Below are positions 1-64,000 of a DNA stretch of 64,000 nucleotides, piece by piece. Both the position numbers and the translations under genes were made by a program. The number at the start of each line of letters is the position of its first letter. Position 1 is the stretch's first letter. This stretch comes from Comamonadaceae bacterium (GTDB lineage Bacteria > Pseudomonadota > Gammaproteobacteria > Burkholderiales > Burkholderiaceae_C). The stretch lies in assembly GCA_947372745.1 (NCBI GenBank), contig CANBUY010000002.1, positions 1 to 64,000 on the forward strand, in the 5' to 3' direction. The notes beneath the pieces are model-generated. The model was not told the origin of the DNA. It worked only from the letters and a program-made list of their open reading frames with translations, and did no database searches.

Positions 1-1
1 T

Positions 2-1681
2 GGCGCGATTGGCGCTGACGGCCAGCGCATCGAAACCAGCGGTGTCAACACACAAGCCACGGAATCGGTGGGCGCGCAGTGGCTACGCCAAACCAGTGGC
101 AACCTGAATGTGGGCAGCGTCACCGCGCTTACCCCGAGCGACAACGCGATTGATCGGGTTGCTGCCAGCAAAGACGGCTTGGTGACCACCGCGGGCAACG
201 CGGCGATCAACCTGACAACGGCAGCAGGCCAGGTCACGGTGTCCAGGGATATTTACGCAATGGGGTCCGGCGATGTCGATATCCGAACCGCCAGCGGTTT
301 CGATATTGCGATTAACTCAGCAACGGTGATTTCAGACTATGGCACGTTACAACTAGTCGCTGGCCGGGATATCAAGACCAATACGCTAACCGCTAGCAAG
401 AGTGAGTTACAGACCGACGGCAATATTTTGATAAAGACCAGCGGCGTAGTTGGAACGTCCGCAAACAAGATTGATATCGGTGGCGCCAATGTCAATCTTG
501 CCGTGGTGTCAAGTGGCGGACCCGCAGCCGGAGCTGTGTTTGTCAACAAATTGAATGGTAATCTGGTCGTTGGATCGGTTACAGCAGTCAACGCAGTCAG
601 TACCTTGGATAATGTGGTCGGCAACGTGAGCGGTGTATCGACAAGGAATAACGACATCACGATTTCTGCCACAGCAGGTGCTGGTGATGTAACGCTTGGC
701 GCGAATATCGCGGCCAGTGGTACCGGCAAGGTATGGCTGGAAGCTGGCCGTGATCTGATTCAAACAACTGGCTCGGTGATGACGGATGTTGGTGCGTTCA
801 TTAAAGCCGGTGGTGACGCGACGCTTAAACAGGCGGGCAACCGAGTGCATGTGCTGGCTGCCGAAATTGGCGGCAACCTTGATTATCTGGAAGCAGGTAA
901 GCTGGACATTGACACGGTTGGTGCAAAGTTTGGGATTGATGCAGGTGGTCGCGCCTGGATTCGTGCGCAGGGTGACATGAATTTGAAACAGCTTGTTCAG
1001 GCAAGAGGCGCTGGGACTGAGGCTGCGGTATTGATAGCCGATGGGGCGTTCCGTAACTTGGCTGGACCGACTGCCATTAAGACACCCAACAGCCGATGGC
1101 TGGTTTACGACTTGAACCCTACCTTAGAGTACCGCTTGGACGGATTGAACCATACCTATCGCAAGATCAATTCTACTTACGAGAGTTATCCAGAGGCCAT
1201 GGTGTATTTCAGTGGTAACTTTTACATCACCAATGCAAAAATTATCGCTGACAACAGGTTTTCATTCCCCGCGACTGGTGCCAAGTTATCCGTGATGACG
1301 CCAGCTGTATCAGGCGTCGAGGTGCCGTTGGTACCTGCCTTTAACGTAGCGGCTGCGGTTGGTTCTAATCCTTCAGCGCCACAGATGTCCAGTGCAGGTA
1401 TAGAGATTTCCCCAGTCGACGTGCAGCTGATGATTTCGACGCGACCCGGCCAGTTCTTTGATGCACCGCTTGAAAGTTTTCTGGCGGGAGAGGGGATTGA
1501 ATCTGCTGTCTTGACATCAGGTCAAGCATTACCATCTTGGATCACGCTAGACTCTGGTGCGCTGCGTTTACGAGGCGTGATGCCCAAGGATGGGCCATCG
1601 ATTGAGGTGCGTGTGAGATTGAAACGCAAGGATGGCCAACCAGGACGCGACTTGAATATCTTGCTGGCTGGAAATTCTTAA
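2..1681 (+). CDS. Large adhesin-like (filamentous hemagglutinin-type) surface protein, 3' part only
   Basis: The reading frame is open from the first bases of the window to the stop at 1681, so the true start lies upstream and the internal GTG at 68 is not the start. The visible 560 or so residues are Gly/Ala/Thr/Val-rich and made of short beta-strand repeats of the type GNLxVGSVTA and AGRDI, as in filamentous hemagglutinin-like beta-helical adhesins. The last 90 or so residues change character and contain an LPSWITLDSGALRLRG stretch resembling the putative Ig/cadherin-like (He_PIG) fold. I see no cysteine, no autotransporter barrel and no LPxTG-type anchor. Function as a secreted or surface adhesin is inferred from composition. 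The secretion route cannot be read because the N-terminus is missing, but the export cluster further downstream is a candidate. The family call is fairly sure, the detailed role is not. Confidence 0.7.
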   Translation, partial: GAIGADGQRIETSGVNTQATESVGAQWLRQTSGNLNVGSVTALTPSDNAIDRVAASKDGLVTTAGNAAINLTTAAGQVTVSRDIYAMGSGDVDIRTASGFDIAINSATVISDYGTLQLVAGRDIKTNTLTASKSELQTDGNILIKTSGVVGTSANKIDIGGANVNLAVVSSGGPAAGAVFVNKLNGNLVVGSVTAVNAVSTLDNVVGNVSGVSTRNNDITISATAGAGDVTLGANIAASGTGKVWLEAGRDLIQTTGSVMTDVGAFIKAGGDATLKQAGNRVHVLAAEIGGNLDYLEAGKLDIDTVGAKFGIDAGGRAWIRAQGDMNLKQLVQARGAGTEAAVLIADGAFRNLAGPTAIKTPNSRWLVYDLNPTLEYRLDGLNHTYRKINSTYESYPEAMVYFSGNFYITNAKIIADNRFSFPATGAKLSVMTPAVSGVEVPLVPAFNVAAAVGSNPSAPQMSSAGIEISPVDVQLMISTRPGQFFDAPLESFLAGEGIESAVLTSGQALPSWITLDSGALRLRGVMPKDGPSIEVRVRLKRKDGQPGRDLNILLAGNS

Positions 1682-1696
1682 GCTACTCATCATGTA

Positions 1697-2419
1697 TCAA
1701 GTTGCGACACGTGTGCCCAGATTTTCGAGCAAGCGTTGCAAGTTACCTAGCGACATCAGGTGTGCGTAGATCAGACCAAGCTCACCACTGGTAAACAGTG
1801 TGTGAACTGTATCTTTGTCCAATTCTTGCAGCTGTTTTTCATCGACCACATACAGGCTTGACAAGCGGAAAGAGGTGCCATCGGCCAGTTCCGCTTGCGC
1901 GTTTGACTCAAACAGAAGATTGTTTTCACTCAAACGCTGACAAAGTTCTTTTGTTCGGAGGGCTTGAAATTGATAATCCTTTAGCAGAGCAATCATGTTG
2001 CGCAGAGTTTCCCCAGGTTGGTCTCCATCAAAAAGAAACTCACCTTCTTCCTGGTTGATTTCAGAGGCATCCTCATCAAAACAAACAACAACCTGACCTT
2101 GACCAACTTCTGAGGGTACAAATGGATAGCGTCGAATGAATGCAGGAATATAACGCCCAAGCCAATGGCCGTCGCTACCCACAAAGAGATTCTCACTTTG
2201 ACGTAATCCTAGTAATGCAATCGGTAAAAAGGAGTTGTCAATGCCCTTTATAAAAACGATCGGAAATTCGCGAGCAGCCTCAACGAACTCAATTGCCACC
2301 AAAGGGACTGAATTGGTCTTGGCAGAAAATGAAAAATTATCAACAGGCTTGATGCGAAATTTTTTATGTAGTTTTGAATCAATGGAAACTACCTTTCCAT
2401 AAAAAATAAGTTCAGCCAT
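1697..2419 (-). CDS. SapC family protein
   Basis: This 240-residue protein matches my memory of the SapC family: an N-terminal part with VPLVAIEFVEAAREFPIVF, then LGLRQSENLFV, WLGRYIPAFIRRYPF and the acidic DxxxSEINQEEGEFLFD stretch. SapC was named from the S-layer locus of Campylobacter fetus, but its biochemical role is not settled. I see no signal peptide or membrane segment, so it is probably cytosolic. The gene converges on the adhesin-like gene, with only 15 bases between the stops, and is divergent from the lytic transglycosylase. Its position among surface-protein genes agrees with a role linked to surface layers, but that is guilt by association. Gene and family are likely, function is open. 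Confidence 0.75.
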   Translation of the reverse strand: MAELIFYGKVVSIDSKLHKKFRIKPVDNFSFSAKTNSVPLVAIEFVEAAREFPIVFIKGIDNSFLPIALLGLRQSENLFVGSDGHWLGRYIPAFIRRYPFVPSEVGQGQVVVCFDEDASEINQEEGEFLFDGDQPGETLRNMIALLKDYQFQALRTKELCQRLSENNLLFESNAQAELADGTSFRLSSLYVVDEKQLQELDKDTVHTLFTSGELGLIYAHLMSLGNLQRLLENLGTRVAT

Positions 2420-2515
2420 AAGTTACGTTCGTGATTAAAATAAAAATAGACTTCATATTATTGTGGCTTTAAAACGTTCTATAAATCCTGCATTTTGTAT
2501 TATCCAACCCAAAGG

Positions 2516-3490
2516 ATGAACTTGACTAAGCCGATTCAGCAGAATATTTTTAGCAAAAAAGGATTTATAAATGTAACTACGGCGGGTTATTTTTTATGTT
2601 GGGTTATTTTTTTGGGACTAGGTTGGGAGTCTGCGCAAGCGACAGAAAAAACCCGTGAAGATCCGCCACCAGAATTCGCCCATGAGGCTCCACGTCTGCG
2701 GTCCATCATGGAGCATGGATGGGCGGCTGAAAAGGGTATAGGTCAGGCGGCTAATTCAGCCTTGGCAGCCAGTCTTTATTGTGAAGCTGCCAGGTTCTCA
2801 AGTGCTGAGGCTCACTATCGAGCGGGTCTTGTCTATGCTTCCGCCTCGATAGTGGAAACCGCTACTGCAGCAGCATTTTTTAAGTTTGCTATGGAGTTGG
2901 GGCACGAACAAGTACATATGGCACTTAACGCGCTGTACCTTTCGGCAGGCCCTCAAAAATCTATAGTTCCTAGCTGTCTGACAGATGACGAAGAGCAGTC
3001 TGGAGTCGCCAGGCGCATGGCCATTCCAGTGAAATTTCCTTTGTTCAACTTTCAGGGCTATCTTGCCGCCATGCCAGAGGGGAAAAGAGCCGTAGCCGCA
3101 TTGCTGGTGAAACACGCACCATTGTTTGGGGTAAACACCCAACTTGCACTTGCTATCGCCAGCGTCGAATCGAATTTTGAGGTTTTGGCGACTTCGCCAA
3201 AAAATGCGAAAGGAGTCATGCAACTCATACCAGCAACTGCAAGTCGTTTCGGTGTGAAAAATTCATATGATGCGGAGGACAACATCAGGGGGGGGTTGGC
3301 GTATCTGAGGTGGTTGGGTGAATATTTTCATGGTGACCTGAGTCGTGTCATCGCTGCCTACAACGCAGGGGAAGGGGCTGTGAATAAGTACAACGGCATT
3401 CCACCTTACCCAGAAACCATTGCCTATGTAAAGCGAGTTTTAACCTTGTCTCGGATGAGAGATACAGGCGCGAATACGATGCTGCCCTAA
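2516..3490 (+). CDS. Lytic transglycosylase, SLT domain (periplasmic)
   Basis: The C-terminal half (about residues 200-315) is a lysozyme-like SLT domain: AIASVESNF carries the catalytic Glu (about residue 218), followed by GVMQLIPATASRFGV, NIRGGLAYLRWL and VIAAYNAGEGAVNKY. Such enzymes cleave the MurNAc-GlcNAc bond of peptidoglycan and leave a 1,6-anhydro end. The N-terminus has a hydrophobic segment ending in ESAQA before TEK, a plausible signal peptide, so the enzyme should act in the periplasm. Residues 60-150 contain Sel1/TPR-like Ala-rich helices. I chose the ATG at 2516; an in-frame TTG at 2495 would add seven residues, and neither has a good ribosome site. Specialised transglycosylases often open the wall for envelope-spanning secretion machines, so its place before the export cluster is suggestive. 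Confidence 0.85.
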   Translation: MNLTKPIQQNIFSKKGFINVTTAGYFLCWVIFLGLGWESAQATEKTREDPPPEFAHEAPRLRSIMEHGWAAEKGIGQAANSALAASLYCEAARFSSAEAHYRAGLVYASASIVETATAAAFFKFAMELGHEQVHMALNALYLSAGPQKSIVPSCLTDDEEQSGVARRMAIPVKFPLFNFQGYLAAMPEGKRAVAALLVKHAPLFGVNTQLALAIASVESNFEVLATSPKNAKGVMQLIPATASRFGVKNSYDAEDNIRGGLAYLRWLGEYFHGDLSRVIAAYNAGEGAVNKYNGIPPYPETIAYVKRVLTLSRMRDTGANTMLP

Positions 3491-3787
3491 CTGGTGAAAA
3501 CCTGAGTAAAAAATCAGAATTTTTCTGGGGAACAAATTATGGAGTTCTAGCGCATATATGCAGGGCAAGTGGAAATCTAATGGGGTCTAGGCCCCGTGCC
3601 CATGTCAGAACTGCTCAGAATTTAAATCCTTACTCAAGGTAACCTCGACAGAACACTTCGGTAAAACGATGTGTAGATTTTGCTACGTCCTGTTTACTTT
3701 GGTGTTGAAATAGATATTCAAACTCCATGTCCACGAGACTCAATAGCTTCAGGATTTCTCCTTCACTAAATTTTCGCCGGAAGAAGC
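3491..3787. other. Intergenic region without a clear gene
   Basis: This 297-base gap separates the transglycosylase from the large export operon and is the most likely place for the operon promoter. It has a short GC hairpin-like stretch near 3580-3596 (GGGG and CCCC arms, no T-run, so a poor terminator). A minus-strand frame of 83 codons covers 3630-3881, but it runs into the start of the following gene and matches nothing I know. I could not pick a convincing -35/-10 pair. Confidence 0.4.
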
Positions 3788-6373
3788 ATGGGTAAACAAT
3801 TGTTGGGTGGCTCATGTAGCGCAATGAGTATTTCAATGCTTGCATTGACCTCTTTTTCCCCCTCGTATTCCTTCGCCGCACCGGTCTCGGTCATTAGCGT
3901 GCAAGGTTCGGCTGAGCTGGTGCGTCTGCAATTCGAAACATCTGTTGGCGTATTTGTCAAAGCTGGCCTTAATGGTTCCGGGCAAAGTCTTGAATTGCAT
4001 TTAAATAATGTCAGTAAGCAAGATATAGAGCCATTGCTTGAGAAAATTGCAGGTCGCCACAGCTTGATAACGGCGGCCAAAATAATTCCCGTACAGGGTG
4101 ACTTTGTGCATGTATTGCTGGAGTTTTCCAAGTCTGTGCATGTACTGGATGAAACTATAGTGGCTTTGGCTGGTGGACAGTCACGTTGGGAGATCGTGCT
4201 CTCGGCGGCAGAGCAGCCAATACCAATCCTGGAAAAACCCACTTTGTCGCAAGTTAGCACTTATATGCGTGATGGGCGGCTTGACATTGCCCTGCTGGGA
4301 AGTACGGGGTTGGTAGCAGAAGCTACATTTCTGGAAAAGCCTAACCGATTCGCTGTCGATTTGCCTGGCGTGCCTTTTGAACAAGCCAAACTCGCTGCTG
4401 AAAAATATCATGGTGAGCCGGGTTTGATACGGTCCGTTCGCGCTGTTGCGCCAAGCCCAGGCAAGACAAGGCTGGTATTTGAACTCTCAGAACCTGCTGA
4501 TTTGATTGATACGCAAGGTGTTTTGCTTGAAAAACAAGGCCAAGTATTGATGAGTCTGGTTCCTGATGCCAGTGTGCAAGTAGCCAGAACTGGTGTGCTC
4601 AGCGGATTTGGTTTTGAGGCAATTGAAGGCACCCAGCAGTTTCGACTTGCAGGTATCGCTGGCAGTCGAGTCAATGCATACACCATCGAATCGCCTTCAC
4701 GCTTGGTTGTAGATTTTCTGGGATGGAAGCCCGGCCAGGTTATGGATGCGGTGGCCCGGTTTCGCCTCAATCCACCTGTTGGCGTGGGTAAAGCCAGCGT
4801 GGATATGACCCGCTCTGGCTCTGCCCGCATTGTTTTCGATTTGCTTAAACCCGCTTCATTCCGATCGTCCAGGTCCGTTAAACTCGCGACTGATTCAAAT
4901 AGTGACGCATTGGTTGAAACCCTGCTCATTTCGCTCTCATCTGGCGCTGAATCCAATTTGCAGGACGGCATTCGACGGGGTCCAATGAATTTGCGTTTAC
5001 GCCGAGAGTTACAGGACGGTCGTGAGCCAACAGTCGTCATTCGACCGCTTCAACTTGACGGCGTTGGGCGTTACGCCAATGCGGTGCTGCGTCCGGAGTT
5101 AGGCCGCGAATATGGCCTGCTTGGCATGTTGAGCAAGGCGCTGTTGGTGGATCCGAAATACGCTGCAGCGAAGGCGGAGTTTGAGGCTGCTGCTGAAGTT
5201 ATGCCTCAAGCACGGTCTGGGCTACTCCCCATCGCTGCGTTTGACTACCAGCGTTCGACAGTCAAGCAAAATGTGACACAGGCATCTAATCCCGGCTTCC
5301 CTACGGGCGCGTCCAGCTACCCCAACGGCAGCATGACGATGACAATTACTCAACCTCTTTACAAGCCCCAGTCTCGCATCAAAATGGATCAGGCCGCAAT
5401 TGCTATTGACCAATCCAAACTTAATGTTGTTGCGGCCGAGCAAGACCTCATTCTGCGGGTGGCCACTGCATACCTCAACCTGTTGGCGACTAACGACGGC
5501 CTCGAACTCGCATTAGCCGAACGAGAAGCAACACAAAAGCAGCACGATTTGGCCAAGGGGCGCTTGGAGTCAGGGTTAGGTACGATCGTTCAATTGCGTG
5601 ACACAGAAGCAAGGTTGGCGCTTACACAGGCCAAAGAGATCGAGGCGCTTACCCGTCTTGATGATGCTAAGGTAGGTATCAAGGAAATTGTGGGCGAGAC
5701 GGCAACGGCTATTCGCAGTTTCAAATCGGACTTCGATGTTACAGCGCCATTTCCGCCTGCGTTTGAACCTTGGGTGGACGCCGCGATAGAGCAAAACCTT
5801 GCACTTCAGTCACGCAAGTTGGCGGTTGAAATTGCCGGGCTTGAAATTACTCGCCAGCGAGCTGGACATCAACCCACGCTCAACCTAGTGGGCTCCTTTT
5901 CTCGACAGGACTCAGGCGGATCGCTTTACGGTGCAGGTCAAAAATCCGATACAGCCGATATTGGACTACGCCTTAATATCCCGCTGACCGATGGTGGGAT
6001 GACCAGTTCTTTGACTCGTGAGTCAGTAGCACGCAACGAAAAAGCGTTGCAAGAGCGTGAGCAAGAGTTGCGTCGAACTGAGCGCATGACCCGTTCTGCA
6101 TTCAACAGTGTGGTAGCCAGTTCTCAAACGCTTGGAGCCTTGCGCAAGGCCGTTGTTGCTCAGGAGAGTGCTTTGAAATTCCGGCTTGAAGGCTTTAACT
6201 CTGGTTTATATACCGTGGTTGCAGTGATGGATGCCTATCGTCTTTACCACACCGCGCAGCGTGATTTCTTGCAAGTTAGATACGATTATTTGATCAATCG
6301 TTTGAAGCTCAAGCAGGCGGTAGGTGCTTTGGGTCGTGGAGACCTTGAAGACATCGATGCACTGCTGCAATAG
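3788..6373 (+). CDS. TolC-family outer-membrane channel with N-terminal AMIN-type domains
   Basis: This 861-residue protein is about twice the usual TolC length. Residues 1-32 look like a signal peptide (cleavage near SYSFA/AP). Residues about 35-355 hold two or three AMIN-like beta modules, recognisable by NRFAVDLPGV followed by RLVFELSEPADL, and by SRLVVDFLGW followed by RIVFDLLKPASF. AMIN domains usually target proteins to peptidoglycan or septal sites. After a linker, residues about 475-860 form the outer-membrane efflux protein region: two OEP repeats with long helices (AYLNLLATNDGLELALAEREATQKQ) and a strand segment (DIGLRLNIPLTDGG). The product should be a trimeric channel that also grips the cell wall. 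It is the first gene of a tight + strand run with the giant protein and two adaptors, which makes it the likely outer-membrane exit duct. The domain call is strong, the partnership is inferred. Confidence 0.85.
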   Translation: MGKQLLGGSCSAMSISMLALTSFSPSYSFAAPVSVISVQGSAELVRLQFETSVGVFVKAGLNGSGQSLELHLNNVSKQDIEPLLEKIAGRHSLITAAKIIPVQGDFVHVLLEFSKSVHVLDETIVALAGGQSRWEIVLSAAEQPIPILEKPTLSQVSTYMRDGRLDIALLGSTGLVAEATFLEKPNRFAVDLPGVPFEQAKLAAEKYHGEPGLIRSVRAVAPSPGKTRLVFELSEPADLIDTQGVLLEKQGQVLMSLVPDASVQVARTGVLSGFGFEAIEGTQQFRLAGIAGSRVNAYTIESPSRLVVDFLGWKPGQVMDAVARFRLNPPVGVGKASVDMTRSGSARIVFDLLKPASFRSSRSVKLATDSNSDALVETLLISLSSGAESNLQDGIRRGPMNLRLRRELQDGREPTVVIRPLQLDGVGRYANAVLRPELGREYGLLGMLSKALLVDPKYAAAKAEFEAAAEVMPQARSGLLPIAAFDYQRSTVKQNVTQASNPGFPTGASSYPNGSMTMTITQPLYKPQSRIKMDQAAIAIDQSKLNVVAAEQDLILRVATAYLNLLATNDGLELALAEREATQKQHDLAKGRLESGLGTIVQLRDTEARLALTQAKEIEALTRLDDAKVGIKEIVGETATAIRSFKSDFDVTAPFPPAFEPWVDAAIEQNLALQSRKLAVEIAGLEITRQRAGHQPTLNLVGSFSRQDSGGSLYGAGQKSDTADIGLRLNIPLTDGGMTSSLTRESVARNEKALQEREQELRRTERMTRSAFNSVVASSQTLGALRKAVVAQESALKFRLEGFNSGLYTVVAVMDAYRLYHTAQRDFLQVRYDYLINRLKLKQAVGALGRGDLEDIDALLQ

Positions 6374-6458
6374 CAGAAATAGTGCTTGCGGTCACATGCC
6401 GCCTTTTATCATTGTTGACTAAAAAGAACCGGGTATTAAGCCCAAGAGGAGTGTTGTG

Positions 6459-9400
6459 ATGAACAACCAACAACAGGGGAAACCCAACGTCGCTCAGCGC
6501 CTTCGCCACTTTTTACGTGTCCCGGCGTTAACGCGTAAAGGTGCCATAGCCCCTCCTCTGCCACGCCGCATTATTGTTGAGTCACTGGAGCCCCGATTCC
6601 TGCTTTCTGGCGAAGGCTTGGTGCTACCGCCCGCGCCGCCCAAGCCGGCGCTGTTCGACACCAGCCTGCAGGCTAGTTTGCTTTCTTCGGCGCAATTAGT
6701 CAGCCAAATTGGGGTGACTAGTGCGCCGTATGTGTTCGATGCGGTTGATTCGGCCCCGGTGTCAAAGATCAATGAAGTCATTTTTCTCGACCCCGGCGTC
6801 AAGGATGGCCAGGCACTGGTTCGCCAGGCGCTCGCCAACCGGCCGGATGCTCAAGCCGAAGTCGTTTTGCTGGACGGTGAAACCGATGGCGTTCAGCAAA
6901 TGACAACCTGGCTCAAACAGCACCAGGGCTTGCAGGCCGTGCACATCATTTCTCACGGCGACACGGCTGCCATCAAGCTGGGTTCTGCTGAGCTGGATGC
7001 TGCCAACATTGATCAGTACCAAAGCGCTTTGACCCAATGGCAGCAAGCATTGGCACCGGGTGCTGACTTGCTGCTTTATGGCTGCGACGTGGCGCAGGGC
7101 AAAGACGGCGCTGCGTTTGTTGAGCGACTTGCTCAGTTGACCGGGGCTGATGTGGCGGCTTCGACCGACGCCACGGGTTCCGCTGCGCTAGGCGGGGACT
7201 GGATTCTTGAGAAAACCACGGGTCTGGTGGCTTCTCCAAGCCTGTTTGTTGTTGCGCCTTCCTACGATCAACTGCTGGCTGCGGTCACCGTCGCCAAAGC
7301 GGGTGACACCAGTACCGTCATCAGTGCCAATGGCGCCTTCACGGCAGCCAGTAATTTGGGCGCACAACTCGACGCCAATGCGGAATTTACTTACACCATG
7401 CCGCTGGTGGATCTGTCTTTTTCTGGCCTGATTCGCACCAATGACGGTCGTACGCTGGGCGATGTGCTGGCCTTTAAAACGCTGACCAACACCACCGTAT
7501 TGGACGATTACCTGGCCACGAGCAGCTCGCACACCATGGGCGGCCTGATGGATCGCATGGGCGATTACCTGAATGGCATGGGGGCCTACAGCAACCTGGA
7601 GTCGGTGGTTGATCACAGCGGTTCTGCTATTAATTTCAGTGCAACAGGTCAAGTGTTGACCGCGACGCTGACCCTTTCGCGTGAGTTCATCCAGCAGTTT
7701 GGCTTTGGCGAGCAACTGAAAGCATTGGGCCTCGATTTCCAGGGCGGGCAGGGCATTCCCTTGTTGGCCGACGTGCACTTTACGGGTGTTTACGATTTTG
7801 CTAATGGCACGCTAGGGGTGTCTCAACTGGACGCGCAGGTTAAGGCGAAGTCATCCACCTTCAGTGCCGGCATGGCGCTCGGTGTGATTGCCGCCACGGC
7901 CACGGGTACATTGGAATTCGATACCGGCAAGGTTGAGTTCAATGCGATCGCTGCAAGTGGTGCAAGCGTAATCAAACTTCCCACCTCCTCCAGTTTTACC
8001 GCTGCAGATAATCTGTTCACCGTCAAGTCGGGCAGTACACATGCCGTCAAGACCAATGCCAGCTTTGATATTGCAGGCGATCTCGGTGGCACCCCCTTGG
8101 CAACGATTGCGGGCGGCACACCGCACATTAATGTGTCCTTTGGGGGCCTGAGTCTGACCAGTGTGGTCACCAATGCCGCCGATCCCGTCATCACTGGTAC
8201 AGCCAGTTTGCTCGCGGGTCAAACACTCGAAGTTACGGTAGCGGGTGCCACCTACACTGTCGTCCCGGCGTCTGACGGAACCTGGTCGCTCGCCTTGGGC
8301 ACGGCCAGCCACACCGGCACGCTGGACCTCGGTTCTGGCATTGCCTACGATGTGCTCGCCCAAGTGGTGAAAACATCCGGTGGAATAACGGTGTCATCGG
8401 CCACCGGAACGATCATGGTCAACCCGACCATCAACGCCGTGAGCTCTCACACACTCACCCCCACACTCTCGGGTGTGGCACGACTGGCCACCGGGCAAAC
8501 TTTGTCGGTGGCCGTCGGGGGTGCTGTTTACAGCGTGATACCTGCTGCAAGTGGTGCCTGGACGCTTAACTTGGCCGTCTTGGGTACATCAACCAAAACG
8601 AGTGGCACACTGCTACTGACCACGGGCAACAACTACCCCGTTGTCGCCACCGTCAGCGGCGGTATTCCAACGGTCAGCGCCCAGTTGACTGTCAATACGG
8701 CGCTCACCGCCACCACCACGACTCCGGCAACCACCACGTCAACCAATGGCATCACGACCACGGGTAGTGTCACCTGGAACGCCCTGCAGCCCGCGCCGCT
8801 GACCCTGACCTCGACCAACTTCTCCAACCTGCAAGCCTTCTCCAGCCTGACCTCGACACAGCTGGTCAAGATGCTGCAAGACTTGGGAACCTACCTTGAT
8901 TTGCTGCGCGATTCTGGCAAGTTTGATGCTGTGCTGCCCTTTACCGATCTCAAGCTCGGCAATGCGCTTGACTTCAGCGCGGCCATCAATGATGTGATTG
9001 ACAACCAGCTGGCCACCACCATCCGCTCCGGAATGACCGCCAGCAAGGCCGTCTCACCTGTGCTGGGCAGTGATGTGGTGTTTGATCTTCAGGTGCAGCG
9101 CCCCGGTGATGAGCGGATCACCACACTGGCCATCGCCGTTGCCAAGAGCGAGACCACCAGCTTCACCCACATCAACCAGTTGGCCATGTTGATCGGACAA
9201 AAAATCACCACTGCGGTTAACGGTTGGCTGGTCTGGACCGGGTCAATGGTTGATGTCAGCGAATCGCTCCAGGGCGGGCTTACCGTTTCAGGCAGCACAA
9301 AAACCAATGAAGAGCAGACCCTCTCAGTGCATGCCAGTTCAGGTACTTACCAACTGAATTTGGGCGGTTCAGGCACCGCCACCGGCGATATTTCGGTGTT

Positions 9401-12400
9401 GGCAACGCCTGTTGAATTACAAAATGCATTGGAAGCCGTTGTCGGCATCGGCAATGTGCTGGTCACGGGACGCGCCAAACACTATCTGGTCAATTTTGTC
9501 GGAACCAAGGCCGGAACCAATGTGGCGGCTTTGACGGTGGCTTCGTCCTCGTTGACCGCCGGTAGCCTGATTGACGTCACGGCCAGTGAATTTGCAACAG
9601 GGTCGGATGGCAAAACCTGGGGCAAGATCAACCTGTTGCAAGCCAATCCGGGTGATTTTTCAGTGTTTCGGGTGGCCCCTTCGTCCGGCATTTCGGTGCA
9701 GCAGATCGCAGCGGGCGATCCAACGACTGAAGCCGTGCAACGGCTCTTTGTGATTCATGGCGGCGATGGCAGCTTTATCCTGAAAGGTGCCAGTGATGCC
9801 TTTGCCACTGGCCCAATCTCTGTCAATGGCTTGGATGCCACCGCCGCCCAAAACGCGATTCTTTCGGCCCTGAATGCAAAGTCGATTGGCACAATCGGCG
9901 GCTGGGTATCTGAAGTTAGCGCTGATTACGCTGCAGACAACGGCACGAGGGTGTTCGATATCGGCTTTGGCAAGACCGGCGTCACCTTTGCCACCCAAGG
10001 GGTCATGACGGCGGATGTGACCACTGCCAGCGTCGCCATTGTGCAGACCACCGCCGGTGATGAGAGCAACAATGCTGTTCAGACGCTAACGATCAGCAAA
10101 ACGCGCGCCGGTGTTTATGCCCTAAAAGGCACAACCGCTGCAGGAGCGGCCTTCACCACCTCTGCACTGTCTTACAGCGCGAGCGCCGGAGATATTCAAA
10201 CCGCTTTGCGCAGTGCAGTCGGCTTGTCCACGTTGAATGTTTCTGAATCTTCAGGTGTATTTACCGTCACCTTCGAGAAGAAAAACTACACCAAGATGAC
10301 GGCGGCCAACCTGTGGACCAGCCAGGTGCCAGCGCAGGCCGTGCTTAGTACGCAGCAAGTCGCCGCCGCCGCCGTGGGCGCGACAGCGGCCAAAAATGAA
10401 ATTCAACGCTTAAGCATTAGCAACGCCACCGGTGGCACATTTGTGCTGGGTACCACGCTTGACTCCCTGTTGTTTCAGACCGGCAACGTGGCTTACGGCG
10501 CCAGTGCCACAGATGTTCAGGCTTCGCTGGTCAGCATGCTGCAAAAATGGAATGCAGCCGTTACCAGTGACGATGTAGCCGTCACAAAAATCGGCAATGT
10601 TTACGACATTGAATTCAAAGGTCGTTGGGCTGCCAAGGATGTCCCACAACTGCGTATCAACAGCCGGGCCTTGATCTCATCAGCGGGCATCAGCTATGCG
10701 GCGCTTGATAACCTAGGATTTCTTGCCGCCGGACAAGATTCGCAAGTCAACAACGTCACCACGTTTGTGACACTTGACGACATGATGGAGCGCTTCAAAC
10801 AGGCGGTGAACGTCAGCTTGAGTGGCGCTTCTTTTGCAATCACACCAACGTTTGATAGCGCCACAAAAAGCTTTCTGTTCACGGTCAAGTTTGCCCCGAC
10901 ACAAACAAAGGCTGTTCCGCTCGCGGTGAATGGCAACATTGGCGACCTGAGTAGCCTGCAGACCGACACCTCACTTGACCTGATAACCCAAACGCTGTTT
11001 CAAGGCACCATTGGGCTTGATTTTTCCAATCTGAATACGTTTGCCCTGCGTGCCAGCGGCACTTATACCGGCACGATTACCGCATCGGCTTCAAACAAAA
11101 CCCTGACAGGGTGGAGCAGTGCTTGGTTGGGTTTGTATGGTGATGCTCCGTTTAATATCGCCTTCAACGGCGAAGGCTATGACTTAAAACTGTTGCAAAG
11201 CGCCGTTGACAGCAACACCACCCGCGACCAATTGGTCGCCGATTTACAAGCCGTATTTGCAGCACAAACGGTGACGCCGGGTGGCGTATTGGCGCGGCGT
11301 GGGTTCGCTAATTTGGGCCAAGTGGTCACAGTCGGTAAAAAGACCGATGGGCAACTGATACTCACCATCAATGCCCCGGTTGACCAGGTGCAGTTAACCA
11401 TGTCGCCGCCAAGCAACTCGATTTTGAATGCGATGGACTACCTCCTCGGATTCAAGACGACGCCGAGCTACCCTGCGCCCAAGGCGGTCACGCTGCCTGT
11501 TAACGGGCAATTGACCGCTGATGCTCATTTCAGCCTGAAGGTGGACCAGTCCAGCGCAATTGCGGTAACGATCACCAATGCTTCCACCAGCACCAATGCG
11601 ACCACTTCAGACCTGATTCTTGATATCAACGCGGCGTTGAATGGCACCGCAGTGAACGCCTATTTGAGTGGCAAAGGTTTTACCAACCTGGGGCAGGTGA
11701 TTCAGGCCACGTTGCGCAATGGTCAGATTGAACTGGTCACGCAAAGCGCCAAGATTGCCTCCTTCCAAATGCAAATTGACGGTGCTGACACCGCTACGCG
11801 GGAACTGGGCTTTACCCCCGGACAATTTGCCACCACCAGTGGTGCCTATGTTTTCTTGAAAGATGTCTCGTTGGGTGGCAACTACAGCGCAGTGATTCAC
11901 GGCCAAAGCGGCGTGACGCCAGGGACTCTGGCCACCGCCGGTCAAGCCACGCTGGGTATGCTGGATATCACCTTCGGCAAGCTGGCGACTGACTATCAGG
12001 GTAGTCTGAGTTTTGATCTCAAGAACGGATTGACTGGCGCATTGCATGACCGCATCAGTCTCAATGACCTGTTCGACTCTGCCTCATCGCAAGACAGTTT
12101 GCTGGGTCTGGGGGGCACACTGTCCACCAGTGACACGGTTTCTTCGCCTAACGTGCCTTACCAGAGCAACGGCCAGTTGCTGCGGGACGTCGGCCTGTCG
12201 GTCACCGTCGGTAGCGCGGTGCTGGAGGTGGTTGTTAAAAAATCAGACACCACCAGCAACACCAGCGTGGCCGATCTGGCCTCCGATGTCAACGCCGCCA
12301 TCCATACCGCGCTGGTAGCCCGGTTCACCGCCGATCCCTACTCTGCGTTCACGTTTGTGGCTGCTGACAGCATTTCGGTTGCGGGCAAAACGGTGCTCAA

Positions 12401-15400
12401 GTTCTCCGCCCCCACGACAACGCTGACGCTGGCGAGTACGTCCACCCAAATTTACACCGCCAGTAGCGGTGTGTTGCTGGTCGATCTGCCGTTAACCGTC
12501 ACACTCAGCACCGGCGCTACAGTCGATGTACTGGTGCGTGCCAGCAGCACAAGCGCCAATACCTCGTTGGCTGAACTGGTCATTGATGTGGACAACACCA
12601 TCAAGCTGGCGCTGGCCTCGGCCAGAAGCAATACGATCGATACAGCGGTGCTGGCAGCCATTGATTCGTTGCTGGGTGCGACGAATCTGGTGGGGCAGAG
12701 TGGCACCGGCAGTTCTGCGGTTCTTTCCCTGAAATCAGATACCGTAGCCGCTAGAGCGATCACACTTAAAAACCTGGCAGTTGCCGGTCGTCTGCTCAAA
12801 GACGATTTTTCAACCAGCCCCGTTTTTCTGAACCAGGCCGGAACCGTTGGCACCACGCCCACGGCAGCGCTCACTTTTTCCGATATCGGCATTACCACAC
12901 CTGTCGGCATCACCGCTACCGGGTTGGATGCGGCAACCACCATCACGGTCAGCGTGACCAACACCGCTGCGGCGCTGGCCGGTACGGGCGTTCAGGCTTC
13001 TTCCGTTGTGGTTCCTTCCAATGGCTTGGGGAGTTTGACGCCACTCAAGGCGATTGCCTGGTCAGATTTGCAATCTGACATGAGTCAGCTGGGTAGTTTG
13101 CTGGGGGACTTGGGTGGCGTTGGCGCCTTTGGTGAGCTGGGCCGCGCTTTGCCGGTGTTGGGCAGCAGCGTGTCTGACCTGTTTGACTTTACGACCCGTT
13201 TTGCCGCGATTGATACCACCCTGGGCGCTCAAACCGGCATTGGTTTGAATGGCTTGCAAGCGGCACTGGGCACTGCTTTTGGCATATCTGCCAGCACGGT
13301 AACGCTGGCCTACGACAGCACCAACAATGCCCTCAATATCAATGTGCCTTACCGCGTCGTCATCGACAAGACTGCACAAATCGAACTCATCCTGAACGAT
13401 GCCGCATTGTTGGCCCTTTTGTCTACCGCTGACAAACAAACGTTGACTGATCTGCTAGGTTCCATGTCGCGTCTGAAAGACAGCGACAGCAATGCCTTGC
13501 TCAACTTGCATGCCGACATGACGTTCCACCTCGCCATGGGCGTGGACCTGTCCAGTGGTGCAAACCAGGGCAAGCTTTTCCTCTATGACCATGTGGAAGC
13601 CGGCGCAGCAGGTTTTGCAGGTGATGCTGGCACTTACGCAACGCTGGATGCCTTCAGCGCCAGTGGCAGCGGCATGGCGTTTTCCTCTATTCAGGGTATC
13701 TACAGCCTGGGTGTCACGGGGGGCACGGCCAGTCTGACGGTGGCCAATACCAGTGGCGTCATGTTGGACTCAGACGCCAAAGACGGCGCTGCAGACGGTC
13801 GTCTCTATCTGCGCCCCTACAGCGCGATGAGTAGCGCAGATTCAACGGCCCTCAAACACTCTAACTTCGATGTCATCTTTGATGGTGCTGCCAGCGTAGT
13901 TTTACCGCTGACCCTGTCGGTGTCTGATGATCTTGGCCAACTCGCCATGACGCAGATTGATGGCTTCATCAATCCCTTGCCTTTGGGCAAGATGGAAATC
14001 AACTTCCTCAATTTGGGCGACACCTTCGCCCAAATGGGTGGCAAGACCGGCTTTGCGCTGCAATCCATGGCCGAGAGTAGCAACAGCCGCACAGTTATTT
14101 CCAGCCAGGTCAAGCAAGCAGCCTTGCCGGAGCGCCCCAGCACAGGCAATGGCAGTGCAGTCGCCACCCCTGAGGGTGCGCCGGTGGACAGCATCGATGA
14201 ATCGGGCCTGGCTAATGTCAACCCCAACCCCTATTTTGGCTCAATGGAAGGCGTTGGCGCTTCCACCACGCCCACTAGCACCACAGTGGATGCCACCAAG
14301 TTGTTTGGTGCCGCAGGGGGTACCAATGCCAGTTCAACCGGGTTTGATGTCAGCCTGATCATTCCTGATTTTGCTTACTGGCAGACACAATTAACCCACG
14401 TACTCAACGCAGCCGTTGGCTCGAGCTGCGAACCTGAAAAGATCATCAATGGCCCCCTGATTTTCTTGTTGCGTGATCCTTCCATCATTGTCGATACGGT
14501 GGATAAGGTGCTGGGCGGCATCCAGCAAGGTCTGGATGCATTCAGTTCTGTACTGAGCTTGCCCGTTATAGGCGACCAACTTAAGGAAGCCACCCAGTTC
14601 GTGGCTGATTTGCGCACCAATGTGGTAGGAGCCATCAAGCAGGCGCTTGATTCGGCAATAGATGTTTATGGCGGGTTGGACAATGCCTTGCGCATGTCCC
14701 TGTTCAACATGCTGACGACCGACACCAACGGCAACAACATCATTGATGCGGGTGAGATCAGCGCCAATCCGTTCCTCAACTTTTTGCAAGACTACAACGG
14801 CGACAAACTAGTCACACCCGATGACATTGTGGTGGAATACGTTGCAGGTACAGGTCAGCCCACCATGGACTCGCGCCTGGCTGCCTACATGGGTGTGACC
14901 CAAACAGGCATTACCTACGAGAAGAAATGGAAGAATGCTGACGGCAGCAAGATGATTGACCCAATCACACTAGTGCAGAAAGTCACCACTGAAACCATCC
15001 CTGTGCCCGCAGTTTTGCCGGGTCAACGCACGGCCTGGGTGACCTCTGGCATCAACGTGCCCAAGCTCGATACCTTGGGTGTAGCGATGCTCCATGACGA
15101 CGGCACGCCATGCTATGTGGGTGAAGCTGGCAACATTGTGCTGGACAGCAGTCTGCAAAAAATAGTAGATGACATTTCTGGAACGATTGACAGCGTTGCT
15201 GCGACGGCGTCTGATTTACTCGCCAACGTGACGACCAATTACGGTTCGGGCTTTACGGCCTCAGCCACTGCGTTTGCTGAGTTTGTGATTGCCAAAGTGG
15301 CTGCCGGTTACGACTACAGTCATCTTTTGAAGGATGTTTTTGGCACTGGCGTTATTGCAGCCTCGCTGTCTGATGTTGCCAAGACCTTCAAGCCGAGTAG

Positions 15401-18400
15401 CAGTGCGGTTGCTGCAGATGCCGCCGTACTCAAATACAACTTAGACCACAACCTGACCGGTACAGCTGCCAAAATTCCTAAAGCGGTATTGGGTGAGTTC
15501 AAGAAGGCGATTCAGACAAAGGCCGAGACTATTGGCGCCCAGTTGGCGCTGGGTAGCAGCACTGCGATCCAGTTCCGTATGCACCTTGGGCAAACGTACA
15601 CGCCCAATTTGAATCTGAGCTTTGACGTTGGTGTTCCGGGCCTGAGTTTGACAATGAATGGCGGAATCGGTCTTACCCTGGACTGGGATTTGTACTTGGG
15701 CTTTGGTGTCGATATCAAGGACGGTTTTTACGTGGTCACCAACATGCCCGGCACGGCAGGCATTGGCGAGATCACGACCCTGACGACGGCAGGTGTCGCC
15801 ACAGGCACCGTCGTCAATAGCAGCGATGCCCATATTGACAACCTATGGCTGGTCGGCAAGCCCACCTTCACGCCCGCCGTCAAGGAACTCCAGGCGTCGA
15901 TTGACGTGGTGCTCACTCCCAGTAGCGGTAATACGGCAGCGTCCCTTAACGCGCAGTTGTTTGTACTCAACGGCACACTCACGGACAACTGGGATGGCTG
16001 GATCAAGGACAACGACACCGGCATCTGGGGGAGTGGCACCGATTCGCTCGGACGTTTGACGGGAACCCAGAACGCCAACTATGGTCGTACAACGGAAATG
16101 TTCAACGGGCTGAGCGGCGCCGAGGGTTCACGGACTCGTTTGCACCTTGATTTCTCTGTTGATCTCAAAGACGTTGGCTTGTTTGGTATTTCGGCCCTCT
16201 CGGGTCTGACCAACGGGCGATTGACTTACTCTGATCTGCGCAATGCCAAACTGGCCGACCTCTACAAAGTGGAGTGGGATGCGCAGGCGCAGATCAACCT
16301 GCACATGGGGCTGGGCGTCAGTGCGGGTGGCGAGGGCTATTTGCCAAAAATTATTGGCGACTTCCACCTCACCTGGCAAGACAGCAACAAGAATAAATAT
16401 GTCAAGCAAATCGAGCAGTACTTCACCTCGGGTTACGACAAGCTGTTTCATGCGGGTACGCCCAACATCTGGATGACCGACGTTTACCTTGATGTAGGAA
16501 CGTTTTTTACTAAATTTCTGAACCCGATCGTCAGTGTCATCCAGGATGTCACTGACCCAATCATGCCGGTGATCGACGCACTGACGACGCCGGTTCCAGG
16601 TTTGTCTGACTTGATGGGGCGCGATTACTCCGTCATTGATTTGGCTTCTGAGATGTCTGCGATGTTTGGTGGTGTGTCCAAGGTGGACTTCATCATCGCT
16701 GTGGTCAATCTGCTGGATGTGATTGACAGTTTGCCCACCAATACGGCCGGCATGTTGTTACCCGTCAAAGAGGCCTTGATCGTCAGCGGCACCAAAGACC
16801 GCAAGCTGAACCTCTCAGCATTGCCCTCTATACCGAATCTCCCCAATATTGATGTGCCCATCACCTTGCCTTACCTTCAAATGGCCGACGTGAATGTTGC
16901 CAAAGACGGCTTTGAATTTGGGCTCAATATGGGCGTGGGCTGGAAAGATAATCTGGCGACCATGGGCGTGGACGAAGGAAAAACCTCTCTGCTTAAAGTG
17001 GTTCAGGGGCAAATGCCCGATTTGAGGTTTGACTTCAGCCTGACCGCAGATGCCAAAATTCCGGCCCCTTACATCGACGTTACACCCTTCAATTTCACCA
17101 TTCCTGGCATTAAAAACCGCGAAGGTACGGCTGATGCCACCTTCAAGCTCAATATCAAGGCGGGTTGGCCAGACTTGCGTTTGTCAGACATTCTGAGTGG
17201 CAATATGGCGCCGCGTTTCGAGCTTACGTTGGAACTGCCGGACATCGATTTCACGCCCAATCTTTTGCCGGTGCTCAAGTTTGTCATGCCCAAGTTGGAG
17301 GCAACGGTCAATGGTACGACGCACACTTTGCTGGGTGGTGGTGAGATCACGGTGGACTGGCCCAACGCAGTGCAGGGTTTCGTCAACAGTGCTGATGTCA
17401 AAACCTATACGTTGCCAACGGCAAGCATCAACTTGGGTAGCCTCCCAGACTTCTTGTTGCCTTTGCCTTATGTGGATTTGACCCCGATTGACATCAGTGC
17501 TGATCTTGGTTTTGCGGCGGGCTCATTCCAACTCAACATCAAGGCGGGCTGGAAGGACTTGTGGCTGTCAGATTTTCTCAGCGGCAACATAGCGCCAAGT
17601 TTTGATGCCACGATTACCGCGAACGCTAGCCTGAATATCAATACGGCGATATTGCCAGTGGTGCAGGTTCAGTTGCCCAAGATGACCTGGACGATGGGTG
17701 CCAAGACGTGGACATGGGCAGCAGGGAGTACCCAAACGATTGCATGGCCAGATTCGCTGAGTGGCTTTGTCAACACGAGCAATGTCAAGACCATCAACCT
17801 CACGGGCGCCAGCTTTGATGTCAACCTTGGCTCGATCAGCGGCTTCCTGCCGACTATCAAGGTCGAGTGGCCAGATGTGCATTGGGTTGGAATTGGCAAG
17901 GAATTTATCTGGAAGCAAACTGCATCGACTGATTTGGGCTGGTCGAGCATCATTTCTGATTCAGGCATTCTTTCTGCGCTGATTGACCCCGCTAAAACGA
18001 TCACCATCAAGCTGCCCGATGTCTGGCTGCCCAGCGTTAATTTGCTGGACTTGCTGCCTGATATTGATTGGAGCTTTAGCTTGCCTGGTCTGCCATCGCT
18101 GCCAAGCATCGACATCAGTCTGCCGTCAATCGATGTGCCTGGCCAACAAACGATCTCGCCTCAACAGGGTTTTGCTGATTTTCAGAAGAAGCTGAAAAAG
18201 CCCGGTAGTGCGCTTAAATTCCCGATTCTTGACGACACCGTGGGCTCGGTGATTGGGCTTCTGATGGGCAAGCCCGTCGATTTAATGACCTTCACTCCAC
18301 CTAATCTTGAAGTCAAGGTCGGGTTCAGGGTGTCATTCCCGATTTATCCGCCCCTTTATGTGGGGATTGGCGGAGAAATCAAGTTGCAGGCCTCTTTGAC

Positions 18401-21400
18401 CCTGGGCTTTGATACCTACGGCATCACCAAGTTTGCCAACTCGCACAACATCACTGATATTTTTGATGGCTTCTACGTTAGTGACAACATCGTCAATGGT
18501 GTTGATAAACCTGAGGTGACCCTAACGGCCAAGCTCTATGCTTTTGCCGAATTAAACGCGTTCATTGTTCGCGGCGGCGTTGAGGGCGGCATCAAACTGG
18601 TCGGGACGCTTGATATTTACGACGAAGACAAGGACAACAAGTTCCGCGCTTCACAAATTATTGCGGCGGTGTCTGAAGATCCACTTGACGTGGTGGAGAT
18701 GCATCTGCGTGGTTCAGCCTACATCTCGGCTTATGTGGACGTATTTGCCCTTTTTGATTACGTGCGGGTTTGGGAATGGACCTTCATGGACGTCACACTC
18801 TTCGAGTGGGAGCACGACCCTGCCGCCAAGAAGCCAATTCTGGCTTCCATGGACGGCAGTAACCTGACGCTGCATATGGGCTCAACCATTGGCAGCATTG
18901 ACGGGGAATCTTCTGTTGACAAGGGTGCTGCCGACCGCAAACGGCGTAGCACGGACGATGGAAACGAGTCCTATGCCCTGACCGGCAGTGGCGGCACGGT
19001 CAACATCAGTGCCACCCTGACCAACGGCAGCACCTACACCAAGACCTTCTCTGGCGTGAACCGGGTCAAGGCCTTCACGGGCGCCGGGGATGATCTGGTC
19101 GATGCATCGGCCCTGGATCGTTCCGTGTTGTTTATTGCCGGAGGCGGCACCGATATTCTCATAGGTGGCTCGGCAGATGATGTGCTGATTGGCTCGGACA
19201 GCGGTACCGCCACCTTGATCGGCGGCGGCGGCAACGACAAGCTCATTGCCCGTGGCGGTACAACGCACATGCAGGGTGGACTTGGCGACGATACCTATCG
19301 GTTTTTAACCGGCTGGAGCATTGCCGACATCACGGATACGAATGGCAGCAATATTCTCGATTTCACAGCGCAAGTCAACGCCGTCACGCTGGATGACAGC
19401 GTGGCCAAGGCGTTCCAGGGTGCCAACAGGGTCACCTGGACCAACGGCAGCGACAAGATCGATCTTGTCAAAGGGGGTAGCGGCAGCGATATTCTCGATT
19501 TTTCCGGTGATGCAGCTAATCTGATCGTGAGCGTGACGGGCACCAACGCGGGTTGGGTCAAGGGCAGCGGTAGCGGCATGACTCAAACCAGTTTTGCCAG
19601 CACGACAGCGCAGGCCATGAAAGACGCAGGCGATAACGCCGGCTTTGGGTTCAAGTTCACGGGCTTTGAGAATGCTATTGGCGGGCAGGGCAGCGATGTG
19701 TTCCGCCTTAGTGCGGGCGCTTCGCTGACGGGGTCAATGCGAGGCGATACGACCGCCGGACTGCACCATGACGCTTCCGGCAATGAAGCGGCCAATGCAC
19801 GAAATATTCTGGATTTTTCCGAGTACATCACCGGTGTAGTCGTTAACGAAGAATCTACCAGTGCCTTTGGTACGGCCAATGCAACGGGCATCATCGTGCG
19901 CGGCTTCCATGATATTTTTGGAGGCGCTGGTGGTGACCGCTTGAGCGGTGATGGGCGCAACAACCTGTTAGTTGGCAATGACGGCACTGACTTGCTGGAA
20001 GGCAAGGCAGCACATGATTTGCTGGTAGCAGATACCTTTGTAACCTACAAAAATCTGACGGGCAGCCAAACCCGGCCGACGACGCTGACCAATGTGACAG
20101 ATTACCTGACTTTGCAAACCGTCGGTGTCGGTGAGTTTGGTGCAGCCAGTCGCAACTGGATCTGGAAAGGCCAGACGCTGGAGAATAAGAGCTTGACCAC
20201 GGCTGGCGCCCAGACCTTGAAGGGCGGCAGTGGCAATGACATCATCATAGGCTCCAAGGGGGGCGATATCATCAACATTGGTGGTAGCGGTGAAGGCAAC
20301 GACACCATCCTGGCTGATTTGGGTAAATTGGAAATCGACTTCAATTACCGCACAGCCTTGTCTGCCACCAGCTTTGGCGTGAGCGGCGGCAATGACACCA
20401 TTTACTTGGGCAGCGGCAACAACCTGGTGCTTGCCGGTAATGGCAAAGACACCGTTTACGGTAGTGATGTGGCGGGCAGCTTCAACATCATCCTGGCCGA
20501 CAACGGCACGGTCAAGTTCAAGACTGCCGAAGCGTCTACTTTATCGGGTACAAAACTTACGTTTGCCACGGTTCATGGGTTAACGCATTTGCTCGACACC
20601 ACTGATGCGCCAGTGTCTGAAAACGGGGGAACCGGCGGTGCCGATGTAGTCAGCCTTGCCAGTGGCTCAGCTATTGTGATTGGTGGCGCAGGCAATGACG
20701 TGATCAGCTTCAATGCGTCAACATCAACAGGTGTCAATGTTCGCTTTGTGGCGGGCGATCACGCCAGCATCAAAACAGACTTGCACGGCGGCATCACGGA
20801 GTTTTTTACGCTCGACACGTTGGCCAATACTGGGGGCGACGACATCATCGTGATTGGCAGCAAGGCCGATCTCGCAACGCGCCATTTGGGAACCAATTTC
20901 ATTCTCGGCGGCATGGGGGTCGACACGATCATTGTCTCGGGCGCCATTGACGCGGCTGGCGTTATTACCCGTGGCTTGGCCCGAAGTGAAGATGTCATTC
21001 TTGGCGACAACGGCAAGATCACGCGCACGATCTCGGTTGCCACGACGAGCACACAGAATCGCATGCTGAAGGTGGAGAGCACCCAAACGACCAACGGCCA
21101 GGGTGGCAACGACAAGATCATCGTCGCCAACGGCGGCAAGGTCATCATTGGCGGTGTGGGTAACGACACCATCACCGCCCAAAATGGCGACAACCTGGTG
21201 ATCGGTGACAACGGCCTGATTGACTTTGATGCCTCCAACAGCGGCATTCTGCGCCAGATGCAATCCACTGCACTTGACCAGGGCGGCATCGACACCATCA
21301 CCCTTGAAAATGGATTCAAGACGGTGATTGCAGGCTTTGGCGCTGACATCATCAGCATCCTGGCCAGTAATCTGGGCGACGCTATTGGCCCCATCACGGT

Positions 21401-24400
21401 GACCGGTCTTGCCGGTGTGACCGGCTCAACCGACCAGCGGCGAGGCCGAAGTGGCCGGTACGTGGCGGGCGACAACGCGTTGATAGATTTCGATGAAACA
21501 GGCGGGTTGACCGACATCGTGACTACCGACACCGTCACCGCGACCGGTGATGCCGACACCATCGTTATCGGGCTTACGGGTGCCATCAACAACACCGTCG
21601 ATATTGGAACCAATATGGTTCTGGGTGGCATGGGGGCAGACAGTATCACGGTTCTTGGCGTGGGCGCTATCGGCACCAGTTTCGACACGATTCTGGGTGA
21701 CAACGGCGAAGTACACCGTAACGACAACACCGGCAAACGTCTCACGGAAACAGCAACCGGAGTTGCCTATGCCTTGCGTGACGTTCATTCAACGCAGATC
21801 GACCTAGGTGGCAATGACGCGATTGCTGCGGCCAATGGTGACAAGGTCATTGTGGGTGGGTGGGGCCAGGATGTTGTAACTATTGATACGGCCAGCGTAT
21901 CAACGCGCTTTATAGGTGGCGACAACGCCACGCTAAGCTTTGACACCACAGGCGGACTGACCGATCTGGTAACAATGGATGTGGTGAGCACCACGGGCGA
22001 CAATGACACCATTGTTGTCGGTCACGCAGTTGCCACGCTCAATACGGTAGATATTGGCACCAACATCATTGCGGGCGGTATGGGGGCAGACACCATCACT
22101 GTCCTCGGTGTGGGCGCCACAGGCACCAGTTTTGACACGATTTTGGGCGACAACGGCGAAGTACACCGTAACGACAACACCGGCAAACGTCTCACGGAAA
22201 CAGCAACCGGAGTTGCCTATGCCTTGCGTGACGTTCACTCAACGCAGATCGACCTAGGTGGCAATGACATGATTTCTGCAGCCAATGGTGACAAGGTGCT
22301 GCTGGGTGGTTTTGGCGCTGATACCTTGACAGTGCGGACGAACAGTAAGTCGATTCGTTTGGAAACGGGCGACAACGGAGAAATCACGTTTGACACGCAG
22401 GGCGGTATGACCGATTTACTGACGTTGGATGCCGAGAGCGCGACGGGCGGTAGCGACACGATCACGATCGAGTCCACGGCGGGTGCTGCTGATCTTGGTC
22501 TCAACGTAGTGGCCGCAGGTATGGGCAGCGATGTGATTTTGATGGACGGCGCAACTTACGACGCGCTGGTCACTAAAAAACTGACAGGCGGAACCGATAC
22601 CAGCGAAGATATCCTCATCGGCGACAACGGCGAGGTGCATCGCACAACCGCTTCTACGGCCACGGGTATGAAAAACTTGATGCTGCAGGTCAAATCCATC
22701 CGCCCAGATCGCGGGGGTGATGACCTCATAGGCGCTGGCAATGGCGGTAAAGTAATTGTTGGCGGCTTGGGTGCCGACAAGATCACGGCAGTGGATGGGG
22801 ATAAGTTGGTTTTCGGCGACAACGCCCAGGTTGACTATGACGTAGCCGCTCAAAACGGATTGCTGCGCATGGCACAAAACATAGAGTTGACTTTGGGTGG
22901 CGCGGACACCATTCGACTGGGTGAAGGTTTCACTGTGGCCATGGCCGGGATTGGTGCTGACCTGATTGACATTAATGCAAGCAAGGCTGGTTTCATGACT
23001 GCCGGGTACGGCAATGTGACCGGTTTCAACGCAACACCAACGGAAACAGCAACAGAAACTGAGTTGCGCAGGCAAACCGGACGCTTCCTGACTGGCGATA
23101 ACGCCATTATCCGACTCGATACCAAAGCAGGTATCACCGACTTTGACTCAATCGACGTGATTTCTGCCACTGGTGGGGACGATACCATCATCGTGGGCAA
23201 GCTTGATACCCCCAATAATCTGGGCTATCAGGTGATTTACGGCGGCATGGGCTCTGACAACATCACGGTGCGTGCCACTAGCTCCAGCGAAGACATCATT
23301 TTTGGCGATAACGCCCAATACCGTCGGCGTGCGTTAAGTTACCAACCCGTGTCTTTCACCAGTATGTTGGCTGACAAGGGTGGCGACGACCGCATTGTGA
23401 GCGGTAGTGGTTACAAAACTGTGGTGGGTGGGTTTGGCAACGATCAGATCAACCTAGCGACCGTGATGACGGTTGGAGAAACAACGCCTTCCAACAGATC
23501 CCTCATCTTGGGTGACTCAGGGGTGGTTAATTTTGATTTTTCGGGTTCCGGCAGCCTCAAAACGGTTGAAAGTTTAAGTTTCAATTTTGGCGGCTCAGAT
23601 GTGGCCACGGTGGGCGATGGCGATGTCACTTTTATAGGTGGTTACGGCACCGATACGCTGACGGTCAACTCCAATCAGAAAGCCTTTCGCGCCGCAGCGG
23701 GCGATAACGCCCGCTTCACCTACTCCAGTTCGGGTTCGACCCTAGCGGCAGTCAGTGACCCTGCGGGGCTGACCGGCATGATCTCGCTCGACACCACCAG
23801 CATCACCGGTGACTCGGATGTCATGCGGCTGGGGCCAACCGGCAGCATTAGCGGCGAGATGGGCATGGCCCTGATGATTGGCGGCATGGGCCGCGACACC
23901 TTGAGGGTGACCGGGGCGAGTGCCGATCAAGTCACCTTGGCCGGTGACAACGCCGAAATTATCCGTTCTGCCGGGCGTTCAGGTTTGGTGACTTCCTTCT
24001 TTTCGCTGCTGCCGGAGCAGGGCGCGGGCGATACGCTGGAAACCGTGAGTGGCGTGACGCAAGTGGCCGGTGTGGACACCGTGACCGGCTCCTATTTGCT
24101 GGTTGGTGGCCAAGGTGGCGACACCATTCGCGCTGGCAGCGGCTATGGCGTGGTGTTTGGCGACTCGGGTCGGGCAACATTTAGCGCAATAGGCAAAGTG
24201 CAATTTGCTGCCAGCGTCGGCACCGCACAAGGGGGGAATGACCTCATTGCCCTCGGTAGCGGTAGCGGTGGAGTGAAGAGTGATGGTGACATGGTCGTTA
24301 TTGGTGGTTATGGGTCTGACACGATTGACGTGGCTTCAGTCCGTGGCAACGGCGCATTTATCGAACGCACTATTGCGGGTGATAACGCCAGCATCAATTT

Positions 24401-27293
24401 TGATAGCGCGGGGCGCCTCACGGCATTTGCCACGCAAGACCCTGATGCCTCTACGGGTGGCGGTGACACGATTACGATTTCAATGGCTGGTTCACCGCTG
24501 AGTAACAACCCGATTTGGGATAGCAACATCGTGGCAGGCGGCGCTGGCAACGATACCGTGCAGATATTCGGTGGCGCACGCAGCCATGATGTGCTTGCGG
24601 GGGACAACTTGGACTATCGCCGATCTGACAGCGCGACGGGCTATAAAGACTTGTTTGCAGAAGTTTTGCAGCCAAGCAATGGTGGCGACGACACCATTCG
24701 GACCGGCTCCGGCTTTAAGCTGATTCTGGGTGGATTGGGTGCAGATCACATTGATACACAAACGCAAGTTGGTGACACCAATCTCATTTTTGGCGATGCG
24801 GGTGCTGTCATGTTTGACCCTAGCGGCAGTGGCAAATTGATGCAATTGGTGAGCACAGCGACCAGTCAGGGCGGCAATGACACACTCAACGTCGGTGCTG
24901 GCAAAGACTACGTCTTTGGCGGCTTTGGCAACGATGCGATAGCGCTGAATGCGGGAGACAGCGTGGTTCGGACCATCTTTGGTGATAACGGTCAGATCGA
25001 CTTTGATTTGATTTCGGGCGCCATGGCCATGCTCCAGAGCACCGGTAGCGACTTGGCTGACGCAACCTCGACCGCAGACTCACTCACTCTGCCTAGCGCT
25101 GGTACCAACTTAGTGATAGGGGGCACTGGCCTGGATACTTTGTCCGGCAGCAGTGGTGTTAACCACGCATTGACCCGGATTCCGGGTAGCGGCTCCATCC
25201 AGAACCCGGAAAGCAGTGGGCGAGTGATCAGCATTATCATGCTTGGGAAAAATGGTGAATTCGGCATCACAGGGCCGATTGGATCAACAGATTACGTTTC
25301 TGTTGGCGCGGGAACCGATACTGGAACTGGAACTGGAACTGGCACAGAAGGCACAACGAACGGCAACAACGGCTCAGCCGTGGGAACCGGTTCCGTGCAA
25401 GAAGACACGACGCTCACCGCCACAGGTCGCCTAGCCTACAAGGCACTAACGGGGGGTTACGCCAATTTTGTGGCCCAGGCCAATCAGGTCGGCAGTTTTG
25501 GCACACTGACCTTGCTGGCCGATGGCAACTGGACCTATACCCTGAGTAAAACTCAAGACAACGTTCAGGGCTTGAAGTCGGGCGATATCCGCACGGATAC
25601 CTTCATTGCAGCGACGACAGACGGTAGCTCCACCACCGTCACGATCAATGTGAGTGGCAAAGACGATGTTGCCGTAATTGGCGGCGTTACTTTGGGTAGC
25701 CTGGTTGAAGACGTAACGTCGCCGTTGCTTATTGCCAACGGCGAACTCACCGTGACCGACCCTGACGCTGGTCAAGCACTCTTTAGCAGCACAGTAACGC
25801 CTATGATAGGTGCACTCGGCACCATGACAATTAGCGACACCGGTACGTGGGAATACCGCATTGCCAATAGCGCCGTGCAATATCTGGGTGCTGGTCAGAG
25901 AAAAGATGAAACCTTCACTGTTGCTAGCTTGGATGGGACAGCCACGCAACTTGTGACGGTGACACTGACTGGCGTAAACGACGCCCCCACGGGCAGCGTG
26001 AGCATCAGCATCAGCGGTGATGGCGTGCTGGCCCAAGGCAAAACGCTGACGGCCAGCAACACCTTGGCCGATGCCGATGGCATCCCGAGCAGCGGCGCAG
26101 GCGCGATCAGCTACCAGTGGTATCGAAATGGCGCGCTGGTAAGTGGCGCAACGGGTGCAAGCTACACGTTGACACAGGCCGACACAGGCGCTGGCATGAG
26201 CGTGGTGGCGAGCTACACCGACCTGCAAGGCACCCCACAAACGGTGACGGGCAGCATCACGGGCACGACAGCCAATGTAAACGACTTGGCTGACATCACT
26301 GGCGACAACATTCAAAATGGCCTGCTAGCTGCAGGTCAGGTGGTTGAGGATGTCGCGGTAAATGTGGAAGGCAACCTTGTTTTGAATGGTTCAATTCAAA
26401 TAGCAGACCTAGATGTGGGTGAGGCTAGATTCAGAACAACGGTCTTGGCTGTTGGTGCTGTCATGGGTGAATTGAGTCTGAGCGCTGATGGGCATTGGGC
26501 TTACAAGGTAAAAAATGCAGCGGTGCAGTCAATCAATGGTGGCGACAAAGCAATAGACACTTTTATTGTCACCAGTATGGATGGATCGGCAAGTCTGATC
26601 GTTAAAGTGACTATCGTAGGCGTCAATGAGACCCCCGTTTTCGTACAAACGCCTACAGCACTCTCCAGTTCAACACAATCGACTGGTAGCGCCTCGTCGT
26701 TCGGTTCATTTGTAGCGAGTAGTTCATCAGGTTTAGAATCAGTCACTCCGATGCAGGCAAGCAGTAGCACAGCCACATTGGGTGAAGATAGCCAGACACA
26801 GAGCGTCCAGCAGCAAATGCCCGGTTCCAGTTTGGCCACGGCAGGTCAGTCTGGTGCCTTCTTCAAAGCTGTTGCGTCCATAGCAGTAGCGGCACCCGCA
26901 TCAATCCCGGCTGCCTCACCGTTTTGGAATTCAAATCTGGTAGATCAGCCTTTGCTTGCATCGGGGAATGTCGAAAATAGCAATAGCGCAGGTGGTGGGT
27001 CTTCGCCGACTACAACTAACCCAGGCAGCGCGTCTTCAAATAATGTTCAGACACCCGCAACGCAGGGGCAATCCGCTCCCGTCGAACAACCTGCCGTTGA
27101 AACCCCGCCGGTTGAACCAAAGGAACCAGCCGAGCCATCAGCCATGACGCCAGCCTTGGGTGCAGCGATGCTTGGACTAACGGGTCTGCAGGGCGGGCGC
27201 ATCTCTTGGGATAAACCCAAAGTTCAACCCCTCAAGCGCAAGGTCGATAAGTTTGGTCGTATGGCGTTGTCCTCACTTAAGCGGGCTGCGTAA
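6459..27293 (+). CDS. Giant LEPR-XLL / DUF4347 / RTX-like / VCBS surface protein (6944 residues)
   Basis: A single uninterrupted frame of 20.8 kb encodes a protein of roughly 0.7 MDa. In order it has: a basic N-terminus with the LEPRFLL motif (about residues 43-49); a DUF4347 domain (about 100-260) with ISHGD and LYGCDVAQG motifs; long Thr/Ser/Ala-rich repeat blocks (about 600-2400); two EF-hand-like loops (about 2755-2790); a Trp/Asp/Pro-containing beta region with direct repeats (about 3000-4150); an RTX-like glycine/aspartate repeat array (about 4200-6230); three VCBS-type modules with an Ig-like module (about 6310-6730); a Ser/Thr/Pro/Gln linker and a hydrophobic-plus-basic tail. By eye I find only three cysteines, as expected for an extracellular protein. 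The ATG at 6459 has GAGGA at 6446-6450, eight bases upstream, better placed than for the GTG at 6456. There is no classical Sec signal peptide. It is the probable substrate of the neighbouring export genes; adhesion or cell-cell contact is the likely role but is inferred. Confidence 0.9.
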   Translation: MNNQQQGKPNVAQRLRHFLRVPALTRKGAIAPPLPRRIIVESLEPRFLLSGEGLVLPPAPPKPALFDTSLQASLLSSAQLVSQIGVTSAPYVFDAVDSAPVSKINEVIFLDPGVKDGQALVRQALANRPDAQAEVVLLDGETDGVQQMTTWLKQHQGLQAVHIISHGDTAAIKLGSAELDAANIDQYQSALTQWQQALAPGADLLLYGCDVAQGKDGAAFVERLAQLTGADVAASTDATGSAALGGDWILEKTTGLVASPSLFVVAPSYDQLLAAVTVAKAGDTSTVISANGAFTAASNLGAQLDANAEFTYTMPLVDLSFSGLIRTNDGRTLGDVLAFKTLTNTTVLDDYLATSSSHTMGGLMDRMGDYLNGMGAYSNLESVVDHSGSAINFSATGQVLTATLTLSREFIQQFGFGEQLKALGLDFQGGQGIPLLADVHFTGVYDFANGTLGVSQLDAQVKAKSSTFSAGMALGVIAATATGTLEFDTGKVEFNAIAASGASVIKLPTSSSFTAADNLFTVKSGSTHAVKTNASFDIAGDLGGTPLATIAGGTPHINVSFGGLSLTSVVTNAADPVITGTASLLAGQTLEVTVAGATYTVVPASDGTWSLALGTASHTGTLDLGSGIAYDVLAQVVKTSGGITVSSATGTIMVNPTINAVSSHTLTPTLSGVARLATGQTLSVAVGGAVYSVIPAASGAWTLNLAVLGTSTKTSGTLLLTTGNNYPVVATVSGGIPTVSAQLTVNTALTATTTTPATTTSTNGITTTGSVTWNALQPAPLTLTSTNFSNLQAFSSLTSTQLVKMLQDLGTYLDLLRDSGKFDAVLPFTDLKLGNALDFSAAINDVIDNQLATTIRSGMTASKAVSPVLGSDVVFDLQVQRPGDERITTLAIAVAKSETTSFTHINQLAMLIGQKITTAVNGWLVWTGSMVDVSESLQGGLTVSGSTKTNEEQTLSVHASSGTYQLNLGGSGTATGDISVLATPVELQNALEAVVGIGNVLVTGRAKHYLVNFVGTKAGTNVAALTVASSSLTAGSLIDVTASEFATGSDGKTWGKINLLQANPGDFSVFRVAPSSGISVQQIAAGDPTTEAVQRLFVIHGGDGSFILKGASDAFATGPISVNGLDATAAQNAILSALNAKSIGTIGGWVSEVSADYAADNGTRVFDIGFGKTGVTFATQGVMTADVTTASVAIVQTTAGDESNNAVQTLTISKTRAGVYALKGTTAAGAAFTTSALSYSASAGDIQTALRSAVGLSTLNVSESSGVFTVTFEKKNYTKMTAANLWTSQVPAQAVLSTQQVAAAAVGATAAKNEIQRLSISNATGGTFVLGTTLDSLLFQTGNVAYGASATDVQASLVSMLQKWNAAVTSDDVAVTKIGNVYDIEFKGRWAAKDVPQLRINSRALISSAGISYAALDNLGFLAAGQDSQVNNVTTFVTLDDMMERFKQAVNVSLSGASFAITPTFDSATKSFLFTVKFAPTQTKAVPLAVNGNIGDLSSLQTDTSLDLITQTLFQGTIGLDFSNLNTFALRASGTYTGTITASASNKTLTGWSSAWLGLYGDAPFNIAFNGEGYDLKLLQSAVDSNTTRDQLVADLQAVFAAQTVTPGGVLARRGFANLGQVVTVGKKTDGQLILTINAPVDQVQLTMSPPSNSILNAMDYLLGFKTTPSYPAPKAVTLPVNGQLTADAHFSLKVDQSSAIAVTITNASTSTNATTSDLILDINAALNGTAVNAYLSGKGFTNLGQVIQATLRNGQIELVTQSAKIASFQMQIDGADTATRELGFTPGQFATTSGAYVFLKDVSLGGNYSAVIHGQSGVTPGTLATAGQATLGMLDITFGKLATDYQGSLSFDLKNGLTGALHDRISLNDLFDSASSQDSLLGLGGTLSTSDTVSSPNVPYQSNGQLLRDVGLSVTVGSAVLEVVVKKSDTTSNTSVADLASDVNAAIHTALVARFTADPYSAFTFVAADSISVAGKTVLKFSAPTTTLTLASTSTQIYTASSGVLLVDLPLTVTLSTGATVDVLVRASSTSANTSLAELVIDVDNTIKLALASARSNTIDTAVLAAIDSLLGATNLVGQSGTGSSAVLSLKSDTVAARAITLKNLAVAGRLLKDDFSTSPVFLNQAGTVGTTPTAALTFSDIGITTPVGITATGLDAATTITVSVTNTAAALAGTGVQASSVVVPSNGLGSLTPLKAIAWSDLQSDMSQLGSLLGDLGGVGAFGELGRALPVLGSSVSDLFDFTTRFAAIDTTLGAQTGIGLNGLQAALGTAFGISASTVTLAYDSTNNALNINVPYRVVIDKTAQIELILNDAALLALLSTADKQTLTDLLGSMSRLKDSDSNALLNLHADMTFHLAMGVDLSSGANQGKLFLYDHVEAGAAGFAGDAGTYATLDAFSASGSGMAFSSIQGIYSLGVTGGTASLTVANTSGVMLDSDAKDGAADGRLYLRPYSAMSSADSTALKHSNFDVIFDGAASVVLPLTLSVSDDLGQLAMTQIDGFINPLPLGKMEINFLNLGDTFAQMGGKTGFALQSMAESSNSRTVISSQVKQAALPERPSTGNGSAVATPEGAPVDSIDESGLANVNPNPYFGSMEGVGASTTPTSTTVDATKLFGAAGGTNASSTGFDVSLIIPDFAYWQTQLTHVLNAAVGSSCEPEKIINGPLIFLLRDPSIIVDTVDKVLGGIQQGLDAFSSVLSLPVIGDQLKEATQFVADLRTNVVGAIKQALDSAIDVYGGLDNALRMSLFNMLTTDTNGNNIIDAGEISANPFLNFLQDYNGDKLVTPDDIVVEYVAGTGQPTMDSRLAAYMGVTQTGITYEKKWKNADGSKMIDPITLVQKVTTETIPVPAVLPGQRTAWVTSGINVPKLDTLGVAMLHDDGTPCYVGEAGNIVLDSSLQKIVDDISGTIDSVAATASDLLANVTTNYGSGFTASATAFAEFVIAKVAAGYDYSHLLKDVFGTGVIAASLSDVAKTFKPSSSAVAADAAVLKYNLDHNLTGTAAKIPKAVLGEFKKAIQTKAETIGAQLALGSSTAIQFRMHLGQTYTPNLNLSFDVGVPGLSLTMNGGIGLTLDWDLYLGFGVDIKDGFYVVTNMPGTAGIGEITTLTTAGVATGTVVNSSDAHIDNLWLVGKPTFTPAVKELQASIDVVLTPSSGNTAASLNAQLFVLNGTLTDNWDGWIKDNDTGIWGSGTDSLGRLTGTQNANYGRTTEMFNGLSGAEGSRTRLHLDFSVDLKDVGLFGISALSGLTNGRLTYSDLRNAKLADLYKVEWDAQAQINLHMGLGVSAGGEGYLPKIIGDFHLTWQDSNKNKYVKQIEQYFTSGYDKLFHAGTPNIWMTDVYLDVGTFFTKFLNPIVSVIQDVTDPIMPVIDALTTPVPGLSDLMGRDYSVIDLASEMSAMFGGVSKVDFIIAVVNLLDVIDSLPTNTAGMLLPVKEALIVSGTKDRKLNLSALPSIPNLPNIDVPITLPYLQMADVNVAKDGFEFGLNMGVGWKDNLATMGVDEGKTSLLKVVQGQMPDLRFDFSLTADAKIPAPYIDVTPFNFTIPGIKNREGTADATFKLNIKAGWPDLRLSDILSGNMAPRFELTLELPDIDFTPNLLPVLKFVMPKLEATVNGTTHTLLGGGEITVDWPNAVQGFVNSADVKTYTLPTASINLGSLPDFLLPLPYVDLTPIDISADLGFAAGSFQLNIKAGWKDLWLSDFLSGNIAPSFDATITANASLNINTAILPVVQVQLPKMTWTMGAKTWTWAAGSTQTIAWPDSLSGFVNTSNVKTINLTGASFDVNLGSISGFLPTIKVEWPDVHWVGIGKEFIWKQTASTDLGWSSIISDSGILSALIDPAKTITIKLPDVWLPSVNLLDLLPDIDWSFSLPGLPSLPSIDISLPSIDVPGQQTISPQQGFADFQKKLKKPGSALKFPILDDTVGSVIGLLMGKPVDLMTFTPPNLEVKVGFRVSFPIYPPLYVGIGGEIKLQASLTLGFDTYGITKFANSHNITDIFDGFYVSDNIVNGVDKPEVTLTAKLYAFAELNAFIVRGGVEGGIKLVGTLDIYDEDKDNKFRASQIIAAVSEDPLDVVEMHLRGSAYISAYVDVFALFDYVRVWEWTFMDVTLFEWEHDPAAKKPILASMDGSNLTLHMGSTIGSIDGESSVDKGAADRKRRSTDDGNESYALTGSGGTVNISATLTNGSTYTKTFSGVNRVKAFTGAGDDLVDASALDRSVLFIAGGGTDILIGGSADDVLIGSDSGTATLIGGGGNDKLIARGGTTHMQGGLGDDTYRFLTGWSIADITDTNGSNILDFTAQVNAVTLDDSVAKAFQGANRVTWTNGSDKIDLVKGGSGSDILDFSGDAANLIVSVTGTNAGWVKGSGSGMTQTSFASTTAQAMKDAGDNAGFGFKFTGFENAIGGQGSDVFRLSAGASLTGSMRGDTTAGLHHDASGNEAANARNILDFSEYITGVVVNEESTSAFGTANATGIIVRGFHDIFGGAGGDRLSGDGRNNLLVGNDGTDLLEGKAAHDLLVADTFVTYKNLTGSQTRPTTLTNVTDYLTLQTVGVGEFGAASRNWIWKGQTLENKSLTTAGAQTLKGGSGNDIIIGSKGGDIINIGGSGEGNDTILADLGKLEIDFNYRTALSATSFGVSGGNDTIYLGSGNNLVLAGNGKDTVYGSDVAGSFNIILADNGTVKFKTAEASTLSGTKLTFATVHGLTHLLDTTDAPVSENGGTGGADVVSLASGSAIVIGGAGNDVISFNASTSTGVNVRFVAGDHASIKTDLHGGITEFFTLDTLANTGGDDIIVIGSKADLATRHLGTNFILGGMGVDTIIVSGAIDAAGVITRGLARSEDVILGDNGKITRTISVATTSTQNRMLKVESTQTTNGQGGNDKIIVANGGKVIIGGVGNDTITAQNGDNLVIGDNGLIDFDASNSGILRQMQSTALDQGGIDTITLENGFKTVIAGFGADIISILASNLGDAIGPITVTGLAGVTGSTDQRRGRSGRYVAGDNALIDFDETGGLTDIVTTDTVTATGDADTIVIGLTGAINNTVDIGTNMVLGGMGADSITVLGVGAIGTSFDTILGDNGEVHRNDNTGKRLTETATGVAYALRDVHSTQIDLGGNDAIAAANGDKVIVGGWGQDVVTIDTASVSTRFIGGDNATLSFDTTGGLTDLVTMDVVSTTGDNDTIVVGHAVATLNTVDIGTNIIAGGMGADTITVLGVGATGTSFDTILGDNGEVHRNDNTGKRLTETATGVAYALRDVHSTQIDLGGNDMISAANGDKVLLGGFGADTLTVRTNSKSIRLETGDNGEITFDTQGGMTDLLTLDAESATGGSDTITIESTAGAADLGLNVVAAGMGSDVILMDGATYDALVTKKLTGGTDTSEDILIGDNGEVHRTTASTATGMKNLMLQVKSIRPDRGGDDLIGAGNGGKVIVGGLGADKITAVDGDKLVFGDNAQVDYDVAAQNGLLRMAQNIELTLGGADTIRLGEGFTVAMAGIGADLIDINASKAGFMTAGYGNVTGFNATPTETATETELRRQTGRFLTGDNAIIRLDTKAGITDFDSIDVISATGGDDTIIVGKLDTPNNLGYQVIYGGMGSDNITVRATSSSEDIIFGDNAQYRRRALSYQPVSFTSMLADKGGDDRIVSGSGYKTVVGGFGNDQINLATVMTVGETTPSNRSLILGDSGVVNFDFSGSGSLKTVESLSFNFGGSDVATVGDGDVTFIGGYGTDTLTVNSNQKAFRAAAGDNARFTYSSSGSTLAAVSDPAGLTGMISLDTTSITGDSDVMRLGPTGSISGEMGMALMIGGMGRDTLRVTGASADQVTLAGDNAEIIRSAGRSGLVTSFFSLLPEQGAGDTLETVSGVTQVAGVDTVTGSYLLVGGQGGDTIRAGSGYGVVFGDSGRATFSAIGKVQFAASVGTAQGGNDLIALGSGSGGVKSDGDMVVIGGYGSDTIDVASVRGNGAFIERTIAGDNASINFDSAGRLTAFATQDPDASTGGGDTITISMAGSPLSNNPIWDSNIVAGGAGNDTVQIFGGARSHDVLAGDNLDYRRSDSATGYKDLFAEVLQPSNGGDDTIRTGSGFKLILGGLGADHIDTQTQVGDTNLIFGDAGAVMFDPSGSGKLMQLVSTATSQGGNDTLNVGAGKDYVFGGFGNDAIALNAGDSVVRTIFGDNGQIDFDLISGAMAMLQSTGSDLADATSTADSLTLPSAGTNLVIGGTGLDTLSGSSGVNHALTRIPGSGSIQNPESSGRVISIIMLGKNGEFGITGPIGSTDYVSVGAGTDTGTGTGTGTEGTTNGNNGSAVGTGSVQEDTTLTATGRLAYKALTGGYANFVAQANQVGSFGTLTLLADGNWTYTLSKTQDNVQGLKSGDIRTDTFIAATTDGSSTTVTINVSGKDDVAVIGGVTLGSLVEDVTSPLLIANGELTVTDPDAGQALFSSTVTPMIGALGTMTISDTGTWEYRIANSAVQYLGAGQRKDETFTVASLDGTATQLVTVTLTGVNDAPTGSVSISISGDGVLAQGKTLTASNTLADADGIPSSGAGAISYQWYRNGALVSGATGASYTLTQADTGAGMSVVASYTDLQGTPQTVTGSITGTTANVNDLADITGDNIQNGLLAAGQVVEDVAVNVEGNLVLNGSIQIADLDVGEARFRTTVLAVGAVMGELSLSADGHWAYKVKNAAVQSINGGDKAIDTFIVTSMDGSASLIVKVTIVGVNETPVFVQTPTALSSSTQSTGSASSFGSFVASSSSGLESVTPMQASSSTATLGEDSQTQSVQQQMPGSSLATAGQSGAFFKAVASIAVAAPASIPAASPFWNSNLVDQPLLASGNVENSNSAGGGSSPTTTNPGSASSNNVQTPATQGQSAPVEQPAVETPPVEPKEPAEPSAMTPALGAAMLGLTGLQGGRISWDKPKVQPLKRKVDKFGRMALSSLKRAA
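6585..6605 (+). other. LEPR-XLL motif of the giant protein
   Basis: These bases encode LEPRFLL (about residues 43-49), preceded by the basic stretch PPLPRRIIVES and followed by SGEGLV. LEPR-XLL is a short N-terminal signature that I know from very large surface proteins of Gram-negative bacteria. Its function is thought to be sorting, but this is not proven. No hydrophobic Sec-type core precedes it, so it may be the export or processing signal itself. Confidence 0.85.
6762..7240 (+). other. DUF4347 domain of the giant protein
   Basis: About residues 102-260 match DUF4347: a strand EVIFLDPGV, a helix, VVLLDGETDG, VHIISHGD (His about 166), LLLYGCDVAQG (Cys about 209) and GGDWILEKTTG. A His-Gly motif followed by a Cys at the end of a strand is the arrangement of caspase/CHAT-like (clan CD) peptidases. 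Whether the domain is catalytic here is inference; in giant proteins it regularly follows the LEPR motif. Confidence 0.75.
9313..10650 (+). repeat. Four diverged repeats of about 110-130 residues inside the giant protein
   Basis: Four consecutive modules share the plan LxV/LxI-x6-GTYxLxxxG, a central ASAxDIQxALxxxxG helix-like stretch and a closing VxxxxxxYxVxFxG strand: starting near 9313 (LSVHASSGTYQL), 9735 (LFVIHGGDGSFIL), 10078 (LTISKTRAGVYAL) and 10400 (LSISNATGGTFVL). I remember this Q-x-A-L repeat from giant proteins of planctomycetes and cyanobacteria; I do not know an assigned function. Confidence 0.65.
11487..12790 (+). repeat. Repeats of the STSxNTSxxDLxxDIN type inside the giant protein
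   Basis: Three modules of roughly 100 residues carry a strand pair followed by a Ser/Thr-rich turn and the helix TSDLILDINAAL (near 11600), SVADLASDVNAAI (near 12265) and SLAELVIDVDNTI (near 12565). Spacing and motif order are the same in all three, so they are homologous units. They are structural modules; no catalytic motif is visible. Confidence 0.6.
14721..14829 (+). other. Paired EF-hand-like calcium loops in the giant protein
   Basis: Two acidic loops follow each other: DTNGNNIIDAGEI from 14721 and DYNGDKLVTPDDI from 14790. The first has Asp1, Asn3, Asn5, Ile8 and Glu12 of a canonical EF-hand loop, the second has the same spacing with Asp12. A pair at this distance resembles a dockerin or EF-hand unit. 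Calcium binding is inferred from the ligands. Confidence 0.65.
17140..17610 (+). repeat. Direct repeat LNIKAGWxDLxLSDxLSGN inside the giant protein
   Basis: Two units, near 17149-17230 and 17530-17610, encode LNIKAGWPDLRLSDILSGN and LNIKAGWKDLWLSDFLSGN, each followed by a PKMxWTMG or PKLEATVNG strand, a WP turn and GFVN. The unit is about 125 residues. The surrounding sequence is rich in Trp, Pro and Asp and unlike the rest of the protein. No function can be assigned. Confidence 0.65.
21699..21818 (+). repeat. Near-identical internal duplication, copy 1
   Basis: This 120-base stretch recurs exactly 450 bases downstream at 22149-22268 with a single visible difference (T at 21788, C at 22238). 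It encodes the LGDNGEVHRNDNTGKR part of the RTX-like unit. Neighbouring units differ much more, so this pair was copied or converted recently. Confidence 0.9.
22149..22268 (+). repeat. Near-identical internal duplication, copy 2
   Basis: Second copy of the 120-base stretch at 21699-21818. The 450-base offset equals one 150-residue repeat unit, so the frame is kept and the repeat number can change by recombination between the copies. Confidence 0.9.
25320..25343 (+). repeat. Short ACTGGA tandem repeat in the giant gene
   Basis: Three ACTGGA units plus ACTGGC encode a Thr-Gly linker (TGTGTGTG) between the RTX-like array and the VCBS modules. A six-base unit keeps the frame if copy number changes. 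Confidence 0.8.
25380..26640 (+). other. VCBS-type modules and an Ig-like module of the giant protein
   Basis: Three VCBS-like modules carry GTLTLLADGNWTYTL, GTMTISDTGTWEYRI and GELSLSADGHWAYKV, each followed by a DTFxxxxxDG strand and VNDAP or VNETP closing motif. Between modules two and three lies an Ig-like SYQWYRNG segment (near 26110-26240). VCBS modules are common in adhesins of Vibrio, Colwellia, Bradyrhizobium and Shewanella. They support a surface or adhesive role. Confidence 0.8.
27130..27290 (+). other. C-terminal hydrophobic-basic tail of the giant protein
   Basis: The last 55 or so residues start with EPAEPSAM, followed by the mildly hydrophobic TPALGAAMLGLTGLQGG and a strongly basic end (KPKVQPLKRKVDKFGR, then SLKRAA). 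This is unlike the acidic RTX and VCBS body. The layout resembles a C-terminal sorting or retention signal, but I know no family for it. Confidence 0.5.
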
Positions 27294-27325
27294 GAAAATG
27301 TTTTTATTGATGAAAAGGAAAAGTT

Positions 27326-27604
27326 ATGAGTGATTTAGATATGCCAGTTGAAGCCGCAACAATCCAATGGGACGATTCAGCGATGACGACAACACACGCT
27401 AACGTGTGCAATGTTATGGGTACGCGTGAAGAGATGATGATTCTTTTCGGATCCAACCAAGCTTGGAATCGTGAGCAAAAAGAGGTGAAGGTGACCCTAT
27501 CGAACCGTATTGTGCTCAATCCTTATGCGGCTAAGCGCCTAGCAGCCTTGTTGGAAATTGGATTAAAAGAATACGAAAAACGCTATGGCGAGTTGACGCT
27601 TTGA
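27326..27604 (+). CDS. DUF3467 family protein
   Basis: This 92-residue protein has an N-terminal acidic part and the typical DUF3467 core: ANVCNVMGTREEMMILFG followed by VTLSNRIVLNPYAAKRLAALL and a final helix ending KRYGELTL. The family is small, cytosolic and of unknown function. An AAGGA-like site lies about ten bases before the ATG. The gene sits 32 bases after the giant gene and 23 bases before the GAF-HlyD gene, so it is surely in the same transcript. A chaperone or assembly-factor role for the giant substrate would fit its size and place, but nothing in the sequence proves this. Confidence 0.8.
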   Translation: MSDLDMPVEAATIQWDDSAMTTTHANVCNVMGTREEMMILFGSNQAWNREQKEVKVTLSNRIVLNPYAAKRLAALLEIGLKEYEKRYGELTL

Positions 27605-27627
27605 TGAACTTATGAGGTCATGAATCC

Positions 27628-29442
27628 ATGACCATGTTATTTGCGGCGCCGTCTGATCTCTGGCAGCGCCTGATCTCTTCAGAGGATGAGCAGGAATTTC
27701 TTGAAACCTGGTTGTCCTGCCTGATTTCTCTGTGTGGACAAGTGGTTCAGGCCACTGTCGTATGGGGTGATGCAGCTAATGTCGGACCTTTTCGTCCGCG
27801 GGTCGACTTGCCCGTTGGTCGTGTGGCTGATCGCTCCATGGCCACGTTGTGTGAACGTGTGCTTGAACTGCGCGTGCCACTGACGCAAACGATACCCCGG
27901 GTATTGCTCGTACATCCAGTAATGCTGGACGCCAATCTTTACGGACTGGTCGCCATTGAGTTTGAAAGTCATATTCCAGCGCATGCATCCGATGTATTGC
28001 GCTGGGGTATGGGGTGGCTGCGTGAGCGTATTTCTGGAAGTGAGGCACATGCGGCCGATGCGCTGCGCGAGCGTTTGTTTGTGATGCTTGACGTGCTGAC
28101 GCATGTGATTGATGCCAGCAAGGCGGTCACTGCAGCGCAGTCTGTGGCCACCGAGTTGGCGCAGCATCTAGGTTGCGAGCGGGTGTCAGTAGGATTCGGT
28201 AAGTTGGATGGAATTCGTTTGTTTGCACTTTCACATTCGGCCGATTTTTCGCGGCGCAATGATTTAACCCAAGCCATCGAGTCGGCCATGAACGAAGCGG
28301 TTGACCAAGGCGAAACCATGTATTCGCTGGCGGGCAACGACAGCGCGGATGAGCAACGGCTGGTTTTGATGCGTGAGCATGACCATTTGCGTCGGGACTT
28401 TGATACAGACGCTATTCTGACCGTTCCGTTTAAGGTAGGTGAGGAAAGTGGCGTCTTCACATTTGAGTGGGCAACGGAGGAAGATGGCGAGAAATGGCGG
28501 GATTTTGCAGCCAGTCTGGTGCCGTTGATGGGACGTGCGTTACTTGATCGCCGCCAGCAAGACCGGTCCTGGCCGAAACGTGCGCATGAGTATTTGCGGC
28601 AAGAGTGGATGAAACTAAATGGGGCACATCAGGGTGCACGTAAATTGGTGGCTCTGCTGGGCATGGGTGGCGTTCTTTTTCTTGCAATGGCTAAAGGTGA
28701 TTTCCTGGTGGCTGCTCACGCGGAATTGGAGGGGGGTATTCGGCGGGTGATTGCGGCTCCGTTTGAGGGTTTTGTCGCGAGCAGCGGTTTTCGTGCCGGG
28801 CATGTTGTCAAGCAGGGTGATGTGCTAGCAACTCTTGATGATCGTGATTTGCGTTTGGAAACCGTACGCTGGGAAAGTCAGCAAACCCAGTATTCCAAAC
28901 AGGCTAACGAAGCACAGGCTCAACATAACCTGGCTCAGTTGCAGATTTCATTGGCACAGACGCGTCAGGCCGAGGCACAGCGAGACTTGTCTGAAACCAT
29001 GCTGGAGCGTTCCCAGATTCGTGCCCCCTTTGCTGGCGTGATCATTTCTGGCGATTTATCGCAGAACTTAGGGGGGGCGGTCAAAAAAGGACAGTCGTTG
29101 TTTGAAATTGCACCACTCGACTCCTACCGTGTGATTCTCAATGTTGACGAAGCCGATATTCCTCACATCAAAGCCGGGCAGCAGGGCGAACTCATGCTGG
29201 CCGCACTAGTTGGCGAGCGGTTCCCCTTTACGGTGACCTTGGTGACCCCAGTCGCGCAGGCCAAAGAGGGTAAAAATGCTTTTCGCGTGGAGGGTTCGCT
29301 TTATGCGACAACGCCACGCTTGCGCCCGGGAATGGAGGGTGTCGCCAAGGTTAATGCTGGCAAAGAGCGCCTAGTCTGGATATGGACACATCGGTTTATC
29401 GATTGGCTGCGACTTCAGTGTTGGGTCTGGCTCGGTGTTTGA
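27628..29442 (+). CDS. HlyD-family membrane-fusion protein with N-terminal GAF-like domains
   Basis: The 604-residue product has a cytosolic N-terminal half, one transmembrane helix (about residues 337-358, LVALLGMGGVLFLAMAKGDF) and a periplasmic adaptor half. The N-terminal half contains two GAF-like parts; the second is clearer, with DVLTHVIDASKAVTAAQSVATEL and CERVSVGFGKLDGIRLFALS. The periplasmic half has a lipoyl-like half motif (GFVASSGFRAGHVVKQGDVLATLDDRDL), a Gln/Ala-rich coiled-coil hairpin, the second lipoyl half (RSQIRAPFAGVIISGDL) and a beta barrel. HlyD proteins bridge an inner-membrane exporter to TolC. Fusion to GAF-like domains is unusual and could let a cytosolic signal or partner control export. 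A second ATG six bases downstream is possible as start. Confidence 0.85.
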   Translation: MTMLFAAPSDLWQRLISSEDEQEFLETWLSCLISLCGQVVQATVVWGDAANVGPFRPRVDLPVGRVADRSMATLCERVLELRVPLTQTIPRVLLVHPVMLDANLYGLVAIEFESHIPAHASDVLRWGMGWLRERISGSEAHAADALRERLFVMLDVLTHVIDASKAVTAAQSVATELAQHLGCERVSVGFGKLDGIRLFALSHSADFSRRNDLTQAIESAMNEAVDQGETMYSLAGNDSADEQRLVLMREHDHLRRDFDTDAILTVPFKVGEESGVFTFEWATEEDGEKWRDFAASLVPLMGRALLDRRQQDRSWPKRAHEYLRQEWMKLNGAHQGARKLVALLGMGGVLFLAMAKGDFLVAAHAELEGGIRRVIAAPFEGFVASSGFRAGHVVKQGDVLATLDDRDLRLETVRWESQQTQYSKQANEAQAQHNLAQLQISLAQTRQAEAQRDLSETMLERSQIRAPFAGVIISGDLSQNLGGAVKKGQSLFEIAPLDSYRVILNVDEADIPHIKAGQQGELMLAALVGERFPFTVTLVTPVAQAKEGKNAFRVEGSLYATTPRLRPGMEGVAKVNAGKERLVWIWTHRFIDWLRLQCWVWLGV

Positions 29443-29454
29443 TTCCCGCGTGAC

Positions 29455-31608
29455 ATGAGCACCAGTCTCTTTTCTCAATCTTGGTATCGGGTAGCTGATG
29501 TGCGACCGCGGCTGCGACGTCAGGCGCAGATCATCCGACAGACCTACCGCGGTGAACGCTGGTATGTGTTGCAGGACCAGGGTACAGGGCGATTCTTGCG
29601 CCTCAACCCCGCAGCTTACCGAATTGTTGCCTTGATGGACGGCAAGCGCAGTTTGAGCAATATCTGGCACCACGAAACCGAGTTGCATGGTGACGAGGCA
29701 CCGACTCAGGACGAGGTGTTGCATTTGTTGTCCCAACTGCATCAGGCCAACGTTCTCATTTCTGACCATCGTCCGGATCTGGGGGAGATGGAAGAACGCC
29801 GAGCGCGAACCCGCACCGCAAAGCTAAAGCAGTATTTCGCCAACCCGCTTTCCATTAAGTTTCCACTGGCAGACCCGGATAAATTGCTTGGTGCAGTAAC
29901 TGCCGGCATATCTTCTGCGGTTTGGTTCTGGATCATGGCGGCTTGGCTGATGCTGGTTTTGTCTGGGTTGGTCGGGGCGTTTTATTATTGGGATGAGTTG
30001 ACTCATGACCTTGCCGCGCATTCGTTTACAGCTCAAAACATGTTGCTCATGGCGGTGGTTTTCCCCGTTCTAAAGGGCATCCATGAACTGGGTCACGCGC
30101 TGGCCATTAAGGCTTGCAGAGGGGCGTGCCGGGAAATCGGGTTGATGTTTTTGGTCTTTGTACCGGTGCCTTACGTCGATGCAAGCCAAGCAACCAGTTT
30201 CCCGAATAAATACTGCAGAATGCTGGTCGGGGCGGCAGGCATGATGATCGAACTTGCCGTGGCATCGCTGGCCCTTTGGATGTGGACTTGGGTTCAACCC
30301 GGACCTGTAAAGGCAATGCTGCATGAAGCGGTGATTCTCGCAGGGTTCACGACCCTGATCTTTAACGCTAATCCCCTCCTGCGATTCGATGGTTATTACA
30401 TTCTGGCTGATTGGTTGGAAATTCCGAATTTGGGTCAGAAATCAAATCAGTTCGTTGGCTATCTCTTACAACGTCATATTTTTGGGGCAGATCAATTGCC
30501 TGCCCCACATCTCACGCCCCGTGAGAGCTTCTGGTTGCCCAGTTTTGCGGTCGCCTCATTTGTCTATCGAATGCTGGTTGCGGTTGGTATTCTTTTACTC
30601 GTATTTGGGCAGTTCTTTTTTATTGGCGTCTTGATGGGGATTTGGGTAGTTTGGAGCATGTTGTTGCAACCGCTGGTCAAAAATTTAAGCTATCTCGCCA
30701 ACTCTCCTGAGTTGGAACGTCATCGACATCGGGCTTGGACCATGGCGGGAGGCTTTGTCAGCATGTTTTTGCTGTTTATTTTTTTCTTTCCTGCGCCTTC
30801 ATGGACAAGTACCGAAGGTGTGATCTGGATGCCTGAAGATGCGCGCCTGCGTGTCATGCATCCATGTTTTGGACGTGAGCTGCTGGTCAAACCGGGTGCG
30901 CAGGTCAAGGCAGGGGCACCACTCCTGTCTTGTTCAGACCCTGAGTTGGACTCCCAGATTACGCAGAGTGAAGGACGGCAGGCTGAATTGGAGGCTCGGT
31001 TTGTCGGCGCAAACAGGGATGATCGGGTGCAGGGTCAGATCGTGGCGGCTGAGCTGAATCATGCTCGACATCGTCTGGCCGATCTGATGACGCGCCGCGA
31101 GTCGATGGTGATGGCCAGCCCGACCGATGGCATTTTTGTCATGAATGGCCCCAGTGATTTTTCAGGTCGCTTTTTGGGGCGCGGAGAGGTGGTGGCTTAC
31201 GTTATTACGCCGGAACGTTTGACCTTGATTTCTGTCGTTTCACAAGGCGATGTTGATTTAGTTCGAAAGCACACCTCTCGGGTTGAATTGAGGGTGGTCG
31301 GTGATGTGTGGCGTGTGATCCAGGCAAGAATCAAGCGTGAGGTACCTGCGGCAACCCAGGATTTGCCCAGCCTGGCACTCACACTTGAAGGCGGGGGGAA
31401 AGTGGGTCTCGACCCTACGGCTAAGTCGGAAGGTGGGGCACGCGCCTTGACACCACTTTTTCAGTTTGAACTGGCGCTAGCGGGCGAGCAATTGCCCAAC
31501 ATGCTGGGGCAACGCGTCTATGTCCGGTTTGTGCATGAACCCGAGCCTTTAGTGAATCAATGGTTCCGCGTCTTGCGCCAGTTGTTTCTCAAGCGCTTTA
31601 CGGTGTAA
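29455..31608 (+). CDS. PqqD-like / M50 site-2-type metalloprotease / HlyD-like fusion
   Basis: This 717-residue protein has three parts. Residues about 15-110 resemble PqqD or RRE domains (GERWYVLQDQGTGRFLRLN, AAYRIVALMDGKRSLSNIW, DEVLHLLSQLHQANVLI), which in other systems bind leader peptides. Residues about 150-440 are polytopic and carry the M50 zinc site HELGH (His210, Glu211, His214) and NANPLLRFDG (Asn304, Pro307, Asp312). The C-terminal part has split lipoyl halves (RELLVKPGAQVKAGAPLL and VMASPTDGIFVM) around a coiled coil. COG1994-type M50 proteins act inside the membrane. The key metal ligands are all present, so it may be active. It starts 12 bases after the GAF-HlyD gene. Leader recognition and cleavage of the giant protein are my inference. 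Confidence 0.85.
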   Translation: MSTSLFSQSWYRVADVRPRLRRQAQIIRQTYRGERWYVLQDQGTGRFLRLNPAAYRIVALMDGKRSLSNIWHHETELHGDEAPTQDEVLHLLSQLHQANVLISDHRPDLGEMEERRARTRTAKLKQYFANPLSIKFPLADPDKLLGAVTAGISSAVWFWIMAAWLMLVLSGLVGAFYYWDELTHDLAAHSFTAQNMLLMAVVFPVLKGIHELGHALAIKACRGACREIGLMFLVFVPVPYVDASQATSFPNKYCRMLVGAAGMMIELAVASLALWMWTWVQPGPVKAMLHEAVILAGFTTLIFNANPLLRFDGYYILADWLEIPNLGQKSNQFVGYLLQRHIFGADQLPAPHLTPRESFWLPSFAVASFVYRMLVAVGILLLVFGQFFFIGVLMGIWVVWSMLLQPLVKNLSYLANSPELERHRHRAWTMAGGFVSMFLLFIFFFPAPSWTSTEGVIWMPEDARLRVMHPCFGRELLVKPGAQVKAGAPLLSCSDPELDSQITQSEGRQAELEARFVGANRDDRVQGQIVAAELNHARHRLADLMTRRESMVMASPTDGIFVMNGPSDFSGRFLGRGEVVAYVITPERLTLISVVSQGDVDLVRKHTSRVELRVVGDVWRVIQARIKREVPAATQDLPSLALTLEGGGKVGLDPTAKSEGGARALTPLFQFELALAGEQLPNMLGQRVYVRFVHEPEPLVNQWFRVLRQLFLKRFTV

Positions 31609-31644
31609 TTCATGGCCGTCCTCATTTGTCAATTGGATTAATCT

Positions 31645-33627
31645 GTGTTTGCGCTTTCAATTCTGTCCCAGCCTTATCCTCAACGCGAAGATGCGATTCA
31701 ACCATCATGGCTGGATCAAGTTGCCGAGCGCATTCGGGTGGAACTACTGGTTCGCTTTCGGTTCACCAAATGGCAACTGAATGCCGTGGCGGCCGAGGTC
31801 ATGCGCCAGGAAGCTGTGCTGAAAGCGATGAACGATACCGAAAGAAAGCTGGCGTTTGCCAAAATCTGCCGTGAATTGCGACGACAGGGGTTTATCGAAT
31901 TAAAGATGACTGCTGGCGCCTTGGCGGTGGCGCGTCTGGTTGCTACAGAAACCTTGGGGTTGACCCCTCATCCGGTTCAGATCAAGGGTGCCTATGTGCT
32001 CTTGCAAGGCCAAGTGGCGGAAATGGACACAGGTGAGGGCAAAACATTGACGGCCAGTTTGGCTGCAGCCTGTGCCGCCATGGTTGGGCTGAAGGTTCAT
32101 GTGGTGACGGTCAATGACTATCTGGCTGAACGCGACGCAGCCACACTGACTCCATTTTTTTCAGCTCTTGGATTGACTGTTGGCGTGGTCAAAGAAGGGA
32201 TGTCGCAGAGGGATAAGCAGCAGGCCTATCGTGCTGACATCGTCTATGGCGCTAACAAAATCATTGTATTTGACTACTTGCGCGACAGGGTGGCATTGGG
32301 TGAGCGAATGCGACCTTTTTCCATGGCGGTCGATAAGCTGGCAGGATTGATGCCGCCGGAAATATCGCTTCCCGGCCTTCAATTCGCCATCGTTGACGAG
32401 GCCGACAGCGTTTTCGTCGACGAGGCGCGCACGCCACTGATCATTTCTGAGGAAAGCCGCGATCCTGAAATGGAGGCCTACTACCAGCAAGCCATCAAGT
32501 TCGCTTTGATTCTGAAGCAGGAGGATGACTACGAGTTGCAGGAGCGTGGTCGCTGGCCGCGTCTGACGCAGGCAGGTCGGGCAAATCTTCAGCAGATGGC
32601 TGAAAACTTGTCTGGCCTATGGCAAGGTGAGAAACGCAGAGAAGAAGCCATTATTCAGGCCTTAGTGGCTTTGCACGGATTCAAGCGTGACGTTGACTAT
32701 ATTGTTCGTGAGGGCAAAGTCATGATTGTTGACGAAAATACGGGTCGGGTGATGCCGGATCGCTCTTGGGAGCGCGGTTTGCAGCAACTCATGGAGATTA
32801 AGGAAGGGTTGGAGCCGACCCCGATGAAGGAAACGCTGGCCCGACTTTCATATCAAATTTTTTTCCGCCGCTACCTCAATTTGTGCGGAATGACCGGCAC
32901 CTGCCGCGAGGTTAAGGGTGAACTTGGCGAGGTGTATGGTTTGGGCGTTGTGCGCGTGCTGCCCCACAAGCCCTCAAAACGGCGGCACCTGCCGACCCTT
33001 ATTTTTTCCAGTGCGTCGCAGCGCTGGAAAGCGGTAGCGGGAGATATTGATCGGCGGCATGTTGATGGCCAACCGGTCTTGGTGGGGACGCGCTCAATTT
33101 TGGCATCAGAGCATTTAAGCGCATTATTGAAGGAGCGTGGCATCGCCCATCAAGTGCTGAATGCCAAACAGGATGGCGATGAAGCTACGATTATCTCGGG
33201 TGCTGGCGAGTTGGGTTGCGTGACCATAGCTACCAATATGGCTGGACGCGGAACCGACATCAAGTTGGGTCCTGGTGTCGTTGACAAAGGTGGCTTGCAT
33301 GTGATTTTGACCGAGGGTCATGACAATCGACGGGTTGATCGTCAGCTTGCTGGGCGTAGTGCCCGCCAAGGCGATCCCGGAAGTTGGCAGGAAATCCTCT
33401 CCCTTGAAGATGAATTGATGGCGAATTACCCATCATGGATGATGCTAAGTCTCGTCTCTGTGCTCGCACGTAGCGAGAATGCTGGACCTGTGCGCTTCAT
33501 GTGCCTAAACCTGTATCGGTTGGCCCAAAAGTTGATCTCCGACAAACACCGTCGGGTCCGTAGCCAATTACTTAAAACTGAATATCAAAATCGGCGTACC
33601 TTGTCGTTTAGTGGAACTACAGAATGA
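31645..33627 (+). CDS. Short SecA-like translocase ATPase
   Basis: The 660-residue product shows the SecA motor motifs: GEGKT (Walker A, residues about 130-134), TVNDYLAERDA, DEAD within FAIVDEADSVFVDEARTPL (about 251-254), GMTGT, ATNMAGRGTDIKLG and GRSARQGDPGS. Housekeeping SecA has about 900 residues; this one lacks the long C-terminal wing and the CxCxSG-type zinc tail, and its substrate cross-linking part is divergent. It starts at a GTG, 36 bases after the M50 fusion, and overlaps the next gene by an ATGA. SecA2-like paralogues export dedicated substrates in other bacteria. Here it is the only visible ATPase of the cluster, so it probably powers export of the giant protein, with SecYEG or with the M50 fusion. 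The family call is sure, the role is inferred. Confidence 0.9.
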   Translation: MFALSILSQPYPQREDAIQPSWLDQVAERIRVELLVRFRFTKWQLNAVAAEVMRQEAVLKAMNDTERKLAFAKICRELRRQGFIELKMTAGALAVARLVATETLGLTPHPVQIKGAYVLLQGQVAEMDTGEGKTLTASLAAACAAMVGLKVHVVTVNDYLAERDAATLTPFFSALGLTVGVVKEGMSQRDKQQAYRADIVYGANKIIVFDYLRDRVALGERMRPFSMAVDKLAGLMPPEISLPGLQFAIVDEADSVFVDEARTPLIISEESRDPEMEAYYQQAIKFALILKQEDDYELQERGRWPRLTQAGRANLQQMAENLSGLWQGEKRREEAIIQALVALHGFKRDVDYIVREGKVMIVDENTGRVMPDRSWERGLQQLMEIKEGLEPTPMKETLARLSYQIFFRRYLNLCGMTGTCREVKGELGEVYGLGVVRVLPHKPSKRRHLPTLIFSSASQRWKAVAGDIDRRHVDGQPVLVGTRSILASEHLSALLKERGIAHQVLNAKQDGDEATIISGAGELGCVTIATNMAGRGTDIKLGPGVVDKGGLHVILTEGHDNRRVDRQLAGRSARQGDPGSWQEILSLEDELMANYPSWMMLSLVSVLARSENAGPVRFMCLNLYRLAQKLISDKHRRVRSQLLKTEYQNRRTLSFSGTTE

Positions 33628-34418
33628 AATACAAAACGAAACTTACCACTCTTTTTAGCCAGCTCTCCCGTTGCGTGGGCATGTCATTGGGAGGGGCCGT
33701 TTTGCTTGCAGGCTTGTCCCCCAGTCACGTTTGTGCGCAAACTGGCGTACCCAAGGTAAGCTCAAAACTGGAAAGCAGCATTGTTTGCGTCATTGAGCCG
33801 TCTCTTGAAATCAATTTGGGTATGCCAGTAGATGGCATGTTGGAGATGGTTAAGGCGGATCGGGGTGATGTGGTGAACAAAGGGCAGTTGCTGGCCCGAC
33901 TTTTCTCGGGCGTAGAAACGGTGATGGTTGAACACCAACTCGAAAAAGCTTCGTTTGGCGAACGCAAACTCTTGCGAAATAAAGAGATGGAAGAAAAAAA
34001 ATTAATTTCGAGCCAGGAACTGGATGAAATTACTACTGAGCAAAAGCTGGCCGAACACGAACTGAGGGAGCGACAAGAGCAGCTCAAATTACGCAGTTTG
34101 TTCAGTCCAATCCGGGGTGTGGTCGTGGATCGATTCAAGAGTCAAGGCGACTTGGTCAAGCAGGAAAAAATCTTCCGCATCGCCCAATTAGACCCGTTAC
34201 ATATAGAAACAGTGGTTCCGGCCAGTTTTTTTGGAAAAATGAGTCTGGGTCAACAGTTTGAGGTAAGACCTCAAATTTCAAACACCGCCACGAAGGCCCG
34301 AGTTAGTGCTATGGACCGCGTGATTGATTCAGCCAGTAACACATTCAGGGTGCGCTTGTTGCTTTCGAACCCGCGATTCGAAATTCCATCTGGACAAAGA
34401 TGCGCCATCCAGTTTTAA
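33624..34418 (+). CDS. Periplasmic adaptor (HlyD/RND membrane-fusion type), small
   Basis: This 264-residue protein begins inside the stop of the SecA-like gene (ATGA overlap), so translation is coupled. An N-terminal hydrophobic segment ending in CAQT suggests a signal peptide. A lipoyl half (GMLEMVKADRGDVVNKGQLLARL) leads into a short Glu/Lys-rich coiled coil (LEKASFGERKLLRNKEMEEK and onward) and the second half (RSLFSPIRGVVVDRF), followed by a beta barrel. It is shorter than usual adaptors and has no membrane anchor visible beyond the N-terminus. With the GAF-HlyD and M50-HlyD proteins this cluster encodes three lipoyl-type adaptors, which is unusual and suggests a layered periplasmic conduit to the TolC-like channel. 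Confidence 0.85.
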   Translation: MKYKTKLTTLFSQLSRCVGMSLGGAVLLAGLSPSHVCAQTGVPKVSSKLESSIVCVIEPSLEINLGMPVDGMLEMVKADRGDVVNKGQLLARLFSGVETVMVEHQLEKASFGERKLLRNKEMEEKKLISSQELDEITTEQKLAEHELRERQEQLKLRSLFSPIRGVVVDRFKSQGDLVKQEKIFRIAQLDPLHIETVVPASFFGKMSLGQQFEVRPQISNTATKARVSAMDRVIDSASNTFRVRLLLSNPRFEIPSGQRCAIQF

Positions 34419-34499
34419 TATGGGCGCTGGATTAGGCTGCCAGCGGTACTGGGTTGAAGGAGTACACCCTACTCTATACTCTTATTCCGATCAATATTG

Positions 34500-34517
34500 G
34501 CATATTAGCTAATATGC
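34500..34517. repeat. Perfect 18-bp palindrome
   Basis: GCATATTAGCTAATATGC is fully self-complementary. It lies between the end of the export operon (34418) and the end of the convergent MarR gene (34581). There is no T-run, so it is not a classical terminator; it may be a protein-binding site or a cruciform. Confidence 0.8.
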
Positions 34518-34536
34518 ACGTGCTTAAGCAGCTATT
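34518..34536 (-). repeat. Short interspersed repeat, copy 1
   Basis: Read on the minus strand this is AATAGCTGCTTAAGCACGT, identical over 19 bases to 57154-57172 on the plus strand. I remember similar AGCTGCT...AGC repeats from intergenic regions of many Comamonadaceae. Confidence 0.7.
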
Positions 34537-34580
34537 AAATAAATAGCAATATCCCCGCACATAAGTCCTAAATCGTCCGT

Positions 34581-35060
34581 TCAGTCTTCAGACTCGGCAA
34601 CACCCAGCGATGCCTTTTGTGCATGGGCCACCAGGCGATCCAATAAACCGTCCAGTTGCTCTATCTCTGCCGCATCCAGGCAGGACATGATTTCTGCGTT
34701 GCGCCGCTCAATGACACCTATCGTGCGCTGCCAAATGTCGGTTCCCTGGGGGGTCAGCATCAAAACGACACCCCGGCCGTCGGTGGCACTGATTGTTTTG
34801 CTGACCAGGTTTTGGCTCACCAGTGACTGCACCGCACGGCTGGCCTGGCTCTTGTTCAGGTTGGCCTGACTGGCCAAATGGTTGACCGACAGCGGACTGA
34901 AGGCACCGATGGCCGCCAGGCAGCGCCCTTCGCTCATGGGGATGCCCGCCTCCGCCAGGTAGGCCACCTGACTGATGCGATCCGTCATTTTGGACAGCCG
35001 GTGCAGGCGGTGCGTAAAACTGCGTTCTAAAGTGAAGGCATGAATTCGGGACGGTGTCAC
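34581..35060 (-). CDS. MarR-family transcriptional regulator
   Basis: The 159-residue product is a winged-helix MarR regulator: HRLSKMTDRISQVAYLAEAG in the dimer helix, LSVNHLASQANLNKSQASRAVQSLV as helix-turn-helix, ISATDGRGVVLMLTPQG as wing. MarR repressors release DNA on binding phenolic or aromatic ligands. The start is a GTG with AAGGAA six bases upstream. The gene is divergent from the FAD monooxygenase; their 171-base spacer holds two 16-bp inverted repeats that also occur before the TRAP transporter operon. It therefore probably regulates both uptake and the first oxidation steps of an aromatic compound, likely as a repressor. Family sure, ligand unknown. Confidence 0.9.
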   Translation of the reverse strand: MTPSRIHAFTLERSFTHRLHRLSKMTDRISQVAYLAEAGIPMSEGRCLAAIGAFSPLSVNHLASQANLNKSQASRAVQSLVSQNLVSKTISATDGRGVVLMLTPQGTDIWQRTIGVIERRNAEIMSCLDAAEIEQLDGLLDRLVAHAQKASLGVAESED

Positions 35061-35134
35061 TCGGGGTTCCTTTGGGGGTGCGTTTATGGGTTGAATAACC
35101 CATGATGTTGAGCTATTTTCTCCTGACGCATGAT

Positions 35135-35150
35135 AGTTGCATTCACAACT
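35135..35150. promoter_or_regulatory. Putative MarR operator, site 1 of the monooxygenase promoter
   Basis: AGTTGCATTCACAACT is an imperfect inverted repeat with arms of seven and a TT centre (five of seven pairs match). It is 58 bases from the centre of a better second site and lies between the divergent MarR and monooxygenase genes. Confidence 0.6.
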
Positions 35151-35192
35151 AGTGAAAACCCTAATCGACTGGCGTTGATAGTTGGGTATATT

Positions 35193-35208
35193 AGTTGCGT
35201 TCGCAACT
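35193..35208. promoter_or_regulatory. Putative MarR operator, site 2 of the monooxygenase promoter
   Basis: AGTTGCGTTCGCAACT has perfect seven-base arms around TT and lies 24 bases before the monooxygenase ATG. The same arms occur at 42792-42807 before the TRAP transporter, so it is likely the binding site of the MarR protein. Confidence 0.7.
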
Positions 35209-35231
35209 GTTATTTTGATTTAAGAGAAGTC

Positions 35232-36923
35232 ATGCACCAACCCAACAAACAGGCTCGTCCTTCCATTTATTACAACTACCAAGTGTTCAAGCCTTGGTTG
35301 CCCTCGGCGCACAGCCCACAGGCGCGCAAGCCGGTGGTCATTGCGGGTTCGGGCCCTGCAGGCATGGTCACGGCGCTGGAGTTGGCGCGCCTGGGCGTCC
35401 CCAGCGTGGTGCTGGAGTCGGAGCTGCAAGTCTCTCAGGGCAGCCGCGCGATTGTATTTACCCGTCGCTCGATGGAAATTTTGCAGCAAGTGGGCGTGGC
35501 GGACCGCATGACTGAAAACGGACTGCCCTGGCGATTTGGCAACTCTTACTACCGGGGCCAGCGCGTCTTCCGAATGGAGGCGCCACATGACGCTGATGAT
35601 CGTTTTTTCCCGATGATCAACATCCAGCAGCAGTACATGGAGGAGTACCTGCTGGGGGCCTGCCACGCCAGCCCTTTGATTGATTTTCGCTGGGGCAACA
35701 AAGTGACGGAGGTCGTGCAAGACCAGGGCTTCGCTCGCCTCGAGGTTGACACCCCCGAAGGCCCCTACTCGCTAGAAACAGACTGGCTGGTGGCGGCGGA
35801 CGGTGGCCGCTCCGGCATTCGCACGGCCATGAATTTGCAAATGGAAGGCGCTTCTTACGAAGGCTTCTTTGTGATTGCGGATATTCGTGTGGACCTGCCT
35901 TTGCCCACCGAGCGTCTGGCCTACTTTGACCCGGATTGGAACCCCGGCAACACCATCCTGATGCACCGCGAGCCGCACGGTATTTGGCGCGTTGACTACC
36001 AGCTGCCCCCCGGTGAAACGCCCGAAGACGCGCTCAAACCCGAATCGCTGAAAGCCCGCATTGATGCGCAGATGGCCATGATTGGCCATGCGGGTATCGC
36101 ATGGGAGATGGATTGGAACTCGGCCTACTCAGCGCGCACCTTGACCCTGACTGACTTTGTGCAGGGCAGCGTCATTTTTACGGGCGACGCCGCGCATTTG
36201 CTGCCCATTTTTGGCGTGCGGGGCGCCAATACCGCCTTTCAGGACGCGCAGTCCCTGGGGTGGCAGTTGGCCCTGGTGGTCAAAGGTGTGGCCAGCCAGA
36301 AGTTGCTGGCCAACTACAGCGCCGAGCGCGTGGGGGCGGCGCGAGAAATCATCGGTGAGTCAGGCAAGAGCACACGGTTCATGGCACCGCCCAGCCGGGG
36401 TTTCAGATTGCTGCGGGATGCCGTGTTGTCCCTCTCGCTGACCGAAGCTTTTGTGCGCCCGCTTTACCACTGGCGCACGTCACGACCGCACGAATACACC
36501 CACTCCATGCTCAACAGCACGGGTGACGACAACGGACTCTTCACCGCCGGCCCGGCCCATGGCGCGCCGCCACAAAACATCCGTTTGTCGGCGGATGACT
36601 TCCTGCTGGATCACCTGGGTGGTGGTTTTGACCTGCTGTACTTCACGGAAGCTGCCGCTATTCCAGCCCCCTTGCTGGCGGTGGTGGACGGTGTTCGTGC
36701 CCGAGGCCTTGCGCTGCGTGTGGTGGCCATTGGCGCCCGCCAGCCAGTGGCCGGTGCCGACCTGACCCTGAGCGACGTCGATGGCCATTTTCGGCAGCGC
36801 TACGGCGTACAAGCCAGCGGTGCGGCGTACCTGCTGCGCCCGGACCAGCATGTCTGCGCGCGCTGGTTAACGCTGGACGCCACACGGCTCCAAGCCGCCT
36901 TCAACACCGCCTTGCCTCAGTAA
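35232..36923 (+). CDS. FAD-dependent aromatic monooxygenase (MhpA/PheA-like)
   Basis: I set the start at the ATG at 35232, with AAGAGAAG just before it; the frame is open further upstream but that part covers the operators. The 563-residue product has the FAD motifs of group A flavoprotein hydroxylases: PVVIAGSGPAGMVTALELA near the N-terminus, VAADGGRSGIR (DG motif) and VIFTGDAAHLLPIFGVRG (GD motif). The C-terminal 120 residues are the thioredoxin-like domain found in phenol and 3-(3-hydroxyphenyl)propionate hydroxylases. It should hydroxylate a phenolic ring with NAD(P)H and oxygen. It heads an operon with DUF2783, VOC and fumarylacetoacetase genes, so the product probably enters a hydroquinone-type ring-cleavage route. 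The exact substrate cannot be read. Confidence 0.88.
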   Translation: MHQPNKQARPSIYYNYQVFKPWLPSAHSPQARKPVVIAGSGPAGMVTALELARLGVPSVVLESELQVSQGSRAIVFTRRSMEILQQVGVADRMTENGLPWRFGNSYYRGQRVFRMEAPHDADDRFFPMINIQQQYMEEYLLGACHASPLIDFRWGNKVTEVVQDQGFARLEVDTPEGPYSLETDWLVAADGGRSGIRTAMNLQMEGASYEGFFVIADIRVDLPLPTERLAYFDPDWNPGNTILMHREPHGIWRVDYQLPPGETPEDALKPESLKARIDAQMAMIGHAGIAWEMDWNSAYSARTLTLTDFVQGSVIFTGDAAHLLPIFGVRGANTAFQDAQSLGWQLALVVKGVASQKLLANYSAERVGAAREIIGESGKSTRFMAPPSRGFRLLRDAVLSLSLTEAFVRPLYHWRTSRPHEYTHSMLNSTGDDNGLFTAGPAHGAPPQNIRLSADDFLLDHLGGGFDLLYFTEAAAIPAPLLAVVDGVRARGLALRVVAIGARQPVAGADLTLSDVDGHFRQRYGVQASGAAYLLRPDQHVCARWLTLDATRLQAAFNTALPQ

Positions 36924-36936
36924 TCAGGAGACCCCC

Positions 36937-37131
36937 ATGACTGCAAACAATAACGCGCTGACCATTTCTGGCCTGGAAACTGTGTACGACACGCTGGCCA
37001 CGGCCATAGACCAGGCGGGCCAGGACAAGGCCGAGCTTTTTCTTGTCAAGCTGGCGCTGCTCAACGCCCAGGCACTCGGCAGTGCAGAGGTCTTCACGGC
37101 CCAAATTCAGGCCGCTTTGCGCGATCTGTAA
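36937..37131 (+). CDS. DUF2783 family small protein
   Basis: This 64-residue protein (YDTLATAIDQAG, AELFLVKLALLNAQALGS, IQAAL) matches the DUF2783 pattern of two or three short helices. The family is often encoded next to FAD monooxygenases, as here, 13 bases after the monooxygenase stop with AGGAG in between. The function is unknown; a subunit or accessory role for the hydroxylase is plausible. Confidence 0.75.
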   Translation: MTANNNALTISGLETVYDTLATAIDQAGQDKAELFLVKLALLNAQALGSAEVFTAQIQAALRDL

Positions 37132-37169
37132 AGCTAAGTAATATTGAAACTTATTTCAGGAGAATGAAA

Positions 37170-37709
37170 ATGTTGGTCCAAAAAATTCACCATGTCGCTT
37201 ACCGCTGCAAGGACGCGAAGGAAACCGTTGAGTGGTATCAAAAGTACCTGGGCATGAACTTTATTCTGGCCATTGCCGAGAACGAGGTGCCCTCCACCAA
37301 AGAGCCCGACCCTTACATGCATGTCTTTCTGGACGCTGGTAACGGCAATGTGCTGGCCTTTTTTGAGCTACCCACCAAGCCCCCCATGGGCCGCGACACC
37401 AACACCCCGGTGTGGACGCAGCACCTGGCCTTGCAGGTTGAGTCGATCGACGCCATGCTGCAAGCCAAAGCCAAATTGGAGGCGGACGGCATTGACGTGA
37501 TCGGCCCGACGGACCACACGATCTTCAAGTCGATCTATTTTTTCGATCCAAGCGGTCACCGTCTGGAGCTGTGTGCCAACACCGGCACACCCAAGATGGC
37601 CAAAATGCTTGACGAGGCGAAATGGGACATGCTCAACGAGTGGGCCCTGACCAAAAAAGCACCGCAGCACGCGCGCTGGATGCACGACGGCAGCATGAAA
37701 TCTGAGTGA
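37170..37709 (+). CDS. VOC superfamily protein (glyoxalase/extradiol dioxygenase type)
   Basis: The 179-residue protein has two beta-alpha-beta-beta-beta modules and a full candidate metal set: His8 (KIHHVAYR), Glu66 (AFFELP), His85 (TQHLALQV) and Glu133 (GHRLELC). I prefer the ATG at 37170, seven bases after AGGAG, over the ATG at 37164, which almost touches it. The C-terminal 40 residues (KMAKMLDEAKWDMLNEW) extend beyond a normal glyoxalase. The gene lies between the monooxygenase and fumarylacetoacetase genes; no other ring-cleavage enzyme is in this operon, so it may be the dioxygenase or an isomerase of the route. That is inference; the fold call is firm. Confidence 0.8.
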   Translation: MLVQKIHHVAYRCKDAKETVEWYQKYLGMNFILAIAENEVPSTKEPDPYMHVFLDAGNGNVLAFFELPTKPPMGRDTNTPVWTQHLALQVESIDAMLQAKAKLEADGIDVIGPTDHTIFKSIYFFDPSGHRLELCANTGTPKMAKMLDEAKWDMLNEWALTKKAPQHARWMHDGSMKSE

Positions 37710-37739
37710 CTGCACCCGTCAACAATAAATATCACCACC

Positions 37740-39056
37740 ATGACCTTACTCAATGAAACCCACAACCCGGCCCTTCGCAGTTGGGTGGCAGCAGCCAACA
37801 CACCCGACAACGATTTCCCGATCCAAAACCTGCCCTTTGCCGTGTTTCGCAGGGAGGGCAGCTCTGAGGCCTTTCGCGGGGGTGTGGCTATTGGCGACCA
37901 AATTGTTGACCTGGCGGCGCTGGCCGACCAGCGCATCCTCGGCGAAGCCGTGGCCACGGCCTTGCAGGCGGGCGCTCAAAGCAGTCTGAATGCGCTGATG
38001 GCGCTGGGCCACAGCCATTGGTCCGCCTTGCGGCTGGCCTTGTCACACGCGCTGCGTGAAGGGGCTGCTGAGCAGGCGGCACTTACGGCTTGCCTGGTGC
38101 CTCAGGCCCAGGCGCAATACACCGTACCCGCACGCATTGGGGATTACACCGATTTCTACACCTCCATTCATCACGCCACCAACATTGGCAAGTTGTTTCG
38201 TCCCGACAATCCCTTGTTGCCGAACTACAAATGGGTGCCGATTGGCTACCACGGACGAGTCTCCAGTATTGGCATATCGGGACAGCAATTCAGACGTCCC
38301 AACGGCCAGACGATGCCACCAGGCGCCACTCAGCCGGTGCTTGGTCCCAGCAAGCGGGTCGATATTGAATTGGAAATTGGTATTTTTATGGGCCCGGGCA
38401 ATGCGCTTGGCGATCCGATTGCCATCGCAGATGCCGAGCAGCATGTGTTTGGCCTGTGCTTGCTCAATGACTGGTCTGCACGCGACATTCAGGCTTGGGA
38501 ATACCAGCCGCTGGGGCCTTTTTTGTCGAAGAACTTTGCCACCACGCTCTCTCCGTGGATCGTGACGCTTGAGGCCCTGGCCCCTTATCGGGCCGCTTTT
38601 AGGCGCGCCGAAGACGATACCCAGCCCTTGCCTTATCTGGATTCGTCCGACAACCGGGCACACGGAGCGTTTGATCTGCAATTGGAAGTGCTGCTGCAAA
38701 CCGAGCGCATGCGTGAGGCCGGCCAGGCCGCCGAGCATTTGGTGCAAACCAACTACCAGTACGCTTACTGGACCATTGCACAGATGGTGACGCACCACAC
38801 GGTCAATGGCTGCAACCTGCAGCCTGGTGACCTGTTTGGCAGCGGGACCTTGTCAGGCCCCACGCTGGATCAAGCCGGTGCTTTGATCGAGTTGACTCAA
38901 GGCGGCCAACGGCCAATAGCCTTGTCCAACGGCGAAACACGCACCTTTCTGGATGACGGCGATGCCATCACCCTTCGGGGCTGGTGTGCCAAGCCCGGCT
39001 TTGCCCGCATTGGCTTTGGTGCGTGTGTCGGGCAGGTACTGCCAGCCAGGTCCTGA
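37740..39056 (+). CDS. fahA: Fumarylacetoacetase
   Basis: The 438-residue protein has the full two-domain layout of fumarylacetoacetase: an N-terminal SH3-like part (PFAVFRREGSSEAFRGGVAIGD) and the FAH catalytic domain with YTDFYTSIHHATNIG, GYHGRVSSI, LELEIGIFMGPGN-like IELEIGIFMG and LLNDWSARDIQAWEYQPLGPFLSKNF. It hydrolyses fumarylacetoacetate to fumarate and acetoacetate in the homogentisate pathway. Homogentisate dioxygenase is not in the window; the GST-type isomerase at 42864 is the nearest maleylacetoacetate/maleylpyruvate isomerase. The gene closes the MarR-controlled operon and is followed at once by a strong terminator. The enzyme class is sure, the true substrate in this operon may be a substituted analogue. 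Confidence 0.92.
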   Translation: MTLLNETHNPALRSWVAAANTPDNDFPIQNLPFAVFRREGSSEAFRGGVAIGDQIVDLAALADQRILGEAVATALQAGAQSSLNALMALGHSHWSALRLALSHALREGAAEQAALTACLVPQAQAQYTVPARIGDYTDFYTSIHHATNIGKLFRPDNPLLPNYKWVPIGYHGRVSSIGISGQQFRRPNGQTMPPGATQPVLGPSKRVDIELEIGIFMGPGNALGDPIAIADAEQHVFGLCLLNDWSARDIQAWEYQPLGPFLSKNFATTLSPWIVTLEALAPYRAAFRRAEDDTQPLPYLDSSDNRAHGAFDLQLEVLLQTERMREAGQAAEHLVQTNYQYAYWTIAQMVTHHTVNGCNLQPGDLFGSGTLSGPTLDQAGALIELTQGGQRPIALSNGETRTFLDDGDAITLRGWCAKPGFARIGFGACVGQVLPARS

Positions 39057-39060
39057 GACT

Positions 39061-39085
39061 TGCCCCGCCAGGTGCGGGGCATTTT
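39061..39085 (+). terminator. Rho-independent terminator of the monooxygenase-fumarylacetoacetase operon
   Basis: An eight-base perfect stem (TGCCCCGC and GCGGGGCA) with a five-base loop is followed by TTTT. It begins five bases after the fumarylacetoacetase stop and also touches the stop of the convergent hemerythrin gene. Confidence 0.88.
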
Positions 39086-39636
39086 CAGATGTAGCTGGAG
39101 AGGATGACCTGAGGCAGCATATGCCTTGTATGCAAAGACAAACCCAACGCGGCCATGTGGTTGGCGTTGCGGCCCAGAATGGTTTCTGACAAAGGCAGGA
39201 ATTCGGTTTCTTCATACTGGGCGTGTGCCCTGTACTGCACCACGAGGCGTTGAATGTCGGCCACATTCACGTCGCTTACCTGCCCCTTGGCTACTTTTTT
39301 CAAGTCCGACTCCAGCCGTTTCCACACCCCTTCCAACGCGCGGTGTTCGTCGGTCAAGCGCTTGATGATGGCCTTGACCGTGTCCAACTCGTTGCCCTTT
39401 TCGGCGTGTAACAACACGGCTGGAAATAAATCGCGCTCTTCGTCCAGGTGGTGTTCGAAGATGGCTTCCCGGAAAAAGTCCACCGCGGTGCCTGCAATCT
39501 CGCGGGCGCGCGCTGCGGGTGCCAGCAAGGCGGGGAGTTCAGCGAGTAGGTCGAGTTTTTTAACAATGCCAATGTGGCACTGAGAAAAGTCCTGAATCGG
39601 CGCGCTAGGGCTCGCGGCTGGTGTCGAAGTGCTCAT
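39085..39636 (-). CDS. Hemerythrin-type HHE cation-binding protein
   Basis: The 183-residue helical protein carries the iron ligands of hemerythrin-like domains: His in QCHIGI, EHHLDEERDLFP, DEHRALE, and HAQYEETEFLP near the C-terminus. Such domains bind a di-iron centre and sense or bind oxygen, nitric oxide or iron. There is no signal peptide, so it is cytosolic. It lies 51 bases after the TRAP permease gene on the same strand and may be read from that operon; oxygen sensing or iron supply for the neighbouring oxygenases would make sense but is not shown. Confidence 0.85.
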   Translation of the reverse strand: MSTSTPAASPSAPIQDFSQCHIGIVKKLDLLAELPALLAPAARAREIAGTAVDFFREAIFEHHLDEERDLFPAVLLHAEKGNELDTVKAIIKRLTDEHRALEGVWKRLESDLKKVAKGQVSDVNVADIQRLVVQYRAHAQYEETEFLPLSETILGRNANHMAALGLSLHTRHMLPQVILSSYI

Positions 39637-39687
39637 GTTGAGGTCCTTTGTAATTCAGAAAATAGGGCGGGTCAATTCGTTTGGAAT

Positions 39688-41013
39688 TTACATGGCCCGT
39701 ACCAACCAGAGCGAGAGCGCCGGGAAGGCAATCAGGAAGCCAATGCGGATGAAGTCCGACAGCAAGAAGGGCATCACGCCCTTGGCCGTTTCCATGTAGG
39801 GCACGTCTTTGGCCAGCTTCTGGATGATGAACAGGTTCATTCCGACGGGCGGATGAACCAGACCAATCTCCACCACCATCAGGGCCAATATGCCGAACCA
39901 GACCGACTTGTCGGGCACGCTCATGCCAAAGAAATCCAGCCCCATCACCACCGGGTAAAAGATAGGAATGGTCAGCAAAATCATGGCCAGGGAGTCCATG
40001 ACGCAACCCAGCAGCACGTAAACCAGCAAAATAGCAATCAGCACCAAGAGGGGCGGCAAGCCACTGCTTTTGACCCACTCCGCCAACTCGGTGGGCAGCT
40101 GTGTCAGCGCCAGGCCGGAGTTGAGCAGATCAGCCCCCAACAGCACCAAAAAGATCATGGCCGTGGCGTGCGCTGTCCCAATCAGGCTGGTTCTGATGCC
40201 CTTCCAGCGCATTCCGCCGGTGAGTACGGCCAGCACGCCGCAAGCGGCTGCACCAATTGAGGCCGCCTCAGTCGGGTTGGCCCAACCGCCATAAATACCC
40301 ACAATCACAACGGCAAACACCCCCATAACGGGCAAGACGGCCATTGTGGCCTTGAGGCGTTCAGCCCAAGTGCTTTTAGCGCTTGCCGGGCCCGCCTTGG
40401 GGTCAAGCGTGACCACAATTTTGATGACCACCATGTAGCCAATCATGGCGATAAGCCCCGGGATGACCGCCGCCATAAACAGCTTGCCGATGGACTCCTG
40501 CGTCAGCACCGCATAGATCACCAGCGGCACCGAGGGCGGAATCATGATGCCCAGCGTGCCGGCGGCAGCGAGCGTGCCTGTGGCGAGGCGACCTGAATAA
40601 CCATGCGCCTTAAGCTCTGGCAAGGCAACCTGGCCCATGGTGGCGGCTGTGGCCAGCGAGGAGCCGCAAATGGCGCCGAAACCTGCACAGGCACCCGTAG
40701 CCGCCATGGCCAGGCCACCGCGCCAGTGGCCCAAGAAGGCCGCCGCGAACTTGAACAGCGCCTTGGACAAGCCCCCGTTGGTGGCGAACTGGCCCATCAG
40801 CATAAACAGAGGAATCACCGCGAGGTCGTAATTTGACAAGCGCGCGTAGGCCAGGTGGTTCAGCGTGAACAACAGGGCCGACGGGTTCCATTCACTCATG
40901 GCCAAAAAGCCGGCCGCGCCACCAATCAACATGCCGACGCCCACATGGATACGCAGGGCCAGCAAGACGAGCAAGCCTGCAAAAATTAATAGTCCGATGG
41001 CCATACCGCTCAT
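39688..41013 (-). CDS. TRAP transporter large permease (DctM type)
   Basis: The 441-residue protein is very hydrophobic with about 12 membrane segments and the DctM signatures GLSKALFKFAAAFLGHWRGGLAMA, CGSSLATAATMGQVALPEL and GTLGIMIPPSVPLVIYAVLT. I use the ATG at 41013, preceded by GGGAGG and overlapping the DctQ stop by ATGA; a longer frame upstream only shadows DctQ. It is the sodium-driven channel of a tripartite ATP-independent periplasmic transporter, which usually imports organic acids. With a MarR-type operator before the operon and gentisate genes upstream, an aromatic or related acid is the likely cargo. Confidence 0.93.
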   Translation of the reverse strand: MSGMAIGLLIFAGLLVLLALRIHVGVGMLIGGAAGFLAMSEWNPSALLFTLNHLAYARLSNYDLAVIPLFMLMGQFATNGGLSKALFKFAAAFLGHWRGGLAMAATGACAGFGAICGSSLATAATMGQVALPELKAHGYSGRLATGTLAAAGTLGIMIPPSVPLVIYAVLTQESIGKLFMAAVIPGLIAMIGYMVVIKIVVTLDPKAGPASAKSTWAERLKATMAVLPVMGVFAVVIVGIYGGWANPTEAASIGAAACGVLAVLTGGMRWKGIRTSLIGTAHATAMIFLVLLGADLLNSGLALTQLPTELAEWVKSSGLPPLLVLIAILLVYVLLGCVMDSLAMILLTIPIFYPVVMGLDFFGMSVPDKSVWFGILALMVVEIGLVHPPVGMNLFIIQKLAKDVPYMETAKGVMPFLLSDFIRIGFLIAFPALSLWLVRAM

Positions 41014-41549
41014 TGCTTGCCTCCCAGGGCCTGTTGTGTTGAAACTGTCAAACGATAAAGTGCGGCCAACGTGAGTAGTGCAAAGCTCGGCACCATCAGC
41101 ATCACCGGTTGCCACAGGGGTACCAAAAGCAGGGTCGAGACTTCCATGTTTTCATGGGTCTCTATCGCATACAGCACGGTGCGCCAAGTGATGAGCGCCG
41201 AGGCCCCCATCAGCAGGCCGTGCGCGATTGCGTCCAGCAGGGCGCGGCTGCGTTCGCTCATCCAAGTGGTCAGCGCATCGACCTTGATGTGGTGGTCGTG
41301 CATTTCGCACAAGGGCAAAAAAGTGGCGGAGCCAACGGCTGCCCCCATCATGAGCAGTTCCATGTCGCCTTCAATGGGCGCAGAGAACAGCTTGCGCCCG
41401 ACGATGGAGACGATGGACATGATCACGATGGCACAAAATACGAAACCTCCCGCCAGGCCCCACCAGGTGACCGTGCGGTCTAACAAACCCGCCGCGCCTG
41501 TGCGTGGAGGGGCCATGACGGAGTCGTCGTCAGGTACAAGTTCAGCCAT
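41010..41549 (-). CDS. TRAP transporter small permease (DctQ type)
   Basis: This 179-residue protein has four membrane segments (FVFCAIVIMSIVSIVGRKLF, MGAAVGSATFLPLCEM, LLMGASALITWRTV, VMLMVPSFALLTLAALYRL) and the EGDMELLMMG signature of DctQ. It forms the membrane complex with the large permease, to which it is translationally coupled. A longer than usual 122-base spacer with two hairpins separates it from the binding-protein gene. Confidence 0.9.
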   Translation of the reverse strand: MAELVPDDDSVMAPPRTGAAGLLDRTVTWWGLAGGFVFCAIVIMSIVSIVGRKLFSAPIEGDMELLMMGAAVGSATFLPLCEMHDHHIKVDALTTWMSERSRALLDAIAHGLLMGASALITWRTVLYAIETHENMEVSTLLLVPLWQPVMLMVPSFALLTLAALYRLTVSTQQALGGKQ

Positions 41550-41609
41550 GATGCATCTCGTTAATAAAGGGGAAATGGTTCGTCAAGGGCCGTGGGCCGC
41601 ATGAACAAG

Positions 41610-41658
41610 AACCCGGTGTTCGTCAGAAGCCGGGTTGGTCGGGGCTGCCGTGTGCCCC
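41610..41658 (-). promoter_or_regulatory. Two hairpins between the TRAP binding-protein and DctQ genes
   Basis: On the minus strand, just after the binding-protein stop, GGGGC/GCCCC (five bases, loop of eight) and AACCCGG/CCGGGTT (seven bases, loop of 13) follow each other; the second is followed by CTTGTTC rather than a T-run. Such structures commonly protect the upstream mRNA or act as partial terminators, giving more binding protein than permease. Confidence 0.6.
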
Positions 41659-41671
41659 GCTGTCAAAAGTG

Positions 41672-42721
41672 TTATTTCTTGACCAGGTACTTTTTGCCAA
41701 TGGCGTGTACCTCGGCGGCCAGCTTGGCGCCGTCCAGACCGCGGGCGGTGGCTTGCTTGACCCAGTCAATTTCAACCGACTTGGAGGCCACCTTCATGGC
41801 GTTGTAGTCGACATCTTTGATGATCAGGACTTTGTTGCCTTGGGCGGTCATTTTTTTACGCGCATCGCTGTTGCCTTGGTCCCAGACCTTGCCTGCCATC
41901 TCAACCAGCGTCAAGCCGCTGTTCTTGTCGATGACCGCTTTCAATTCAGGTGTCAGGCTTTCGTACTTGGCTTTGTTCATCAGCACGGCCATCGGCGTTT
42001 GAGAGAAGCCGGGCTGGTTGGCATCGCCTTCCATGTGGAATTTAGTGACTTCATCCACCTTGGTGGCAGGCAACACTTCCCACGGTGCCATCGCACCGTC
42101 GATGACGCCTTTAGAAATGCCTTCCGTAACCTGTGCAATGGGCATGTTCACAGGCGTGCCACCTTGTGAACTCAGGAACAAAGAGGTAAAGCGCGACGGG
42201 CTGCGCAATTTAAGGCCTTTGAGGTCCTGTGCTGTTAACACGGGCTTGTTGGCGGTGCTGATGACCACGTTGGAGGCCGAGAAAATGGCCAAAACCTTGA
42301 AGTCTTTGAAGTCCTCCATGCCGAACTTCTGGGTGTACTCCCACATGGCGCGTGAACCCGCCAAGCCGTCTGGCGGCAGCGTGAAAGGCAGCTCCAGCGC
42401 TTCAGTGCGCGGGAAACGACCTGTGGAGTAACTCGGTGAGGTCCACACCACGTCAGCCACGCCATTTTTGACTTGGTCGGCCAATTGTGGAGGGGTTCCA
42501 CCAAGTTGAAGGGCGGGGTAAATCTGGCATTTCAGCTTGCCGCCCGAGTCTTTTTCAATAGCTGCACACCAAGGTTGGGCGACCAGGGTGTGAAAGTTGT
42601 GGTTGGAGCCCAGAAAGTGTGAGAACTTGATGATGACGGTCTGGGCTTGCAGTGCTGACGAGCCGAGGGCAAGCGCCATCATGGTGGAGACAGTCGCCAG
42701 TTTCTTTGTGTAAATGTTCAT
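41672..42721 (-). CDS. TRAP transporter substrate-binding protein (DctP/TAXI class, DctP type)
   Basis: The 349-residue protein begins with a signal peptide (cleavage after SSALQA) and has the DctP fold motifs: FSHFLGSNHNFHTLVAQPW, GGKLKCQIYPALQLGG, VKNGVADVVWTSPSY, LPFTLP, LKGLKLRSPSRFTSLFL (the Arg that pairs with the substrate carboxylate) and VIDGAMAPWEVLP. It binds an organic acid in the periplasm and hands it to DctQM. The gene is first in the TRAP operon, with its own upstream region holding two inverted repeats equal to those before the FAD monooxygenase. That ties the cargo to the monooxygenase route. Class sure, ligand unknown. Confidence 0.92.
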   Translation of the reverse strand: MNIYTKKLATVSTMMALALGSSALQAQTVIIKFSHFLGSNHNFHTLVAQPWCAAIEKDSGGKLKCQIYPALQLGGTPPQLADQVKNGVADVVWTSPSYSTGRFPRTEALELPFTLPPDGLAGSRAMWEYTQKFGMEDFKDFKVLAIFSASNVVISTANKPVLTAQDLKGLKLRSPSRFTSLFLSSQGGTPVNMPIAQVTEGISKGVIDGAMAPWEVLPATKVDEVTKFHMEGDANQPGFSQTPMAVLMNKAKYESLTPELKAVIDKNSGLTLVEMAGKVWDQGNSDARKKMTAQGNKVLIIKDVDYNAMKVASKSVEIDWVKQATARGLDGAKLAAEVHAIGKKYLVKK

Positions 42722-42764
42722 GTTTGACTCAGAAGAATGAAGTAATTAAGGAACGTGATTAACT

Positions 42765-42780
42765 TGTTGCGCGTGCAACT
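42765..42780. promoter_or_regulatory. Putative MarR operator, site 1 of the TRAP promoter
   Basis: TGTTGCGCGTGCAACT is an imperfect version of the 16-bp inverted repeat (five of seven pairs). It lies 44 bases before the binding-protein start, as one of a pair. Confidence 0.55.
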
Positions 42781-42791
42781 ATAAAACAATA

Positions 42792-42807
42792 AGTTGCGAG
42801 CGCAACT
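42792..42807. promoter_or_regulatory. Putative MarR operator, site 2 of the TRAP promoter
   Basis: AGTTGCGAGCGCAACT has the same perfect seven-base arms as the site at 35193-35208. The spacing to its partner is 27 bases centre to centre. It suggests control of the TRAP operon by the MarR protein encoded about 7.7 kb away. Confidence 0.7.
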
Positions 42808-42863
42808 ATCGTAAACCCTAGGACGGTTGAAACACCACGTCCTTGAGAGGACGTGGGCTCTGA

Positions 42864-43499
42864 TCAGGCGTCGGGTTGCACGCTGGGTGCGGCGCGTTTG
42901 AAAGCGTCCAGTTCGGCGCAGGCTTGGTCGATGGCCACAATATTGGGGAATGGCGTCAAGTCCACCTTGAAGCGGCGGGCGCTTTCTACCTGGGGAATCA
43001 GGTAGGCGTCAGCCAGCGAGGGGGCGTGGCCAAAGCAGAAGTTGCCACGCGCCTTGTCGGCCGCCAGCAGCGCTTCCAAAGCGGTGAAGCCGTCCACGAT
43101 CCAGGTGTTGCACCAGGCCAGCACAGCGGCTTCGTCGCACCCGAGGGTCTTGCGCAGATATTCCAGAATGCGGCGGTTGTTGATGGGGTGAATGTCGCAG
43201 CCTACGATGGCCGCCAAGGCCCGCACGCGCGCCCGGTCTTCCGGCTTGGCAGGCAAGAGTGCGGGGCTGGGGTAGCGTTCCTCCAGCCATTCGATGATGG
43301 CGGGGGACTGGATCAGCACCAAGTCGCCCTCAATCAGCGCAGGGACCAAGCCCTGCGGGTTGAGCGCCTTGAAAGCCGCGCCCAGGTGTTCTTCGGTGCG
43401 CAAGTCAACCGCGACATACTCGGCGCTGACGCCTTTTAGATTCATCGCAATGCGTAAGCGGTGTGAGGTGCCGCTGCGGAAAAAATTGTAGAGTTTCAT
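42864..43499 (-). CDS. nagL: Maleylpyruvate isomerase (GST fold)
   Basis: The 211-residue protein is a zeta-class glutathione transferase and closely resembles what I remember of NagL from Ralstonia U2: it has the motif SGTSHRLRIAMNLKGV, ALNPQGLVPALIEGD, LIQSPAIIEWLEERYPSPALLP and CDIHPINNRRILEYLRKTLG. NagL isomerises maleylpyruvate to fumarylpyruvate with glutathione. It lies at the end of the gentisate operon, eight bases after the hydroxylase gene. It might also serve maleylacetoacetate for the fumarylacetoacetase at 37740, since zeta-class enzymes act on both. Confidence 0.9.
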   Translation of the reverse strand: MKLYNFFRSGTSHRLRIAMNLKGVSAEYVAVDLRTEEHLGAAFKALNPQGLVPALIEGDLVLIQSPAIIEWLEERYPSPALLPAKPEDRARVRALAAIVGCDIHPINNRRILEYLRKTLGCDEAAVLAWCNTWIVDGFTALEALLAADKARGNFCFGHAPSLADAYLIPQVESARRFKVDLTPFPNIVAIDQACAELDAFKRAAPSVQPDA

Positions 43500-43507
43500 G
43501 GATTAAT

Positions 43508-44707
43508 TCAGGTTCCGTCTTTGGCCAGGCAGTTGGTGACATTCCAGCCATACAACCATTCCATCGCATCATAAAAACGTTCGGGCGTGCGGCCCTTCCA
43601 GAGGTCGTTACGCACCAGGCGCTCTACGCCTTTGGCGTGGTAAATACGCCCCATCTCGCGGCTTGAGAGCACGATGCGTGCGGTGCGCGCCACGCGGGAG
43701 CGCTGGTACAAATCAAAGGCCTTGGACCAGTCGTTGTCATTGACACGCAGCGCCTCGCCCAGGGTCACGCCGTCTTCCATCGCCATGCAGGCGCCTTGCG
43801 CCATGTACTGCGTGGTGGGGTGGGCGGCGTCGCCCAGCAAAGTCACGCGGCCATACGACCACTGGCCAATGGGTTCGCGGTCGGCGGTGGCCCAGCGTTT
43901 CCAGGTTTTGGGCAGGTCAATGAGTTGGCGGGCCTTGGGGCAAATGCCGTCAAAGTAGCTTTGTACTTCTTCCTTGCTGCCGTCGGTCACGCCCCATTCT
44001 TCCTGTTGGCGGCTATGAAAAGTCACCACCACGTTGTATTGCTCACCACCGCGCAGCGGGTAGTGCACCAAATGGCAGTTGGGCCCCACCCAGATGGCGG
44101 CGGCGTTCCACTGCAGGTCGGCGGGGAAGTCCTTCTTGTCGACCACGGCGCGGTAAACCACATGGCCGGTGACGCGTGCCGGGTCGCCCACAAACTGCTC
44201 ACGCACCACTGACTTCACGCCGTCCGCGCCAACCAGTGCCACGCCCCGGTGGGCCACACCATGTTGGTCAAACAGAGTGACACTGTCCGCGTCCTGCTCA
44301 ATGCGTACGGCACGGGTCGAGGTCAAAAACTCAACACGTCCCGTTTCCGCCGCGCCTTCCAGCAGCGACTTGTGGACATCCACGCGGTGGATCACGGCGT
44401 AGGGGTTGCCAAAGCGTTTGATGAACGCTGCGCCCGTAGGGATGCGCCCCACCAGCGAGCCGTCCACGGCATCGTGCATCACCATTTCGTCGGTGTAGAC
44501 CGCACGGGCACGGGCTTTTTCGCCAATGCCCAGTGCATCGAAGGCGTGAAACGCGTTGGGGCCTAACTGAATGCCGGCGCCAATTTCACCCATTTCTGGC
44601 GCTTGTTCCAGCACCTTCACATTGAATCCCTGGCGCACCAAGGCCAGCGCGGCTGCCAGACCGCCAATGCCGCCACCGGCCACTAAAACGGGAAGTTGTT
44701 GAGTCAT
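43508..44707 (-). CDS. nagX: 3-hydroxybenzoate 6-monooxygenase
   Basis: The 399-residue FAD monooxygenase has VLVAGGGIGGLAAALALVRQG at the N-terminus, the DG motif LVGADGVKSVVRE and the GD motif RVTLLGDAAHPTTQYMAQGACMAMED. GEIGAGIQLGPNAFHAFDALG is typical of the salicylate/3-hydroxybenzoate hydroxylase group. It converts 3-hydroxybenzoate with NADH and oxygen to gentisate. The call as 6-hydroxylase rather than salicylate 1-hydroxylase rests on its place between gentisate dioxygenase, fumarylpyruvate hydrolase and maleylpyruvate isomerase genes, as in Polaromonas. A salicylate 5-hydroxylase is not present in the window. Confidence 0.87.
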   Translation of the reverse strand: MTQQLPVLVAGGGIGGLAAALALVRQGFNVKVLEQAPEMGEIGAGIQLGPNAFHAFDALGIGEKARARAVYTDEMVMHDAVDGSLVGRIPTGAAFIKRFGNPYAVIHRVDVHKSLLEGAAETGRVEFLTSTRAVRIEQDADSVTLFDQHGVAHRGVALVGADGVKSVVREQFVGDPARVTGHVVYRAVVDKKDFPADLQWNAAAIWVGPNCHLVHYPLRGGEQYNVVVTFHSRQQEEWGVTDGSKEEVQSYFDGICPKARQLIDLPKTWKRWATADREPIGQWSYGRVTLLGDAAHPTTQYMAQGACMAMEDGVTLGEALRVNDNDWSKAFDLYQRSRVARTARIVLSSREMGRIYHAKGVERLVRNDLWKGRTPERFYDAMEWLYGWNVTNCLAKDGT

Positions 44708-44729
44708 GGTTAATTCCTTGAGTTTGGAT

Positions 44730-45440
44730 TTACTCGGCGGCGCCGATGGTGAGGGCGACGCTGTTCACGCCCTCAACCTGTCCGGTGATCACGTCACCCA
44801 CCTTGACCGCGCCCACGCCTTCGGGCGTGCCGGTGTAAATCAGGTCGCCGGGCTGCAGGTGGTAGTACTTGGAGAGGTCGGCCAGCAATTCGGGAATATT
44901 CCAAATCAGCTTGTCCAGGTCCGAGCTTTGCTTGGTTTCACCATTGACTTGCAGGGCAATCGCGCCCTGCGTCAAAACGCCTAAGTTGCCCACGGGGATG
45001 ATCTCGGCACACACCGCCGATTTTTCAAAGTCTTTGCCCAAATCCCAAGGGCGTCCTTGGTCACGCGCCACCAGTTGCAGGTCGCGGCGCGTCATGTCCA
45101 GCCCGGCGGCGTAGCCATAAATGAGGCCCAGCGCGTCGGCTTCGCTCACGCGAAAACCGCTCTGGCCAATGGCCACGACCAGCTCCATCTCAAAGTGGTA
45201 GTTGCTGGTGCCCGTGGGGTAGGGCACGGTAGCACCCGACTCCACCAGCGTGGTGGCTGACTTGGTGAAGTAAAAAGGTTGGGCTGTGGCTTTGTCCACC
45301 GGGCGGCCCATTTCTACCGCATGCGCATGGTAGTTGCGGCCGACGCAAAAAATGCGGGTGACGGGAAAACGGGCATCGGTACCTTGTACGGGCAAAGAGG
45401 CGGGGGCGGCGGGGGACCAGAGGTAGTTGGCTTGTGTCAT
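44730..45440 (-). CDS. nagK: Fumarylpyruvate hydrolase
   Basis: I place the start at the ATG at 45440 ([10 protein letters not shown]); the open frame extends upstream but there it only mirrors the dioxygenase gene. The 236-residue protein is a small FAH-family hydrolase with [45 protein letters not shown] and [14 protein letters not shown], with the acidic metal site at HFEMELV. It splits fumarylpyruvate into fumarate and pyruvate, the last step of the gentisate route. It lies 25 bases after the dioxygenase gene and 22 before the hydroxylase gene. Confidence 0.92.
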
Positions 45441-45465
45441 GTGGGGTACTTTTTTAAAAATTGAA

Positions 45466-46536
45466 TTAGGGGCGAACTTCGTAAACGCCAAGCTTCTTTT
45501 GCAGCGGGGCGTCGTCGGCGATAAACAGGAAGGCGGGGCTTGTGGCCGAGTGGTTGACCAGGGTGAGCGGCGTGTAGCCGGGAATGCAGCAGGTGTCTGC
45601 CTCGCCCAAGTTAAACGTGTGGTCGGGCACGCTGACCTCGGCGCCGCCTTCAATCTGGTGAAACACCATGGCGGTGGAGCGTGCAGGCATGGACAGGCGC
45701 TCGCCAGGGCGCAGCATGAGGGCGGAATAGCCCAATATTTTTTGGCAGTCGGCGCCCGTTTCAGGGTTCACATAGCTGACTTGCACCGCTTCGATTTCAG
45801 GCTGGCTGCTGGCCAGCGCTTGCAAGGCGGCGCGCACGTCGACCCACGGGTAGCGCAGCATCGGGTAGGCCTGCTGAGCCCGGTTAAACATCGGGGTCGG
45901 CACCACGCCGCCTCGTTGGTAGGCCCGGTCGCTGCCTTCAGACGTGACCGGTTGGGCCTTGCCTTCGGTCACATACGAGGCTTCCATGTAATAGACCATC
46001 GGCAGGTCGAGCACATCGAGCCAGATGACGGGCTGGTCGCCGTCGTGGCCGTGTTCGTGCCAGAGGCCGGTGGGGGTCAAAATCAAATCGCCCCGGCTCA
46101 TCAGGCACTTTTCGCCCTCTACGGTGGTGTAAGCACCCTCGCCTTCCACGATCATGCGCACCGCGTTGGGCGTGTGGCGGTGGGCGGGCGCCCATTCGCC
46201 GGGCAGCAGCAGCTGCATGCCTAAATAGATGGTGGACGAGGCTTGCATTTTCTCCAACCCGTGGCCGGGGTTGGCCAGCACCAGCACGCGACGCTCGGCT
46301 TTTTCAATGGGGGTCAGTTCACCGGCCTGAATCAGCAAAGGGCGCAGGTTTTTGTAAGGCCAGCAGGTGGGTTTGGTGCGGGGAATGGGCTTGCCCGGTG
46401 GCAGCACAGCGCGCAGACTGGGCCACAAAGGCACCAGGTTTTGCGCCGTGAGGGCAGCGCGGTAGTCTTCGGGCAGGTCTTCCAGGCGTCCAAGTTCTTG
46501 CATGGGGATGTCTCGGTGGTTTTGAATGATCTGCAT
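45466..46536 (-). CDS. nagI: Gentisate 1,2-dioxygenase
   Basis: The 356-residue bicupin protein has the metal site of gentisate dioxygenases in cupin one: [29 protein letters not shown] with two His, and [20 protein letters not shown] with the third. It opens the ring of gentisate between C1 and C2 to give maleylpyruvate. It is the first gene of the minus-strand nag operon and is divergent from a LysR regulator with 75 bases between them. An ATG 33 bases downstream ([10 protein letters not shown]) is an alternative start. Confidence 0.92.
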
Positions 46537-46553
46537 CGTAAAAGGCGGCTTTA

Positions 46554-46601
46554 ATTCTGTAAATAGAATATCGGGGATAGGTGGTATTCAAAATTCGAAT
46601 A
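46554..46601. promoter_or_regulatory. Putative LysR-type binding sites between nagI and the regulator
   Basis: Two inverted repeats lie in the 75-base divergent spacer: ATTC-N8-GAAT at 46554-46569 and TATTC-N7-GAATA at 46585-46601. Equal half-sites and spacing close to the LysR T-N11-A rule suggest binding by the neighbouring regulator. Confidence 0.5.
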
Positions 46602-46611
46602 GAGGAGAGCC

Positions 46612-47511
46612 ATGGACGCCCTTGATTTCCGGCTGTTGTCGGTATTTGACGAGATTTATAAAACCCGCAGCGTCAGCGCTGCCGCGCTGGCGCTGGACCT
46701 GGGGCAACCGGCGGTCAGCGTGGCGCTGGCCAAACTTCGCCACCAATTGGGTGACCCGCTGTTTGTGCGCACCTCCAACGGCATGGAGCCCACGCCCTTT
46801 GGCGAAGGGCTGGTGCGCCCGGTGCGCGCAGTGCTAGAGGCGCTGGATTTGGTACACGGCCACCGCAACGAATTTGCCCCCGCCACCTCCGACCGCAGCT
46901 TTCGCATTTGCATGACCGACATCAGTCAACTGGTGCTTCTGCCCAAGCTGTGGGAGAGCCTGCGCCGCTCGGCGCCGGGCATTCGCATCGAAATTTTCCC
47001 GCTGTCTAGCGACACAGCGCAGCTGCTGGAAAGTGGGCAGGCTGATTTGTCGTTGGGCTTTATGCCGCAACTGGAAGCCGGGTTTTACCAACAAGTGCTT
47101 TTTAGGCAGCATTTTGTGTGCATGGTAGGCGCCGGGCACCCACGCATCAAAGACGCGCTGACCCTGGCGCAGTACGAGGCCGAAGACCATGTGGTCATCA
47201 GCGCCTCGGGTTCGGCGCCCTTAATCATTGACCGTGAAATTGAGCGCCAGGGCATCAAGCGGCGCATTGCATTAAAAATACCCAGTTTTTTGGGCGCCGC
47301 CTTGTTGGTCGAGCACACCGAGCACCTCATCACCATCCCCAGCCGCTTGGGCGATGTGCTGCAAGGGCGCGGTGCGTTTCGCATTTTTGCCGTGCCCTTC
47401 ACCCTGCCCAAATACGAAGTCAAGCAGTATTGGCACGAGCGCTACCACCAGGACCCCGGTAGCCGCTGGTTGAGAGGGGTGATTTCCGAGTTGTTGTTGG
47501 AGACGACTTAA
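46612..47511 (+). CDS. LysR-family regulator of the gentisate operon (NagR/NahR-like)
   Basis: The 299-residue protein starts with MDALDFRLLSVFDEIYKTRS and the helix-turn-helix SVSAAALALDLGQPAVSVALAKLRHQLGD, followed by PLFVRTSNGMEPTPFG. The C-terminal part has the NodD/NahR-type effector fold (RSFRICMTDISQLVLLPKLW, ADLSLGFMPQLEAGFYQQ). AGAGGAGAG precedes the ATG. It is divergent from nagI, so it most likely activates the nag operon in response to an aromatic acid such as 3-hydroxybenzoate, gentisate or salicylate. Family sure, effector unknown. Confidence 0.9.
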   Translation: MDALDFRLLSVFDEIYKTRSVSAAALALDLGQPAVSVALAKLRHQLGDPLFVRTSNGMEPTPFGEGLVRPVRAVLEALDLVHGHRNEFAPATSDRSFRICMTDISQLVLLPKLWESLRRSAPGIRIEIFPLSSDTAQLLESGQADLSLGFMPQLEAGFYQQVLFRQHFVCMVGAGHPRIKDALTLAQYEAEDHVVISASGSAPLIIDREIERQGIKRRIALKIPSFLGAALLVEHTEHLITIPSRLGDVLQGRGAFRIFAVPFTLPKYEVKQYWHERYHQDPGSRWLRGVISELLLETT

Positions 47512-47917
47512 TTTTTAACAAAATGCTGTTTTAATCATGTTTGACGAGCTATGGCAGCTACTTTATTTGTAGCAAAAATCTTCTTAACGCGAGCCCTTCC
47601 CCCCGTCACTGCGAGGCCTTAGGCCGTGGCAGTCCATCGTGCCGAGCCAAACCCTTATCCGTAAGGAAAACTCTAGAGACTCGAAGATGGACTGCCGCGC
47701 TTCGCTCGCAGCGACGGGTCTGGGGTGCTGCCGATATTTGGTGTCATGACAAGAGAATTCATGGAAAAAATTGGACATCAAACCATGTGTTCATGGAGCG
47801 GGTAGTGCGGCAACCCTTGGTCAAGGCCAAGGGTTGATAAAGCGCAAGGTCAGTTCTGCCAGGACGCCCATCATTTCAACCTCAGATCAATCCCGGTTTG
47901 AGAAAAGGAGGTTCGAT
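47512..47917. other. Intergenic region with a REP-like element
   Basis: No gene is visible in these 406 bases. Most of the middle is the inverted-repeat element at 47602-47718. The part 47541-47580 has a small AGCTACTTTATTTGTAGC hairpin resembling the Comamonadaceae interspersed repeats. AGGAGG at about 47905-47911 belongs to the next gene. Confidence 0.6.
47602..47718. repeat. REP-like inverted repeat, diverged copy
   Basis: Arms starting CCCGTCACTGCGAG (47602) and ending CTCGCAGCGACGGG (47718) can pair over about 33 bases with a mismatched part in the left arm, around a 47-base centre. The arms are related to the perfect element at 57235-57314 (GTCATTGCGAGCGAAGCGCG). Such elements are widespread in bacterial intergenic regions. 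Confidence 0.75.
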
Positions 47918-48244
47918 ATGAAGAAGCTATTCACGACCGTCTCCAAAAGCACGGCCTTCATGGCGGTGGTTGTCATCACGTTTTCCACACCAGGTTTTTC
48001 TGAAACAGTGCCTTACCCGACGGCCGCGTCTGTGCAGCAGGTTTTGGTGGAGAAGATGGGTGCCAAGGCCAAAGATTTGTCGGTCACCGTCGATCAAGGC
48101 GCCGTCAATCTCAGCGGGTGGGCCCAAGGTCCCCGGGAAGTCCATCAAGCCCGCTATCTCGTCAGCAAGCTCCCCGGTGTAGAATGCGCTTACAGCAGCG
48201 GTGTTCGGACTTGGGTTGCCACCGACCAAACACAGGTGTTTTAG
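47918..48244 (+). CDS. Small periplasmic BON-domain-like protein
   Basis: I set the start at 47918, seven bases after AGGAGG; the frame continues upstream without support. The 108-residue protein has a signal peptide (STAFMAVVVITFSTPGFSE) and a single BON-like module (ASVQQVLVEKMG, LSVTVDQGAVNLSGWAQG, HQARYLVSKLPGV). BON modules bind membranes or help hold the envelope together. A homology call from motif pattern only; moderately sure. Confidence 0.7.
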   Translation: MKKLFTTVSKSTAFMAVVVITFSTPGFSETVPYPTAASVQQVLVEKMGAKAKDLSVTVDQGAVNLSGWAQGPREVHQARYLVSKLPGVECAYSSGVRTWVATDQTQVF

Positions 48245-48284
48245 GGTGGGCGACTGGGTCGGCGTGGTGAGCGTTGAAGCCTTT

Positions 48285-48782
48285 TTATCGGCCTAAGCCT
48301 TGGCGCTCGAAACGCTGCTCGCACACTTCGTTGCCCCACTGCTTGCCCAGTTGCTGGTGTTCAAGCACAAAGCCGAACTTCTCATAAAGATGCCGGGCGG
48401 CACTCAGGCCATCGAAAGTCCAAAGGTACACGCGCGGGTATTGGCGTGAATCACAGAAATCCATGGCGGCGGTCAAAAGGGCGGTGCCTGCACCGGTTCC
48501 GCGCAGTTTGTCTGAAACGATGAACCACCGAAGATGCGCGCCACTCTGCTGGGCATGAGCGCCGTCAATTGCAATGGCGCCTTCCACAACGCCATCCTGA
48601 AGCAGGAGCCAAAAGCCGTCACGATCATCGTCGTAGCGCTCGCAAAACTCTGCAAGTTCGCGTGCGACCTTGGCCTCAAATGGCAGTCCAAAACCAACGA
48701 GCACACTGTAAATGTGCGCGTGAAGTTCAACTACCCGACCAATGGCGGTGGGCAGGTAACCTTTGTGTATGAGGGGTGTCAT
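48285..48782 (-). CDS. GNAT-family N-acetyltransferase
   Basis: The 165-residue protein shows the GNAT acetyl-CoA loop LRWFIVSDKLRGTGAGTALLTAA (V-x4-RGTGAG) and the C-terminal VYLWTFDGLSAARHLYEKFGFVL. It transfers an acetyl group to an amine of an unknown substrate. The gene is followed by its own minus-strand neighbour YchJ upstream, 11 bases away, so both may form one transcript. Confidence 0.82.
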   Translation of the reverse strand: MTPLIHKGYLPTAIGRVVELHAHIYSVLVGFGLPFEAKVARELAEFCERYDDDRDGFWLLLQDGVVEGAIAIDGAHAQQSGAHLRWFIVSDKLRGTGAGTALLTAAMDFCDSRQYPRVYLWTFDGLSAARHLYEKFGFVLEHQQLGKQWGNEVCEQRFERQGLGR

Positions 48783-48793
48783 TTAAATATTCC

Positions 48794-49201
48794 TCAGTCT
48801 GCCACCGTCATTTGCCCGTCGATGTAATACCAGCGGCCGCCATCGCGCACAAAGCGGCTGGTCTCGTGCAGGCGCTGGGCGCCTTGGCTGTCGCGGCAGC
48901 GGGCGACAAATTCCACCACACCGGCGTCACCAGCCATGTGGGCAAAACGCACTTCCAGGCCCAGCCATTTGACCGGGGACAACTCCAGCTCACCGGGCGA
49001 GGTGGAGGCGTGCCAGGTGGACAGCAAATACTCAATGAGCCCCAACACGTAGGCGCTGTAGCGCGAGCGCATGAGGGCTTCGGGCGTGGGGGCGTGCACC
49101 CCTGTTTTAAAGCCAGCGTGCCAGGGACCGCAGCAGTCTTCATATGTTTTGTCGCTACCGCAGGGGCAGGCAGCGGTAGCGGGGTGAGGGGTTTTCTTCA
49201 T
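48794..49201 (-). CDS. ychJ: YchJ family protein (SEC-C motif)
   Basis: The 135-residue protein starts with a zinc-type SEC-C motif (CPCGSDKTYEDCCGPWH) followed by PTPEALMRSRYSAYVLGLIEYLLSTWH and an NTF2-like domain ending GRWYYIDG. This is the YchJ/UPF0225 pattern. The function is unknown. A second start seven codons upstream (49222) is possible. It precedes the GNAT gene on the same strand. Confidence 0.88.
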   Translation of the reverse strand: MKKTPHPATAACPCGSDKTYEDCCGPWHAGFKTGVHAPTPEALMRSRYSAYVLGLIEYLLSTWHASTSPGELELSPVKWLGLEVRFAHMAGDAGVVEFVARCRDSQGAQRLHETSRFVRDGGRWYYIDGQMTVAD

Positions 49202-49271
49202 GGCGGCGATGTTAGTGGACAAATGCAGGCTTAATCAGGGTCCTGTATTTTCTAAGCATTCAACCCTGACC

Positions 49272-49535
49272 ATGGCAAAAACCGCATTGACCTTTAATGA
49301 GGGCGATACCTCAAGAATCATCGAAATGGCCTGGGAAGACCGCACACCGTTTGACGCCATCGAGCGGCTCTACGGCCTCAATGAGTCAGCGGTGATCGAC
49401 TTGATGCGCGCCCAAATGAAGCCTAGCTCGTTCAGGATGTGGCGCAAACGCGTGGTCAACCGCGCCACCAAACATGTGGCGCTGCGCGAACCCGGCGTCA
49501 AACGGGCCTATTGCCCGACGCAATACAAACATTAA
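49272..49535 (+). CDS. DUF2805 / TIGR03643 family protein
   Basis: The 87-residue protein has the family core RIIEMAWEDRTPFDAIERLYGL, VIDLMRAQMKPSSFRMWRKRV and RATKHVALR, a helix-turn-helix-like basic protein. Function unknown. The start is the ATG at 49272; the frame is open further up but lacks a ribosome site. Its stop overlaps the stop of the Cys-rich gene by four bases. Confidence 0.85.
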   Translation: MAKTALTFNEGDTSRIIEMAWEDRTPFDAIERLYGLNESAVIDLMRAQMKPSSFRMWRKRVVNRATKHVALREPGVKRAYCPTQYKH

Positions 49536-49693
49536 GCGTCAGGACCTTCTGCTTTATCTGGCGCCGTGGCCGGCTCAGCTTCGACGCTGGCAAAGCACAT
49601 TTTTTCGCCATCCCATTTTTGTCCGCACCAACACACGCCCTCGGCGTTGATCAGGCAGGTTCCTGTGCCGCAGCACCGTCCATCGACATCCAT
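49532..49693 (-). CDS. Small Cys-rich conserved protein
   Basis: A 53-residue frame starts MDVDGRCCGTGTCLINAEG and continues with VCWCGQKWDGEKMCF; six cysteines lie in the first 33 residues and the tail is acidic. GGAG at 49702-49705 is well placed before the ATG. I remember very similar short proteins in other Burkholderiales, of unknown function. The Cys pattern suggests metal binding. It is convergent with the DUF2805 gene, sharing TTAA at the stops. Confidence 0.7.
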   Translation of the reverse strand: MDVDGRCCGTGTCLINAEGVCWCGQKWDGEKMCFASVEAEPATAPDKAEGPDA

Positions 49694-49718
49694 CTTGGTA
49701 GCTCCTTAAGTTTATAAA

Positions 49719-49994
49719 TTACTTCCAACCTTGCCGCCACACCAGCGGGTTGGTCAGCTCGCGCCAGGGCAGCACAAAGCGGCGCCCGGAGTTGATGGCC
49801 TCCAACTCTACCGCTTCAATCTGGATCGAGGGCGGCAGGGGCGCAATCACCTGGGTGACCAAAAAGTGCTTCTCCTTGTTGCGCGGGGCCACGGCCGTCC
49901 ATTTGCTTAAAGCGAGCTTTTTGGGGTTGACCTGGTGCGGCGTGGGCAGTGCGGTTGGGGCGGTGTTCGGGGCTGGGGTCATGGCTGGGTTCAT
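49719..49994 (-). CDS. TIGR02450 family Trp-rich protein
   Basis: This 91-residue protein contains NPKKLALSKWTAVAPRNKEKHFLVT, VELEAINSGRRFVLPWREL and WRQGWK, the conserved Trp-rich pattern of TIGR02450. Function unknown. I chose the ATG at 49994, which overlaps the lipocalin stop by ATGA; a longer frame to 50021 exists. Confidence 0.82.
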   Translation of the reverse strand: MNPAMTPAPNTAPTALPTPHQVNPKKLALSKWTAVAPRNKEKHFLVTQVIAPLPPSIQIEAVELEAINSGRRFVLPWRELTNPLVWRQGWK

Positions 49995-50557
49995 GGCGTT
50001 TGGCGCGTGTGGGTCACCCAAATCAGCTGCTCCACCGCCAAGCCCAGTGTTTTGGCCTGGGCCAGCAACTGCGCGCGAATTTCAGGTTTGAGTTGTTTGT
50101 CGCGTGCCAATATCCAAACGTAATCGCGGTCAGGGCCCACTACCAAAGCCCATTGGTAGTTTTCTTGGTCCAACGAAGCTACATGGTAGCCGCCGTAAAA
50201 CGGACCAAAAAACGACACTTTGAGCGAGGCCGTTTTGGGGTCGCCGGAGAACACGGCACGCCCGATGGCTTCTTTCCAGTCGTTCTTTTTGGCATCAAAA
50301 CCCCGGTTGATCACCTGCACGCTGCCGTCGGCTTGCATTAGGTAGCGCGCACTCACATCGCTCATGCCACGCTCAAAAGAGTGGTCCAGGCGGGCTACCT
50401 CAAACCACTGGCCTTCATAGCGTGCGATGTCAAACGGCGTCACCGCCGAGATGCCTTCAGGCGGTGAGGTGGAGCAACCGGCTAGGCCCACAAGCAATGC
50501 CAGCAGTATGGAGCGCTGAATGAGGCGGTGCCCGATGAACGAAACAAGTAAAGACAT
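49991..50557 (-). CDS. blc: Lipocalin family lipoprotein (Blc-like)
   Basis: The 188-residue protein starts at the ATG at 50557 and has a lipobox (LVGLAGCS), so it should be a lipoprotein of the outer membrane. The lipocalin signatures follow: YEGQWFEVARLDHSFERG (GxW), VINRGFDAKKNDW, ASLKVSFFGPFYGGYHVASLD and YVWILARDKQL. Bacterial lipocalins bind lipids or hydrophobic ligands and are often induced by membrane stress. It is coupled to the Trp-rich protein gene. Confidence 0.9.
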   Translation of the reverse strand: MSLLVSFIGHRLIQRSILLALLVGLAGCSTSPPEGISAVTPFDIARYEGQWFEVARLDHSFERGMSDVSARYLMQADGSVQVINRGFDAKKNDWKEAIGRAVFSGDPKTASLKVSFFGPFYGGYHVASLDQENYQWALVVGPDRDYVWILARDKQLKPEIRAQLLAQAKTLGLAVEQLIWVTHTRQTP

Positions 50558-50722
50558 GGAAATTTTTGGTGCGTTGGACTGAAGGGAAAAATCCACTGTT
50601 ATTCAAGGCTTAGCCGTGGTTTAAAGCCTCGAGAATAAAGCTTTCCCCCATCTCTTGGATACTTGGGGCTATTGAAAATAGTTTCAAATAAAGATTCAAA
50701 AAACAAAGCTGGACCGGACCTT

Positions 50723-51205
50723 ATGGACTCATTGCCCCAACTCTCGACGCCCCTGCCCAGCGCCATCACGCCGCCACCAACCGCCGCATGGTTGGGTTAT
50801 GGGGGCTTGTTGCCGTTTTTTTTGTTGTCGCTCGGGGTGCTGCTCGATCAGGCGCACCAAACCCTCTGGCGCGATTCGCAGTTGTCCTATGGCGCTATTA
50901 TTTTGAGCTTTGTCGGAGCGCTGCACTGGGCTTTTGCCATGACCTTGCCGGAGCTGGACACCCGCCAGCGTAATGAACGCCTGATTTGGAGTGTGGTGCC
51001 CGCGTTGTTGGGCTGGATGGCCTTGTTGTTGCCGCCCTTGACTGCGGCGGCCCTGCTGGTGGCGGGTTTTGTGGTTCATTACCTGCAAGACCGGCGCCTG
51101 GACCGAGCCAGCAATTTACCCAACTGGTATTTACCTATGCGCTTGCGCCTGACTTTTGTGGCCTGTGTTTGTTTGGCTGCGTCAGCTTTTTGGGGCAGTT
51201 GCTGA
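50723..51205 (+). CDS. DUF3429 family membrane protein
   Basis: The 160-residue protein has five or so hydrophobic segments (GYGGLLPFFLLSLGVLL, YGAIILSFVGALHWAFAM, LIWSVVPALLGWMALLLPP, LTAAALLVAGFVVHYL, FVACVCLAASAFWGSC) and the DUF3429 pattern SYGAIILSFVGALHWG-like plus DRRxxR. Unknown function, inner membrane. The ATG at 50723 (MDSLPQ) is my start; an upstream frame to 50663 adds 20 residues. Its end overlaps the convergent hydrolase gene by 24 bases. Confidence 0.8.
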   Translation: MDSLPQLSTPLPSAITPPPTAAWLGYGGLLPFFLLSLGVLLDQAHQTLWRDSQLSYGAIILSFVGALHWAFAMTLPELDTRQRNERLIWSVVPALLGWMALLLPPLTAAALLVAGFVVHYLQDRRLDRASNLPNWYLPMRLRLTFVACVCLAASAFWGSC

Positions 51206-51973
51206 GCGCGCTTGCTGCGCGGCTTGCAAAAAATCAGTGAGCAAAGGCGTGTCGTCTAGCGCGCCGTGGTCGGGGCGGTGAAACTCAGGGTGCCATTGCA
51301 CGGCCGCGACAAAGCTGGGTCCGGTGGACCGGATGGCCTCGACCATGCCATCCATCGGGCAGCGCGCCTCCACCACAAAACCAGGCGCCAGGTCTTTGAT
51401 GCCTTGATGATGAATGCTATTTATTTTGGAGCTGTCTAAGCACGTCAATAGGGCGCTAAGCCGTGTTTTTGGCACTATTTCAAGGGTGTGGAAGTTGTGC
51501 TCGTAAAGATCTGCGTGGCGATGAGCCGCAGCGTTGGGGTGTTGGGTGGGAATGTCTTGAATTAAGGTGCCGCCAAACGCCACATTGATAAGCTGCAAGC
51601 CCCTGCAGATGCCAAACACCGGTTTGCCTGCCGCCACAAAGGCCTTGACCAGTGCCAGTTCGTAGTCATCACGAATGCGGTCGCCGTGCCAACTGGCGTG
51701 CCCCGGCGTCTCGCCGTAGCTGCCGGGCCACACGTCTGCGCCGCCGTGCAAAACCAAGCCGTCCAGCCACTGCGCGTAGTCGTCCACCCCCACGTTGCCA
51801 CTCGCGGTGTCGCCGGTGGGCGACGGAATCATCACGGGTAAAGCGCCGCCTGACATGACCCAGTGCGCCATCGACTGCTCGATGTATTGCAGCGTTTTGC
51901 TGGCGAAAGCGTCGCGCCTGGGGTCTGGGTGAAAGAAGCAGGCGCTGAGGCCAATTTTGAGACGGTCTTGCAT
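51182..51973 (-). CDS. Class-I glutamine amidotransferase-type gamma-glutamyl hydrolase (peptidase C26)
   Basis: The 263-residue protein is PuuD-like: LDGLVLHGGADVWPGSYG, PVFGICRGLQLINVAFGGTL with the nucleophile Cys, NSIHHQGIKDLAPG and VAAVQWHPEF with the catalytic His. It hydrolyses gamma-glutamyl bonds, for example in gamma-glutamyl-GABA. The stretch ALLTCLDSSKINSI is encoded by DNA that resembles the interspersed repeat seen at 34518 and 57154, so a repeat copy may have become coding. Substrate unknown. Confidence 0.88.
   Translation of the reverse strand: MQDRLKIGLSACFFHPDPRRDAFASKTLQYIEQSMAHWVMSGGALPVMIPSPTGDTASGNVGVDDYAQWLDGLVLHGGADVWPGSYGETPGHASWHGDRIRDDYELALVKAFVAAGKPVFGICRGLQLINVAFGGTLIQDIPTQHPNAAAHRHADLYEHNFHTLEIVPKTRLSALLTCLDSSKINSIHHQGIKDLAPGFVVEARCPMDGMVEAIRSTGPSFVAAVQWHPEFHRPDHGALDDTPLLTDFLQAAQQARSATAPKS
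51430..51446 (+). repeat. Repeat-like sequence inside the C26 hydrolase gene
   Basis: AGCTGTCTAAGCACGT differs from the shared AGCTGCTTAAGCACGT of 34518 and 57154 only by a swapped CT/TC, and is flanked by TATTTATTTT-like and GGCGCTAAGCC-like parts. It lies in frame in the hydrolase. Confidence 0.45.
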
Positions 51974-52079
51974 GGCAATGGTTTACGGGTTGGGGCGCAC
52001 AAAAGAAGCTATTTTGCCGAATTTCACAAAGGCCCGGTGCTTCGGGTAATCTTACGCATCCCCTCTTAAATAGCCCACC

Positions 52080-53150
52080 ATGTCACCCCATCCCATTCTC
52101 CAAATCAAACCCCTCGGCTTCACCTGGGAAACGCTCGATCCGTTTTTGTTTTGCGCCTACCACGACGACGCTTATCCCCAGGGCAATGCCGACCTGACGC
52201 CCAAAGCTTCAATGGCCGGGCGCCAAATGGGCCAAGACTTCAGCCGCAAAGATGGCTGGAGCATGTACCACGGGCAAACTGTGCCCGGCTTCCCTTCGCA
52301 CCCTCACCGGGGTTTTGAGACCGTCACCATCGTGCGCAAAGGCCTGATCGACCACTCGGATTCGCTCGGGGCTGCGGCCCGTTTTGGCGGCGGCGACGTG
52401 CAGTGGCTCACTGCGGGCGCGGGCGTGGTGCACTCGGAGATGTTCCCACTGCTCAACAGCACAGGCCCCAATCCGCTGGAGCTGTTCCAAATTTGGCTCA
52501 ACCTGCCCAGTGCCGCCAAAATGTCAGCGCCGCATTTCACCATGCTGTGGTCTGAAAAAATCCCCCGCCAAACCAGCGTGGACGCCGCCGGCCGCAGCAC
52601 CGAAGTGGCCGTGATCGCCGGGCAACTGCAAGCCATCAGCGGCACCGTCACATCGCCAGCCGGTGCCCTGCTGCCCTCACCGCCTGACTCATGGGCGGCA
52701 CAGGCCGATGCCGATGTCGCCATCTGGACCCTGCGCCTGGCCCCTGGCGCGCAGTGGACGCTGCCCGCTGCCGCCAGTGCTCAAACCCGTCGCAATCTGT
52801 ATTTTTTCAAAGGCCAAAGCATCAGCGTGGCAGGACAAACGATTCAAAGCCACGGCGCCATAGAGTTGCGCGGTGATGCCGTGGTGGGCCTGGTCAACCA
52901 CGGCGACATTGAAGCTGAATTTTTGCTGCTGCAAGGCCGCCCCATTGGCGAGCCGGTGGCGCAATACGGCCCGTTTGTGATGAACACCAAAGCCGAAATC
53001 TCCCAAGCCATTGCCGACTACCAACGCACCCAATTTGGCGGCTGGCCGTGGCCCGACACCGCCCCCGTGCATGGCCACAACCCCGCCCGCTTTGCCCGGC
53101 ATCCGGATGGGCGGGAGGAGCGGCCGGTGTTGGCGGCACAAGCGGAATGA
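52080..53150 (+). CDS. Pirin family protein
   Basis: The 356-residue bicupin protein has the pirin signature HPHRGFETVTIVRKGLIDHSDSLG, WLTAGAGVVHSEMFP and LFQIWLNLP. The metal ligands of cupin one (two His, Glu, His) are visible. Bacterial pirins can act as quercetinase-like oxygenases or as regulators of enzymes. The C-terminal part is longer than in the shortest pirins (about 230-300 residues). Its stop overlaps a remnant DTW start by ATGA. Confidence 0.9.
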   Translation: MSPHPILQIKPLGFTWETLDPFLFCAYHDDAYPQGNADLTPKASMAGRQMGQDFSRKDGWSMYHGQTVPGFPSHPHRGFETVTIVRKGLIDHSDSLGAAARFGGGDVQWLTAGAGVVHSEMFPLLNSTGPNPLELFQIWLNLPSAAKMSAPHFTMLWSEKIPRQTSVDAAGRSTEVAVIAGQLQAISGTVTSPAGALLPSPPDSWAAQADADVAIWTLRLAPGAQWTLPAAASAQTRRNLYFFKGQSISVAGQTIQSHGAIELRGDAVVGLVNHGDIEAEFLLLQGRPIGEPVAQYGPFVMNTKAEISQAIADYQRTQFGGWPWPDTAPVHGHNPARFARHPDGREERPVLAAQAE

Positions 53151-53221
53151 CGGGCCACGCCGTTGCTCGACTCAGACGTGCGCGTCTGACCTTGCGCACC
53201 AAACCCTTTATTGCCCTGTGA
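53147..53221 (+). pseudogene. Remnant of a DTW-domain gene start
   Basis: The frame from the ATG at 53147 encodes MTGHAVARLRRARLTLRTKP and FIAL, then stops. It matches the first 22 codons of the intact DTW gene at 53709 ([20 protein letters not shown]) in about 20 of 22 residues, while many third bases differ. Its ATGA overlap with pirin looks like an old coupled start. The body of the gene is missing here; the VOC gene follows. Confidence 0.8.
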
Positions 53222-53290
53222 TGCGGCTGCTTCAAGTACCATGACCCCAGTTCAATTTCGCCCATTACCGGGTCCCCACGGAGAATGCTT

Positions 53291-53671
53291 ATGTTTAGTC
53301 ATGTGATGCTTGGTGTTAAAGATCTCGAAGTCTCGAAGACGTTTTACGACGCGCTTCTCGGTACGCTGGGTTTGGGCCCGGGGGTTGCCAACAAATCCCG
53401 CTATTTCTACCGCAGCCCGACCGGGACGTTCGCCATTACCACGCCGATTGATGGCGAACCCGCAACGCATGGCAATGGCAGCACCATTGGTTTTACCGTG
53501 CAGTCTGCCGAGCAAGGTGACGCGTTTCATGCGGCTGGAGTTGCCAATGGGGGCACCACTTGCGAAGACCCCCCTGGTTTGCGCGAAGGCCCGGCAGGCA
53601 AGATTTATCTGGCTTACCTGCGCGACCCCGATGGCAATAAGCTCTGCGCGCTGCACCGTCCTGCCCCCTGA
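53291..53671 (+). CDS. VOC/glyoxalase-like protein
   Basis: The 126-residue protein has the single-domain pair of VOC modules: SHVMLGVKDLEVSKTFYDALL, IGFTVQSAEQGDAFHAAGVANGG and IYLAYLRDPDGNKLCALH. The start at 53291 is eight bases after GGAG; an ATG at 53285 is too close. The fold supports a dimeric glyoxalase-like or bleomycin-resistance-like enzyme, substrate unknown. It lies between the DTW remnant and the intact DTW gene, so it probably arrived together with one of them. Confidence 0.85.
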   Translation: MFSHVMLGVKDLEVSKTFYDALLGTLGLGPGVANKSRYFYRSPTGTFAITTPIDGEPATHGNGSTIGFTVQSAEQGDAFHAAGVANGGTTCEDPPGLREGPAGKIYLAYLRDPDGNKLCALHRPAP

Positions 53672-53708
53672 GTTGCGCCACACCAGCGCTGCACTTGGCG
53701 CCATCCCG

Positions 53709-54452
53709 ATGACCCATGCCGTAGCCCGTCTGCGCGCCGCACGTCTGGCCTTGCGCACCAAACCGTTCATTGCCCGTGGCTCAAGGGCTGAGCGCTGCAC
53801 CGGTTGCCGGGTGATTGCCAGCCACTGCCTGTGCGCCTTGCGCCCGGTGTTGCCGACCCACGCGGGCGTGTGCCTGATCATGGCGGATATTGAACCGCTC
53901 AAGCCCAGCAACACTGGTTGGCTGATTGCCGACGTGGTGCCGGACACCGCTGCTTTTGGCTGGACCCGTACAGCCGTTGACCCCGGCCTGCTGGCGATGC
54001 TGGCCGACCCGCAGTGGCAGCCGTATCTGGTGTTTCCGGGTGAGTTTGTGGACGCCGCGCGGGTAGTGACCGAGGTGCAACCCCTAGAGGGCAAGCGTCC
54101 CTTGTTTGTGCTGCTGGACGCCACTTGGCCCGAGGCGCGCAAGATGTTTCGCAAAAGCCCTTACCTCAACCACCTGCCCGTGCTCAGCCTGCAGCCCGAG
54201 CAACTCTCCAACTACCTGCTTCGCCGGTCCACGCGCGACGACCACCTGTGCACGTCAGAGGTGGCGGCTTTGTGTTTTGAGTTAGCGGGGGAAGTGCAAG
54301 CGGCTGCGGTGATCGATGCCTATTTGGGCGTGTTCACCGAGCACTATTTAGATGCCAAGCACCACCGTCCGGTGGACTTGGAGAGCGCTGTGCACCAGCG
54401 TTTAAGCAACAGCCTGACCGACCGTGAGGGCAGTCAGGCATCAAGCCTTTAG
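53709..54452 (+). CDS. DTW-domain protein (tRNA-uridine aminocarboxypropyltransferase-like)
   Basis: The 247-residue protein has a Cys-rich N-terminus ([13 protein letters not shown]), [15 protein letters not shown] and the DTW-type core [22 protein letters not shown], then [23 protein letters not shown] proteins such as TapT add the 3-amino-3-carboxypropyl group to uridine 47 of tRNA from S-adenosylmethionine. The stop overlaps the convergent icd stop by four bases. The first 22 codons have a second copy at 53147. Confidence 0.87.
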
Positions 54453-56680
54453 TGGCTGGCGGCAGCTAAAGCCGCGTTGAAGGTCGCGCTTGGGCGCATG
54501 ACGGCCTCTAGCTTGGCGGTATCAGGCAAGTAGTAGCCGCCAATATCAACCGCTTTGCCCTGCACCACTTTCAGCTCAGTCGTGATTTGGACTTCGTTGT
54601 CTGTGAGTGCTTTGGCCAAAGGTGCAAATTGTGTAGCCAATGCCAGGTCATCCGTCTGTGCGGCCAAGGCTTGTGCCCAGTACATGGACAGGTAAAACTG
54701 GCTGCCACGGTTGTCCAACTCGCCGGTGCGGGTGGATGGCGACTTGTTGTTTTCCAACAGTTTGCCGGTGGCGTCGTCGAGCGTCTTGGCCAAAATGGTG
54801 GCCTTTTGGTTGCCCGTTTTCAAGCCCAGGTCTTCCAAGGACACGGCCAGCGCCAAGAACTCGCCCAGCGAGTCCCAGCGCAGGTGGTTTTCTTCCACCA
54901 GTTGCTTGACGTGCTTGGGCGCGGAGCCGCCAGCGCCTGTTTCGTACATGCCGCCACCGGCCATCAATGGCACGATGGAGAGCATCTTGGCGCTGGTGCC
55001 CAGCTCCATGATGGGGAACAGGTCGGTCAGGTAGTCACGCAAAATATTGCCGGTGACCGAGATCGTGTCCATGCCGCGAATGACACGCTCTAGCGTGTAA
55101 CGCATGGCGCGCACTTGTGACATGTGCTGAATATCCAAGCCAGTGGTGTCGTAGTCTTTGAGGTACAACTCCACCTTTTTGATCAGCTCAGCCTCATGCG
55201 GGCGGTACGGGTCCAGCCAGAAAATGGCGGGCATGCCGGAGTTGCGGGCGCGGGTCACGGCCAGCTTCACCCAGTCGCGCACGGGGGCGTCTTTGCACTG
55301 GCACATGCGCCAGATATCGCCTTCTTCCACTTGTTGTGACAACAGAACTTCGCCCGTGGCGATGTCCACGATGTTGGCCAAGCCGGCTTCTTGCACTTCA
55401 AAAGTCTTGTCGTGCGAACCGTATTCTTCGGCTTGCTGCGCCATCAGGCCCACGTTGGGGACAGTGCCCATGGTGACGGGGTCAAAGTTGCCGTTGGTTT
55501 TGCAGAAGTTGATCATCTCCTGGTAAATACGGGCAAACGTGCTCTCAGGCATGACGGCTTTGGTGTCCTTGGGACGGCCATCGGCCCCCCACATCTTGCC
55601 GCCAATGCGGATCATGGCGGGCATGGAAGCATCCACAATCACGTCGCTGGGCGAGTGAAAGTTGGAAATACCTTTGGCCGAATCCACCATCGCCAACTCA
55701 GGGCGGTGCTCGTGGCAGGCGTGCAGGTCACGCTCAATCTCTTCGCGCAGGGACGTGGGCAAATTTGCAATCTTGTCGTACAGATTGGACATGCCGTTGT
55801 TGACGTTGACGCCGAGTTCGCGGAACAGCTTGGCGTGCTTGGTGAATGCTTCCTTGTAGAAAATACGCACGCAGTGGCCAAAAACGATGGGGTGCGAGAC
55901 CTTCATCATGGTGGCTTTAACGTGCAGCGAGAACATCACGCCTGTTTGGCGGCAATCTTCGAGCTGGTCTTCGTAAAACTCGCACAGCGCCTTCTTGCTC
56001 ATGAACATGCTGTCGATGATTTCACCGGCCAGCAACGGGGTGCTGGCTTTAAGCACAAAGGTTTTGCCGCTTTTGCCAACCAGCTCCATGCGCACATCAC
56101 GCGCTTTGTCCAGCGTGATGGAGAGCTCGTTGTGGTAAAAATCGCCCTTGGTCATGTGGGCCACATGGGTGCGTGAAGCCATGCTCCATTTACCCATGGA
56201 GTGAGGGTTTTTGCGGGCATAACGCTTGACGGCCAAAGGCGCACGGCGGTCAGAGTTGCCTTCGCGCAGCACGGGGTTGACCGAGCTACCCAGGCATTTT
56301 GAGTAGCGGGTTTTGATCGACTTTTCTTCGTCAGTCTTGGGGTTTTCAGGGAAATCAGGGATGGCATAGCCACGGGCCTGCAGCTCTTTGATGGCTGCGG
56401 TCAGCTGGGGCAAAGAGGCGCTGATGTTGGGCAGCTTGATGATGTTGGTGTCCGGCAAGAGGGTCAAACGACCCAATTCCTGCAAGGTGTTGGGCACTTT
56501 TTGCGCATCAGGCAGAAAGTCCGAGAACTCGGCCAGCACACGGGCCGCCACTGAGATGTCGCTCTGTTCAACGTCAATACCTGCAGGCGCTGTAAATGTG
56601 CGAACGATTGGCAGGAATGAGGCCGTGGCCAGCAAAGGGGCCTCGTCTGTGAGTGTGTAGATGATTTTTGAATTAGCCAT
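54449..56680 (-). CDS. icd: Monomeric NADP-dependent isocitrate dehydrogenase
   Basis: The 743-residue protein is of the usual length of the monomeric (IDH2-type) enzyme and starts with [21 protein letters not shown]. Other conserved parts are [75 protein letters not shown] and [14 protein letters not shown]. It converts isocitrate to 2-oxoglutarate in the citric acid cycle, in the cytosol. The ATG at 56680 was chosen; the frame upstream of it has no ribosome site. It is a housekeeping gene. Confidence 0.97.
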
Positions 56681-56879
56681 ACTTATTCTCTTGGATTTCG
56701 TTGGATGGGATAGCCGCATGAATGTAAATCAAAAACCTGTCACTAAGCTGATACAGGACAGATTGCATTCAAAATTGCGCCCTTGTGGGGGCTTTGGGGC
56801 AATAAATAGTCCTTTGGCACGACAATCAACCCCTTAGCGCAGGCAACGATGCCCGCCTCCATTGAACAGAAGAATCCCC

Positions 56880-57128
56880 ATGACCCAAGATACAAGCCCC
56901 CAAACTGCCGTGAAAACCAAGGAGTTGTGCGAATCCTGCGCTGGCGTGCAGCAAAACTGGCGCCGCGCCCCCGGCCACCCCGAGCTGGTGCAAGGCGTGA
57001 ACCGCAAAGAGCCCCGCCCCCACGGCACCGTCACCGTCACCCGTTATGTGTGTGACCGCTGCAGCACCGTGTGGGACTATGAGAATAACAAGGTCAATTT
57101 GCACGCAGGCTGGTCAGTCGTCGGCTAA
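56880..57128 (+). CDS. Small zinc-ribbon-like protein
   Basis: The 82-residue protein has CESC (Cys17, Cys20) and CDRC (Cys58, Cys61), a likely zinc ribbon, and a hydrophilic body rich in Arg and Pro. I do not recognise a family. The start at 56880 is the second ATG of the frame; both starts lack a strong ribosome site. The gene is divergent from icd. Confidence 0.65.
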   Translation: MTQDTSPQTAVKTKELCESCAGVQQNWRRAPGHPELVQGVNRKEPRPHGTVTVTRYVCDRCSTVWDYENNKVNLHAGWSVVG

Positions 57129-57146
57129 ATGAATGATTGGGTGCTA

Positions 57147-57212
57147 CTTATAAAATAGCTGCTTAAGCACGTTGACATTGACCTAGATGGCTATTTTGTT
57201 TAAAAAATAGCA
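57147..57212 (+). repeat. Short interspersed repeat, copy 2
   Basis: The 19-base core AATAGCTGCTTAAGCACGT (57154-57172) is identical to the one on the minus strand at 34518-34536. It is followed by GACATTGACCTAGATGGC and TATTTTGTTTAAAAAATAGC, which can partly pair with the left end. Confidence 0.75.
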
Positions 57213-57234
57213 ACACTGAAGCGCACCAAACCCC

Positions 57235-57314
57235 GTCATTGCGAGCGAAGCGCGGCAATCCATGACTTTGATTTAGCTCGGCACGATGGATTGCCGCGCT
57301 TCGCTCGCAATGAC
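57235..57314. repeat. REP-like inverted repeat, perfect copy
   Basis: Two 29-base arms (57235-57263 and 57286-57314), both beginning with GTCATTGCGAGCGAAGCG when read inward, are perfectly complementary and enclose a 22-base loop. A diverged copy lies at 47602-47718. The element sits between the zinc-ribbon and flavin-reductase genes and may also end transcripts. Confidence 0.88.
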
Positions 57315-57352
57315 AGGAGCGTTAAAAATCAGCCGCCTGCCGCCACCAACCC

Positions 57353-57976
57353 TTAAGCTTTCGGGCGGTACAGGCGAAACAACTGCTCAGGCCCCACTGT
57401 GAAATAATCCCCCGGCCCGCCGCCTCGCAGCACATGGCCTGCCCCGGCTGTGTCGTACACCCCGTTAATGAGCAGGTCGGGGTCAATGTGCACCCCCACC
57501 ACCTCGCCCAGCACCAGCCAGGTGTCCACCTGGTCGCCATTGGCGCCTTGCAGTTGAATAATTTGCGTGCGTCGGCACTCAAACGACACCCGGCTTTCTT
57601 GCACGCGCGGCACGCCCACCACCCGTGAAGCCACAGGCGTGAGGCCCGCAAGCTCAAACTCATTCGCATCCGGGCCTACCGGCGCACAAGTCTGGTTCAT
57701 GGCCTCGGCCAGTGGGCGCGTGACAAGGTTCCACACAAACTCCCCGGTTTCTTCAATATTGCGCAGCGTGTCCTTATAGCCAATACTGGCAAACCCGATC
57801 AGAGGCGGCGTGTAGTTGAAGGCATTAAAAAAGCTATAGGGCGCCAAATTGGGCACGCCAGACGCGCTGACCGTCGAGATCCAGCCAATAGGGCGCGGCC
57901 CCACGATGGCGTTGAACGGGTCGTGCGGCAAGCCGTGGCCGTGGCGGGGTTCGTAGAAATGGGGGGTGTCGGGCAC
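57353..57976 (-). CDS. Flavin reductase-like FMN-binding protein (DIM6/NTAB type)
   Basis: I prefer the GTG at 57976, six bases after GGAG; a longer frame to an ATG at 58051 exists. The 207-residue protein has the family core NAIVGPRPIGWISTVSASG, NLAPYSFFNAFNYTPPLIGF and DTLRNIEETGEFVWNLV. Such proteins bind FMN and reduce flavin or flavin-like substrates, or serve as accessory oxidoreductases. Substrate unknown. Confidence 0.85.
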   Translation of the reverse strand: MPDTPHFYEPRHGHGLPHDPFNAIVGPRPIGWISTVSASGVPNLAPYSFFNAFNYTPPLIGFASIGYKDTLRNIEETGEFVWNLVTRPLAEAMNQTCAPVGPDANEFELAGLTPVASRVVGVPRVQESRVSFECRRTQIIQLQGANGDQVDTWLVLGEVVGVHIDPDLLINGVYDTAGAGHVLRGGGPGDYFTVGPEQLFRLYRPKA

Positions 57977-58108
57977 GGGGGACTCCGGGATGTTGGGGGT
58001 TAACGATAACGCGCCTTGCGAAAAGTGTCTCTCTCCGTCTGAAAGACCCACCGCGCACAGTGCTGAACCAAGACTTTTATACTGAAATTACACTTTGTAA
58101 AGACCCTC

Positions 58109-58660
58109 TTGAATCAGCCCGCCCTAACCGAAGACGACCTGCACCACCGACTATGGATGGAGCTGCAGCGCGCCACCAATGACCGACACCATGACTGGCG
58201 CACGCCCGTTTTGGCCAGCACGGGCTTGGACGGATTTCCCCAAGCCCGCACGGTGGTGCTGCGCTCCGCAGAGCGCGCGCAAGCCAAGCTGACTTTTTTC
58301 ACCGACAGCCGCAGCCCCAAGGTGGCTGAGCTGCAAACGCAGGCACGCGCCAGCCTTGTTTTTTGGAGCAAGCGCTTGGGCTGGCAGTTGCGTGTGTCCG
58401 TGTTGGCCACGGTGATGACCGAGGGCGCGGCGGTGGAGGCGGCTTGGCAGCGCGTCAGCCAGTTGCCAGCGGCGGGCGATTATCTGTCAACCGCCCCACC
58501 CGGTGCGCCTTGTACGCCTGAAGAGGTGGGGGTGTGCCCACAACACAACCTGTGCATCGTGAGCGCCCAAGTGCTCAGCATGGATTGGCTGGCTTTGGCC
58601 AAAGAGGGCCACCGGCGGGCGCGGGTGAGTGCTGACAGCGTGGCCTGGTGCGTGCCATGA
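58109..58660 (+). CDS. Pyridoxamine 5'-phosphate oxidase-like FMN protein
   Basis: The 183-residue frame starts with a TTG; no ATG or GTG fits better, so the start is uncertain. It has the PNPOx-like split-barrel pattern: WRTPVLASTGLDGFPQARTVVLRSA, LTFFTDSRSPKVAEL, ASLVFWSKRLGWQLRVSVLA. It is shorter than the true PdxH at the C-terminus, so it probably is a related flavoprotein. It overlaps the DCC gene by ATGA. Confidence 0.78.
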   Translation: MNQPALTEDDLHHRLWMELQRATNDRHHDWRTPVLASTGLDGFPQARTVVLRSAERAQAKLTFFTDSRSPKVAELQTQARASLVFWSKRLGWQLRVSVLATVMTEGAAVEAAWQRVSQLPAAGDYLSTAPPGAPCTPEEVGVCPQHNLCIVSAQVLSMDWLALAKEGHRRARVSADSVAWCVP

Positions 58661-59073
58661 TGGAGAACACCAAGCCCGCTGCGCCAGCCTCACCCCCCGC
58701 CTGTGATGGGCTGACGGTGCTATTTGACGGCTCTTGCCCGCTATGCCGCCGTGAGGTGGGTGTTTACCAGTCGCTCGCGCCCTTGTCTCCCGTGGCGTGG
58801 CAGGACGTGAGCCAAGCCGCCCAGGGCTTGACGCCCGAGCTGCAAGCGCGCTACATGGCGCGGTTTCATGTGCAAAAAGAGTCTGGCGAGTTGCTCAGTG
58901 GCGCGGCGGCATTTGTGGCGCTTTGGCAGGCGATGCCAGGCTGGCGCTGGCTTGGGCGTTTTGGCGCCCTACCGGGCATGACGGCTGTGCTGGAGGTGTT
59001 TTACAAAGGCTTTCTGCGCGTTCGCCCCCGCATTCAGCGTCTTGTTCGGGTGTGGGATGGGGAATCCCCCTAA
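58657..59073 (+). CDS. DCC family (DUF393) thiol-disulfide oxidoreductase-like protein
   Basis: The 138-residue protein has the DCC signature LFDGSCPLCRREVGVYQ with a CxxC pair, a thioredoxin-like start, and WRWLGRFGALPGM. Function unknown, perhaps redox. Translation is coupled to the PNPOx-like gene by ATGA. Its stop overlaps that of the convergent transketolase gene by four bases. Confidence 0.85.
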   Translation: MMENTKPAAPASPPACDGLTVLFDGSCPLCRREVGVYQSLAPLSPVAWQDVSQAAQGLTPELQARYMARFHVQKESGELLSGAAAFVALWQAMPGWRWLGRFGALPGMTAVLEVFYKGFLRVRPRIQRLVRVWDGESP

Positions 59074-60074
59074 TTAGACATCCACCCCTTGACCGACGCC
59101 ACAACCGCCTCGGTTGAAATGCCGTAGCGGTCGTGCAGCGTGGGCAGGGCGCCGGCGTCCAAAAACTTGTCGGGCAGGGCAATCTGCCTAAATGTTGGGT
59201 GAACGCCTGCGCGCATCAGTACCCCGGCCACGGCTTCCCCCAGTCCGCCAATCGTGCTGTGGTTTTCAGCCACCACCACCAGGCGTCCCGACCTAGCAGC
59301 TTGAAAAGCGATGGTCTCATCGTCCAGGGGCTTGAGGGTGGGAACGTGCAACACCGCCACATCAATCTGGTCGCGCTTTAAAGCGTCGGCGGCTTCCAGA
59401 GCGCGCATGGTCATGAGCCCGGTGGAGATGAAGAGCACATCGCGCCCGTCACGAATCATTTTGGCCTTGCCCAGCTCAAAGGTGTAGCCGTATTCGTCAA
59501 GTACCAGCGGTACCTGGCCACGCAGCAAGCGCATGTAAACCGGGCCTTGGTGGGCCGCGATCACGGGCACGGCCTGCTCAATTTCATGGGCGTCACAGGG
59601 GTCAATCACGGTCATGCCGGGCATGGCGCGCATCATGGCCAGGTCTTCGGTGGCCTGGTGGCTGGGGCCGTAACCGGTGGTCAGACCCGGCAGGGCGCAG
59701 ACAATTTTGACGTTCAGGTTTTCTTCTGCAATCACTTGGTGCATGAAGTCGTAGGCGCGGCGGGTGGCAAATACCGCGTAGGTGGTGGCAAAAGGCACAA
59801 AGCCTTCTTTGGCCATGCCGCCTGCTGCGCCCATCAGCAGTTGCTCGGCCATGCCCATCTGGAAAAATCGCTCCGGGTAGGCTTGTGCAAACAGGTGCAG
59901 GTCGGTGTATTTGGCCAAATCAGCCGTCATGCCGACGATCTTGGGCTGCTGGGCTGCCAACGCCTCCAGCGCTTTGCCAAAGGGTGCGGCGCGGGTGCGC
60001 TGCCCCTCGGCGGCAATGGAGGCGATCATGGCCGAGGTGGTGAGCCGGGGTTTGGGTGGCGTCGCGGTGTTCAT
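59070..60074 (-). CDS. Transketolase, C-terminal subunit
   Basis: The 334-residue protein corresponds to the pyrimidine-binding and C-terminal domains of transketolase: IVGMTADLAKYTDLHLFA, RFFQMGMAEQLLMGAAGGMA, FATTYAVFATRRAYDFMHQ and GYGPSHQATEDLAMMRAMPGM. The start overlaps the stop of the N-terminal subunit gene by ATGA. Split transketolases of this type occur in operons for unusual sugars, for example the apulose-4-phosphate transketolase. It is last in a five-gene operon. Confidence 0.92.
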   Translation of the reverse strand: MNTATPPKPRLTTSAMIASIAAEGQRTRAAPFGKALEALAAQQPKIVGMTADLAKYTDLHLFAQAYPERFFQMGMAEQLLMGAAGGMAKEGFVPFATTYAVFATRRAYDFMHQVIAEENLNVKIVCALPGLTTGYGPSHQATEDLAMMRAMPGMTVIDPCDAHEIEQAVPVIAAHQGPVYMRLLRGQVPLVLDEYGYTFELGKAKMIRDGRDVLFISTGLMTMRALEAADALKRDQIDVAVLHVPTLKPLDDETIAFQAARSGRLVVVAENHSTIGGLGEAVAGVLMRAGVHPTFRQIALPDKFLDAGALPTLHDRYGISTEAVVASVKGWMSN

Positions 60075-60913
60075 GGGTGGGCTCCAGCGTGTTGGGCATC
60101 GAGTAAGGCGAGGGCTTGCTGCCACTCGGGCGGGTCAACCCGGATGAAATGATTTTTCTCGCGCTGCTCCAAGAAGGGCACGCCTTTGCCCATCAGGGTG
60201 TCGAGCAAGATGACGCGGGGCTGGTCGGATTGCAGGCTTCGAGCGATGTCAAAAGCGGCCAGCACAGCGGGCAAGTCGTTGCCATCCACTCGTTGTACAT
60301 GCCAGCCAAAGGCAGCCCATTTTTCTGCCACAGGTTCAAAGCGCAGCACTTGGCTAGAAGGGCCATCGGCTTGCTGGTTGTTGATGTCTACGGTGCAAAT
60401 CAGGTTGGACAAGCCGTGATGCGCCGCAGATATAGCGGCCTCCCAAGTGGCACCTTCGTCGAGTTCGCCGTCAGACATGGAGTTGTAAACAAAAGCCGGG
60501 TTGTTTTTAAGCCTTAGGCCCAGCGCCATTCCCACCCCAATAACCAAGCCCTGGCCCAGTGAGCCGCCCGATATTTCCATGCCCGGCGTATAGGTGGCCA
60601 TGCCCGACATGGGCAGGCGGCTGTCGTCGCTGCCGTAGGTGTCCAACTCGGACTCTGGCAGTATGCCGGCCTCGATGAGCGCGGCGTAGTGGGCAATGGC
60701 GTAATGGCCATGTGAGAGCAAAAAGCGGTCGCGCCCTTCCCACTCGGGGTCTTCAGGGCGGTAGCTCAGCGCGTGCCCGTAGGCCACGGCGAGCATATCC
60801 GCCAAGCCCAGCGCTTGGCCGATGTAGCCTTGACCCTGTACCTCGCCCATGCGCAGGGCATAGCGGCGAATACGGTAGGCGCGCTCGGCCAGTGACGTCA
60901 GAAGGGTGCTCAT
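60071..60913 (-). CDS. Transketolase, N-terminal subunit
   Basis: The 280-residue protein is the thiamine-diphosphate-binding half: FLLSHGHYAIAHYAALIEAG, MEISGGSLGQGLVIGVGMALG and MSDGELDEGATWEAAISAAHH (the GDG-like motif SDGELDEG), then TVDINNQQADG. With the C-terminal subunit it transfers two-carbon units between ketose and aldose phosphates. It overlaps the RpiB gene stop and the next start by ATGA on both sides, so the three are translationally coupled. Confidence 0.92.
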   Translation of the reverse strand: MSTLLTSLAERAYRIRRYALRMGEVQGQGYIGQALGLADMLAVAYGHALSYRPEDPEWEGRDRFLLSHGHYAIAHYAALIEAGILPESELDTYGSDDSRLPMSGMATYTPGMEISGGSLGQGLVIGVGMALGLRLKNNPAFVYNSMSDGELDEGATWEAAISAAHHGLSNLICTVDINNQQADGPSSQVLRFEPVAEKWAAFGWHVQRVDGNDLPAVLAAFDIARSLQSDQPRVILLDTLMGKGVPFLEQREKNHFIRVDPPEWQQALALLDAQHAGAHP

Positions 60914-61359
60914 TTGGAATGGCTTGCTTCGTAGGTGTGGATCAAGTCCACTTTGGGTTGCGAGCGGCCGCCATCAAAGTCGCTTTTCAGCCAGGCGTCC
61001 ACGATGGATTTGGCCAATTCCGGCCCCACCACCCGGGCGCCTATTGTGATAATTTGCGCATCGTTGCTGCGGCTCGCGCGCTCGGCTGAGTAGGTGTCAT
61101 GGCACTGGGCAGCGCGCACGCCCTTGACCTTGTTGGCTGATATTGCCATGCCAATGCCGGTGCCGCACAGCAGTAGGGCGCGCTCAAAAGTGCCGCTGGC
61201 TACCTGCTCGGCCACAGCAAAGGCTACGTCAGGATAAAGCACGGGTTGGGCGTCATGGGTGCCAAAGTCGGTCACCTCATGCCCGGCTGCGGTGATGTGT
61301 TGTTTGAGCAGTTGTTTGAGGTCATAAGCAGCCTCGTCGCAGCCAATAGCAAGTTTCAT
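60910..61359 (-). CDS. rpiB: RpiB/LacAB-type sugar-phosphate isomerase
   Basis: The 149-residue protein has the RpiB layout: LAIGCDEAAYDLKQLLKQHI, VTDFGTHDAQPVLYPDVAFAVAE and ALLLCGTGIGMAISANKVKGVRAA, with the active-site Cys in LLCGTGIG. RpiB interconverts ribose- and ribulose-5-phosphate; close relatives (DerI) act on D-erythrulose-4-phosphate. In this operon, next to a DhaK-type kinase and a TIM-barrel isomerase, a tetrulose-phosphate role is as likely as ribose-5-phosphate. Confidence 0.88.
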   Translation of the reverse strand: MKLAIGCDEAAYDLKQLLKQHITAAGHEVTDFGTHDAQPVLYPDVAFAVAEQVASGTFERALLLCGTGIGMAISANKVKGVRAAQCHDTYSAERASRSNDAQIITIGARVVGPELAKSIVDAWLKSDFDGGRSQPKVDLIHTYEASHSK

Positions 61360-61378
61360 AACGGTCTTTCGGTCCAGG

Positions 61379-63178
61379 TTAAGTTGATTGAGGGGTGCCC
61401 AGATGGCGCAGCAGTGAGCGCGCCATGGACTGCAAAATCAGGCAACAGGAGGTGGCGCCTGCGTCCAGCACGCCGATCGAGCGCGGACCCAGTCGGGCCG
61501 AGCGGCCAATGCGGGCCTGCAAGTCACGGGTTGAATCTCGCCCCTTTTCAGCAGCCCCGGACATGGCCTTCAGGCACTGGGCAAAGTTGCCTGCAAGCGA
61601 CTGCGCTTCGCGGTAAGCCGACAGCGCAGGAACCAGGGTGTCCATCAGTGTTTTATCGTCGACCCTGGCACTGCCCATGGTTTGTACGTTGGCCACAGCC
61701 ACGGCCAGCGCGTCGCCAAACAGGCTTGCGTCCAGCTGGGTGTGTGGGCCCAGTGTGGTGGCCCAGCCACGGAAAAACTCACCGTACAGCGGCCCCATCG
61801 AGCCGCCAATGTCGTCCATCAGTGCCTGTGCGAGTTGTTCCAGCGCAACCGGGAGTTGCAGCGCTGAGTCACCCAGCGCGTCCAACCGGACGCCGCAGCC
61901 GGTGAATCCTTTGGCCATGTTGATGCCGTGGTCACCATCGCCAATCAGGCCGTCAATCTCGCTCAGGTACTGGCGGTTGACCACGATGGTGGTGATGAGG
62001 TCGCGCACCACATCGCCGCTGGTGGCCAGCGGAATGGCGGGGCCTGCCACGAGTCGCAGTGCGCTGGCGGTGTTATTTTCGGCAGTGACGGCGTGGGCCA
62101 CTGCTGCGAAGGGAGGTGTTTCGCGTTGGGCCATCAGGTGGCTGTCAAAACGGCCTGGTGCCGCTGCACCCGGAGCCCCAGCCAGCGTGAGGCCGACCGA
62201 GTGGCAGGGCTGGTTCAGGCAATGTTCCAGCTCGTCATCCAGTTTCATGACAGTCAGCGTGACGCCCATCATCTCAAGCGAGGAGAATAAATTTCCAATT
62301 TGACGGAAGGCGATGGTGATACCCCGTGCGTGCAGCCGCTGGGCCAACTCGCCGTAAAGAATGTACTGCTCCATGAGTGGCGTGGCACCCAGACCCGATA
62401 CCAGCAGCGCCACGCGATCACCTGCTACAAACGGCAAATCTGGCAGCACGGTTGCCAGCATCAGCTCGGCCATTTCAGCCGCACTGGCGGTGGGGCGCAC
62501 GTCAATGCCTGGCTCGCCGTGGTGGCCAATGCCCACTTCCATTGTGCCGTGAGCGATGCTGAAGTTGGCTTTGCCAACGGCCGGTATCACGCAGGCCGAC
62601 AAGCCGATGCCGATGCTGCGGGTGTTGCTGATGGCTTTTTGAGCCGCAGCAATGACCTCGTCCAGCGAGCCGCCCAGCGCTGCTTTGGCGGCGCCAACTT
62701 TCCACATGAAAATTTCGCCCGCAACGCCGCGCCGTTTGGCCTCGTCACCTTTGGGGGCCGAGGGCACGTCGTCGTTGGCGACCACGGTTTTCACAGTGAT
62801 GCCCTCGCGTTCGGCCATTTGCATGGACATTTTTACATTCATGTTGTCACCCGCGTAGTTGCCATACAGGCAGGCCACACCGGCCCCCCCGTTGGCGGCG
62901 CGGATGGCATCGTGAAAACTTTTGGCTGTAGGAGATGAAAAGATCTCGCCCACAGCAACAGCGTCCACCAGGCCATCGCCTACATAGCCAATAAACGCGG
63001 GCTCATGGCCCGAGCCGCCGCCGGTGACGATGCCCACTTTGCCGGGTTCAGGGGACTGCACGCGCTGCACCACACGCGGGTTGTGTGGGGCAACGCACAC
63101 CGTCTCGGCATGGGCTTGCAGCCAGCCAGTGAGCATGTCTTCGACCACTTGGTCGGCCTGGTTAATGACACGGTTCAT
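61379..63178 (-). CDS. DhaK-DhaL-type kinase (dihydroxyacetone or tetrulose kinase)
   Basis: The 599-residue protein fuses both domains. The DhaK part has GIVTGGGSGHEPAFIGYVG and GTMEVGIGHHGEPG with the His that binds the ketose covalently. The DhaL part has the ATP/Mg site DGLIGDGDHGINMAKGF and DIGGSMGPLYG, ending ARIGRSARLGPRSIGVLDAG. It phosphorylates a short ketose with ATP. Single-chain proteins of this type include dihydroxyacetone kinases and the L-erythrulose kinases. It lies 20 bases before the RpiB gene start. Confidence 0.92.
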   Translation of the reverse strand: MNRVINQADQVVEDMLTGWLQAHAETVCVAPHNPRVVQRVQSPEPGKVGIVTGGGSGHEPAFIGYVGDGLVDAVAVGEIFSSPTAKSFHDAIRAANGGAGVACLYGNYAGDNMNVKMSMQMAEREGITVKTVVANDDVPSAPKGDEAKRRGVAGEIFMWKVGAAKAALGGSLDEVIAAAQKAISNTRSIGIGLSACVIPAVGKANFSIAHGTMEVGIGHHGEPGIDVRPTASAAEMAELMLATVLPDLPFVAGDRVALLVSGLGATPLMEQYILYGELAQRLHARGITIAFRQIGNLFSSLEMMGVTLTVMKLDDELEHCLNQPCHSVGLTLAGAPGAAAPGRFDSHLMAQRETPPFAAVAHAVTAENNTASALRLVAGPAIPLATSGDVVRDLITTIVVNRQYLSEIDGLIGDGDHGINMAKGFTGCGVRLDALGDSALQLPVALEQLAQALMDDIGGSMGPLYGEFFRGWATTLGPHTQLDASLFGDALAVAVANVQTMGSARVDDKTLMDTLVPALSAYREAQSLAGNFAQCLKAMSGAAEKGRDSTRDLQARIGRSARLGPRSIGVLDAGATSCCLILQSMARSLLRHLGTPQST

Positions 63179-63194
63179 CTCAATAATTCCTCAT

Positions 63195-64000
63195 TCAGGC
63201 ACTGACAAGGGCTGGTGTGTCCAGGTGTTTTTGGACAAAAGCCAAAGCAGGGCCAAGTACGGCTTCAATGTCAGCCAGCGGCACACGGTAGGGCGAACGG
63301 CTTGGCTGCGCATTGGGCAGGCGGTGCAAGCGCATCGGAATCTCGATAGACAGGTTGAGCGGGGTCTGCGCGACGCTTCGCAGAATGCGGGCGCAATCAA
63401 TCTGGCCTTGGCCCAATGGGGTGAAAAAATAGCCATTGGCATCTTTGCGCACGTCCTTGATGTGGGTGTGCACACACCTGGGCATGGCATTCAAGGCATC
63501 ATCAGCGGGCAGTACATCGGGGCGGTGGGAAATGGTGTTGCCGGCGTCGTAGTTCAAGCCGACCATCGGGTGACCAATCTCGGCCAGCAAATCGGTGGCG
63601 TCGCTGGCGGTGTTGAGCAGGTTGTCAGACCCATCGCCCGGGTTTTCCAGTCCGATGCGCAGGCCGATCGATTCGGCGTGGCGCGACAGTATTTCAATAT
63701 TGGAAAAGAATTTTTTCTTGAGGCGGCGGGCTGCTGCATTGGTGTTGATGACTTCAGCGCCCAGCGCGCGTGCAAAGTCCATGCGGCCAAGAAAGACCTC
63801 AATGGCATCGTCGCGTCCGAGGTCAATGTGTGAAGACATCGCGTGGCAGGCCATGCCGGCGTCTTTCAGCCAGCGTTGCCATTGCTGGGTTTGTGCCGTC
63901 GAAAAAGCGCTCTCGTCAAAGGGCTCGGTGTAGCCCACGATATAGGCCGGCTCCACGTAGTGCGCCCCGCACGCGGCCATGCTGTCGAGCATGGCGGGCA
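63195..64000 (-). CDS. TIM-barrel sugar isomerase/epimerase (AP endonuclease 2 family), 5' end cut
   Basis: The frame runs open to the window edge, so the start lies beyond 64000; the ATG at 63992 may or may not be the start. The visible 267 residues have HIDLGRDDAIEVFLGRMDFARALG, IGLRIGLENPGDGSDNLLNT, VGLNYDAGNTISHRPDV and VHTHIKDVRKDANG, with the Glu, Asp and His metal ligands of xylose-isomerase-like barrels. Relatives are LerI-type tetrulose-phosphate isomerases and hydroxypyruvate isomerases. It is 16 bases before the kinase gene. Confidence 0.88.
   Translation of the reverse strand, partial: PAMLDSMAACGAHYVEPAYIVGYTEPFDESAFSTAQTQQWQRWLKDAGMACHAMSSHIDLGRDDAIEVFLGRMDFARALGAEVINTNAAARRLKKKFFSNIEILSRHAESIGLRIGLENPGDGSDNLLNTASDATDLLAEIGHPMVGLNYDAGNTISHRPDVLPADDALNAMPRCVHTHIKDVRKDANGYFFTPLGQGQIDCARILRSVAQTPLNLSIEIPMRLHRLPNAQPSRSPYRVPLADIEAVLGPALAFVQKHLDTPALVSA

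Follow-up and report, generated by a model that had tools for sequence, protein, structure and literature searches.

The question raised by this locus is what a membrane protease fused to an RRE and to a periplasmic adaptor does beside a gene for a giant exoprotein. The stretch of DNA analyzed here (the window; 64,000 nucleotides of a contig from a Comamonadaceae bacterium) carries at 29455..31608 on the forward strand an open reading frame that runs from an ATG to a stop codon and encodes 717 amino acids; the frame checked on the opposite strand is full of stops. Open reading frame, Pfam matches, AF2 model, and structure matches identify the product as an RRE (PqqD)-M50 (S2P)-membrane-fusion protein. 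Because genes of this kind are paired with tagged giants and the product fuses these domains, it is a probable tag-reading, cutting, and exporting machine; that is, the RRE-protease-adaptor probably reads the LEPR tag of the giant, cuts, and helps to feed the giant out of the cell. The probability that it is the leader-reading, leader-cutting inner-membrane adaptor of a dedicated giant-protein export system is put at roughly two in three. What the analysis itself shows are predicted folds, intact zinc motifs, the co-occurrence and linkage of protease and tag, and clade-matched tag classes; binding, cleavage, the cut site, the energy source, and the route are inferred.

The open reading frame and its three domains (RRE, S2P, and adaptor) are confirmed. 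An earlier note on this DNA had proposed a PqqD/RRE-like N-terminus, which is borne out by a PqqD match (PF05402) over residues 37-101 at 28.4 bits (cut-off 23.4) and by the AF2 fold. The fold, which occupies residues 9-103 (29479..29763, forward strand), is the three-stranded winged helix of RREs, with strands at 24-31, 34-41, and 47-50 and helices at 52-59, 67-81, and 85-97. When the N-terminal 110 residues were modelled alone, the check that the note had suggested, AF2 gave a pLDDT of 89.1 and a structure that matches RREs such as PqqD and the leader-bound forms of lasso B1 and TbiB1, so that the idea of an RRE passed this check; the best matches include 6jx3 (Z 9.7, rmsd 2.7), 5v1u (Z 9.4), 5v1v (Z 9.3), and PqqD 5sxy (Z 9.1), of which 5v1u, 5v1v, and 6jx3 are RRE/leader complexes. 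On this model the RREs are slightly outscored (Z 10-11) by a domain of Rv2067c and by the C-terminal domains of GdmN and NovN, and Foldseek returns E-values of about 2e-3 and above for the domain.

The sequence matches to the other two domains are subthreshold (Peptidase_M50, PF02163, 21.5 bits against a curated cut-off of 27.2; HlyD_3, 15 bits against 22.2) and were therefore decided by predicted structure. The AF2 model of the whole protein, made from a 32-sequence alignment, has a mean pLDDT of 83.9 and a pTM of 0.62. Compared with solved structures by VIA-align, it matches the lasso B1-leader complex 6jx3 over residues 16-103 (Z 10.1, rmsd 2.7, 84 aligned), RseP 7w6y over 191-322 (Z 10.2, rmsd 3.2, 130 aligned), and MacA, MexA, and AcrA over 445-700 (Z 12-14, rmsd about 5-9). 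The membrane protease part comprises residues 154-444 (29914..30786, forward strand). Its core holds the HELGH zinc/catalytic motif (residues 210-214, 30082..30096, forward strand) and NANPLLRFDG, the NPxxxxDG motif with the third zinc ligand (residues 304-313, 30364..30393, forward strand), so that the earlier claim of complete zinc motifs holds, and proteolysis itself is predicted from sequence and model. Two class B relatives (the classes are defined below) exceed the PF02163 cut-off at 32.7 and 29.2 bits, and the 717-residue protein is placed in M50 because relatives, motifs, and fold agree. Seven long AF2 helices are taken as transmembrane helices, and the loop charges fit an N-in, C-out topology; the RRE would therefore be cytosolic and the adaptor periplasmic.

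The periplasmic adaptor (HlyD/MexA-like) part covers residues 445-700 (30787..31554, forward strand), where the structure match includes the split lipoyl domain, alpha-hairpin, and beta-barrel of HlyD/RND fusion proteins. The split lipoyl halves to which the earlier note had drawn attention are present, but they are nothing unusual: the half-motifs flank the alpha-hairpin at 496-549 of the AF2 model as in any membrane fusion protein, and the idea that they are an oddity is rejected. W10, D41, H210, E211, H214, N304, N306, P307, and D312 do not vary across the 32 aligned sequences. Dozens of genomes encode proteins with the whole architecture, at 28-57% identity, which is more than chance would give. 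A whole-sequence search of solved structures returned one match, at chance level; Foldseek against viral structures gave nothing useful, and the protein was unmatched in phage records.

The gene lies in a same-strand run of six genes separated by 82, 334, 12, 36, and -4 bases. The order is an AMIN-TolC family outer membrane protein, the probable exit duct (3788..6373); the giant exoprotein, the presumed substrate, of 6945 amino acids with DUF4347 and RTX-like and VCBS repeats (6456..27293); a GAF domain fused to an HlyD adaptor (604 amino acids, 27628..29442); the RRE-protease-adaptor; a SecA-like ATPase of 660 amino acids (31645..33627); and an HlyD/RND-type adaptor of 264 amino acids (33624..34418), the AMIN-TolC protein and both adaptors having been assigned by domain scan. 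A SapC family protein (PF07277; 1697..2419, reverse strand) is regarded as accessory. The giant carries near its N-terminus an LEPR-XLL export/leader tag, VESLEPRFLLSGE (giant residues 41-53, 6576..6614, forward strand), which is detected by NF012209 at 25.0 bits (cut-off 17) over residues 40-61. In seven other loci (L085, L088, L090, L091, L093, L095, and L097) the AMIN-TolC gene also adjoins the giant.

Among the best 80 of 588 relatives, the stretch with the protease also holds the GAF-HlyD gene in 77 loci, the SecA-like gene in 74, the HlyD gene in 63, and SapC in 17, counts from which contig ends hide some. By record title, these 80 span Beta-, Gamma-, Alpha-, and Deltaproteobacteria, Omnitrophota, Nitrospiraceae, and Rokubacteria and include no planctomycete. 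No ABC transporter was found among the window genes scanned, and an ABC-like frame, sought by a crude regular expression, is present in 7 and absent in 73 of the same 80 loci; an ABC partner encoded away from the cassette is conceivable. The giant also has a C-terminal GRISW motif about 30 residues before its end (27195..27209, forward strand). Noticed in the same data, this motif occurs in 21 of 29 large upstream frames (2.1 expected); the 29 were taken from 38 such frames of at least 1000 amino acids, two of the 29 are identical (L049 and L180), and the window giant is left out.

The tag and the protease occur together in the window's phylum. With a threshold of E <= 1e-10, protease homologues are present in 86 of 299 genomes; NF012209 matches 39, and 38 of these also have the protease (p 6e-23, a Fisher value that, like those below, overstates independence because the genomes are related). 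The 48 protease genomes without NF012209 are seeming counter-examples. Twenty stretches were inspected, most of them around proteases of genomes without NF012209, and a large frame with a variant tag is visible in eight (LEPRFMFDGA, LEQRIAFDAA, LEQRMMFDAA, LEPRMMFDGA, LEARMMFDGA, LEPRVMFDGA, LERRIAFDAA, and LEPRLLFDGA), with none seen in the other 12. That NF012209 is the whole story is rejected, since many protease genomes lacking it bear LExRx[ML]FD[GA]A. A second model, A2, was built for these class B tags and matches 69 of the 299 genomes; it is partly circular because its 15 seed tags come from 13 of the genomes tested. With NF012209 and A2 combined, and subject to that circularity and to the relatedness of the genomes, 81 genomes have both tag and protease, two the tag only (G189 and G212), five the protease only (G122, G129, G177, G186, and G203), and 211 neither (p 3e-64). 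Put differently, the protease is found in 81 of 83 LExR-tagged genomes vs 5 of 216 untagged ones. One genome counted as protease-only, G186, does carry a tagged giant (LEPRLLFSAT) beside its cassette. In a second sample NF012209 scores above its cut-off in 38 of 45 cassette-bearing genomes and has no match in 7; the locus and genome sets overlap (L180, for example, is a contig of G105 and L183 one of G297).

Linkage on contigs follows the same pattern. At least 150 protease places were found in 82 genomes, and among the 150 listed, 61 lie on the same contig as a listed tag; the distance is at most 60 kb for 60 of them and at most 20 kb for 48, in 47 genomes. In the one exceptional case, G006:C1:2801475, a separate tag (LEDRILLSAE) adjoins the protease. 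The remaining 89 of the 150 have no listed tag on the contig, many of these contigs being short.

The tag-protease pairing recurs more weakly in a second phylum, surveyed with unchanged models and thresholds in 198 genomes around a Desulfomicrobium MAG. The protease occurs in 13 of these genomes, NF012209 in 6, and A2 in 2, and the protease is present in 6 of 8 tagged vs 7 of 190 untagged genomes (p 6e-7, again among related genomes); the two tag-only genomes are G438 and G491. All seven protease-only genomes were examined, in eight loci; two further loci came from G458, a genome with both tag and protease. No tag was found by regular expression in the eight stretches of the protease-only genomes. 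Four of these genomes (G357, G371, G433, and G474) have weak partial matches to the protease (E 2e-11 to 7e-22) that resemble another family. In G461 and G445, HlyD-type genes adjoin the protease, and a large frame in G461 runs past the end of the stretch. Among 14 genomes around an Omnitrophota MAG, G309 has both tag and protease, G346 shows a tag, on a short frame, without a protease match, and the models NF012209 and P0001 detect neither in the remaining 12.

The tags fall into two classes that follow two clades of the protease. The tag filter imposed [LM]E.R..[SDN] and left positions -3 and -2 free; it yielded 68 tags, and after removal of one that looked like a wrong frame (L092), 50 belong to class A and 17 to class B. 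In the class A tags, all 50 distinct, position -3 is hydrophobic in 50 (A, C, and Y being counted) and position -2 is E or D in 50; these are followed by [LM]E, P at +2 in 38 of 50, R, and then mostly LLS[AG][DE]. The class A pattern with the two following residues occurs once in the 314,820 background residues of large frames. Class B tags read LExRx[LMA][FLY]D[AG][AT], with a non-acidic -2 in 16 of 17. The tag of L056 has an Asp at +7 as class B does, but its -2 is acidic as in class A and its cassette contains SecA, and the label A was given by cassette; the tag of L055 is, by eye, IEPRLLLSAD.

A tree built from 62 proteases completely separates the 27 whose linked tag is of class A from the 14 linked to a class B tag (split support 1.0). 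Two genomes, G006 and G143, hold both classes, and in each the protease of either class is near its own tag type. Co-occurrence, linkage, and these clade-specific classes support the LEPR-XLL giant as partner, the choice that the earlier note had made from the window. A SecA gene is nearby in 25 of 27 class A loci and in 0 of 14 class B loci. In the loci scanned, the class B cassette has the order OEP, HlyD, HlyD, protease; class A cassettes add a truncated SecA, GAF-HlyD, and HlyD, and no ABC transporter is consistent in them. In the RRE, W10, W36, and W71 are class A features. Two class B proteases scanned have no PqqD match at E 0.05, and so the assignment of an RRE to class B comes from alignment alone. 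The zinc motifs are intact in both classes.

These observations are consistent with the following mechanism. The cytosolic RRE would bind the N-terminal tag of the 6945-residue giant as RREs bind RiPP leaders, and the S2P core would then cut within LEPR's reach, at the motif or immediately behind it. The adaptor part, together with the GAF-HlyD and small HlyD proteins, would join the inner membrane to the TolC-like duct, and in class A the SecA-like ATPase would probably drive the chain through, in the place that the ABC transporter holds in type I secretion. A model for the first two steps comes from daptides, a class found through RREs fused to site-2 proteases, in which, according to the accessible text of that report, leader removal is attributed to MpaP, an intramembrane peptidase that depends on its RRE (PMC10036551). 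The same text gives ELExMEAP as the motif shared by daptide precursors and describes the L(-7)A and M(-4)A substitutions as abolishing modification by way of the RRE of MpaB, not that of the protease (PMC10036551). Like MpaP, the window protein has an N-terminal RRE fused to an intramembrane S2P, and its partner motif has the same spacing (PhiExLEPR for ELExMEAP); unlike MpaP, it adds a C-terminal adaptor, and its partner is a giant and not a short peptide. When the two motifs are simply placed side by side, the daptide residues L(-7), E(-6), x, M(-4), E(-3), A(-2), and P(-1) come to stand opposite Phi, E, x, L, E, P, and R of the tag. On a strict daptide analogy the cut is predicted after LEPR (LEPR|FLLSGE in the window giant). 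By analogy, the daptide RRE-S2P precedent supports leader reading and cutting. The earlier suggestion, that the N-terminal domain may bind the tag and the protease release the giant during export, is partly supported; partner and logic are strengthened, and for binding and cleavage it remains an analogy-based prediction.

Tag cleavage, which is itself predicted by analogy, bears on the strongest alternative, in which the RRE docks the tag for export, the tag stays uncut, and the S2P works on another membrane protein (GAF-HlyD, for example) or is structural. The tag region is weakly hydrophobic, unlike classical S2P substrates: in a 15-residue Kyte-Doolittle window the median maximum of class A tag regions is 1.0, and 0 of 50 reach 2.0. 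This favors docking, and the conserved LLSAD/LLSGE that follows LEPR could suffice for it. However, H210, E211, and H214 are kept in all 27 class A and all 14 class B proteases, and P307 and D312 in all 41 labelled proteases (N306 in 37 of 41), a conservation in both clades that is unlikely for a scaffold, and the relative in daptide clusters is held, in the accessible text, to remove the leader (PMC10036551). Docking without cleavage is accordingly considered unlikely, at somewhat under one chance in five. The same hydrophobicity profile led to rejection of LEPR as a classical Sec signal peptide, since 0 of 50 class A and 0 of 17 class B N-termini reach 2.0; the control is weak, as the N-termini of cassette TolC, SLT, and HlyD proteins peak at 1.45, 1.73, and 1.95.

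The export steps are the subject of a second and still less likely alternative, in which the protein reads and cuts the tag and transport is left to SecYEG and the housekeeping SecA or to another exporter; other steps would then be served by the SecA-like protein and the HlyD parts. A full-length SecA (1112 bits) is indeed encoded elsewhere in the genome, on another contig, and class B cassettes are without a SecA of their own. Against this, the fusion of protease and adaptor, the two further adaptors, and the TolC-type protein point to a trans-envelope conduit, and no strongly hydrophobic core is present in the tag region. As to the motor, the SecA-like protein has DEAD, preprotein cross-linking, and P-loop domains and keeps DTGEGKT and VDEAD; it is without the C-terminal part of SecA, its alignment with SecA 7xha ending at residue 599 of 778, and at 540 bits it falls short of the full-length SecA cut-offs of 800-814. 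With no ABC transporter found in the scanned window genes, this ATPase is the likeliest class A motor, which is the least secure step of the proposed export mechanism. Since class B has no SecA (0 of 14), a SecA motor is not general, and class B must use something else.

That the cassette instead makes a small modified peptide, the LEPR giants being chance neighbors or users of the same leader code, is very improbable, even though RRE-S2P fusions are known from daptides and the best NCBIfam model is that of a daptide protease, because the window neighbors scanned are export genes and downstream catabolic genes with no recognised RiPP modification enzyme among them, and because the statistical partner across genomes is a tagged, mostly very large protein.

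For the export reading, several known systems offer partial likenesses. The nearest NCBIfam model, the daptide intramembrane metalloprotease NF041824, covers the RRE with its N-terminal part and scores 136 bits (equivalog cut-off 300), and seven proteins scanned with it score 136-174 bits. The epipeptide proteases EpeP, YydH, and LiaK are likewise M50 enzymes tied to leader removal, but the window protein reaches only 32 bits on the epipeptide model NF058609 (cut-off 225), and we know of no epipeptide protease with an RRE or an adaptor fusion. M50 enzymes are tied to epipeptides in the accessible part of a further report, where EpeP is thought both to cleave and to export (PMC10885120). Type I secretion is similar in its HlyD adaptors and TolC-family duct beside giant RTX/VCBS proteins, whereas the cassette has an N-terminal tag and a SecA-like ATPase, with no ABC transporter in the scanned window genes and none consistent in the 80 loci. 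In accessory SecA2 systems a second SecA is encoded beside giant adhesins; the cassette SecA differs in lying below the four SecA2 cut-offs that it matched, in being without the C-terminal part, and in sitting with HlyD and TolC proteins.

The LEPR-XLL (NF012209) and planctomycete ExLExRxLL (PF07595) families have a short N-terminal motif in common, which they carry on very large proteins. The window giant scores 15.8 bits on PF07595 (cut-off 25.5), which one of ten scanned relatives of the giant passes (L093, 27.1 bits). The accessible text of a planctomycete study describes RRLxxExLExRxLLA as a putative novel export signal and names no machinery for it; a form of the motif is given there for 8 of the 10 longest proteins of T. 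immobilis (PMC8567305). In sequence, the class A tag core (PhiExLEPR) resembles both the daptide ELExMEAP and the planctomycete ExLExRxLL. In the literature found, mostly outside subscription journals and in part as excerpts, LEPR-XLL proteins appear in passing mentions, the machinery that reads the tag is undescribed, and no description of an RRE-S2P-HlyD protein or of its link to the tag was met with. The window protein is a named candidate reader for LEPR-XLL and planctomycete-type tags, with a residue-level prediction. The unit is a new combination of known parts and possibly an export system of a new kind. A broader proposal is offered tentatively, as possible and rather doubtful: a new one-step export class in which the RRE-S2P-adaptor reads and cuts an "LExR" leader, a SecA motor replaces the ABC transporter in one branch, and the leader code is shared by daptides, proteobacterial giants, and planctomycete ExLExRxLL proteins. 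If the export reading is true, RiPP leader logic (RRE plus S2P) was recruited for secreting proteins that are among the largest in bacteria, and a TolC-type duct may be fed by a motor of the SecA type. A search rule also follows, by which an RRE-S2P-HlyD gene predicts a tagged giant and vice versa.

A class B cassette is also present on E. coli plasmids, beside a 4460-residue Ig-like protein that starts LESRQLFDGA, and its protease gene is found in 24 of 5426 complete E. coli genomes. Cupriavidus metallidurans CH34 is likewise of class B, with a giant that bears LEPRLLYDAA, whereas Zoogloea ramigera (L121) has a class A cassette. The public annotation of the plasmid relatives is scattered over "site-2 protease family protein", "PqqD family peptide modification chaperone", "HlyD family efflux transporter", and "biotin/lipoyl-binding protein".

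The giants of cassettes that contain a SecA-like ATPase (those encoded upstream of the GAF-HlyD gene in L047-L193, loci holding relatives of the protease) commonly possess a short C-terminal motif, [IVL]xW. The motif occurs in the last 70 residues of 21 of 29 giants versus 2.1 expected, a post hoc count in which two of the 29 are identical. The giant of the window, which lies outside this count, carries the form GRISW (27195-27209, +), and the forms found elsewhere include GRIQW, LIDW, and VNW. The C-terminal motif is possibly a second signal.

Domain matches identify a fusion of a GAF domain to an HlyD adaptor (27628-29442, +). This periplasmic adaptor bearing a sensor-like domain is kept together with the cassette across loci. 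The TolC-family protein (3788-6373, +; domain matches) has an AMIN domain at its N-terminus, which is unusual for an exit duct.

A SapC-family gene (1697-2419, -; PF07277, 239 bits) adjoins the cassette, and such a gene is near the cassette in 17 of the 80 named loci (the best 80 of 588 relatives). On an Alisedimentitalea plasmid, a SapC-family gene adjoins a calcium-binding giant. Downstream of the cassette, on the same strand, domain matches indicate aromatic catabolism-type genes (35130-39056, +), namely FAD monooxygenase, glyoxalase/dioxygenase-like, and fumarylacetoacetase types.

Class B cassettes, which have a protease of another clade and no SecA, include one on an Escherichia coli plasmid (L290, 1869-21620) with a tagged Ig-like protein (4460 aa, tag LESRQLFDGA). 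Among 5426 complete genomes of E. coli, 24 carry the protease gene of this cassette.
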